NCBI GenBank assembly: GCA_945860165.1
Contig: CAMAPL010000023.1
Span: forward strand, 1-35,391
Direction of reading: 5' to 3'
Origin: Rhizobium sp. Q54
GTDB taxonomy: Bacteria > Pseudomonadota > Alphaproteobacteria > Micropepsales > Micropepsaceae
DNA: 35,391 bases
Below the pieces are notes generated by a model that was not told where the DNA came from, ran no database searches, and worked only from the letters and a program-made list of their open reading frames with translations. Shown here one piece after another: positions 1 to 35,391 of the stretch; position 1 is the stretch's first letter; every line of letters starts with the position of its first letter. The position numbers and the translations under genes were made by a program.

Positions 1-701
1 AGCGCCCGCCCGCGCGGCGCGCCGCAGCCGACAAAGATGGCGTCATAGTCTTCCGCCAGCAATGCCTTCAGCGAGTCGATCTTCTGGCCCAGCTTCAGTT
101 CGGGCTGAAGATCGAGGATGTAATTCACTTCCTCATTCAGCACGGATTCGGGCAGGCGGAATTTGGGAATCTGGGTACGCATCATGCCACCGGCCGCGGC
201 ATCGCCGTCATACAGAACTACGGTGTAGCCCAGCGGCAGTAGGTCGCGCGCCACGGTGAGCGAAGCCGGCCCCGCGCCGATCAGCGCCACGCGCTTGCCG
301 TTTTTCACCGAAGCCGGCGCCGGCATGCGTGCCTTCACATCGTCCTTGTTGTCGGCGGCGACGCGCTTGAGACGGCAGATGGCGACCGGTTCGGCCTTCT
401 TGGTGACTTCCTCCACCCGGCCACGGCGGCAGGCTGGTTCACAGGGTCGGTCGCAGGTGCGTCCCAGCACGCCGGGGAACACATTAGAATGCCAGTTGAC
501 CATATAGGCGTCGGAATAACGCCCGGCCGCGATCATGCGGATATATTCGGGCACCGGCGTGTGCGCCGGACAGGCCCATTGGCAGTCCACCACCTTGTGG
601 AAATAGTCGGGATTGGAAATATCGGTGGGCGCCATGCCCGCTGTTGGCAGACGACTATTCCGCGCGCCCGTAAGGGGCGGTTGCACTTCTGAACTACTCA
701 T
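1..701 (-). CDS. GltD-like NAD(P)/FAD oxidoreductase with N-terminal FeS domain (partial, 3' end outside window)
   Basis: Read on the minus strand from ATG at 701, an open frame of 233 codons runs off the left edge without a stop. Cysteines at about residues 40, 44, 83, 87 and 91 (CQWAC, CDRPCEPAC) match the Fer4_20 double 4Fe-4S domain of glutamate-synthase small-subunit-like proteins. A Rossmann dinucleotide motif, IGAGPAS, follows at about 141-147, then a GGMMRTQIPKFRLP stretch typical of this flavoprotein family. Such proteins move electrons between NAD(P)H, FAD and FeS clusters for a partner oxidoreductase. The partner would lie outside the window, so the substrate is unknown. A second possible start is Met23. 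The gene is divergent from the leader ORF at 989. Family assignment is firm; the exact role is not. Confidence 0.85.
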   Translation of the reverse strand, partial: MSSSEVQPPLTGARNSRLPTAGMAPTDISNPDYFHKVVDCQWACPAHTPVPEYIRMIAAGRYSDAYMVNWHSNVFPGVLGRTCDRPCEPACRRGRVEEVTKKAEPVAICRLKRVAADNKDDVKARMPAPASVKNGKRVALIGAGPASLTVARDLLPLGYTVVLYDGDAAAGGMMRTQIPKFRLPESVLNEEVNYILDLQPELKLGQKIDSLKALLAEDYDAIFVGCGAPRGRA

Positions 702-917
702 ACGCTGACTGCTTCCCCAATGACTGCCCCGGTACGAGACCAACGTCTTCTGGATACTTATTCAGCTAAGTGCGCGGCTGTTGTTGGTCCTAGTGTTCTT
801 TGTTCTTATGCGGCTTATCTGAAAGGGAGAGTCGGCTGCGTTTCCTGCGTGTCATACTAGCGAGGGCGCAGCCTGCGCAAAAGTCCCGTCTGTGGCATGG
901 CGTAATGAGTGTGGAAA

Positions 918-946
918 TTGTCTGTCATTACAGAGTGTTATATTAG
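918..946 (+). promoter_or_regulatory. Candidate sigma70-type promoter of a truncated gene
   Basis: TTGTCT at 918-923 and TATTAG at 941-946 are separated by exactly 17 bases, and each matches 4 of 6 consensus positions. An open frame with a good Shine-Dalgarno site starts at 989, 43 bases after the -10 box. The placement suits the leader ORF that follows. The surrounding 702-988 stretch holds no other gene I can support and presumably also carries the promoter of the divergent oxidoreductase. Confidence 0.35.
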
Positions 947-988
947 ACTGTCGCGGTCAAAAGGCGCGCCAGGCGAAGGGAGAGAGAA

Positions 989-1063
989 ATGAATCGGTCC
1001 TCATATAGGAGAATCTCTGCCGGATTTTTACTGGGCATTCTGTTGATGATCGGCCCTCATTAG
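989..1063 (+). pseudogene. Orphan 5' stub of an exported-protein gene, cut at the IS remnant
   Basis: ATG at 989 follows GGGAGAGAG. It opens a 24-codon frame with arginines followed by a hydrophobic run (AGFLLGILLMIG), as in a signal peptide. It then hits TAG at 1061-1063, exactly where the IS3-family remnant begins. The simplest reading is a secreted or outer-membrane protein gene whose body was lost or displaced by the insertion. The downstream PQQ dehydrogenase has its own start and leader, so it is not obviously the missing body. It could also be a chance short ORF. Confidence 0.4.
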
Positions 1064-1745
1064 GTGGTCCGGGTTGAATGTTAGTGCATTGCTTCCTCCT
1101 TGGCCATTGCCGACTGGATGTGGAGCGTAGCGGAACCGGAAGACGGCAATGGTGGCGTCGCGGTTTCCGGGGCCGGTGGTCGGTAGCCGAGGCTGCTGTG
1201 CGGGCGGATCGTGTTGTAATGCCGCCGCCAGGCCTCGATCAGCACTTTGGCTTCGGCCAGACTGTAAAAGATCTCGCCGTTTAGAAGTTCGTCACGCAGC
1301 AACCCATTGAAGCTTTCGTTATAGCCATTCTACCAGGGCGATGCCGGTGTGATGTAGAGCATCTTCACGTCGACCTGAGCCAACCATTTTTGAACTGAAG
1401 TCGCGATAAACTCCGGTCCATTGTCAGACCTGATATTTTCTGGCCGCCCGCGAGCGATGAACAGCTCCGCCAGGGCTGCCAGAACATCCTCGTGACGAAA
1501 CCGACGCGCAACGACGAGTGCCAGGCATTCTCAGCTGGCCTCGTCGATGATCGTCAGGATCCGGAACTTTCGACCGTCAGGGGTGCGACCCTCGACGAAG
1601 TCATAGGCCCAGACATGCCCCGGATACTCTGGCCGCAGCCGGATGCACGACCCGTCGTTCAGCCATAGCCGCCCCCGCCCGGGTTGCTTTTGCGGCACTT
1701 TCAGGCCCTCGCGCCGCTGGTTCTTTGTTAGGACCGGCGTTTGTG
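1064..1745 (-). mobile_element. IS3-family insertion sequence remnant, 3' half with probable right end
   Basis: The minus strand encodes the C-terminal part of an IS3-family OrfB integrase and ends in a short non-coding stretch (1064-1080), which probably contains the terminal inverted repeat. The other half of the element, with OrfA and the N-terminus of OrfB, is absent: recognisable sequence stops near 1745, just before the PQQ dehydrogenase leader. No matching left terminal repeat or target duplication was found. The element sits between an orphan leader (989-1063) and the PQQ operon, so it probably disrupted or reshaped the 5' region of this locus. Confidence 0.75.
1081..1745 (-). pseudogene. 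IS3-family transposase OrfB fragment with two in-frame stops
   Basis: One minus-strand frame reads through REGLKVPQKQ, WAYDFVEGRTPDGRKF, RSDNGPEF, NGYNESFNG and RPHSSLGYRPPAP. These are landmarks of the DDE (rve) integrase core, with Asp in WAYDF, Asp in RSDNGPEF and Glu in NESFNG. Two stops interrupt it: TGA in DEAS*ECLALVV near 1530, where an Arg codon is usual, and TAG in SPW*NGYNES near 1331, where Glu or Gln is usual. The N-terminal helix-turn-helix half is missing. Product: DNA transposition enzyme, inactive as read. Both stops could be single-base changes, so this looks like ordinary decay. Confidence 0.85.
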
Positions 1746-1804
1746 TTTAAGCTTGGCCACGGCCGGCGCGAGCAAGAATCGGCTTTTTCGCTTGGGAGGG
1801 GACT

Positions 1805-3673
1805 TTGCCGAAGATCAACACGCGCATCCGCACAGTGATGGTTGGATTGCTGGGAAGCCTGCTATTCGCCGGCGCCCAGGCCACGCCGCAGGATGACTGG
1901 CCCAATTACGGCCGCGACCCGGGCGGCGCGCGATATTCGCCCCTGACCCAGATCACGCCTGCCAATGTGACCAGTCTGAAGGTGGCGTGGAAATACGACC
2001 TGAAGCCGGCCGGCGCGGCGCGCGACGCGGCCTCCCAGACCACGCCGCTGGTGATCGACGGCGTACTGTATCTCGCTAATCCTTACGGAAAAATCCAGGC
2101 GCTAGACGGCGTGACGGGTAAGGAAATCTGGTCTTACACATTGCCGGACAATCTGCGGCCCAACACGCGCGGCCTGGCCTACTGGCCCGGCGACGGCAAG
2201 GACGATCCGCGGCTGATCTTCGCCACCCCCAACGGCAAGCTGATGGCGGTGAATGCGAAGACCGGCAAGGCCGCCGAAAGCTTCGGCGACAAGGGCGCGG
2301 TCAATCTGCGCACGCCCGAGATCATGCGCGGCTTTGCCGACCGGCCCTATGCCATGAGCTCGGCGCCGCTGATCTACAAGAATCTGGTGATGACCGGCGG
2401 GGCGTTGGGCGAAATCCCCAAGGGGCCGTCCGGCGCGGTGCGCGCCTGGGATGTGCGCACCGGCAAGCTGGTCTGGACCTTCGATGCCGTGCCGAAGAAA
2501 GGCGAACCCGGCTATGACACCTGGGCGCCCGGCTCCACGGAAAATCGCGCCGGCGTCAATGTCTGGGGCCTGATGAATGTCGATGCCGAACGCGGCATCG
2601 CCTATCTGCCCTTCGGCGCGCCCGCGTCGGACCGCTATGGTGGCGACCGCCACGGCACCAACCTGTTCAGCGGCTCGCTGGTGGCGGTCAATGCCGCGAC
2701 CGGCAAGTATCTCTGGCACTTCCAGCTAGTCCATCACGACATCTGGGATCACGACCTGGACACGCCGCCGCTGCTGATGACCGTCCGCAAGAACGGCCGC
2801 AGCATTCCCGCCGTGGCGACCATGACTAAGAGCGCCTATCTCTTCATCCTGGACCGTGTCACCGGCAAGCCGATCTATGACGTGAAAGAAGTGCCGGTCC
2901 CGGCCAGCACCGTGACTGGTGAACAGGCCTGGCCGACCCAGCCCATGCCGGTGAAGCCGCCGCCTTTGGCGCGCCAGCACTTCACGGCGGCGACCGACAT
3001 CGCCACCGTGACGCCCGAGCACAAGGCGTTTTGCGAGAAGCTGATCAAGGACAAGAAGCTGCACGACAGCATCGCCTATTCGCCGCTTACCATGGATTCG
3101 CGGATCGCGCGTTTCCCGGGCAGCGGCGGCGGCCCGGAATGGGGCGGCGGCAGCTTTGACGCCAAGCTCGGCTATTACATAGTTAATACCCATGACATGG
3201 GCAGCATCGAAATGGTCGAAAAGAAAAAGGAAGGCCATTGGGGCTCCGCCGACGGCCCGGACAGCTTCTTCATCGATGAAGACAAGAAGCTGATGTGCCA
3301 GACCCCGCCCTGGGGCACCCTGTATGCGATCAACGTCAATAACGGCGACATCGCCTGGAGCAAGACCTTTGGTGTCACCGACAGCCTGCCGGAAGCGGTG
3401 CGCAACACCGGCCGGCCCAGCATCGGCGGGCCGATCAGCACCGCCAGCGGTCTGACCTTCATTGCCGCCACCGACGACAGCCGTTTCCGCGCCTATGAAA
3501 GCGCCACCGGCAAGGAAGTCTGGACCTACAAGATGGAGTTGTCGGCGCATGCCACGCCGATGACCTATCGCGGCAAGGACGGCAAACAGTATGTGGCGAT
3601 CGTCGCCACCGGCGGATCGTTCATCAGGAGTCCGACAGGTCCGGGCAGCCTGATGGTGTTCGCGCTGCCATAG
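1805..3673 (+). CDS. PQQ-dependent dehydrogenase, eight-bladed propeller, periplasmic
   Basis: The 622-residue protein starts at TTG 1805, five to six bases after GGGAGGGG. This start gives a complete Sec leader (VMVGLLGSLLFAGAQA) and beats the internal ATG in Shine-Dalgarno quality. The mature part opens with DWPNYGRDPGGARYSPLTQI, the standard start of glucose/quinate-type quinoproteins. Propeller repeats of the TGKxxW kind recur throughout. HHDIWDHDLD at 310-319 carries the aspartate that serves as general base in membrane glucose dehydrogenase, and TKSAYLFILDR matches the PQQ-contacting lysine region. There is no CxxCH haem site, unlike the paralogue at 15758-17836. It should oxidise a sugar, polyol or cyclic alcohol in the periplasm and needs an outside electron acceptor. 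It is first in an operon of exported proteins. The substrate cannot be read from sequence. Confidence 0.9.
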   Translation: MPKINTRIRTVMVGLLGSLLFAGAQATPQDDWPNYGRDPGGARYSPLTQITPANVTSLKVAWKYDLKPAGAARDAASQTTPLVIDGVLYLANPYGKIQALDGVTGKEIWSYTLPDNLRPNTRGLAYWPGDGKDDPRLIFATPNGKLMAVNAKTGKAAESFGDKGAVNLRTPEIMRGFADRPYAMSSAPLIYKNLVMTGGALGEIPKGPSGAVRAWDVRTGKLVWTFDAVPKKGEPGYDTWAPGSTENRAGVNVWGLMNVDAERGIAYLPFGAPASDRYGGDRHGTNLFSGSLVAVNAATGKYLWHFQLVHHDIWDHDLDTPPLLMTVRKNGRSIPAVATMTKSAYLFILDRVTGKPIYDVKEVPVPASTVTGEQAWPTQPMPVKPPPLARQHFTAATDIATVTPEHKAFCEKLIKDKKLHDSIAYSPLTMDSRIARFPGSGGGPEWGGGSFDAKLGYYIVNTHDMGSIEMVEKKKEGHWGSADGPDSFFIDEDKKLMCQTPPWGTLYAINVNNGDIAWSKTFGVTDSLPEAVRNTGRPSIGGPISTASGLTFIAATDDSRFRAYESATGKEVWTYKMELSAHATPMTYRGKDGKQYVAIVATGGSFIRSPTGPGSLMVFALP

Positions 3674-3710
3674 CCACAAGAAGCCTTCAAAAAATCAGCA
3701 GGAGAAACAC

Positions 3711-4889
3711 ATGACCGATACCTTCAAGAGCAAACTGTCCCGCCGTGGCTTGTTACAGACATCGGGCGGCGCCTTGCTGGCTGGTGCGGCCGGCTTGCCG
3801 GCAATGGCGCAGCAGGGGCCGAACGCGCCCTATTCGCCCACTCCCAACAAACGCGTTGGCCAGCCGCAGGAAGGCCCCGACACCCCCAAGCTCACTGTCT
3901 ACATGAACGATATGCTGGATGATGCGGAGGCGATCCGCATCAAGCAGCTCGGCATCAACTGGATCGACGCCTCGGCCGTGCCGGCACAGCCTTGGGGCAC
4001 GGATTATCTGCAGCCGCGGGTCGATGCGCTGAAGAAACACGGCATGCATCTCGGTATCCTGATGATCCGCTGGTCCTACCAGGGCGGCCTTGATCCCGAA
4101 ATGAACAAGATCGTGCGTGGCCTGCCGGGCCGTGATGAGGAGATCGGCAAGATCAAGCAGACCATCGTCAACATGGGAAAGCTGGGCATTCCGGTTTTGG
4201 AATGGAATTTCTACACCCACCGTGCCACTGACGGGTACAGGCAGGTGCCCGGCCGCGGTGGCGCCGGCTATTCGGATTTCAACTATGACCGCATGAAGGA
4301 CCTGCCTCCGCTTCCAGCAGACGGTGCGACCCAAAATTATGAAGATACCTGGAAGAACCTGACCTACTTCCTGAAGGAAGTGATTCCGGTGGCAGAAAAA
4401 AACAATGTGGTCATGTCCGTGCATGCCAACGATCCGCCGTCGCCGATGAGCCGCGGTTCGGCTCAGGTCCTCAATAGTTTCTCGGATTGGAAGCGGTTGG
4501 TCGAGACAGTAAATTCGCCCTCCAACACCATGACCTGGGATTGCGGCGTCACCCGCGAGCTGGGCGAGGACCCGGTCGTGGTGGGCAACTGGCTCGCCTC
4601 GCGCAATCGCATCGGCCAGGTGCATTTCCGCAATGTGATCATGCGCAAGCCGCGCTTGGATTATGTCGAAACCTTCCCCGACGATGGCGACATCGACATG
4701 TATGAAGTGATGAAGGTCCTGGTGCGCAACAACTACAAGCGCTTGATCTTCCCCGAGCATCCGCGCGCCATGGATACCGACAAATTGCTTCCGCGGGAGG
4801 CGCAGAGCACCAATTCCGGCTGGGCCTATAATGTGGGCCATTGCCGGGCGATGCTGCAGATCGCCTTGCGTGAACTGCGCGGCATGTAA
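3711..4889 (+). CDS. Tat-exported mannonate dehydratase-like TIM-barrel protein
   Basis: The 392-residue protein begins 37 bases after the PQQ gene with an AGGAG site. LSRRGLLQTSGGALLAG (9-25) is a clear twin-arginine leader, cleaved near AMAQ at about 34. The body resembles UxuA mannonate dehydratase: MSVHANDPP (His238, compare IHPDDPP), WDCGVTRE (Cys278), QVHFRNV (His305) and DGDIDMYEVMKVL near the end. The His/Cys/His set matches metal ligands of that family. UxuA removes water from D-mannonate to give 2-keto-3-deoxygluconate and is normally cytoplasmic, so export is unusual. FPEHP near 358 fits a related xylose-isomerase-like barrel. I infer a sugar-acid dehydratase or isomerase acting on the product of the PQQ dehydrogenase. 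The exact reaction is unproven. Confidence 0.75.
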   Translation: MTDTFKSKLSRRGLLQTSGGALLAGAAGLPAMAQQGPNAPYSPTPNKRVGQPQEGPDTPKLTVYMNDMLDDAEAIRIKQLGINWIDASAVPAQPWGTDYLQPRVDALKKHGMHLGILMIRWSYQGGLDPEMNKIVRGLPGRDEEIGKIKQTIVNMGKLGIPVLEWNFYTHRATDGYRQVPGRGGAGYSDFNYDRMKDLPPLPADGATQNYEDTWKNLTYFLKEVIPVAEKNNVVMSVHANDPPSPMSRGSAQVLNSFSDWKRLVETVNSPSNTMTWDCGVTRELGEDPVVVGNWLASRNRIGQVHFRNVIMRKPRLDYVETFPDDGDIDMYEVMKVLVRNNYKRLIFPEHPRAMDTDKLLPREAQSTNSGWAYNVGHCRAMLQIALRELRGM

Positions 4890-4921
4890 GCATAGACATT
4901 CCAACGCCAAGGAGAAACGAA

Positions 4922-5935
4922 ATGAATCAAGACCGTCGCAGCATGATCACTGGGCTCGGCGCCGGAGCGGCCGCGCTGGCCTCTACAGGGCAAGCCCAGG
5001 CGCAACAGGCGGCGCGCGGCATGCCGACCAACCAGCGCCCGCTGAAAGAGATCGACATCACCAATATCGTCACGGCGAACGGCCTGGGCCTGGGCGTGAA
5101 GACTGCGCGCGGCGTGCTGGACGTCGCCGGTGTGGAGCGGGACCGCAAGATCGGCCTGCCGACCAAGGCTATCGATGTGATCAGTGGCCGTGGCAACCTG
5201 GAGGCCCTGGGCCTGCTGCTGGCCAACGGCGCGGCGGGCGCGCCGGCTGGTCGCCTGATCCCAGAAGGCCAGGTGCGCTTCGGCAACATCGTCGAAAACC
5301 CGGGCAAGATCCTGTGCGTCGGGCTCAACTACGCGGCCCACGCCGCGGAGGGTGGCAGCAAGCCCCCCAAGGAGCCGATCATGTTCAGCAAGTTCAATAG
5401 CGCGTTGAACCACCACAACGGTACCATCCCGGTCAGCAAGTCTACAGCGCCGCCCAAGTGGGACTATGAGGCCGAACTGGTGCTAGTGATGAGCAAGGGA
5501 GGCCGCGATATCCCGGAAGCCAGCGCCCTGGACCATGTCTATGGCTATGCCAGCGGAAACGACTTCACCAACCGCGACCTGCAGCGCCGCTCGGCGCAGT
5601 GGTTGTTGGGCAAGAGCACGGACGGTTCTGGGCCGTTCGGCCCCTGGCTGGTCAGCGCCGATCAGGTGGACGTCAACAACCTCAACATGAAGATGCTCGT
5701 CAACGGCGAGGTCCGCCAGGACACCAATACCCGCCTGATGATCTTCAACTGCGCCCAGATCATCTCCTACTGTTCGAAGGCCTTCGCACTCGAAGTGGGA
5801 GACGTGATTTTCACCGGCACCTGTGAAGGCGTGATCAGCGGATACCCGCCGGATAAGCAGGTCTGGCTCAAACCGGGGGACAAGATGGTGACCTCGATCG
5901 AGAAGATCGGCGACCTCCACGTCACCCTGAGCTAA
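4922..5935 (+). CDS. Exported fumarylacetoacetate hydrolase (FAH) family protein
   Basis: The 337-residue protein has an AAGGAG site eight bases before its ATG. Residues 1-28 (MNQDRRSMITGLGAGAAALA, then QAQAQ) form a Tat-like leader with RRSM. The catalytic domain shows GLNYAAHA (134-141), metal-ligand candidates Glu183 and Glu185 in DYEAEL, Asp214 in GNDFTNRD, Lys231 in LLGKSTDG and GDVIFTGT at 293-300. These are hallmarks of FAH-family hydrolases, decarboxylases and 2-keto-3-deoxy sugar acid hydrolases. The family is normally cytosolic, and export beside an exported UxuA-like protein suggests two consecutive periplasmic steps. A 2-keto-3-deoxy or diketo acid substrate is a reasonable guess. 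Aromatic ring-cleavage products are the main alternative. Confidence 0.85.
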   Translation: MNQDRRSMITGLGAGAAALASTGQAQAQQAARGMPTNQRPLKEIDITNIVTANGLGLGVKTARGVLDVAGVERDRKIGLPTKAIDVISGRGNLEALGLLLANGAAGAPAGRLIPEGQVRFGNIVENPGKILCVGLNYAAHAAEGGSKPPKEPIMFSKFNSALNHHNGTIPVSKSTAPPKWDYEAELVLVMSKGGRDIPEASALDHVYGYASGNDFTNRDLQRRSAQWLLGKSTDGSGPFGPWLVSADQVDVNNLNMKMLVNGEVRQDTNTRLMIFNCAQIISYCSKAFALEVGDVIFTGTCEGVISGYPPDKQVWLKPGDKMVTSIEKIGDLHVTLS

Positions 5936-5954
5936 CCAACCCTTGGGTGAGGCT

Positions 5955-6704
5955 ATGAAAAAAGTCATTGTTCTTTTCTTGTCCGCCTTCCTTGCGCTTA
6001 TGACAGGTGCGCCCGTACTGGCGCAGGCTGAGCGGGCCGATCTTGCCCCCATCCCGACCCACGAGGTGCGTCGCGCCAGAATTGCTCCTCGCATCGATGG
6101 CAACCTCGACGATGCCGCCTGGCAAGCGGCCAAGCCGGTGGTCTTCGTTTTCCCCTGGGCCGATCAGACCGGCAAGAAGCAGAAGACCGTGGCTCGTCTG
6201 ACCTGGGATAACGACAACCTCTATGTCGCCTACGCGTGTGACGATAGCGACATCACTGCGGTGCATACCCAGCCGGATGACCCCACCTACAAAGACGATG
6301 CCGTCGAAATCTTCATTGCTCCGCCTGGCGTCAAGAACCTGTATCTGGGCCTTGAAATGAATGCCCGCGCTGTCTTGTATGACTATCTCTACCCATTTCC
6401 ACAGCGCTTGATAAAAAAGTACGATCTGCGGGGCGTGCAAGTGGCCGTTTCGATCAAGGGCACGCTCAATATTACAGGAGACCAGGACCAGGGTTGGAAC
6501 CTCGAAGTGGCGATTCCCTGGCGCTCGTTTACGGATCTGGCGGATAACCCTGTCCCCAAGATCGGTGACCGCTGGATCGCGAACATGAATCGTTGGGATG
6601 GCACGGAACCCAACCGCCGGCTTTCCCAATGGTCGGATTCGGGCATGTTGAAGCCGAACCCGCATTTTCCGGACCGGTTCGGCCAGCTGTTATTTGTGGA
6701 ATAG
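5955..6704 (+). CDS. Secreted carbohydrate-binding family 9-like protein
   Basis: ATG 5955 is preferred over the upstream TTG at 5943 because GGTGAGG lies just before it and the leader MKKVIVLFLSAFLALMTGAPVLAQ then starts cleanly. The result is 249 residues. The mature part has IAPRIDGNLDDAAWQAA, LTWDNDNLYVAYACDDSDI, DDAVEIFIAPPG, GWNLEVAIPW and FGQLLFVE. These are the landmarks of CBM9-like, DOMON-related beta-sandwiches that bind sugars or haem. It is last in the operon, with a gap of 19 bases after the FAH gene. It may be a periplasmic sugar-binding or electron-transfer accessory for the dehydrogenase and dehydratase. No catalytic residues are evident. Confidence 0.8.
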   Translation: MKKVIVLFLSAFLALMTGAPVLAQAERADLAPIPTHEVRRARIAPRIDGNLDDAAWQAAKPVVFVFPWADQTGKKQKTVARLTWDNDNLYVAYACDDSDITAVHTQPDDPTYKDDAVEIFIAPPGVKNLYLGLEMNARAVLYDYLYPFPQRLIKKYDLRGVQVAVSIKGTLNITGDQDQGWNLEVAIPWRSFTDLADNPVPKIGDRWIANMNRWDGTEPNRRLSQWSDSGMLKPNPHFPDRFGQLLFVE

Positions 6705-6715
6705 CCTTTGGTTGG

Positions 6716-7137
6716 CTAGCCGAAGACTGCGCCCCACATTCCAGCCGCGGCTGGTGGAGAGGAGTAACTTAGAGGCCCGCGAATGTCCGCTTTTGGCAAC
6801 GCAAAGCGGACATGGCACGAACTGCCATCGAGAATTTCGACGGTACGCCAGGTTTCGTCCCGGAAATGATTCACCACTGGCGGGTGGGCGAAGAAATGTC
6901 CGACCACCGCCCGCCACTTGGTGAAATTGTCCGATTGCTTGAAGACAATCGTGTGGTCCTCCAGCGTCTGCCACCACACCACCAGAATGAAACTGTCGGG
7001 CGCCTCGATGCCCTGGCGCATTTCCAATTTGTGGAAGCCCTTTGACATCTCGATGAATTGCCACCCTCAGCGAAAGCAGCCCGGAACTGTTCGGCCTGGC
7101 CGGGGTAAATGGAAAAGACAGCGGTCTCAAGGATCAT
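6716..7137 (-). pseudogene. Frameshifted antibiotic-biosynthesis-monooxygenase (ABM) domain gene
   Basis: The ATG at 7137 overlaps the stop of the MFS gene in an ATGA. It begins MILETAVFSIYPGQAEQFRAAF, the usual start of small ABM ferredoxin-like-fold proteins. After about 26 codons the frame is lost, and the rest (FIEMSKGFHKLEMRQGI, SFILVVWWQTLEDHT, HFFAHPPVVNHF) continues one frame over, so one base is missing near 7050-7060. The second part also runs about 40 codons past the normal family end, through a hairpin at 6784-6812, suggesting the 3' end is altered too. Family members are oxygenases or unknown accessory enzymes. It is a pseudogene or a sequencing error. Confidence 0.7.
6784..6812. 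repeat. Perfect 10-bp inverted repeat between convergent genes
   Basis: TGTCCGCTTT (6784-6793) and AAAGCGGACA (6803-6812) are perfect inverted arms around a nine-base loop. The hairpin lies about 80 bases after the CBM9-like stop and inside the overlong tail of the ABM pseudogene. It lacks a long T-run on either strand. It may be a bidirectional transcription-stop hairpin or a copy of a short dispersed palindromic repeat. Confidence 0.5.
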
Positions 7138-8426
7138 GTCTGCTTTCCTTGCGGCGCATCCCATTTCAGGCGCATCAGGACAAAGCTGAGCGCCGCCGAG
7201 ATCGCGGCGCAACCCGCCATCAGATAGAGGCCGGACGAGAAATCCGTGCCGCCGCCGCGTGCGGTGGCGCCGACGATAAAGGGCCCCAAAAATCCGCCCA
7301 GATTGCCCACCGCATTGATGGCGGCGATGCCGGCTGCCGCGGCCATGCCGCTCAGCATCAACGGCGGTAGCGACCAGAACACCACGGCCTGCGCGTAAAG
7401 GCCGATGGCGGCGATAGAAATCACCACCAGCGCCCAGACCGATGCGCCGAGAAAGGCGCTCAAGGCAAGGCCCGCCGCGGCGACCAGCATGGCGATGATG
7501 GTGTGCCAGTGCCGTTCATTGTGCCGGTCGGAATGCCAGCCCCACACCACCGCCCCGGTCGCGGCGACCAGGAAGGGAATGGTGGCGGCAAAGCCGACCT
7601 GGGTGTTGGAAAGTCCCGCGCCGCTGAGGATCAGCGGCAGGAACAGGCTGACGCCATACATCGCCATGTTGCGGGTGAGGTAGATCGCCGACAGCAATCC
7701 GGCGCGCCGGTTCATGATGGCGCCAAGCTGCGCCAGCACGCCGCCATGCTGACCCCGCCCGCCCTCGACCTGCCGCTCCAGCCAGGTGCACTCCTCCGCC
7801 GTCAGCCAGCGCGCATCACGCGGCCGGTCGGGCAGATTGCGCAGGACATAAAATCCCAGCAGCACCGCCGGGACCGCTTCGACGACGAACATCATTTGCC
7901 AGCCCGTCAGGCCCAAGGCGCCGTTCAGGGCGAGCAGCGGTACCGACAGCATGCCTGCCACCGCATTGCCCATGGGCGCGGCAAAGAAGAACACCGCCGT
8001 GGCGCGGGCGCGATAGCCAGCGGGAAACCAGTAGGTGATGTAGAGCACCAGGCCGGGCACGAAGCCCGCTTCGGCAGCGCCCAGCAGGAACCGCACCGCC
8101 AGGAAACTGTTATGCCCCACCACCAGCGCCATCATGCCCGATATCAGGCCCCAGGTGATCATGATGCGCGCGATCCAGCGGCGCGCGCCGACCCGTTCCA
8201 GGATCAGGTTGCTGGGAATTTCAAAGGCGAAATAGGCGATGAAGAAAATGCCTGCGCCCCAGGCATAATCCATTACCGTCAGGCCCAGGTCGCGATTCAT
8301 GGTGAGCGCGGCAAAGCTCACATTGACTCGGTCCAGCTGGTTGATCAGGAACATCAGGGCCATCAGCGGCGGCAGCCGCCACATGACCTTGCGCATGGTG
8401 CGCCGTTCCAGCTCGGCATCCGTCAT
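7134..8426 (-). CDS. MFS transporter, anion:cation symporter (ACS) type
   Basis: The 430-residue polytopic inner-membrane protein has about 12 hydrophobic segments. Family motifs include LINQLDRVNVSFAALTMNRDLGL near the start, GIFFIAYFAFEIPSNLILERVGARRWIARIMITWG, RFLLGAAEAGFVPGLVLYITYWFPAGYRARA and a cytoplasmic loop with NLPDRPRDARWLTAEE. These are standard for ACS carriers of organic acids such as tartrate, galactarate/glucarate, phthalate or hydroxyphenylacetate. The start has no strong Shine-Dalgarno site and lies 11 bases after the upstream dehydrogenase stop, so coupling is likely. Its own stop overlaps the ABM gene start by four bases. Substrate inferred: an acid handled by the neighbouring lactonase-like and GarR-like enzymes. 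Confidence 0.9.
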   Translation of the reverse strand: MTDAELERRTMRKVMWRLPPLMALMFLINQLDRVNVSFAALTMNRDLGLTVMDYAWGAGIFFIAYFAFEIPSNLILERVGARRWIARIMITWGLISGMMALVVGHNSFLAVRFLLGAAEAGFVPGLVLYITYWFPAGYRARATAVFFFAAPMGNAVAGMLSVPLLALNGALGLTGWQMMFVVEAVPAVLLGFYVLRNLPDRPRDARWLTAEECTWLERQVEGGRGQHGGVLAQLGAIMNRRAGLLSAIYLTRNMAMYGVSLFLPLILSGAGLSNTQVGFAATIPFLVAATGAVVWGWHSDRHNERHWHTIIAMLVAAAGLALSAFLGASVWALVVISIAAIGLYAQAVVFWSLPPLMLSGMAAAAGIAAINAVGNLGGFLGPFIVGATARGGGTDFSSGLYLMAGCAAISAALSFVLMRLKWDAPQGKQT

Positions 8427-8437
8427 AGCGGGCGCGC

Positions 8438-9316
8438 TCAGGATTTTGGCTTTTCGTACAGCCGCGCCACGGCAGCGCCGTCCACCATCTCATTGTCGGC
8501 GGCGAAGGCGTGATAACGCTCGACCGCGCGGCTCAGCAGCGGCAGTTCCAGATTGTGCGCTTTCACAAAGGCCATGACATTCTTCAGGTCCTTGTCCAGC
8601 TGGCGGGCATAGCTGCGCGGGGGTACGTAATCGCGCGATTGCTGTTGGGGATAGATGCGCCGCAGCACGGTGCTGTCGGCCATGCCGCCGGCCAGCGCCC
8701 CGGGAAGGCGCGCCGCGTCTATGCCGGCCGCTTCCGCCAGCGCCAGGGTTTCGCCCATCAGCACATAGCCGACGCCGACAATTGCCTGGTTGATGATCTT
8801 GGCGGTCTGGCCCGCGCCCAGCGCGCCGATATGGGTGAGGTTGGCGGCCAAATCCGTCAGCACGGTGCTCGCCCGCGCCACATCGTCGTCCGCGCCGCCC
8901 ATCATGATGGTGAGATGGCCGTCGTCCGCCGCCACCGGTCCGCCCGAAATCGGCGCATCCACCCAGGCCATGCCAGTTTCGCGTTTCAGGCGCTCGGCAA
9001 GCGCAAGCGTGGTGTCGGGATTGATGGTGGACGTATCTATCAGAAGCGTCGCGCCCGATGCGGCGCGCGCCATGCCGTGCGGCCCAAAGCAGCATTGCTC
9101 CACCGCTTCGCCGTGCAGCACGCAGAAGATCACGATATCGCTGGCGGCCCGCACTGCGGCCGGGCTGTCCAGCACGGTGGCTCCCGGCACTTCGGCATAG
9201 CGGTCGGCTTCCAGATTCCACACCGCTACCGGCCAGCCCTGCGCCATCAACCGGCGCACCATCGGCGCACCCATGATGCCGATGCCGACAAAGCCGATCC
9301 GGGGACGCGCGGTCAC
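8438..9316 (-). CDS. GarR/3-hydroxyisobutyrate-type NAD(P)-dependent dehydrogenase
   Basis: The frame is open far upstream, but the real start is GTG 9316, which overlaps the amidohydrolase stop in a GTGA. This gives 292 residues. A Rossmann motif GIGIMG (11-16) comes first, the substrate signature DAPISGGP lies at 120-127, and GAGQTAKIINQ holds the catalytic lysine at about 173 with Asn177. The C-terminal helical domain is complete, and total length is normal for the beta-hydroxyacid dehydrogenase family (tartronate semialdehyde reductase, 3-hydroxyisobutyrate dehydrogenase). It likely reduces or oxidises a small hydroxy-acid or semialdehyde from sugar-acid breakdown in the cytosol. The exact substrate is unknown. 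Confidence 0.88.
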   Translation of the reverse strand: MTARPRIGFVGIGIMGAPMVRRLMAQGWPVAVWNLEADRYAEVPGATVLDSPAAVRAASDIVIFCVLHGEAVEQCCFGPHGMARAASGATLLIDTSTINPDTTLALAERLKRETGMAWVDAPISGGPVAADDGHLTIMMGGADDDVARASTVLTDLAANLTHIGALGAGQTAKIINQAIVGVGYVLMGETLALAEAAGIDAARLPGALAGGMADSTVLRRIYPQQQSRDYVPPRSYARQLDKDLKNVMAFVKAHNLELPLLSRAVERYHAFAADNEMVDGAAVARLYEKPKS

Positions 9317-10248
9317 GGCTTTGTTCCTTGGCTGAGGCGATAGATGCGCCTGGCGTTGTCGGCGAACAGTTTGCGCTGCACGGCAGTCCCCATTGTTCTT
9401 GTTGCTTCTGCAAAGCCGGAAAAGATGGTCGCCATGCTGCCGGCCAGGCCGTCCACCGGGAAGTTGCTGGCGAACATGCAGCGATCCTCTCCGAAGATTT
9501 TGATCGTGTCCAGAATGACCTGCTGGTTGCGCTCCAGGGTCCAGGGCTGGCCTGGTTCTCCCAGTCCGGAAATCTTGACGCAGACATTGGGCGCCGCCGC
9601 AAACAGTTTCATCGCCCGCCGCCAGCCTGCCAGTTCTTCCGCGCTGCGGTTTCGCGGCAGGCCGGTATGATTGAGGATGATGGGAATGCGGGGAAAGTCT
9701 GCGTTCAATCTGGCGCCGTCCTCCAGATGCCACCAGGGTGTCTGCAGGTCGAAGGAAAGATTGTATGTCTCCAGCAAGGCATAGCCGCGTCGCCAGGTCG
9801 GATCGTTCATCGAGCCGGGAACACCTTTTTCGATCCTGTCCGGCGCCGGCGCCGCTGCGGGCTTGTGCCGTATGCTCCGCACCAGCGCAAAGCGGGCCTG
9901 CTGGGCGAGGATATCGGCGGCGTCGGAGCGGTGCAGCGTGACATGGCACACCATGGCGGAGGGCAGGCCCGCCTGCTGCGCCAGATCGTGGACCCAGCGC
10001 GTTTCGCCGACAGAATCGGTACGGTCCCATTCGGTTTCGACAAAGACCGAACCCTCCAGCTTCATGCCAGCGGCATCGCGGCGGTAATCCGGCGGCATGT
10101 AGTTGCGCTTCAAGGCGCTGTAATCGCCATAGCGGAAAGGGATGGGGGGCTGATCGCGCAGCCAGGGAAGGTGATTCTTCTCCAGGTCCCAGAAATGCTG
10201 GTGGGCGTCGATAACAGGAATATCGGCCGGAAAACCGGGAAGGGTCAT
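9313..10248 (-). CDS. Amidohydrolase-family lactonase-like enzyme (COG3618)
   Basis: The 311-residue protein has no signal peptide. The first strand carries VIDAHQHFWD with metal-binding His16 and His18, followed by PWL. Later landmarks are GSVFVETEWD, LNHTGLPR (His), VCVKISGLG and RCMFASNFPVDG with the active-site Asp. This order fits the COG3618 TIM-barrel group, which includes L-fucono- and L-rhamnono-lactonases and 4-sulfomuconolactone hydrolase. It heads a minus-strand operon and overlaps the next gene by four bases. A sugar lactone made by a PQQ dehydrogenase is an attractive substrate, but a muconolactone-like aromatic intermediate cannot be excluded. Confidence 0.85.
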   Translation of the reverse strand: MTLPGFPADIPVIDAHQHFWDLEKNHLPWLRDQPPIPFRYGDYSALKRNYMPPDYRRDAAGMKLEGSVFVETEWDRTDSVGETRWVHDLAQQAGLPSAMVCHVTLHRSDAADILAQQARFALVRSIRHKPAAAPAPDRIEKGVPGSMNDPTWRRGYALLETYNLSFDLQTPWWHLEDGARLNADFPRIPIILNHTGLPRNRSAEELAGWRRAMKLFAAAPNVCVKISGLGEPGQPWTLERNQQVILDTIKIFGEDRCMFASNFPVDGLAGSMATIFSGFAEATRTMGTAVQRKLFADNARRIYRLSQGTKP

Positions 10249-10287
10249 GGCGGCATACTCTTAATATTACATGGGCCAGAAAAAGCG

Positions 10288-10299
10288 GGTCATTTGACC
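10288..10299. promoter_or_regulatory. Small palindrome in divergent promoter region
   Basis: GGTCA-TT-TGACC at 10288-10299 is a perfect five-base inverted repeat midway between the divergent amidohydrolase and hyuA starts. Its position suits an operator for both operons. The arms are short, so chance occurrence is quite possible. Confidence 0.25.
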
Positions 10300-10353
10300 G
10301 GCTGGAATGAGTCCGTCAGACTGAAATTCAAGGGTCGGGGGACAATCTAGCAT

Positions 10354-12462
10354 ATGAGTACCGGTAAGCACCGCATCGCCATTGATGTCGGGGGCACATT
10401 CACCGATCTGGTCGTATCCAATTCCGACGGTTCCGCCCGAACCCTCAAGCTTCTGTCCACCCCGGACGATTACAGCCGGGCGATTGTCGATGGCCTGGCC
10501 CGGCTTTTCTCCGACGGCACGACCGACCCCAAGGCAGTTGTCAGCCTGGTGCATGCCTTTACCGTGGCGACCAACGCGCTTCTGACCGGGCATGGCGCCA
10601 AGGTGGCGCTGATCACCACCCGGGGCTTTCGCGACATTCTGGAAATCGCGCGCCTTCGGATGCCCCAGCTTTACAACATGGACTGGGACAAGCCGCGCCC
10701 GCTGGTGCCGCGCCGCCTGCGCTTTGAGATCGAGGAGCGGATGGATGCGGACGGCAAGGTGGTCCTGCCGCTGGATGCCGCCAGTGTGATCGCGGCGGTG
10801 GAGAAAATGCGCAAGCAGGAGGTCGACTCCGTCGCGGTGTGCCTGCTGCACTCTTATATAAACCCGGCGCATGAGCAGGCGGTGATGGAATTGCTGCGCC
10901 AGCATGCGCCCGAACTTTCCATTTCCGCTTCGCACCAGGTGCTGCCGGAAATCCGCGAATATGAACGCACCAGCACCACGGTGGTGAACGCCTTTGTGAA
11001 ACCGGTGGTCGACCGCTATCTCGCCTCGGTGGAAAACGGCGTCAAGCGGCTTGGCGTCAATGCGCCCCTGATGGTGATGCAGTCGTCGGGCGGCATCATC
11101 ACGGCCGATACCGCGCGCGCCTTTCCCGCCTATTGCGTGGAATCGGGACCGGCCGCCGGCGCCATCGGCGCAGCGGCGTTAGGCGAGATGCTGGGCGAAG
11201 CCAATATCATCGCCTTCGACATGGGTGGCACCACCGCCAAGGCCTGTTTGATCGAGGGCGGCGAACCCCGCCTGACTGATGAAATGGAAGTGGGCGCGGG
11301 CATCAATATCGGTCAGCGGCTGCTGGGCGGCGGTGGCTATCTGGTGCGCTCGCCCACCATCGACCTGGCCGAGATCGGCGCCGGCGGCGGCAGCCTCGCC
11401 TGGATCGACAAGGGCGGGGCCTTGCGTGTCGGCCCCGACAGTGCGGGCGCTGATCCGGGTCCGGCTTGCTATGGCCGGGGCGGCACGCGCCCGACCGTGA
11501 CCGACGCCAATGTCATTCTGGGCTTCTTGAATCCATCGCATCTGCTGGACGGCGACATGCCGATCGACAAAATGTGCGCCGAAGACGCCATCCGCATCCA
11601 TGTCGCGCAGCCGCTGGGCCTGTCCTTGCACGAAGCCGCCTACGGCATTCATGCCGTGGTCAATGGCGCCATGACGCGGGCGATCCAGGCGGTGTCGAGC
11701 GAGATCGGCCGCAGCCCACGCGAATTCGCCATGGTGGCGTTCGGCGGCAATGGCGCGGTGCATGGCGCCACCTTGGCGGCCCATGCCGGGATTTCCGACA
11801 TTATTATACCGCCGGCTTCCGGCGTGTTCAGCGCGTTGGGCTTGTTATTTGCATGTATCCAGCATCGGCTGGTGGCAGTTTTCTGGCATGACGTGGACAA
11901 GGTAGATTGCGAGGCGCTCAACGCGCGTGCCCGCCAGCTTCTCCATGACGCGTCCGAAATGATGACGGCCGAAGGCGTGCCGACTGCCCATACCGAACTG
12001 CATCTGGTGCTGGAGATGCGCTATGCCGGCCAGAGTTCCGAACTTGGCATTCCCATCGCATCGCCCATAGTGACTCGCCAGATTCTCGATGAGGTGACCG
12101 AGCAGTTCCACCAGGAGCATGAGCGCACTTACGGCTATTGCAGCCGGACGGAACGGGTGCAGATTGTAAACCTGCGCCTGCGGGCCCGCAGCATGGACCG
12201 GCAGGACCATCTGCCGGCGCCGTCCGCGCTCAGAACCCAAAAGGCGAATGGCGCTTCGCCCAGCTCGTCGGAACGCCCGGTCTATTTTGGCGACAAGGGC
12301 TGGGTGACGACACCGGTGATCCGCCGAACCGCCCTGAACGAACAACCCCGCCAGGGGCCGCTGATCGTCGAGGAATATGACACGACCATCATCGTGCCGC
12401 CGGACGCGTCGGCCCGCGCGATTGCCGGAACTGTTCGCATCCGGCTGGATCAGGCAGAATAG
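10354..12462 (+). CDS. hyuA: Hydantoinase A / acetone carboxylase beta-type ATPase subunit
   Basis: The 702-residue protein opens with RIAIDVGGTFTDLVV (7-21), the phosphate-binding motif of the ASKHA-fold HyuA/OplA family. Next come the typical TVATNALL, LITTRGFRDILEIAR and VCLLHSYINPAHE. A second ATPase motif, NIIAFDMGGTTAKACLIEGG, lies at about 285-304, and AFGGNGAVHG follows near 467. Length is normal. These subunits use ATP to activate a carbonyl or amide: N-methylhydantoin, 5-oxoproline, acetone, acetophenone or caprolactam in known members. Together with the next gene it forms the two-subunit enzyme. A GGGGGA site lies 11 bases before the ATG. The substrate cannot be told; the link to a D-threonine-aldolase-like gene suggests a nitrogen-containing compound. 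Confidence 0.9.
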   Translation: MSTGKHRIAIDVGGTFTDLVVSNSDGSARTLKLLSTPDDYSRAIVDGLARLFSDGTTDPKAVVSLVHAFTVATNALLTGHGAKVALITTRGFRDILEIARLRMPQLYNMDWDKPRPLVPRRLRFEIEERMDADGKVVLPLDAASVIAAVEKMRKQEVDSVAVCLLHSYINPAHEQAVMELLRQHAPELSISASHQVLPEIREYERTSTTVVNAFVKPVVDRYLASVENGVKRLGVNAPLMVMQSSGGIITADTARAFPAYCVESGPAAGAIGAAALGEMLGEANIIAFDMGGTTAKACLIEGGEPRLTDEMEVGAGINIGQRLLGGGGYLVRSPTIDLAEIGAGGGSLAWIDKGGALRVGPDSAGADPGPACYGRGGTRPTVTDANVILGFLNPSHLLDGDMPIDKMCAEDAIRIHVAQPLGLSLHEAAYGIHAVVNGAMTRAIQAVSSEIGRSPREFAMVAFGGNGAVHGATLAAHAGISDIIIPPASGVFSALGLLFACIQHRLVAVFWHDVDKVDCEALNARARQLLHDASEMMTAEGVPTAHTELHLVLEMRYAGQSSELGIPIASPIVTRQILDEVTEQFHQEHERTYGYCSRTERVQIVNLRLRARSMDRQDHLPAPSALRTQKANGASPSSSERPVYFGDKGWVTTPVIRRTALNEQPRQGPLIVEEYDTTIIVPPDASARAIAGTVRIRLDQAE

Positions 12463-12466
12463 ACCC

Positions 12467-14197
12467 ATGAAACCCGATCCGATCCGCCTCGAACTGATGA
12501 AAAACGCCTTCGCGGCGATTGCCGATGAAATGGCGGCGACCGTGGTGCGTACCGCGCGTTCCTCGGTGATCAAGGAGGCGATGGATTTCTCCACCGGACT
12601 TTTGGACCCTGGTGGCAATTTGGTCGCACAGGGGCTTTGCCTGCCGGTCCATATGGGGTCGTTCCCGCCGACCCTGGCGACGGTGCTGAAGAAGTTCGAC
12701 GGGCAGATCCGGCCCGGCGATGTCTATGCGCTGAACGATCCCTATCTCGGCAGCGGCTTGCACCTGCCAGATATCTTTGTCTTCAAGCCTATATTTTTCG
12801 AAGACAAGCTTCTGGCCTTTGCGGCAGCGATCGGTCACCAGACCGACATCGGCGGACGTGTCGCCGGCGGCAATGCCTGCGACAATACCGAGATATTCCA
12901 GGAAGGGTTGCGCATACCGCCGTTGCGCGTGATCGATCAGGGAAAACCGGTCGACGCCTTTTTCGACATTCTGCGGCTGAATGTGCGGGTGCCGGAAACG
13001 GTGATCGGCGACGTCAATGCCACCATCGCTGCCTGCACGCGCGGCGAGCGCGCTTTGATCGCGCTGGCCAAAAAGCATGGCGCCGAGGCCCTCGTCAGCG
13101 ACATGGCCAACCTGCTGGATTATTCCGAGGCGGTGACGCGCTCGGAGTTTGCCGCCTTTCCAGACGGCACCTGGGAGTTCGAGGATTTCCTGGACGATGA
13201 TGGCTTCAGCGAGGACCCGATCCGGATTTTAGCCCGCATCATCAAAAAGGGCAGCGATATCACGGTAGATTTCACCGGCACATCGCCCCAGGTGAAAGGC
13301 TCGATCAACCTCCCCATCGCCATGACGCAGTCCAGCGTCTTTGCCTGCCTGCGGTCGGTAATCGATCCGAACCTGCCGACCAATTCCGGCTTCATGCGAC
13401 CGATCCATGTCATTGCCGAACCCGGCTCCATCGTTCATCCGATTTCGCCCGCTCCCGTCGCGGCGCGCGGCCTTACCTCCATGCGCGTGACCGAAGCGGT
13501 GTGGGGCGCGCTGGCCCAGATGCTGCCCCATAAAGTGTTCGCCTGCGGCGCGCAGGGCGATTTCGGCGTCACCATCGCCGGGTACCGCGCCGAGCAGCGG
13601 CCCTTTGTGCTGCTGGAATTTCTGTTCGGTACCTGGGGCGGGCGTCCCAACAAGGACGCCATCGACGCCCTGTCATCGCTAGCGGTGAATTATTCCAACA
13701 CGCCGGTCGAAGTCGTGGAGCGTGAGCAGCCGATCCGCATCGAGGAATATGCCATGCGCCAGGATTCCTGCGGCGCAGGAAAATTCCGTGGTGGCATGGG
13801 GTTGGTGCGGGAGTATCAGTTAACCGGCGTGGACGAGGCGGTGCTGCAGGTCCGCAGCGACCGCCAGAAATTCCAGCCCTTTGGGTTGAAGGGCGGTAAT
13901 CCTGGCGCCAATGCCGCCAATCGCCTGCGCGAGGCGGACGGCAAGGAAATCGCATTGCCGGGAAAATTCATGCGCACTTTCAAGCGCGGCGAACGCTATC
14001 GCGCCCAGCTGGCGGGCGGTGGCGGCTGGGGCGATGCCTTTGCCCGCGCTCCCGACATGGTCTGGCAGGATGTGCTGGACGAAAAAGTCTCGCGCGACAG
14101 CGCGGCACGGGACTATGGCGTGGTGATCGGCGCTGACGGCGTACTGGATGCCCTGGGGACGGAGCGCCTGCGGTCGGCGCGCCGCGCCGCCGAATGA
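12467..14197 (+). CDS. hyuB: Hydantoinase B / acetone carboxylase alpha-type subunit
   Basis: The frame opens upstream, but ATG 12467, four bases after the hyuA stop, gives the family N-terminus PIRLELMKNAFAAIADEMAATVVRTA. The 576-residue protein shows FSTGLLDPGGNLVAQG, PGDVYALNDPYLGSGLHLPDI, GHQTDIGGRVAGG, ITVDFTGTSPQVKGSIN, NSGFMRPIHV and GAGKFRGGMGLVREY in the expected order. Length is slightly above the usual 520-560 residues. It is the partner of HyuA in an ATP-dependent hydrolase or carboxylase. Its stop overlaps the next start in ATGA, so the three products are probably made in balance. No third small subunit of acetone carboxylase type is present, favouring the hydantoinase/oxoprolinase-like branch. 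Confidence 0.9.
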   Translation: MKPDPIRLELMKNAFAAIADEMAATVVRTARSSVIKEAMDFSTGLLDPGGNLVAQGLCLPVHMGSFPPTLATVLKKFDGQIRPGDVYALNDPYLGSGLHLPDIFVFKPIFFEDKLLAFAAAIGHQTDIGGRVAGGNACDNTEIFQEGLRIPPLRVIDQGKPVDAFFDILRLNVRVPETVIGDVNATIAACTRGERALIALAKKHGAEALVSDMANLLDYSEAVTRSEFAAFPDGTWEFEDFLDDDGFSEDPIRILARIIKKGSDITVDFTGTSPQVKGSINLPIAMTQSSVFACLRSVIDPNLPTNSGFMRPIHVIAEPGSIVHPISPAPVAARGLTSMRVTEAVWGALAQMLPHKVFACGAQGDFGVTIAGYRAEQRPFVLLEFLFGTWGGRPNKDAIDALSSLAVNYSNTPVEVVEREQPIRIEEYAMRQDSCGAGKFRGGMGLVREYQLTGVDEAVLQVRSDRQKFQPFGLKGGNPGANAANRLREADGKEIALPGKFMRTFKRGERYRAQLAGGGGWGDAFARAPDMVWQDVLDEKVSRDSAARDYGVVIGADGVLDALGTERLRSARRAAE

Positions 14198-15276
14198 GCA
14201 CGCCTAAATCTGAACTTGATACGCCAGCGCTGCTGGTCGATCTCGACGTGATGGAAGCCAATATCGCCCATGTCGCGGCAGCCTGCCGGGCGCAGGGTGT
14301 TGCCTGGCGGCCGCATGTCAAAAGTCACAAGACGGTTGAGATCGCGCAGCTACAGATCGCCGCCGGCGCCATTGGCGTCACCTGCGCCAAGCTGGGGGAG
14401 GCGGAAGTCCTGGCGGCAGCGGGCATCCACGACATTTTGATCGCCAACCAGATCGTCGGCCCCATCAAGATGCGCCGCCTGATGGCGCTGCCGCGCGAAG
14501 TAGATGTGATCGTGTCGGTCGACAGTGCGCATAATGTCGCGGAACTGGCGGATGCCGCCAAGGCCGCCGGCAGAAAGCTTCGTGTCGTGATAGAGGTCAA
14601 TACCGGTATGGACCGTGCCGGGGTCGAGCCGGGTGTGCCGGCGGTGGCGCTGGCCGCTATCATCGCTAAGTATCCTTCGTTGCGTCTTGTCGGGGTGATG
14701 GGCTGGGAAGCGCATGTCACGGCCATACAAGATCCAACCATAAAAGCTGAAGCCGTCGCCGACGCCGTCGCACTTCTGACCGATAGTGCTGAGGCTTGCC
14801 GTGAAGCGGGGCATGACATGTCCATCGTCAGCTGCGGCGGCACCGGCACACTGCTGTATTGCGTTAGTCAGCCAGGCGTCACGGAAGTGCAGGTGGGCGG
14901 CGCCATCTTTAACGATGAGCATTACCGCACTCACTACAGTATCGAACTACCTTGTGCCCTGACGGTGCTGACCACCGTCATCAGCCGCCCCAACCCGACG
15001 CGCGTGATCCTGGATGCCGGCCGCAAGGCGATGAGCAACGACATGGCTCTGCCGCGGCCGCTGATCTTGCCCGATATTTCATCGGTGAAATTGTCGGCCG
15101 AGCATGCCCAGATCGAACTGAGCGCGCCCAGTGATACTCCCAAAATCGGAGACAAGATCGAACTGGTCGTTGGCTATAGCGATACCACCATCCACCTGCA
15201 TGAAGAGATGGTTGCCTTGCGTGGCGGCATCGTCGAAGCGGTGTGGAAGGTGGCGGGACGCGGCAAGATCAAATGA
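14194..15276 (+). CDS. D-threonine aldolase / D-serine dehydratase-like PLP enzyme
   Basis: The 360-residue protein of the fold-type III, alanine-racemase-like family begins LDTPALLVDLDVMEANI. It carries the PLP-lysine motif RPHVKSHKT with Lys43. GVTCAKLGEAEVL, EVNTGMDRAGVEPG, VSCGGTGT and QVGGAIFNDEHY follow. Known members cleave D-threonine and other D-beta-hydroxy amino acids or dehydrate D-serine, using PLP and a divalent metal. In the C-terminal metal motif (commonly HxDPTVNLHD or HxC) this protein reads GYSDTTIHLH, so the usual His is Tyr328 while Asp330 is kept. That may alter metal use or reaction. It overlaps both neighbours by four bases, which ties it to the HyuAB reaction. Confidence 0.85.
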   Translation: MSTPKSELDTPALLVDLDVMEANIAHVAAACRAQGVAWRPHVKSHKTVEIAQLQIAAGAIGVTCAKLGEAEVLAAAGIHDILIANQIVGPIKMRRLMALPREVDVIVSVDSAHNVAELADAAKAAGRKLRVVIEVNTGMDRAGVEPGVPAVALAAIIAKYPSLRLVGVMGWEAHVTAIQDPTIKAEAVADAVALLTDSAEACREAGHDMSIVSCGGTGTLLYCVSQPGVTEVQVGGAIFNDEHYRTHYSIELPCALTVLTTVISRPNPTRVILDAGRKAMSNDMALPRPLILPDISSVKLSAEHAQIELSAPSDTPKIGDKIELVVGYSDTTIHLHEEMVALRGGIVEAVWKVAGRGKIK

Positions 15277-15746
15277 GTTTGGGCACTGTCCTTGCCGCGC
15301 CCGGCGAGGAGAATAATTTTCAAAACGCGTATATCGAACTAGTCCTAGCATCTTATATTCGGATAACGGGCAATATGCCGATTGTGGATGGGCCGGCGGG
15401 CTAGAGCGCCTGGTCCGGCGACTTCGCGTTACTCACCCATCGCGGTGGCCCGGAAGCAAGCTTGAACTATGGCAACAGGTTCGCCCTCGATTTGTGGGAA
15501 TGCAACTGGGATCATTTTACCGCCACGCTCTCTAACGCCACCGCGCCCGAAGAAGGCCGCGCCGCGCGTGAGGAGATGATGCAGCGGGTCATGCAGAATA
15601 GTTTTGTCACCGGTTATAGCGGCCACCGGGTCAGCCGTACCGGCCGCCTGTTCCTGATCCAGGACGTCACCATCTGGCGATTGCTGGACGAAAGCGGGAC
15701 AAGTTTTGGGGCCGGCGCGTTTTTCCGCCAATACCTGTATCTCTGA
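15273..15746 (+). pseudogene. MEKHLA-domain protein gene interrupted by an in-frame amber codon
   Basis: ATG 15273 overlaps the stop of the preceding gene (ATGA) and starts a frame of 157 codons broken only by TAG at 15402-15404 (codon 44). The first part reads ENNFQNAYIELVLASYIRITG and the second FALLTHRGGPEASLNYGNRFALDLWE, NSFVTGYSGHRVSRTGRLF and DVTIWRLLDE. Both match the PAS-like MEKHLA domain in one continuous frame. An internal TTG at 15462 could restart a 94-residue fragment. MEKHLA proteins are small presumed ligand-sensing proteins of unknown role. One base change would restore the gene. Stop-codon reassignment is unlikely, since TAG ends other genes here, such as the PQQ gene at 3673. 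Confidence 0.75.
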
Positions 15747-15757
15747 GGTCGCTTCTG

Positions 15758-17836
15758 CTAGCGCGGCAGGGCGAAGGCGATATAGGCGGCACCCTGCGGG
15801 GCTTTCTTGTCGCGCGCATTGTTGGCGTGGATCAGCACGAACTGCCGCCCGCCCGCCGTATAAGTGACCGGCGTGGCGTTGCCGGCAAAGGGTAGAGTGG
15901 CCTGCCACAGCAGGGCGCCACTGGTGGCATCGAAGGCGCGGAATTTCTTGTCAAAGATGGTAGCGCCGATGAACAGCAGGTTGCTGGCGGTGAGGATCGG
16001 CCCGCCGTAATTTTCCGATCCCGTAGCGGCCGTGCCCTGGGCCGCTAGTTCGGGATACTCGCCCAGTGGAATCTTCCAGAGATACTGCCCGGTGTTGAGA
16101 TCGATGGCGTTCAGCGTGCCCCAGGGCGGCGCCACCGCCGGATAGCCATCGGGATCGAGGAATTTGCGATAGCCGGTAAAGCGGTATTTGGCGGGGGCCT
16201 CGCCGGCAATCTCTTTTGCGTCCACATTGTCTTCGCCGGTTATCAGATAGGTCTGCAGCGCCTTGAGTGTATCGCCCTGGATGGCAGGGAAGGCCGGCAT
16301 GCGGCCGCGTCCGGTGCGAAGAATTTCCGCGATATTGCCATCGTGCATGCGCTGCCCCAGACCGATCAGAGACGGGAAGGCGGGCGGCGATCCGCGCCGG
16401 TCCACGCCATGACAGGCGGCGCAGTTGCTTTGATACGTCGCCGCGCCCAACCCCTTTGTCGCCGGGCTTTGCGACAGTCCGCCGGTCCAGGCGATGTCGT
16501 TGGCATTGATATAGATGATGCCGCGCTTGGAATCAGCCGCCGCTCCGCCCCATTCCGCGCCGCCGTCAAAGCCGGGAAAGGCGACGGTCTGCTGGCCCAG
16601 CCGCATCGGCGCAAAGGGCCCGTCATTGTGAAAGTTTTTGAACTGCGCCAGCGCCCAGGCATGCGCCTCAGGCGTGCGTTTGGTCAGCATGTCTTCGCTC
16701 AGATGCTGGCGGGCGAAAGGCGCGGGAATGCGCGACATGGGCTGGACGGAAGACGTCATTTCGCCGGGCACATTCGACGGCGGCGTCGCCATTTCCTCGA
16801 TGGGAAACAGGGGCTTGCCGGTGGCACGGTCAAGCACGAACAAATAGCCCTGCTTGGTCGGCTGCGCCACCGCGTCCACCAGGCGGCCGACATGGCGCAA
16901 GGTGAGCAGCACCGGCGGCGACGGGAAATCGCGGTCGAAGATGTCGTGATGCACACCCTGGAAATGCCACAGCCGCTTACCCGTCTTCGCATCCAGCGCC
17001 AGCAGGCTGTTGGCGAACAGGTTGCCGCCCGCGCGGTCGGCGCCATAGAAATCATCCACCGCCGATCCGGTGGGCGCATAGACGATGCCGCGCTTGTGAT
17101 CCACCACCATGCCCGCCCAGTTGTTGGCGCCGCCGGCTTTTCGCCATGCATCCGGCGGCCAGGTGTCATAGCCCGCTTCGCCGGGATGCGGAATGGTGTG
17201 GAAAGCCCAGCGCAATTTCCCCGTGCGCACATCGAAGGCGCGAATGTCGCCCGGCGCGGCGGGGCCGGATTCGGCGGTGCGAAAACCGGTGATGATCGTG
17301 TCTTTGTAAATCACGCCCGGCGTAGTGAGCGAGATATACAGATTGGATGCGTCGCGGCCCAGGTTCTGGCTGAGATCGATCCGGCCGTTGTCGCCGAACG
17401 CCGCGATTGTTTTGCCTGTCAGTGGATCAAGCGCGTAGAGGAAATTCATCACCGAGGTGAACAGGCGCTTTTCGCGGCCTTCATGCCACCAGGTCATGCC
17501 GCGTTGCGCGCCGCGACCAGCCACGCCGGAATCGAATAGCCAGATCTGCTTGCCCGTCGCGCCGTCCAGCGCAATGACTTTCAAGGACGGGGTATAGGCA
17601 TAGACGACTCCGCCGATCGCCAAGGGATGGGTCTGCGGATCGCCGCCCGCTTCCATGGAATGCGTCCAGGCCGGCGCGAGCTGGCTGACATTGCCCTTGG
17701 TGATCTGCGTCAGGCTGGAGTGGCGGGTGCCGTCGGACGTGCCGCCATAGATCGCCCAGTCATTGTCGGCGGCGAAGGCGCAGGTTGCGGCGGCGGCGAA
17801 AGCCAGCGCGACAAAGGGCAGGGCGCAACGTGACAT
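15758..17836 (-). CDS. PQQ-dependent dehydrogenase with haem c domain inserted in the propeller
   Basis: The 692-residue protein has a Sec leader (MSRCALPFVALAFAAAATCAFA). DWAIYGGTSDGTRHSSLTQI opens the propeller. HHDIFDRDFPSPP holds the probable catalytic Asp and TKQGYLFVLDRATGKP the PQQ-contacting Lys region. Between INANDIAW and APPWGTLNAID a cytochrome c domain of about 90 residues is inserted: CAACH at 472-476, and RMPAFP supplies the axial Met. The related enzyme at 1805-3673 has only a short loop there. Oxidation and first electron transfer can therefore occur within one polypeptide. It is last in a minus-strand operon after two cupins and ends 11 bases from the convergent MEKHLA gene. 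Substrate inferred as a sugar or alcohol. Confidence 0.9.
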   Translation of the reverse strand: MSRCALPFVALAFAAAATCAFAADNDWAIYGGTSDGTRHSSLTQITKGNVSQLAPAWTHSMEAGGDPQTHPLAIGGVVYAYTPSLKVIALDGATGKQIWLFDSGVAGRGAQRGMTWWHEGREKRLFTSVMNFLYALDPLTGKTIAAFGDNGRIDLSQNLGRDASNLYISLTTPGVIYKDTIITGFRTAESGPAAPGDIRAFDVRTGKLRWAFHTIPHPGEAGYDTWPPDAWRKAGGANNWAGMVVDHKRGIVYAPTGSAVDDFYGADRAGGNLFANSLLALDAKTGKRLWHFQGVHHDIFDRDFPSPPVLLTLRHVGRLVDAVAQPTKQGYLFVLDRATGKPLFPIEEMATPPSNVPGEMTSSVQPMSRIPAPFARQHLSEDMLTKRTPEAHAWALAQFKNFHNDGPFAPMRLGQQTVAFPGFDGGAEWGGAAADSKRGIIYINANDIAWTGGLSQSPATKGLGAATYQSNCAACHGVDRRGSPPAFPSLIGLGQRMHDGNIAEILRTGRGRMPAFPAIQGDTLKALQTYLITGEDNVDAKEIAGEAPAKYRFTGYRKFLDPDGYPAVAPPWGTLNAIDLNTGQYLWKIPLGEYPELAAQGTAATGSENYGGPILTASNLLFIGATIFDKKFRAFDATSGALLWQATLPFAGNATPVTYTAGGRQFVLIHANNARDKKAPQGAAYIAFALPR

Positions 17837-17880
17837 GCGTCTTTATCCCCGAACTCGGGATGGGACGCAAAATCGCACGG

Positions 17881-18345
17881 TTACTTACGCGTCTTGAAAA
17901 CGATGTATCGCACCTTGCCACCCGCAGGCACTTCCATGCGATGGGCGGTGTCGGCCGGCGCAAAGATATAGTCGCCGGGCCGCAGGGCTACGACCCGGCC
18001 GCCGGTGATCCCGCTGGAGCGTATTTCGCCGGGTCCGACCTCGCGTGCGCCCGTCAGGGTGCCGCCCAGCGTGAAACTGGCCTTGCCTTCCTGAACAATA
18101 ATGAAGTCGTTCCAGCCGGCATGGCTTTCGCCTTCGCCGGATTTGTCGCGGGTAGTGATCATCACCAACCCGCCGGTACGCGACAGGGTGACCTGGGAAT
18201 AAAGCCCTGACGGATCGGCCTTCAACAGCTTGGTGATCTCGTCATTCGACAGATATCGCGGCGCATCAGCGGCGGCAGCCTGTGCCTGGGCGGTGGCGTA
18301 GGACAGGCCGGCGATGACAAGAAACGAAGCGGCCAGATTTCTCAT
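17881..18345 (-). CDS. Small secreted cupin protein
   Basis: ATG 18345 is chosen over the upstream GTG 18360 and ATG 18357 because GGAG lies six bases before it and it gives a clean leader (MRNLAASFLVIAGLSYATAQAQA). The product is 154 residues. A single cupin barrel is visible: GESHAGWNDFIIVQEGKASF forms motif 1, with only one clear His and Asp in place of Glu, and LRPGDYIFAPADTAHRMEV forms motif 2. Cupins of this kind may bind metal and act as isomerases, epimerases or binding proteins. It sits between the bicupin and the PQQ dehydrogenase and probably works with them in the periplasm. Function is not known. Confidence 0.8.
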   Translation of the reverse strand: MRNLAASFLVIAGLSYATAQAQAAAADAPRYLSNDEITKLLKADPSGLYSQVTLSRTGGLVMITTRDKSGEGESHAGWNDFIIVQEGKASFTLGGTLTGAREVGPGEIRSSGITGGRVVALRPGDYIFAPADTAHRMEVPAGGKVRYIVFKTRK

Positions 18346-18356
18346 CACAGTCTCCA

Positions 18357-19295
18357 TCACTGCCTGGCGCCGGCATCGGCGGCATAGTTATGCATGTTGC
18401 GCGGGCGGGCAATGATCGCAAGCCGGGTGCCGGTCTGGCCGTCCGCGGAACTGGCGCGGTGCCAGCGGCCCGGCGGGGCATAGACCACATCACCGGCATC
18501 GGCGGTGAGCAGTTTGCGTCCCTCGATCAGGAAATCGATCTTGCCTTCTGGAATGAACCAGAACTCGCTGAGTCCGGTGTGGAAGTGTCCCAGGTTTGTG
18601 GGCGGCGGCGTGGGCGCGCCCTGCAGGCGGATGACGTTCACCCAGTTGTGATCGTCATGGATGAAAGGCTTGGCGCTCCGGGGATTGGCCGGGTTGTTCA
18701 CATAGTCCTTCATGAAGTCGACATACGGAACATTCACCACGGTATAGGGATCGGGCGGCAGGCGATAGCTGACCTTGGTGTAGCTGAGACCGATCCCGCT
18801 CGGCGGGGCGGCGCCGTCCGCAATCGTATAATAGGCTTGCGCATGGGCGCGGCGCACTTCGAAGCGCAGGGACGGTTCATCGCCGACCGTCTCCATGCCG
18901 AAGGCGGTCCGGTACGGCACCTGCACCAAGAAGCCCTTGCTGGCGACAAACGGTGCCTGGCCCTGAATGGTGAAGCGGATCTGGCCACCCCAGACGACAA
19001 AGAATGTAAGGTCGTCGGCATAGAATTTGGTGCGGGTCTTTTCTCCGGGCGCCATCTGGATGTAATCGGCGGCATAGTCCTTGTCGCGCACGACGGGCTG
19101 GACCCAGCTTTTCTGCTTTTGATGGGCGATCAGGACTTCCGACAGCCTCCAGACCGGCTTGTTGGGCGCTTTCCACCCCTCGGGCACGGTGGGTTTGGGC
19201 GCCCAGGAATAAAACACCTCCTGGGCGATGGCGGGCATGGTGGCCAGGACGGCCATGATGGCGGCGGCGCCGGCGATCTGCCTGCTCTGGTTCAT
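18357..19295 (-). CDS. Secreted two-domain cupin protein
   Basis: The start is taken at ATG 19295, behind GGGGAG and at the head of a good leader (MNQSRQIAGAAAIMAVLATMPAIAQ), giving 312 residues. The C-terminal domain has a complete cupin motif 1, GHFHTGLSEFWFIPEG (His-x-His-x4-Glu-x6-Gly), and motif 2, GDVVYAPPGRWH, so it should bind a metal ion. The N-terminal domain (PGEKTRTKFY, FFVVWGGQIRFTIQG) keeps the fold but lacks the His pair. It heads the operon with the small cupin and the haem PQQ dehydrogenase and is divergent from the TonB receptor, suggesting a periplasmic role on an imported compound. The reaction is unknown. Confidence 0.82.
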   Translation of the reverse strand: MNQSRQIAGAAAIMAVLATMPAIAQEVFYSWAPKPTVPEGWKAPNKPVWRLSEVLIAHQKQKSWVQPVVRDKDYAADYIQMAPGEKTRTKFYADDLTFFVVWGGQIRFTIQGQAPFVASKGFLVQVPYRTAFGMETVGDEPSLRFEVRRAHAQAYYTIADGAAPPSGIGLSYTKVSYRLPPDPYTVVNVPYVDFMKDYVNNPANPRSAKPFIHDDHNWVNVIRLQGAPTPPPTNLGHFHTGLSEFWFIPEGKIDFLIEGRKLLTADAGDVVYAPPGRWHRASSADGQTGTRLAIIARPRNMHNYAADAGARQ

Positions 19296-19554
19296 GCGCA
19301 TCTCCCCAAGAACTGGATCATATCGGCGCGCTGCGAACTGGCCGAGCGGTGCCATACATTTATTTACAGCATTGTGTCTGACAGGCTTCGTGACATTAAG
19401 GCAACATCAGAATAATTTTTAAAACTATTTCAATGTATTTATGAAAAAATTATGTGAGAAAGATGAAATGATTTGCATCGTTTAGCAGTGCAAAGTTATA
19501 AAAAACTGAAATTTTATAAGCCGCCTCCAACAGAGGTGTGCAGGAGAACCTAAT
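19296..19554. promoter_or_regulatory. AT-rich divergent promoter region for bicupin operon and TonB receptor
   Basis: This 259-base gap is markedly more AT-rich than its surroundings, above all 19395-19525, with long A and T runs. It separates two divergent genes whose products act in the cell envelope. An AGGAG site precedes the receptor ATG. I could not pick reliable -35/-10 boxes or an operator, so only the region is called. Confidence 0.5.
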
Positions 19555-22554
19555 ATGAGTTCGAAGTTCAACATTTCCTTGCTTTGCACAGTGGGCGTCG
19601 TGGCGCTGGCATCGGCCTCGTCCGCCTACGCGCAGGGCGGCCCGGTCGAGCAGGTCACGGTTACCGGTTCGCGCATTATTTCGGACATCACCCTCTCGCC
19701 CACCCCGCTGACCGTCGTCTCCGTCGAACAGCTGCAGGCCACTACCCCGACCAACATCCCGGACGCCCTGAACAAGCTGCCTGTCTTCATCGGCGGCCGT
19801 ACCCCGCGCAGCCAAGATAATGGCAGCCGTAATAACTCGGGCAACGTGCTTGCCCTGCGCGCCTTTGGCGCTTCGCGCACCCTGGTCCTGCTGGACGGCC
19901 ATCGCGTGCCGGCCACCAACTTTGACGGCACGGTGGACATTGACACCCTGCCCCAGATGCTGATGAGCCGCGTCGACGTGGTGACAGGCGGCGCCTCGGC
20001 GGTCTACGGCTCCGACGCCGTGGCCGGCGTGGTGAACTTCATTCTCGACAAGAAGTACACCGGCTTCAAATACAATGTGAACGGCGGTATCTCGAATTAT
20101 CGCGACGGCGCCCGCTATCAGGCTGGCATGGCCTATGGCACCGATGTGTTGGGAGGCCGCGGTCATTTCTTGATGTCCGCCAAGTACGAAAATCAGGATA
20201 TGATCCCGATTGAGGCGCGCCCCTACGCCTATAACAACAACACCTGGGTTCAGGCCGGCTCCGGCAGCGTGGCAAATCCGTTTGTCTCGCTTCCCTATGG
20301 CCATCTGTTCAACCAGTCGCAGGCCGGCACCATCAATTGCGGCACCGGCTGCGCCTACAACAATTATACTTTCACCAATCCCAGCCAGATCAGGCCGATG
20401 ATCCATGGCACGCCGACCGGGACCAGCAACCTGGAGACGGGCGGTGATGGTGGCTACCAGAAGGGCGGCACCTTCCGCTCACAGTTGCGCACGTATGAAG
20501 GCTTCCTGCGTACCGACTATGACCTGACGGACACGACAAACGTCTATATCCAGGGCAGCTGGGCGGAATCCAAGAATTTCGCGAGCTGGGCCCCGTTGGT
20601 CATCAGCTCCGCCGGCGGCCGCCCCAACGGCTTCTTCACCAACAACCCGTTTCTGTCTTCGGCAGTGCAGGCGCAGCTGGCTTCCGGTGGCCGGACCCTG
20701 GCCGCAGCGGCGCTTGTGCCCAACAAGAACGGTGGCGGCACCCCGCCGGCGCCGTTCTCCGGCGCCACATACTTCACCGCGCCGTCCTATGTGCCGCAGA
20801 TGGTCGACGGCAAGCCTGCCTACGCTACCCGCAGCATGTACAACACCATCAGTACCCAGCGGGCTTTGAACATGCAGGTTGGCGCGACCGGCACGTTCAT
20901 GGACAAGTTCAACTGGGACGTGAATTACACCCATGGCGAAAGCCGCCAGAAGGTGCGCAATCCAACCAACACCAACAATGCCAAACTGCTGGCGTCGCAG
21001 GACGCGGTAATCGCGCCGGCCGGCACCACGATCAATGGCGTCAATGTCGCCGGCACGATCCAGTGCTATGTCAGCACCATTCCGGAATTTTCGGCTCTGT
21101 ATCCGGGCTGCGCGCCGATGAATGTGTTCGATCCGGGTCAGGGCATTTCGCTCGATTCCTGGCGCTATACCACCCGCTCGACCCAGTGGATGCTGACCCA
21201 GGTACTAGACGATGCTAGCGCTAGCATTTCCGGTCCTCTGGGCTTCGGCCTCCCTGCCGGCGAGATTTCTGGCGCGCTCTCAGGAGAAATGCGCTGGGCC
21301 AAATATGAGATGCAGTCCAACGCGCTCCCGACTGACTTCGTCAACTGCACGGGCCTGCGCTTGTGCATGCAGAACGGCAATACAGCGCCGGTGCTCTGGA
21401 CCCAGAACGTCAACGCCCCGGTCAATGTCGGCAACAACGTCGTGGAGTTTGGGGGCGAAGTGAACGTCCCGCTGCTCAAGGACATCCCACTGGTCCAGAA
21501 CCTGACGATGAACCTGGCGGGCCGTTACGCCGATTATTCTAGCTCGGGCAGTGCCGAGACCTGGAAGATCGGCCTCGACTGGCATGTCAATGACTCGGTC
21601 CGCTTCCGCGGCACCACCTCGGTCGACATCCGTGCGCCCAACCTGAACGACCTGTACCAGCCGGTGGGCATCTCCTCGACCGGCTTTACCGACCTGCTGA
21701 CCACCGGCAACAACAGCACCCGCCTCCAGAACCAGGGCAACGCCAAATTGGTGCCGGAAGTTGCCCGTACCTATACGGCGGGCATCGTGCTAACCCCGAG
21801 CTTCATCCCGGGACTGATCGTCTCGGCCGACTACTTCCAGACCCACCTGACGAGCGCTATCACGCTCATCAGCGGTCAGGGTACGGCCGTGCAGCAGCTC
21901 TGCATCAACAGTGCGCCGACCTACAACAGCCCGCTCTGCGGCCTGTATATCCGGCCCATCGCGCCGGGCCAGCCCGGGTTCACCAGCCCGGACAACTATC
22001 CGACGGTCGTGCTCGCCTCGCCGCTCAATGCGGCAAAGCAGCAGATCGGTGGCGTGGACTTGGAGGTCGACTACACCTTCGAACTGGCTGACATCATGGA
22101 GGATCTGCCGGGCTCGGTGAACTTCCGGCAGCTAGTCAGCTATCAGCCGGTCAACACCACGGTCCAGCTGCCGGGCGCGGCTCCGACCTGGGCGATTATG
22201 CCGAAGACCCGCCAGACCACCTTCCTCAACTATTCGGTGGGCGACTGGGGCCTGAGCCTGCAGAACCAGTGGCTGAGCGGCTTCAAGAAGAACAACGCGA
22301 TAATCACTGCGACCTCGCAGAACTATAAGGTGCCGCGCATCGGCTCCTACAATGTCCTGGACGTGACCATCGACAGGAAGTTCGATTTGTGGGGCGGCGA
22401 TGCCGACCTGTATTTCGCGGTCAACAATATCGGCAACACCCGCGCGCCGCTGTTCCCAACCAATGGTTCGAACCCCGGTCTGTTCTATCCGACCAACCAA
22501 AACCACGACGATACGGGCCGCTTCTTCACCATCGGCCTGAAGGGCAATCTCTAA
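19555..22554 (+). CDS. TonB-dependent outer-membrane receptor
   Basis: The 999-residue protein has a leader MSSKFNISLLCTVGVVALASASSAYAQ. A TonB-box-like VEQVTVTGSRI follows, then the plug domain: PLTVVSVEQL, NIPDALNKLPVF, ALRAFGASRTLVLLDGHRVP, RVDVVTGGASAVYGSDAVAGVVNFIL. The remainder is a beta-barrel with many aromatic, alternating strands, and it ends FFTIGLKGNL. Several cysteines (near NCGTGCAYN and NSPLCGLY) may form loop disulphides. Such receptors import large or scarce substrates such as oligosaccharides, plant-derived aromatics or chelates using energy from TonB-ExbBD, which is not in the window. It is flanked by the cupin/PQQ operon and a broken LysR gene, and is followed by a strong terminator, so it is a single transcription unit. 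Confidence 0.93.
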   Translation: MSSKFNISLLCTVGVVALASASSAYAQGGPVEQVTVTGSRIISDITLSPTPLTVVSVEQLQATTPTNIPDALNKLPVFIGGRTPRSQDNGSRNNSGNVLALRAFGASRTLVLLDGHRVPATNFDGTVDIDTLPQMLMSRVDVVTGGASAVYGSDAVAGVVNFILDKKYTGFKYNVNGGISNYRDGARYQAGMAYGTDVLGGRGHFLMSAKYENQDMIPIEARPYAYNNNTWVQAGSGSVANPFVSLPYGHLFNQSQAGTINCGTGCAYNNYTFTNPSQIRPMIHGTPTGTSNLETGGDGGYQKGGTFRSQLRTYEGFLRTDYDLTDTTNVYIQGSWAESKNFASWAPLVISSAGGRPNGFFTNNPFLSSAVQAQLASGGRTLAAAALVPNKNGGGTPPAPFSGATYFTAPSYVPQMVDGKPAYATRSMYNTISTQRALNMQVGATGTFMDKFNWDVNYTHGESRQKVRNPTNTNNAKLLASQDAVIAPAGTTINGVNVAGTIQCYVSTIPEFSALYPGCAPMNVFDPGQGISLDSWRYTTRSTQWMLTQVLDDASASISGPLGFGLPAGEISGALSGEMRWAKYEMQSNALPTDFVNCTGLRLCMQNGNTAPVLWTQNVNAPVNVGNNVVEFGGEVNVPLLKDIPLVQNLTMNLAGRYADYSSSGSAETWKIGLDWHVNDSVRFRGTTSVDIRAPNLNDLYQPVGISSTGFTDLLTTGNNSTRLQNQGNAKLVPEVARTYTAGIVLTPSFIPGLIVSADYFQTHLTSAITLISGQGTAVQQLCINSAPTYNSPLCGLYIRPIAPGQPGFTSPDNYPTVVLASPLNAAKQQIGGVDLEVDYTFELADIMEDLPGSVNFRQLVSYQPVNTTVQLPGAAPTWAIMPKTRQTTFLNYSVGDWGLSLQNQWLSGFKKNNAIITATSQNYKVPRIGSYNVLDVTIDRKFDLWGGDADLYFAVNNIGNTRAPLFPTNGSNPGLFYPTNQNHDDTGRFFTIGLKGNL

Positions 22555-22578
22555 CTTTTACCTAAATTGTTATCCCTT

Positions 22579-22612
22579 GGCCGGCACAGGCGACTGTGCC
22601 GGCCTTTTTTTT
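22579..22612 (+). terminator. Rho-independent terminator of the TonB receptor gene
   Basis: GGCCGGCACAG (22579-22589) and CTGTGCCGGCC (22594-22604) form a perfect 11-bp GC-rich stem with a GCGA loop. Eight T residues follow directly (22605-22612). It lies 24 bases after the receptor stop codon and shields the convergent LysR remnant. Confidence 0.95.
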
Positions 22613-22652
22613 CTGGCCGATGGGAGAGGCGCCAGGAGCGGCAGGCCGGCTT

Positions 22653-23551
22653 CTAGCCCGCCTTACGGATCACGGCCGCGGCGGCGAAATCGAGTTGCTG
22701 GGCTTCCGTCAGGAGCGCCTGTACCAGTCGGATGCGCGGGTTGCCGCGGCGCCACAGCACGCCGACGCGCCGCTCCTGGGACGACAGGTGGAGGCAGATC
22801 TTCCGCAAGTTTAAGTCCTTCGGGCCAGGGCGGCGCCCAGTCCGGCACAAGCGACACGCCCAGCTGGCAGTCGACCAGCACAGCGATGGTATCCAGCGAC
22901 CGATTTCATAGCGGTCCCGCACGGTCAGGTCGTTTTGCTGCAGGCAATCCTCGCCCAGCCGTCCGCCCCACTGCTTGGGGTCGTAGCGGATGAAGGGCTG
23001 GCTTGCCAGGATGGCATGGGGATCGCGCTCGGTGATGCCGCGATGGGCCAGCACGATCAGCAGTTCGGCCCGCCAGGTGACCCAGTCGCAGGTCTTGGGC
23101 ATCGAGAATTGTGGCTCGATGATCACGGCGGCGTGCAGATCTCCGCTGATGATCTTGGCATAGAGGTCGTTGGACGAGCCCGGGTACACGAACAGCGTCA
23201 TGAGGGGGTATTTTTCTGTCAGGGTCGACAGGATTGGTGGCAGCAGGCCGGTGAGTGCGCTGGACATCGCCCCCAGGTTCAGCTTGCCAGCAAAGTTTTC
23301 TCGTTGGCGATGTTGCGCAGGTCGCGCACCCCCGCGAGCAGCGCCTGGACCTGGGGCAGGATCGAGCAGCCCGCTTCGGTGGGACGCGCGGTGCGCCCCG
23401 AACGCGATGTCAGCGCCATGCCCAGCTCCTGCTCCATGGCTTTGTTTCGCTGCGTGACGCCAGCAGGCGTGAGATTAAGTCGGCGCGCGGCTTGCGCCAC
23501 CAAACCGTGCTCGACCACCAGCAAAAAGCTTTCAAGAAATTGCGTATCCAT
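22653..23551 (-). pseudogene. LysR-family regulator gene with three apparent frameshifts
   Basis: The start at 23551 gives MDTQFLESFLLVVEHGLVAQAARRLNLTPAGVTQRNKAMEQELG, a normal LysR winged helix-turn-helix. Near 23285-23300 the frame is lost (NEKTLLAS stop, where AGKLNLGAMSSALTGLLPP continues one frame over). A second shift comes near 22900, with IAVLVDCQLGVSLVPDWAPPWPEG in another frame. A third lies between about 22745 and 22815, returning to RRVGVLWRRGNPRIRLVQALL. The pieces make a full-length effector-binding domain when joined. The first two shifts each look like one missing base. It is divergent from the DapA-family gene, whose activator it probably was. It is inactive as read unless the assembly is wrong. 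Confidence 0.85.
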
Positions 23552-23638
23552 CCCACATAAATTGTATCGTCTCGGATCGGACCGCTACCAGACCGGAAGT
23601 TGGTTTTTGTATAAATACCGCAGGTGCGAAGGCGGCTA

Positions 23639-23667
23639 GCCCGCAAAGCTTTTGGCGGGATTTTTTT
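23639..23667 (+). terminator. Terminator-like hairpin in the leader of the DapA-family gene
   Basis: CCCGC (23640-23644) pairs with GCGGG (23655-23659) around a ten-base loop, and seven Ts follow (23661-23667). It lies about 120 bases before the GTG start and downstream of a TATAAAT box (23610-23616). In that order it could act as an attenuator or stop stray transcription. The stem is short and no leader peptide was recognised. The rest of the 23552-23784 gap holds no gene I can support. Confidence 0.4.
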
Positions 23668-23784
23668 AGACAAAGCTCGGCATTTTCATGACACTTTGCG
23701 CCGCGCCAGCGGGCCAGGGCGCGCGTGCCGCAAGTTTTATGCAAAGTTCCGCGTCAAATCCGGACGAAATAACAGGGGTGGTTC

Positions 23785-24735
23785 GTGAATCTCGACAGCA
23801 AAGCTTGCGGCGTTTTCGCCATCGCGCCCACGCCGTTCCACGAGGATGGCGCCATCGACTGGGCATCGATCGACCGCATGGTCGATTTCTATTTCGAGGT
23901 CGGCTGTGACGGCCTGACGGTGCTGGGCTTACTGGGCGAAGCGGGCAAGCTCGATCCGTCGGAAGCCCTGGCGGTGGCTCAGCGCGTCATCAAGCGCGCC
24001 GGGGACAAGCCGGTGATCGTCGGTGTGTCGTCACCGGGCTTCGCGGCCATGCGCGCCCTGACGCGCAGCGTGATGGATTGCGGGGCCGCCGGCGTGATGA
24101 TCAGCCCGGCCAGCACGCTGCGGACTGACGACCAGATCACCGGCTATTTCCGGGGCGCGGTGGAGGCGATCGGTGCCGATGTGCCTTGGGTCCTCCAGGA
24201 TTTTCCGCTGATCACCGATGTGGTGATGACGCCCGGCATGATCCGCCGCATCGTCACTGAAAACCCGTCTCTGATGGTGCTCAAGCACGAGGACTGGCCC
24301 GGGCTTGAGAAAATCAGCGCGCTTCGCCGCTACGAGGAAGACGGTTCGATGCGCCACATCTCGATCCTGGTGGGCAATAACGGGCTGTTCCTGGACTTTG
24401 AACTGGACCGCGGCGTGGACGGCGCCAATACCGGCTATGCCTTTCCCGACATGCTTGTTGAATGCGTACGCCTCGCCAAAGAGGGCAAGCGCAATGCCGC
24501 CCACGACCTGTTCGATGCACATCTGCCGCTGCTGCGCTACGAACAGCAGGTCGGCGTGGGACTGGCGGCGCGCAAATATATCCTCAAGCGGCGCGGCATT
24601 CTGGGCTCGGACGCCATGCGCAAGCCCTGTACCTCCTTGACCGCCACCGGCCGCGCCGAAGTGGACTATCTGATGGACCGGCTGGCGCTGCGTGACGCCC
24701 GCGCCGAGTGCAAGCCGCGACTGGTGCGCGTTTGA
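23785..24735 (+). CDS. Dihydrodipicolinate synthase (DapA) family aldolase/lyase
   Basis: The 316-residue TIM barrel starts at GTG 23785 behind AGGGGTGG. GVFAIAPTPFHEDGAIDW opens the barrel, as in DapA relatives. The Schiff-base lysine is Lys167 in LMVLKHEDWPG. Two other catalytic signatures differ: the usual GTTGE is GLLGEAG (48-54), and the tyrosine of the YNxP motif is replaced in LQDFP, with Gln138 at the Tyr position. The protein should still bind a 2-keto acid or carbonyl on Lys167, but proton relay must differ from DapA, NanA or KDG aldolases. It overlaps the next gene by one base (TGATG), forming a two-gene operon. A 2-keto-3-deoxy acid is a possible substrate. Confidence 0.85.
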   Translation: MNLDSKACGVFAIAPTPFHEDGAIDWASIDRMVDFYFEVGCDGLTVLGLLGEAGKLDPSEALAVAQRVIKRAGDKPVIVGVSSPGFAAMRALTRSVMDCGAAGVMISPASTLRTDDQITGYFRGAVEAIGADVPWVLQDFPLITDVVMTPGMIRRIVTENPSLMVLKHEDWPGLEKISALRRYEEDGSMRHISILVGNNGLFLDFELDRGVDGANTGYAFPDMLVECVRLAKEGKRNAAHDLFDAHLPLLRYEQQVGVGLAARKYILKRRGILGSDAMRKPCTSLTATGRAEVDYLMDRLALRDARAECKPRLVRV

Positions 24736-25658
24736 TGATGCGGGTCGGCTGGTTCGCAGCCTGGATGATGGCGGTCATGGTGATCGCCGTTGTTCCCTCG
24801 CAGGCGCAGGAGCTGAACCTTCGCGGCGCCATTGACTTTCACGTTCATCAGGGCCCCGACAGCGTCAAGCGCGCCATTGATGCCGACGATCTGGCGCGGC
24901 TGAGTAAGTCCATGGGCATGCGCGGCATGGTGATGAAGAACCATTGGCAGCCCACCGCATCGCTGGCCTATCTGATGCGCAAGCAGGTGCCAGACTTCGA
25001 GATTTTCGGCGGTGTCACCCAGAACATCGCACTGGGCGGCATCAATCTGGAAGCGGTCAAGCGCATGGTCGCCACCCAGGGGGGGTATGGCCGGGTGATA
25101 TGGCTACCCACATTCGACAATGACACGCCGGTCAAGCGGGCGAAGAACCAGGCATCTGTACCGATCTCAAAAGACGGCAAGCTGCTGCCCAGCGTGCTAG
25201 AACTGATCGCCTGGATCGGCACCCAGCCTGGGCTGGTGCTGGAAACCGGCCATGCCACGCCGCAAGAAGGCCTTGCGATTATTCGCGAAGCGAAGGCCCG
25301 CGGCATCAAGCATATCGTGGTCACGCATGCACCCGACCTTGGCTGGACGGTGGAGCAGATGCGCGAGGCAGGCGCGCAGGGCGCCTATCTGGAATTTGTC
25401 TATCATTCCACGCTGGGCAGCGGTCAGGCTGAAAAGCTGAAAAGCTATGCCAGCATGATCCGCGCCGTCGGCCCTAGGCACTGCATCATGGCTACCGATC
25501 TGGGCGATGTACCACCCGGCACCAACTATCCGCTGGAGCCGCAGGGTTTTCTGGAGTTCATGCAGGCGATGCACAAGGAAGGCATCCCGGTTGCCGATAT
25601 AAACCTGATGTCTAAGACTAATCCCGCTCTGGCGCTGGGGCTAAATCCGGCGCCCTGA
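24735..25658 (+). CDS. Exported amidohydrolase-like protein of the DUF6282 type
   Basis: ATG 24735 overlaps the preceding TGA; ATG 24738 is equally possible. The leader MMRVGWFAAWMMAVMVIAVVPSQAQ is a Sec signal, giving 307 residues in all. The mature part begins GAIDFHVHQGPDSVKRAIDADDLA, with a HxH metal motif of amidohydrolase type. GLVLETGHATPQEGLAIIREAK, HIVVTHAP and IMATDLGDVPPGTNYPLEPQG supply later His and Asp ligands. This pattern fits DUF6282 metal-dependent hydrolases, whose reaction is not established. Pairing an exported hydrolase with a leaderless DapA-like enzyme implies hydrolysis outside, then cleavage inside. Confidence 0.75.
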   Translation: MMRVGWFAAWMMAVMVIAVVPSQAQELNLRGAIDFHVHQGPDSVKRAIDADDLARLSKSMGMRGMVMKNHWQPTASLAYLMRKQVPDFEIFGGVTQNIALGGINLEAVKRMVATQGGYGRVIWLPTFDNDTPVKRAKNQASVPISKDGKLLPSVLELIAWIGTQPGLVLETGHATPQEGLAIIREAKARGIKHIVVTHAPDLGWTVEQMREAGAQGAYLEFVYHSTLGSGQAEKLKSYASMIRAVGPRHCIMATDLGDVPPGTNYPLEPQGFLEFMQAMHKEGIPVADINLMSKTNPALALGLNPAP

Positions 25659-25782
25659 ACCCGGCCTCGCCAGGGACGATCGTTGCCGGGGCGCGATTCC
25701 CGCAGCCCCCGAAACATAGTATATTTATTCGCGCTAATCTGAGCATGCACGGGGTAACTGTGCCGAAGACTTCTGGAGCTCC

Positions 25783-25872
25783 ATGCAATTGTTCCGGGTT
25801 TTCTTTTGGGCACTTGCCATCCCGCTGCTATTGGCGGGCGGTCCGGTTTGTGTCCAAGCGCCTGCCGCCTAG
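25783..25872 (+). pseudogene. Orphan signal-peptide stub
   Basis: ATG 25783 opens 29 codons encoding MQLFRVFFWALAIPLLLAGG and VCVQAPAA, a convincing signal peptide, and then meets TAG at 25870-25872. The same frame runs 13 more codons to a TAA that falls in the end of the convergent PdxA-family gene. No mature domain exists. It is best read as the 5' remnant of an exported-protein gene whose body was deleted. The surrounding 25659-25906 gap otherwise holds a GC-rich imperfect hairpin near 25686-25712 and an AT-rich stretch near 25715-25738. Confidence 0.4.
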
Positions 25873-25906
25873 CAGCCTGCCACCGCGTATCGCAAGTTGC
25901 CGGGCG

Positions 25907-26908
25907 TCAGGTAAGCCGCCCCGCGCCCATCTTGGCCGCCAGCAGATAGGCCTGGGTCATGGCTTCGGCATTGGCCTTGCCCTGGCCGACAATATCGAAG
26001 GCGGTGCCGTGCGCCGGTGTGGTGATGGGCGCTGGCAGACCGCCCGCCACGGTGACGCCGCGCTCAAAGCCCATCAGCTTGACAGCCACCTGTCCCTGGT
26101 CGTGATACATGGTGACGATGGAATCCAGCACGCCATCGCGCGCCTTCAGGAAGATCGTGTCGGCGGGATAGGGCCCCTGGATGGGAAAGCCTTCTGCGTT
26201 CAGCTCGCGCGCTGCCGGTTCGATGATGTCGATTTCCTCGCGGCCGCAAGTGCCACCGTCGCCGCCATGGGGATTGAGCGCCGCCACCGCGACACGCGGC
26301 TCGGCGAAGCCGGCGTTTTTCAGCGTTTTATAAGTCAGCCGCGCTGCAGCCTTGATACGGTCCTTGGTTACATATTTGGGAATATCAGCCAGCGGGATAT
26401 GGCTGGAAATGCGCGAGGTCCACAGAGTGCCCAGCGTGTTGAACTCGCAGAAATATTCCGTCACGCCGAAATAATCAGCGAAGAAATGCAGCTCGTCCTC
26501 GAAATCCATGCCACCTTTCTTCATCGCCTGCTTGTTGAGCGGGGCAAAGCAGATGGCGTCACTGTCGCCGCGTCGCACCGCGTCCAGGCAGTCCGTCAGC
26601 GCCAGGCGCGCGCCGGTTCCGGCAGCGGGCGTCATTTCGCCGGGGATCACATCGGCCTGCGACACAGTTTCGGTCTGAAGAAATAGCGGGACGCCGTCGC
26701 CGCTCCGAACATCCTTCCAGTCGTGTATCACTTTGACCGGAGATGTCATGCCCGCCGCGCGTTGGGCATCCGCCCAGACCCAGGCATCGCCCACCAGCAC
26801 CAGCTGCGCGACGTCTTTTATCTCGGGGCGGGCCAGCAGCCTGGCCACCAGTTCCGGCCCGATGCCGCACGCATCGCCGAAGGTAACCGCGACTACAGGT
26901 TTTTTCAT
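25907..26908 (-). CDS. PdxA-family (4-hydroxythreonine-4-phosphate dehydrogenase-like) NAD-dependent dehydrogenase
   Basis: The 333-residue protein opens VAVTFGDACGIGPELVARLL, where classic PdxA has GDPAGIGPE. Metal-ligand histidines are visible in SSHIPLADIP, LNPHGGDGG and TTPAHGTAFD, with APLNKQAMKKGG and MYHDQGQVAVK also present, so the enzyme should be active. PdxA makes a vitamin B6 precursor, but paralogues (PdxA2, TphB-like) oxidise four-carbon sugar-acid phosphates or aromatic dihydrodiols. Its place at the end of a catabolic operon, overlapping the cytochrome gene by four bases and far from other pdx genes, favours a catabolic paralogue. The substrate is unproven. Confidence 0.85.
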   Translation of the reverse strand: MKKPVVAVTFGDACGIGPELVARLLARPEIKDVAQLVLVGDAWVWADAQRAAGMTSPVKVIHDWKDVRSGDGVPLFLQTETVSQADVIPGEMTPAAGTGARLALTDCLDAVRRGDSDAICFAPLNKQAMKKGGMDFEDELHFFADYFGVTEYFCEFNTLGTLWTSRISSHIPLADIPKYVTKDRIKAAARLTYKTLKNAGFAEPRVAVAALNPHGGDGGTCGREEIDIIEPAARELNAEGFPIQGPYPADTIFLKARDGVLDSIVTMYHDQGQVAVKLMGFERGVTVAGGLPAPITTPAHGTAFDIVGQGKANAEAMTQAYLLAAKMGAGRLT

Positions 26909-27858
26909 GGTTTCACCGGTAGGGACGCCAGATAGGCAGTGATGTTGACGATATCGCTGCTGGTCATTTTCGCCACCGACGGCTTCATCATCGCCGCCAT
27001 CGGGCCGTGCCGCGCCTCGGTCTGGAAGTCATGCAGCTGGCGCGCCAGATAGCTGGGGGAGCGGCCAGAAATGCCGGGAATAGCGGCGCGGCCTTCCATG
27101 CTGGCGCCGTGGCACATGGCGCAGGAGGCGGCCAGCGCCTTGCCCCTGGCCAGCGCGCCCACCGGCACATAGGCGACGAAGTTGGCGCGCGGATCGCGCA
27201 GCTGTTCGCGCGCGACATCTTCCGGCATCTCGATGACGCGGTTGCCGATCGGTTCGCGCGGCGTGCCGTCAACCGGCAGCCACAGGCCGTCTTGGCTGCG
27301 CAGCTTGGGCACGGTTTCGGTCTCAACTACCTTGATTGGAACGGTGGGCGGCAGCGCCGCATAATAGGCCGCAGTCTCGGCGATCTCCTCATCAGTCATC
27401 GCCTTGGCGAAGCCCACCATCTGCTGGGCATTCTTCTTGCGCGGTTCTGAAGTGGTGCGCAGGCCGTTTTTCATGTCCTGCATCTGGTGGGCGAGATAGT
27501 CGGCATTCAGCCCGGCAATGCCCGCATTCTGCGGCCGACCCTTGCCGTTGGGGTAATGACAGGCGGCACAGGCGGTGATCTGGCGCGTCGGATCGCCCGC
27601 CGCGATTAGCGCCGGCATGGCGGGGTGATCGCTAGGGTACCAGTCTGCCGGCGGCTTGCGTCCCGCGCCGCTGATCTGGCTGCGAGTGAATTTCCCCTGC
27701 GATCCGGGCAGGGTAAAGACGGTGCCATCATCCTTTGGCGCAGTGGCTTCATTCTCCGGCGTGGGCACGGCATAGGCCCAATCGGGATAGTTGGGCGCCT
27801 GCGCCCAGGCGGCGGCGCTCGCAAGCAGGACCAATACAAACGCCAGATTCGCCTTCAT
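26905..27858 (-). CDS. Secreted dihaem cytochrome c
   Basis: ATG 27858 overlaps the upstream stop (ATGA) and gives a good leader (MKANLAFVLVLLASAAAWAQA). The longer open frame upstream is not coding here. The 317-residue protein has two class I cytochrome domains: CAACH at 97-101 and CAMCH at 246-250. Each has a downstream Met region (QMQDMKNGLR, PMAAMM) and NADYLAHQM or SPSYLARQL helices typical of dihaem cytochromes that serve alcohol and sugar dehydrogenases. It likely accepts electrons from the PQQ dehydrogenases and passes them to a terminal oxidase. Its place in the Gfo/isomerase operon implies that one upstream oxidation is periplasmic. Confidence 0.88.
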   Translation of the reverse strand: MKANLAFVLVLLASAAAWAQAPNYPDWAYAVPTPENEATAPKDDGTVFTLPGSQGKFTRSQISGAGRKPPADWYPSDHPAMPALIAAGDPTRQITACAACHYPNGKGRPQNAGIAGLNADYLAHQMQDMKNGLRTTSEPRKKNAQQMVGFAKAMTDEEIAETAAYYAALPPTVPIKVVETETVPKLRSQDGLWLPVDGTPREPIGNRVIEMPEDVAREQLRDPRANFVAYVPVGALARGKALAASCAMCHGASMEGRAAIPGISGRSPSYLARQLHDFQTEARHGPMAAMMKPSVAKMTSSDIVNITAYLASLPVKP

Positions 27859-29015
27859 GCCGGAACACTGACCCAGGCGCGGCTTTTGTGACTGACCAGC
27901 TCGGCGTCCAAGATTTTCATCTGCCGCAACCCGTCCGCCATCTGCGGATAATCTGGCGTCAGGGAAGGGTCGGCGATGGAGGCATAGAAGCGGCGGAACA
28001 GCTGCTTGAAGGTGTCGGGATAGCCTTCGGCATGGCCGCCGGGATAATCGGCGAAGCCCTGCGCCTGTTCGTGCAACAGCGACGGGTCTTTCAACAGGAT
28101 CTGGTTGGGCGCATTGCGATGGCCCAGCCACAATTCCTCGGGACGTTCCTGGCACCAGGAGACGCCGCCCTTGGTGCCGTAAATCTCCATCACCAGCCTG
28201 TTCTTGCGTCCCGCCGAAACCTGGCTGGCGGTCATGGTGCCGCGCGCCTTGCCCATGCGGAACAGGGTGGCGCCGAAATCCTCGGTGACCACCTGCGTAT
28301 CCACGGTCTCGCCCGCCACGCCCAGCTTGCGGGTAAAGCTTTCGCCGCCTTCCCCACTTGAATTAACAACCGGCTGCTTGCGCGTGGGATGAAAAATCTG
28401 CAGGTCGCTGCACACGTCGGTGACCTTCAAGCCGCTGAGATATTCGGCCATGTCGAAAAAGTGCGAGCCGATATCGGCCATCACCCGCGATGGACCGCTG
28501 ACCTTGGGGTCTACCCGCCAGTTCCAGTCGGACTCAAACAGCATCCAGTCCTGGGAATAGGTGCCTTGTACCACCAGGATCTCGCCCAACTCGCCCGCTT
28601 CGCGCATCCGACGGATCTGCTGCACCATCGGATAGTAACGCAGATTGTGGCACAGCCCGCCGCGCAGCTTCTTTGCCGCCACCAGGTTGGTCAGTTCCAG
28701 TGCTTGCGCCACGCTCATCGCCAGCGGCTTTTCGCACAGCACATGCTTGCCGGCTTCCAGCGCCGCCTTGGCGATCATGAAATGCGAGGCATTAGGCGTG
28801 GTGATATGCACCGCGTCGATGGACGGATCATGGATCACGTCCTTCAAGTCGCCGGTCACGTTCAGAACATTGTATCCCGCGCCGGCCGCTTTCGCTTTCT
28901 CCAGCGAAGTGCCCACCACTTCCACGACATCCACATTCTCGACGCGGCGCAGCGCTTCCAGATGCACCCGGCCCATGAAACCGGTGCCGATAACGGCGGT
29001 TCTGATCCGGTTCAC
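27855..29015 (-). CDS. Gfo/Idh/MocA-family NAD(P)-dependent sugar oxidoreductase
   Basis: The 386-residue protein starts at GTG 29015, one base after the isomerase stop, so it is probably translationally coupled. VIGTGFMGRVH holds the dinucleotide motif (Gly10, Gly12, Gly15). HITTPNASHF and HVLCEKPLAM (Glu95-Lys96-Pro97) carry the family signatures. The C-terminal half has SRVMADIGSHFFDMAEYLSG with the usual Asp and His of the active site. No leader is seen, so it is cytoplasmic. Members oxidise or reduce sugars, inositols or 3-keto-sugars. The pairing with a xylose-isomerase-like enzyme is classic for inositol or 3-keto-glycoside breakdown. The substrate is not determined. Confidence 0.9.
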   Translation of the reverse strand: MNRIRTAVIGTGFMGRVHLEALRRVENVDVVEVVGTSLEKAKAAGAGYNVLNVTGDLKDVIHDPSIDAVHITTPNASHFMIAKAALEAGKHVLCEKPLAMSVAQALELTNLVAAKKLRGGLCHNLRYYPMVQQIRRMREAGELGEILVVQGTYSQDWMLFESDWNWRVDPKVSGPSRVMADIGSHFFDMAEYLSGLKVTDVCSDLQIFHPTRKQPVVNSSGEGGESFTRKLGVAGETVDTQVVTEDFGATLFRMGKARGTMTASQVSAGRKNRLVMEIYGTKGGVSWCQERPEELWLGHRNAPNQILLKDPSLLHEQAQGFADYPGGHAEGYPDTFKQLFRRFYASIADPSLTPDYPQMADGLRQMKILDAELVSHKSRAWVSVPA

Positions 29016-29016
29016 C

Positions 29017-29976
29017 TTATACCCACCAGGCCGCGGCTGGCTTTTCCTTGATGATCAGCTGGTGCAGCAGCGCCGCCGCCTTGCTCAACCCTTCATCGGC
29101 CGACATCAAACTGTCTTCGTGTTCGATGGACAGGACATTGTCATAGCCATACATGCGCAGAGTGGAGATGAACTCGCCCCACCATTCCGCGCTGTGGCCA
29201 TAGCCAACGGTGCGGAACATCCAGGAGCGGGCGCGCTCTTTTGTATAAGGCTTGGTGTCCAGCACCCCGGTCATCGCCATGTTGGCGCTATACATCTGGG
29301 TGTCCTTGGCATGCACATAATGGATGGCGTCGCCCAGGATGCGCACCGCATCAATTGGCTCGATGCCCTGCCAGAACAGATGGCTGGGATCGAGATTGGC
29401 GCCCACAGACTTGCCCGCGATAGCGCGCAAGCGCAGCATCGTTTCAGGATTGTAGACTACGAAACCCGGATGCATCTCGATGGCGATCTTCACGCCATGA
29501 TCGGCGGCGAACTTTCCATGGGCCTTCCAGTAAGGCGTCACCACCTCGGTCCACTGCCATTCCAGGATTTCCAGAAAATCCGGCGGCCAGGGGCAGGTGA
29601 CCCAGTTGGGAAATTTTGAATTCACCGAGTCGCCGGGGCAGCCGGAGAAGTCCACCACCGTGTCGACGCCCAGTTTTTCCGCCAGTAGGATGGTCTTGCG
29701 GCTCACCTCCGCATGCTTGGTGGAGATCGCCTTGTCTGGATGCAGTGGATTGCCGTGGCTGGACAGGGCCGAAATGGTCATGCCGGCATCGGCGATCTTG
29801 CTTTTGAAGGTCTGCAGCTCGGCCGGATTGTCCAGCATGGACAGCTTGGCATGGGCGTCGCCCGGATAATTGCCGGTGCCGAATTCCACCGTGTCGATAT
29901 CCAGCGACTTGAGCTTCTTCAGCACGGCGTCGAGCGGCAGGCCTGACAGCAATGGCGTGAAAACACCGACCTTCAT
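29017..29976 (-). CDS. Sugar phosphate isomerase/epimerase (xylose isomerase-like TIM barrel)
   Basis: The 319-residue cytoplasmic protein has GGAGG eleven bases before its ATG. Metal-ligand candidates lie in the expected places: VKIAIEMHPG (Glu167, His169), GANLDPSHLFW (Asp196, His199), YVHAKDTQ (His222, Asp225) and LSIEHEDSL (Glu285, Glu287). The family includes inosose dehydratases, hydroxypyruvate isomerase, tagatose epimerases and 3-keto-glucoside enzymes. It sits directly before the Gfo/Idh/MocA gene with a single-base gap and probably acts on its substrate or product. EFGTGNYPGDAH near the start matches a subgroup common in such pairs. Confidence 0.88.
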   Translation of the reverse strand: MKVGVFTPLLSGLPLDAVLKKLKSLDIDTVEFGTGNYPGDAHAKLSMLDNPAELQTFKSKIADAGMTISALSSHGNPLHPDKAISTKHAEVSRKTILLAEKLGVDTVVDFSGCPGDSVNSKFPNWVTCPWPPDFLEILEWQWTEVVTPYWKAHGKFAADHGVKIAIEMHPGFVVYNPETMLRLRAIAGKSVGANLDPSHLFWQGIEPIDAVRILGDAIHYVHAKDTQMYSANMAMTGVLDTKPYTKERARSWMFRTVGYGHSAEWWGEFISTLRMYGYDNVLSIEHEDSLMSADEGLSKAAALLHQLIIKEKPAAAWWV

Positions 29977-29991
29977 GACAATCCTCCAACC

Positions 29992-30006
29992 GCCCCGTTT
30001 CGGGGC
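29992..30006 (-). promoter_or_regulatory. Hairpin just before the isomerase ribosome-binding site
   Basis: GCCCCG-AAA-CGGGGC forms a tight six-pair stem (symmetrical on both strands) only a few bases before GGAGG of the isomerase gene. It lies in the 74-base gap after the sorbosone-dehydrogenase-like gene. There is no T-run, so it is more likely to affect mRNA stability or translation than to terminate. Evidence is structural only. Confidence 0.3.
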
Positions 30007-30050
30007 TTGTGGCGGGATTTCAGACTATCGGGAGAAGGGACGCAACCGGC

Positions 30051-31343
30051 TTATTGCGCCACCCGCCACACCGCATTGCCCACATCGTCGGCCACCAGTA
30101 GACCGCCGCGCTTGTCGACGGCGATGCCCACGGGGCGGCCCTGCGCCTTACCGTCTTCAGTGAGGAAGCCGCTCAGCAATTCGCGGGGAGCGCCTGACGG
30201 CGTGTCATTGTTGAACGGAATGAAGATGACGCGATAGCCGCTCAGCGGCCTTCTGTTCCAGGAACCATGCTGGCTGACGAACGCGCCATGGCTCAGACCC
30301 TCGCCCAGCTTGGCGCCAGTCGAAAAGGTCACGCCCAGCGATCCGGTATGCGCGCCCACGGCATAGTCGGGCGAAATCGCCTTGGCCACCAGGTCAGGCC
30401 GTTCCGGCGTGACGCGATGGTCGACGTGCTCGCCGAAATAGGAATAGGGCCAGCCATAGAAGCCGCCATCCTGCACGCTGGTGATATAGTCGGGCACCAG
30501 GTCGCCGCCGATTTCGTCGCGCTCGTTCACCGCTGTCCAAAGCTTGCCGCTCTGCGTGAAGAACATGCCGTTGGGATTGCGCAGGCCGGTGGCGAAGATG
30601 CGGTGAGTCTTGGTTGCGGGATCGACTTCCCAGATCGCGGCCCGGCCTTCTTCCTCGGCCATGCCGTTCTCGCCGACATTGGAGTTGGAGCCGACCGTGA
30701 CATACAGCTTGCTGCCGTCCGGGCTGGCGATCACGTTCTTGGTCCAGTGATGGTTGCGCGGCCCCGCGGGTAGATCGACGATCTTTTCGCCCTGGCCTGT
30801 GAGCTGCGTCGCGCCGTCCTTGTAGGTAAAGCGCAGCACCGCATCGGTGTTGGCGACGTAGAAGCTCTCGCCGACCAGCGCCATGCCGAAAGGCGAATTC
30901 AGGCCACTGACAAAGGTGCTGCGGGTTTCGACGGTGCCGTCGCCGTCCGTGTCGCGCAGCAGGGTGATGCGGTTGGCGCTGGGCGTGTCGGCACCCGCCA
31001 TGCCCATGATCTTCTTCTGCACCCACGCCATGACGCCGCCGCCGCTTCTGGCCGGCGCGTTGGTTTCTGCCACCAGCACATCGCCATTGGGCAACACGCA
31101 CAACCAGCGCGGATGGTCCAGATCGCGGGCGAAGGGCGTGACGGTATAGCCCTTGCCGGCGGCCGGCATGGCGCCGGCCGGCCAGCCCGTTGCCTTTGCA
31201 ATGTGCACGCGGGGAATTGTCTCTTTTCTGGGCGCGGGCAGGTCGGGCTTGGGACCGTAACCGACCTGGGCCAGCAGCTTGGCATTGTCGCCGCAACCGC
31301 CAAGCGCCAAGGCCGCGATTGTGACAATCAGAATGATACGCAT
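30051..31343 (-). CDS. L-sorbosone dehydrogenase-like PQQ lipoprotein (soluble GDH fold)
   Basis: ATG 31343 gives a 430-residue protein with a lipoprotein leader (MRIILIVTIAALALGGC, lipobox LGGC, lipidated Cys17). An upstream in-frame ATG would bury that leader. The six-bladed propeller shows HPRWLCVLPNGDVLVAETN, LRDTDGDGTVETRSTF, NHHWTKNVIASPDGSKLYVTVGSN with the probable catalytic His, ATGLRNPNGMFF with the PQQ-binding Arg, and DGGFYGWPYSYFG. Such proteins oxidise sorbosone or other aldoses in the periplasm. It heads the minus-strand operon that also makes the dihaem cytochrome, a likely electron acceptor. The promoter region contains a large nested palindrome (31378-31441). Confidence 0.88.
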   Translation of the reverse strand: MRIILIVTIAALALGGCGDNAKLLAQVGYGPKPDLPAPRKETIPRVHIAKATGWPAGAMPAAGKGYTVTPFARDLDHPRWLCVLPNGDVLVAETNAPARSGGGVMAWVQKKIMGMAGADTPSANRITLLRDTDGDGTVETRSTFVSGLNSPFGMALVGESFYVANTDAVLRFTYKDGATQLTGQGEKIVDLPAGPRNHHWTKNVIASPDGSKLYVTVGSNSNVGENGMAEEEGRAAIWEVDPATKTHRIFATGLRNPNGMFFTQSGKLWTAVNERDEIGGDLVPDYITSVQDGGFYGWPYSYFGEHVDHRVTPERPDLVAKAISPDYAVGAHTGSLGVTFSTGAKLGEGLSHGAFVSQHGSWNRRPLSGYRVIFIPFNNDTPSGAPRELLSGFLTEDGKAQGRPVGIAVDKRGGLLVADDVGNAVWRVAQ

Positions 31344-31377
31344 TGAGACATATCCGGGGGTGGGATTACGGAAGCGC

Positions 31378-31441
31378 TCCAATAGCAGCGTTGGTTCCGG
31401 ATTGGGACCGGAACCAACGTCGCACTCCGCGCGCTATTGGA
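31378..31441. promoter_or_regulatory. Nested perfect inverted repeats in divergent intergenic region
   Basis: The inner arms CGTTGGTTCCGG (31389-31400) and CCGGAACCAACG (31408-31419) pair perfectly over 12 bases around a seven-base loop. The outer arms TCCAATAGC (31378-31386) and GCTATTGGA (31433-31441) also pair perfectly over nine bases. The structure sits between the divergent sorbosone-dehydrogenase-like gene and a small ORF. It could be a double operator, a cruciform, a transcript hairpin, or a palindromic mobile repeat. No regulator for it is seen in the window. Confidence 0.6.
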
Positions 31442-31472
31442 TCTAAGAACAGTCTCATGACAGGAGTGTAAG

Positions 31473-31634
31473 ATGTCTCTCTTCAAGAATAAGGAAGACG
31501 ATCATGCTGGCAGCGGTATCGACAAACCGGCGCCTAAAACGATTGTCGAGAAGGTGGTGGAGACGGTGAAGTCCGTCGGCCAGGCCGGCGCGCCGCCGGT
31601 TCCGACGCCCGCTCCCAAGCCCAGCCCGCGCTGA
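31473..31634 (+). CDS. Small 53-residue protein, unknown function
   Basis: ATG 31473 follows AGGAG with good spacing. The protein is hydrophilic: MSLFKNKEDDHAGSGIDKPA, a short amphipathic helix (TIVEKVVETVKSVG), and a Pro/Ala tail ending PTPAPKPSPR. It has no signal peptide and no membrane segment. The good ribosome site and regular composition favour a real gene. I do not recognise a family. It lies between the nested palindrome and the GH67 remnant. Confidence 0.5.
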   Translation: MSLFKNKEDDHAGSGIDKPAPKTIVEKVVETVKSVGQAGAPPVPTPAPKPSPR

Positions 31635-31705
31635 TTTGTAGCAGGCTCCAATTCTGTTAAGACCTCGCCAGTAGATCGGTGCAAACCGCCGCCGGGGGAG
31701 GTTCG

Positions 31706-32118
31706 ATGTGTCTTCACGCCTGTGCGCTGCTGTTGACGGCCTGGTGTCTGGCGCTGCCCGCGCAGGCCGAGACCGGCTACGACCTGTGGCTGCGCTACAC
31801 ACCGATCGAGGCGCAGCACAAAGACCGCTATGCCGTCAGCCAGTTGGTTGCTGGTACGTCTTCGCCGACACTGGATGTCGCCCGAGCTGAGCTGACACGC
31901 GGCTTGGCCGGCATGTTGGGCGCCGCGCCCGCGGTGGCCAGCGCGGTGACAGGTGACGGCGCGCTGGTCATCGGCACGCCCGCATCCTCAACCACTGGGA
32001 CAATCTCGACCGCTCGGTCGAGCGCGATATCGAAAGCCGCACCCTGGCGCGCGCGGTGAAATACCACTGCGAGTACCGCGTGCTGCTCAATGGCCGCAAG
32101 ACGGTGATTTTCGGCTAA
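31706..32118 (+). pseudogene. GH67 alpha-glucuronidase remnant with internal deletion
   Basis: ATG 31706 follows GGGGGAGG and starts a leader (MCLHACALLLTAWCLALPAQA). The next part, ETGYDLWLRYTPIEAQHKDR and then SPTLDVARAELTRGLAGMLG, ending in ALVIGTP, matches the N-terminal domain of family 67 alpha-glucuronidases. At about 31975-31981 the sequence jumps to [15 protein letters not shown] in another frame, a signature of the GH67 catalytic domain normally found about 60 or more residues later. About 30 further codons I do not recognise ([19 protein letters not shown] and on) follow to TAA at 32118. The enzyme would release methylglucuronate from xylan-derived oligosaccharides. The remnant is inactive but is a clue to the ancestral substrate. 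Confidence 0.75.
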
Positions 32119-32126
32119 GCCAAAAG

Positions 32127-33416
32127 CTAGGGCGGCGTGATCTTGAACAGCTTGCCGCGCTCGGCCAGGGCATAGACCGCGCCATCGGGGCCGATCTTCA
32201 CGTCGCGCATGCGCGCCTTCTGGTCGGTCAGCATGGGTTCTTCCGCCACCACCTTGCCGCCCTTGATCTCCAGCCGGTAGATGCCGACGCCGCGAAGGCC
32301 CGCCACGAACAGGCTGTTCTTCCAGGCCGGGAACAGGTCGCCCTGATAGAAAGCCATGGCCGAGGTGCCGATCACCGGATCCCAGTAATAGGCCGGCTGC
32401 TCCATGCCCTTCTTGGCGACGCCTTCGCCGATCGGTTCGCCCGGATAATTGATGCCGCGGGTGATCACCGGCCAGCCATAATTGGCGCCGCGCTTGATGA
32501 TGTTGAGCTCGTCACCACCGCGCGGGCCATGTTCGACTTCCCACATGCGCCCGGTCTTGGGATCGATCGCCAGTCCTTGCGGACTGCGCAGGCCATAGGC
32601 CCAGATTTCCGGCAGCGCGCCCTTGGTCTTCAAAAACGGATTGTCCTTGGCGGGCGCGCCTTCAGGCATCAGGTGCACCACCTTACCCAGATGGTTGTCC
32701 AGCTTCTGCGCCAGCATGGCCATGTAGTCCCAATGCCGGTTGGCGTCGCGGTCGCCCATGATCAGGAAGATCGAGCCGTCCTTGCCGAACACGATGCGCC
32801 CGCCCTGCTTGCTGGACGAGTTGTTCAGCGGCACAGCCGGCGAGCCCCTGAAGATCACCTTCACGTCGCTAACTTTGGCGCCGTCTTCATCCAGCGTCGC
32901 ATACGCGAGGTTGGTGTTGCTCCAGAAGCCTTTCTCGACGACTTCGAAGAAGCTGAAATAGATGCGGCGGCTTTTGGCGAAGTCCGGCGCCAGCACCACT
33001 TCCATCAGCCCGAGCTTGTGGCCGGCGGCCGCCAGGTTTTCCAGACCCGCCAGCGGCGCCGACGGCGTGTCGGAGGCGTCCAGGAAGCGCAGCGCACCCG
33101 GCAGCTTCTCGCTGACCAGCATCTTGCCGGAGGGGAGGAACGCCACGCTCCAGCCCTGCCCAAGCTTGTCGGTGACGAGGCTGACCTTGTGCGGCGCCAC
33201 GCTTTTGAAGGGCGCGCGGGTCTGTTCCTTGAAGGCGGGCGCGTTCTTGGCGGTTTCCGGCGGGCGCGGGTCCCAATAGGCGCCATCTGCGATCGCGGGG
33301 GCGGGGTGTTCGCGCGATTCACCCGGCGGCAGCGGGGCAGTGGCCACGGTCTGTGCCGCCAGCGGGGCGGGCAACAGGGCCAGCGACAGCAGCCCAGATT
33401 TCAACCAGTGGTTCAC
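32127..33416 (-). CDS. Aldose sugar dehydrogenase-like PQQ protein (GSDH/YliI type), secreted
   Basis: The 429-residue protein starts at GTG 33416 behind GGGAGA and has a leader (LKSGLLSLALLPAPLAAQ). The propeller shows GQGWSVAFLPSGKMLVSEK, LGLMEVVLAPDFAKSRRIYF, AYGLRSPQGLAIDP with the PQQ-binding Arg at 277, and WEVEHGPRGGDELNIIKRGANYGWP. The position of the soluble-GDH catalytic His (DHQSGRL in that enzyme) reads SSKQGGR here, placing Lys203 where His is expected. It may have lost activity or use another base. It would act on aldoses in the periplasm. It is divergent from the sodium symporter and ends nine bases from the GH67 remnant, which fits a shared carbohydrate role. Confidence 0.87.
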   Translation of the reverse strand: MNHWLKSGLLSLALLPAPLAAQTVATAPLPPGESREHPAPAIADGAYWDPRPPETAKNAPAFKEQTRAPFKSVAPHKVSLVTDKLGQGWSVAFLPSGKMLVSEKLPGALRFLDASDTPSAPLAGLENLAAAGHKLGLMEVVLAPDFAKSRRIYFSFFEVVEKGFWSNTNLAYATLDEDGAKVSDVKVIFRGSPAVPLNNSSSKQGGRIVFGKDGSIFLIMGDRDANRHWDYMAMLAQKLDNHLGKVVHLMPEGAPAKDNPFLKTKGALPEIWAYGLRSPQGLAIDPKTGRMWEVEHGPRGGDELNIIKRGANYGWPVITRGINYPGEPIGEGVAKKGMEQPAYYWDPVIGTSAMAFYQGDLFPAWKNSLFVAGLRGVGIYRLEIKGGKVVAEEPMLTDQKARMRDVKIGPDGAVYALAERGKLFKITPP

Positions 33417-33574
33417 GCCAATCTCCCGATATTTTGGCGGCAGTTTAACGGGCGTGTGGCGGCGTGCCTAGCCTGGCGTTTAAGGGGTGACGGCCCCGGC
33501 TATATACATCTAGACTTACCCAAAAGGCCGATCACAACGACGCGGCAAGGCGCGGTCGGCAAGGGGGCAGGGGC

Positions 33575-35314
33575 GTGACTTCGACATTGGCAATGCTGCC
33601 GCTCGATTACATCGAGTTCTTCGTCTTTTTGATCCTGCTGTGCGCCGTCGGCATCTGGTCGGGCCGGGGCGAGCGCAAGTCGACCAACGATTACTTCCTG
33701 GCGGGGCGCACATTGCCCTGGTACGTGGTCGGCGGTTCCTATGTCGCCGCCAACGTCTCCACCGAGCATTTCGTGGGGCTTGTGGGCATTAGCTTTTTGC
33801 AGGGCGTGGTGCCGGCGCTGGCCCAGTGGCAGACCTCGCTGGTCGAAATCCTGATCGTATTTCTGTTCGTGCCCTTCCTGATCAAGGCGCGCATCACCAC
33901 CGTGCCGGAATATCTGGCCAAGCGCTTCGGCCAGGGCGTGCGCCAAGTCTTTGCGCTGCTGACCATCTTCGCCAACATCTCCATCTTCATGGCGGCGGTG
34001 ATGTATGCCGGCGGGTTGGCGCTGTCGGGCTTTTTCGGCTGGCCGCTTCTGTGGTGCATCATCGGCACCGGCATCTTCGCCGGCGGCTGGGCGGTGTATG
34101 GCGGCCTCAACACCGTGGCCTGGACCGGCCTTTTGACGGCGGTGGTCAAGATCGGCGGCGTCGGTCTTCTCACCATCTTCGCGCTGAAAGCCATGACACC
34201 GTCCGGCGGCATCATCGACGGCTTCATGTATGTGATGCACATGAACATGGCCGAGACCGGCGTGTGGAAACAGGCGGTCGAAGCCAGCGCCCCCAATCTG
34301 ACCCAGTATGGCGAATACAACCGCATGACAGTGTTCCAGCCGCCGGATCATCCGCTGGCGCCCTGGACCGGCACGTTCTTTAGTTTGCTGGCGGTGGGCG
34401 TTTGGTACGGCGTGATGAACCAGTTCATCGTTCAGCGCGTGCTGGGCGCCAAGGACATCTGGCATGCCCGTATGGGCCTGCTGATGGCCGGTTACGCCAA
34501 GCTTCTGTTGCCCTTCATCGTCGTGCTGCCGGGACTGATCCTGTTCGCGCGCTATCCCGAATTCCTGCTGGGCGACTGGAAGACCGCCGTGCATCGCGCC
34601 GATGGTGGCTTTGTGCTTCTGGTGCAGGAATTCCTGCCGGTGGGCCTGCGCGGACTTCTGCTGGCGGTGCTGATCAGCGCAGTGCAGGCGACCGTCAGCG
34701 CCGTGGTCAATGCCACCGCCGCGATCCTGACGCTCGATATTTACGTGCCGCTGATCAATCCCAATGCGACGGAAAAGCAGCGCGTGCGCTTCGGCATGTG
34801 GGCCAGCGTCGGCGCCATCGCGGCGGGTATCGCCATGGCGATCTATGTCAGCCAGCAAAGCGCCGGCATCTTCCAGTACATGCAGACGCTGAACGCCTTC
34901 GTCGCGCCGCCCTTTGCCGCCATCCTGTGGGTGGGCCTGATTTGGAAGCGCACCAACGGCGCGGGCGCCATGACGGCGGTGATCGGCGGCCTGGTGACGG
35001 GTCTTGCCATCAAGCTGGTGGGCTACAGCGTGGACATGCCCAGCTGGTACTATGCTTTCGCCAACCAGGCGGCGGTGTGCCTGGGGGTGTCGCTGCTGCT
35101 CTGCGTGGTCGGAACCCTGCTGCACCCAGCCCCCAGCCCGGGCACCGAAACGGACCCTATAACGTTCTGGAATTCGCGCGACACCCTTACCCAGGGGCTG
35201 GGCGACCGCTGGTATAACAGTGTGATACTCTGGGCCGGAGTGCTGCTTGTGCTGACCTGCGCCTGCATGCTGATATTTTCGCAAGTATTCTTCCCGACGG
35301 GAGCTGGCCCATGA
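33575..35314 (+). CDS. Sodium:solute symporter (SSS/SGLT family)
   Basis: The 579-residue protein begins at GTG 33575 behind AGGGGGCAGGGG. It is highly hydrophobic with about 13-14 membrane segments. Family marks are GIWSGRGERKSTNDYFLAGR, PWYVVGGSYVAANVSTEHFVGLVG, FLIKARITTVPEYLAKRFG, YGGLNTVAWTGLLTAVVKI, GVWYGVMNQFIVQRVLGAKD and LLAVLISAVQATVSAVVNATA. These place it near SGLT-type sugar carriers. It should take up a sugar or sugar-like solute with Na+. The next gene starts inside its stop (ATGA), so at least one more enzyme shares its message. The 33417-33574 gap upstream contains TATATACAT near 33500 as a possible -10 region. Confidence 0.92.
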   Translation: MTSTLAMLPLDYIEFFVFLILLCAVGIWSGRGERKSTNDYFLAGRTLPWYVVGGSYVAANVSTEHFVGLVGISFLQGVVPALAQWQTSLVEILIVFLFVPFLIKARITTVPEYLAKRFGQGVRQVFALLTIFANISIFMAAVMYAGGLALSGFFGWPLLWCIIGTGIFAGGWAVYGGLNTVAWTGLLTAVVKIGGVGLLTIFALKAMTPSGGIIDGFMYVMHMNMAETGVWKQAVEASAPNLTQYGEYNRMTVFQPPDHPLAPWTGTFFSLLAVGVWYGVMNQFIVQRVLGAKDIWHARMGLLMAGYAKLLLPFIVVLPGLILFARYPEFLLGDWKTAVHRADGGFVLLVQEFLPVGLRGLLLAVLISAVQATVSAVVNATAAILTLDIYVPLINPNATEKQRVRFGMWASVGAIAAGIAMAIYVSQQSAGIFQYMQTLNAFVAPPFAAILWVGLIWKRTNGAGAMTAVIGGLVTGLAIKLVGYSVDMPSWYYAFANQAAVCLGVSLLLCVVGTLLHPAPSPGTETDPITFWNSRDTLTQGLGDRWYNSVILWAGVLLVLTCACMLIFSQVFFPTGAGP

Positions 35315-35391
35315 ACAAACGCAATCTGTCCGACCTGGTGATCCGCCAGTCCGAATTCAAAGGCGAGATGGGGGTGGCACGCGCCGACATC
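35311..35391 (+). CDS. 5' end of an unidentified gene (partial)
   Basis: ATG 35311 overlaps the symporter stop by four bases. The frame is open for 27 codons to the window edge: MNKRNLSDLVIRQSEFKG, then EMGVARADI. There is no leader-like hydrophobic run, so the product is probably cytoplasmic. The fragment is too short to assign to a family; the overlap suggests it works on the transported solute. Confidence 0.55.
   Translation, partial: MNKRNLSDLVIRQSEFKGEMGVARADI

Follow-up and report, generated by a model that had tools for sequence, protein, structure and literature searches.

The oxidation of sugars in the periplasm is generally taken to end after 1 or 2 redox steps, the keto acids then being imported, and the best-known relatives of the UxuA-like and FAH-family enzymes described below are cytosolic. 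The closest described systems are as follows: (i) quinate breakdown in Acinetobacter baylyi (QuiA-QuiB-QuiC), in which, as outlined in parts of PMC4213383, PQQ-dependent oxidation is followed in the periplasm by 2 dehydrations, catalyzed by non-redox enzymes, and by uptake of the product; (ii) the 3-keto-glycoside β-eliminases AtOGE and CGE, of which AtOGE is an enolizing TIM barrel whose metal is bound by His-Asp-His-Glu on strands 5 to 8 (excerpts of PMC10628242); (iii) UxuA (TIGR00695, PF03786; 3ban, 4eac, and 1tz9); (iv) the ManD family of the enolase superfamily (3t6c, NF043051), a class of sugar-acid dehydratases; and (v) the FAH hydrolases (8gsr and 8sky). Among the papers listed by literature searches, none dealt in its title or abstract opening with an exported FAH, UxuA, or ManD enzyme, a result that leaves their absence from the literature unproven.

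The window (the whole stretch of 35,391 nucleotides analyzed, from an uncultured bacterium) contains a same-strand run of 4 genes, separated in the ORF list by gaps of 37, 32, and 19 bp (Table 1). Their products matched the Pfam families PQQ (622.5 bits), UxuA (125.2 bits), FAA_hydrolase (206.9 bits), and CBM9_1 (57.4 bits), each above the cut-off. The initial annotation described 4 consecutive exported genes, which agrees with the ORFs, the domains, and the predicted Sec- or Tat-type signals; the CBM9-like gene is retained, and only its start is moved from TTG 5943 to the ATG in Table 1, which by eye gives a cleaner Sec-type signal. The Pfam scan covered 19 window proteins; an apparent HyuB, 2 apparent cupins, a TonB-type receptor, and ORF 22653–23267, among others, were outside it.

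Table 1. Genes of the cluster and of the adjoining minus-strand group.
Feature	Coordinates	Strand	Matched model
PQQ-dependent dehydrogenase, glucose/quinate/shikimate type, without N-terminal membrane domain	1805..3673	+	PF01011
UxuA-clan TIM barrel with Tat leader	3711..4889	+	PF03786
FAH-family enzyme with Tat-like leader MNQDRRSMITGLGAGAAALASTGQAQAQ	4922..5935	+	PF01557
CBM9-like exported protein, Sec-type	5955..6704	+	PF06452
MFS transporter, nearest D-galactonate/HpaX types	7134..8426	-	TIGR00893
β-hydroxyacid dehydrogenase (tartronate-semialdehyde reductase/3-hydroxyisobutyrate dehydrogenase type), no leader noted	8438..9322	-	PF03446 + PF14833
Amidohydrolase-2, sugar-lactonase-like, no leader noted	9313..10248	-	PF04909

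From these sequences, we consider it somewhat short of an even chance that the exported metal enzyme encoded by the second gene acts on the carbonyl product of the periplasmic quinoprotein, with the FAH-family enzyme downstream, in a small extracytoplasmic catabolic module. The initial annotation, overall partly supported, took oxidation, dehydration, and hydrolysis outside the cytoplasm not to be a described pathway. That statement needs to be qualified by the precedent of quinate, with its PQQ oxidation and 2 periplasmic dehydrations (as far as outlined in PMC4213383), and no support was obtained for the order of the 3 steps. The window PQQ enzyme falls in the glucose/quinate/shikimate group, whereas the enzymes after the first step are of other families than in the quinate pathway, and none of the 19 scanned proteins had a dehydroquinate or dehydroshikimate dehydratase domain.

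Family, metal site, and candidate reactions of the UxuA-like protein

The UxuA-like protein scored far above the PF03786 gathering score (23.7) but below both NCBIfam UxuA cut-offs (80.6 against 199.55 and 98.9 against 191), and is 25–26% identical to 2 related UxuAs. The best structure match of its AlphaFold2 model (pLDDT 77.4) was UxuA 3ban with a Z-score of 34.2, compared with 24.1 for the next family; the fold also matches the xylose-isomerase-like superfamily. The predicted metal site, His238-Asp277-His305-Glu349, is aligned with H233, C271, H298, and D351 of E. coli UxuA, where we take the ligands to be His-Cys-His-Asp after the structure of S. suis ManD. Thus, 2 ligands are swapped (Asp in place of Cys, and Glu in place of Asp), and the His-Asp-His-Glu set is present in all 19 aligned members of the UxuA-like family. 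The residue after the last ligand, H350 (E. coli H352), which is presumably the catalytic His of UxuA, is kept in all rows of the alignment. At the place aligned with Tyr325, which we assume to be the catalytic Tyr of S. suis ManD, the window protein has no Tyr, although the C-terminal alignment is poor and uncertain there. In summary, UxuA and the window protein share the fold, the PF03786 match, 2 ligand histidines, and the catalytic His; the window protein differs in its Tat leader, its score, its 2 altered ligands, and its lack of an insertion carried by the UxuA rows. On account of the low scores and the altered ligands, we reject the label of mannonate dehydratase for the second gene, and the mannonate-type assignment of the initial annotation is not supported. 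Nor does export strictly go with the Cys-to-Asp change, since a distant Tat-tagged paralog (L003) keeps His-Cys-His-Asp.

A true sugar-acid dehydration, in which the UxuA-like enzyme acts as a periplasmic aldonate dehydratase and the FAH-family enzyme processes the 2-keto-3-deoxy acid, would fit the UxuA fold, the family membership, and the retained His350. It is also favored by the ManD-family dehydratases adjoining 5 related copies (described below), by the closest relative of the FAH-family enzyme, and by the adjoining sugar-acid-type transporter and dehydrogenase. We nevertheless consider it unlikely, given the sub-cut-off scores, the substitutions at the metal, and the apparent lack of a Tyr325 counterpart in the poorly aligned region. 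Moreover, in one related genome (L007), a UxuA scoring 411.2 and 501, and thus passing both cut-offs, adjoins the exported UxuA-like protein, so that the mannonate role is already filled there.

The His-Asp-His-Glu set equals the ligands of AtOGE (excerpts of PMC10628242), which raises a 3-keto-glycoside route, in which the quinoprotein oxidizes a glycoside ring and the UxuA-like enzyme β-eliminates as AtOGE does, the FAH-family enzyme being unrelated or acting later. The match to the xylose-isomerase-like superfamily and 2 further loci are consistent with it: the L002 locus, which holds a 49–50% paralog in the same genome, encodes a ThuA-domain protein whose start resembles a signal, and the UxuA-like gene of L081 is only a few genes away from those for a GMC oxidoreductase and a gluconate-2-dehydrogenase subunit 3 protein. 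Such a route is improbable, because the closest structures are UxuAs, the scan of window proteins revealed no GMC domain, and we know of no PQQ protein that oxidizes C3 of glycosides. The window protein also differs from AtOGE and CGE in having a UxuA-type sequence, an export leader, and no His 2 residues after the first ligand, where the AtOGE catalytic His134 (2 after ligand His132) corresponds to Asn240; further, it has an adjoining quinoprotein, whereas the A. tumefaciens operon has oxidoreductases (as far as described in PMC10628242).

Neighboring genes and conservation of the cluster

In the proposed extracytoplasmic module, the UxuA-like protein is paired with the PQQ dehydrogenase. The latter carries, by eye, a Sec-type signal (MPKINTRIRTVMVGLLGSLLFAGAQA) and starts at a TTG preceded by GGAGGGG, a feature likewise present in L004, L005, and L076. 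Its propeller contains D315 and K342, aligned with D466 and K493 of E. coli Gcd and presumably the catalytic Asp and Lys, as in the glucose/quinate/shikimate type. The N-terminal membrane domain is absent, and the TIGR03074 score (454.9 bits, matching from model position 150) is below the cut-off of 832.65. Neither pqqE nor pqqC was found over the cut-off in the genome, so that the enzyme would need an external cofactor.

Adjacency was counted among 17 UxuA-like copies at least 69% identical, with copies of 43 to 56% serving as context only; the genomes of 12 copies were searched for the PQQ dehydrogenase, and the flanking stretches of the other 5 (G047, G055 twice, G056, and G068) were searched by tblastn. 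A PQQ dehydrogenase gene lies within 1 kb of the UxuA-like gene in 7 copies, on the same strand in G000, G039, G035, and G041 and convergently in G012, G015, and G008. With approximately 21 PQQ genes in a genome of 2.48 Mb, this pairing in 2 arrangements would be rare by chance, although the related genomes are not independent. The stretches around the other 10 copies yielded no PQQ dehydrogenase of >35% identity; 4 of these stretches, at 3.2 to 8.0 kb, are short, but the other 6 span 12 to 20 kb, so that the absence is real for most copies. Hence the link between the 2 genes, which the initial annotation had proposed as part of an exported trio, is conserved, whereas a fixed trio is not: the trio was found complete only in G000, G039, and G035, and the FAH genes of G041 are on other contigs.

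A fixed four-gene operon is likewise ruled out, the CBM9 and FAH genes being sporadic. The CBM9-like gene is an occasional cluster member, with an 81% relative approximately 3 kb from the FAH gene in L008 (G055:C13) and none in L004 or L005; its product had no PDB match. Relatives of the MFS transporter (276.4 bits, cut-off 395) lie downstream in L004 (92%) and L005 (84%), and the transporter is a possible uptake partner of the cluster. The products of the 2 genes beyond it also scored below the cut-offs (the β-hydroxyacid dehydrogenase against NF008592, 189.4 bits with a cut-off of 397; the amidohydrolase against NF052480 fuconolactonase, 96.1 bits with a cut-off of 400, and 148.7 bits to PF04909).

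The FAH-family enzyme shares the FAA_hydrolase core with 8gsr and 8sky, and retains H140, E143, E183, E185, D214, and K231 (the His-Glu dyad, the metal-binding Glu/Glu/Asp, and the Lys), which we take to be the probable active-site residues and which are invariant in all 8 aligned FAHs. The best PDB relative was 8gsr, L-2,4-diketo-3-deoxyrhamnonate hydrolase (E 1e-43), from which it differs by having a Tat-like leader and by its longer N-terminal region (residue 104 aligns with 8gsr 52); the score against the corresponding equivalog NF053535 (187.6 bits) is below the cut-off of 500. Tat-tagged FAHs also occur in genomes without a UxuA-like match among the matches listed (G063, G065, G067, G084, and G216), and thus the enzyme may serve another route. 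Two of these, G084 and G216, have canonical Tat motifs and belong to another alphaproteobacterial family, which rules out that the trio is unique in having an exported FAH.

The 4 proteins could also be co-exported but unrelated, sharing a neighborhood and an export route but no pathway. This explanation would account for the sporadic FAH and CBM9 genes and for Tat-tagged FAHs beside unrelated-looking genes elsewhere, such as those in L106 and L107 beside iron–sulfur genes of SUF type (named by sequence appearance only). It is quite unlikely, because the PQQ dehydrogenase and UxuA-like genes are kept together in both arrangements.

In 5 loci from 5 related genomes, the UxuA-like gene adjoins a gene for a ManD-family dehydratase, which is Tat-tagged in 4 of them; the L012 protein alone was compared with the PDB and NCBIfam (403.3 against a cut-off of 550), the other 4 were grouped by similarity, and the leader in G036:C15 came from a leader-only search, a poor probe for ManD homologs. 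The window proteins scanned included no ManD-family member. With these neighbors, sugar-acid chemistry outside the cytoplasm becomes more plausible than it is from the window by itself. Genes for a TTQ amine dehydrogenase, likewise a periplasmic quinoprotein, adjoin UxuA-like copies in 3 loci, 2 of them from a more distant clade, the chains being named by Pfam in L079 and by likeness in the others.

Export signals

A loose home-made Tat filter singled out 2 of the 23 called window ORFs, those of the UxuA-like and FAH proteins, and also flagged 29 of 251 called ORFs outside both families (window and loci), several of which are probable true Tat proteins. It passed 15 of 19 UxuA-like and 6 of 10 FAH-family members; those missed were cut, masked, wrongly started, leaderless, or without the Ala-X-Ala pattern. 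Conservation of the leader across each family is the stronger evidence for export. A twin Arg and a hydrophobic stretch are present in all 18 UxuA-like members with a readable N-terminus among the 19 aligned (that of the L012 protein is cut by a contig end). The FAH motif, DRRSMIT, is further from the canonical form, but its RR is invariant, with a hydrophobic region, in all 8 aligned FAHs, 3 of which are only 42–43% identical; L095, whose leader is masked, is outside this count. TatC, the component of TatA, TatB, and TatC by which the presence of the system was judged, is present in the genome.

Both proteins are thus predicted Tat substrates, and the claim that they leave the cytoplasm despite their cytosolic relatives gains support; the cytosolic location that the initial annotation gave as its refuter is at odds with the sequences. 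That the leaders are non-functional and both proteins cytosolic is most improbable, despite the non-canonical FAH motif and the loose filter, given these conserved features and the general lack of a leader in 29–34% relatives outside the genus (absent in L032, L117, L120, L121, L122, L125, and L126; ambiguous in L119; in overlong frames in L118 and L127; cut in L124).

A putative extracytoplasmic route and its implications

In the proposed module, the PQQ dehydrogenase would act in the periplasm on a sugar or sugar acid, oxidizing one of its alcohol groups, and the UxuA-like enzyme, using His350 and a divalent metal bound by His-Asp-His-Glu, would enolize the resulting carbonyl compound, leading to isomerization, epimerization, or β-elimination of water or another leaving group. 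The FAH-family enzyme would then hydrolyze or dehydrate the keto acid formed, the MFS transporter would import the small product for the neighboring cytosolic reductase and lactonase-type enzymes, and the CBM9-like protein may serve to bind the substrate. Such a module would work on the principle of periplasmic quinate breakdown, a PQQ dehydrogenase followed by exported dehydratases, carried out by other enzyme families.

To judge from the genes, some steps in the breakdown of a sugar may take place outside the cytoplasm. A broader view, possible but on balance doubtful, is that this alphaproteobacterial genus moved UxuA-like, ManD-like, and FAH enzymes to the periplasm by means of Tat leaders, as interchangeable modules behind PQQ alcohol and TTQ amine dehydrogenases, mostly without PQQ synthesis of its own and so needing the cofactor of its neighbors. 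If periplasmic oxidation is followed in place by exported isomerase or dehydratase and C–C hydrolase steps, the periplasm would host carbon-skeleton chemistry as well, and the labels "mannonate dehydratase" and "FAH" would mislead about the place and probably the reaction of these enzymes. The cluster offers a testable enzyme set for a lineage that seems dependent on PQQ made by others.

Cluster anatomy and predicted export

The cluster lies on contig C23 of a source genome (G000) of 2.48 Mb, 42 contigs, and a completeness given as 100%. The four genes claimed in the initial annotation are present as described, all on the plus strand and each above its Pfam cut-off, with intergenic gaps of 37, 32, and 19 bp in order. 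NCBIfam comparison revealed that (i) the PQQ dehydrogenase was below cut-off (TIGR03074, 454.9 versus 832.65); (ii) the UxuA-like protein was under both UxuA cut-offs (80.6 versus 199.55 and 98.9 versus 191); (iii) the FAH-family enzyme (FAH) was below that of NF053535 (187.6 versus 500); and (iv) the CBM9-like protein had no match. A degenerate IS3-type transposase frame with internal stops, identified by eye, stops immediately 5′ of the PQQ dehydrogenase start. This position is occupied by a DUF2189-type gene in three related loci with a PQQ dehydrogenase (L004, L005, and L076), and thus the original region 5′ of the window gene was probably displaced by insertion.

Features of the cluster, the remaining window, and the related loci (C, contigs; L, loci compared)
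Feature	Location	Strand	Remark
IS3-type transposase remnant	1050-1800	minus	
PQQ dehydrogenase	1805-3673	plus	TTG start; Pfam
UxuA-like protein	3711-4889	plus	Pfam
FAH	4922-5935	plus	Pfam
CBM9-like protein	5955-6704	plus	Pfam
Hydantoinase/oxoprolinase region	10354-15276		
Possible acid-sugar genes	23785-33416		
Cytochrome c-domain frame	26905-28155	minus	416 aa; domain match
Broken PQQ dehydrogenase gene	G000:C3:144975-146749		
ManD-family gene	L007:4914-6386		
ManD-family gene	L011:4939-6834		
ManD-family gene	L012:1146-2549		
ManD-family gene	L086:3712-5358		
ManD-family gene	L088:11262-12665		
FAH-family protein	L106:8780-9802		leader TRRNFLK
FAH-family protein	L107:6088-7116		leader TRRDFLK

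The proposal that all four products carry export signals agrees with their predicted N-termini. Inspection by eye gives the PQQ and CBM9 proteins ordinary Sec-type signals. In the UxuA-like leader, SRRGLLQ precedes a long run of uncharged residues that closes with AMAQQ, and the Tat-like FAH leader has DRRSMIT and ends in AQAQQ. Tat leaders were called from conservation and a rough home-made filter. The filter picked out the UxuA-like protein and FAH and passed over the remaining 21 called ORFs of the window; it is loose, however, and outside these families it also flagged 29 of 251 called ORFs (window and compared loci together). Conservation of the leaders is the better argument for the predicted export: the twin arginine is present in all 18 UxuA-like family members with a readable N-terminus (19 aligned) and, at identities as low as 42%, in 8/8 aligned FAHs. 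Beyond the genus, relatives at around 30% identity mostly lack a leader of this kind (L032, L117, L120, L121, L122, L125, and L126); L119 was ambiguous, and L118, L124, and L127 were unreadable for this comparison. TatC was found in the genome.

Pairing of the PQQ dehydrogenase and UxuA-like genes

A search of 120 relatives identified 17 UxuA-like copies at least 69% identical in 16 genomes, all of the window's genus. In an even sample of 385 class genomes, such matches occurred only in two members of the genus, G000 and G030, and identity outside the genus topped out at 34% among the matches listed. The closest PQQ dehydrogenases adjoin 7 of the 17 copies, on the same strand in G000, G039, G035, and G041 and convergently in G012, G015, and G008 (about 0.9 kb apart in G008). 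The identical seven neighbors were recovered by tblastn of the stretches around all copies, which gave no PQQ dehydrogenase match above 35% for the other 10 (4 of these stretches span only 3.2 to 8.0 kb). Because the PQQ domain is strongly matched by approximately 21 genes of G000, pieces of one frame counted once, a single chance neighbor is unsurprising; the same orthologous gene in two arrangements beside the UxuA-like gene would surprise as chance. One PQQ dehydrogenase gene on contig C3 is broken by a stop codon and is perhaps a pseudogene.

Copies of the exported FAH with 90% identity or more were found in 5/120 genomes, four of which have it next or close to the UxuA-like gene (G000, G039, G035, and, at about 1.1 kb, G055), and the CBM9 relative was found again in G055 only, among the loci compared. 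These counts define the PQQ dehydrogenase and the UxuA-like enzyme as the core, FAH and CBM9 being less constant.

Active sites and the proposed pathway

The catalytic Asp and Lys known from E. coli Gcd are retained in the PQQ dehydrogenase, and the alignment has a gap opposite Gcd His262. All probable active-site residues are kept in the 8 aligned FAHs. The UxuA-like structure, predicted from 21 sequences with a mean pLDDT of 77.4 and low confidence in the leader, matched UxuA best (3ban, Z 34.2, rmsd 2.6, 313 residues), followed by xylose-isomerase-like isomerases and epimerases (Z of about 24 and below). In 19/19 family members aligned with E. coli UxuA, H238, H305, and H350 are kept, and two metal ligands of E. 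coli UxuA are changed, Asp277 replacing Cys271 and Glu349 replacing Asp351; in the model, these five residues lie at or just past strand ends. The mannonate-dehydratase-like designation holds for the fold, but not for the NCBIfam scores or the predicted ligands. The predicted His-Asp-His-Glu ligand set is the one reported for the 3-keto-glycoside beta-eliminase AtOGE (PMC10628242), whereas the catalytic His of AtOGE has no counterpart in the window protein. The changed site and AtOGE-type ligand set suggest that enolization of a carbonyl sugar is likelier than classic mannonate dehydration.

Our observations comprise the anatomy, export signals, pairing, and residue changes, and nothing beyond these. 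In the best-supported scheme, whose substrate, order, and products we infer, (i) the quinoprotein would oxidize the substrate; (ii) the UxuA-like enzyme would catalyze a metal-assisted isomerization or elimination; (iii) FAH would hydrolyze or dehydrate the product; and (iv) a neighboring MFS transporter would import it toward cytosolic acid-handling enzymes. For steps of the first two kinds, periplasmic quinate conversion by QuiA, QuiB, and QuiC is a direct precedent (PMC4213383).

Elsewhere in the window, a hydantoinase/oxoprolinase A gene (Pfam) and an apparent B subunit precede a PLP enzyme nearest to the 3-hydroxy-D-aspartate aldolase BhcC (264.5 bits, below the cut-off of 690). The possible acid-sugar genes encode a DHDPS-family aldolase, a PdxA-like dehydrogenase, a Gfo/Idh/MocA protein, a xylose-isomerase-like TIM barrel, and two GSDH-type proteins.

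Cofactor supply and related enzymes with predicted export

Neither PqqE nor PqqC was found over cut-off in any of the seven genomes with the pairing, including G000. Among 42 genus members searched, PqqE exceeded its cut-off in three (G003, G005, and G040) and PqqC in two (G003 and G040), the G005 match being partial and interrupted. With approximately 21 PQQ-dehydrogenase genes and no recognized PqqE or PqqC, G000 needs outside PQQ if these enzymes work. According to one study, PQQ scavenging is common in Gram-negatives, and the importer PqqU is largely missing in Alphaproteobacteria, taken as mostly producers (PMC12124388). Judged by gene content, the window's lineage looks different from these producer types, having many PQQ enzymes and no recognized synthesis.

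Some FAH-family proteins occur in other settings. Those of L106 and L107, with canonical Tat leaders, belong to another alphaproteobacterial family and adjoin a gene run resembling SUF iron-sulfur genes; a second Tat-tagged group (L092, L093, and L094; 42-43% identical) adjoins a small protein and an ApbE-looking gene, named from appearance only.

Five genomes have a gene of the enolase superfamily positioned tail to tail with the UxuA-like gene. The L012 product (N-terminal sequence MDRRKFFGAAMAS) resembles ManD-family dehydratases (3t6c, E 3.4e-130) and is below the NF043051 cut-off (403.3 versus 550 bits). Tat-like leaders can be read on four of the five ManD-family proteins (L007, L012, L088, and L011, which is G036), and an ordinary-type UxuA-family gene is nearby in four of the five loci, that of L007 exceeding both UxuA cut-offs. 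The Tat-tagged UxuA-like genes of L079, L089, and L091 lie within or close to a TTQ gene group of the methylamine-dehydrogenase type that is accompanied by a DUF4432 gene; the L089 and L091 copies fall in a second clade, sharing 56% and 53% identity with the window protein. Of the paralogs in the window's own genome, L002 (49-50%) adjoins a ThuA-domain protein and an alpha/beta hydrolase, and L003 (25-27%) has the leader DRRKFFS. From the ManD, TTQ, and paralog loci, this lineage seems to export several sugar-acid-type enzymes beside periplasmic quinoproteins.
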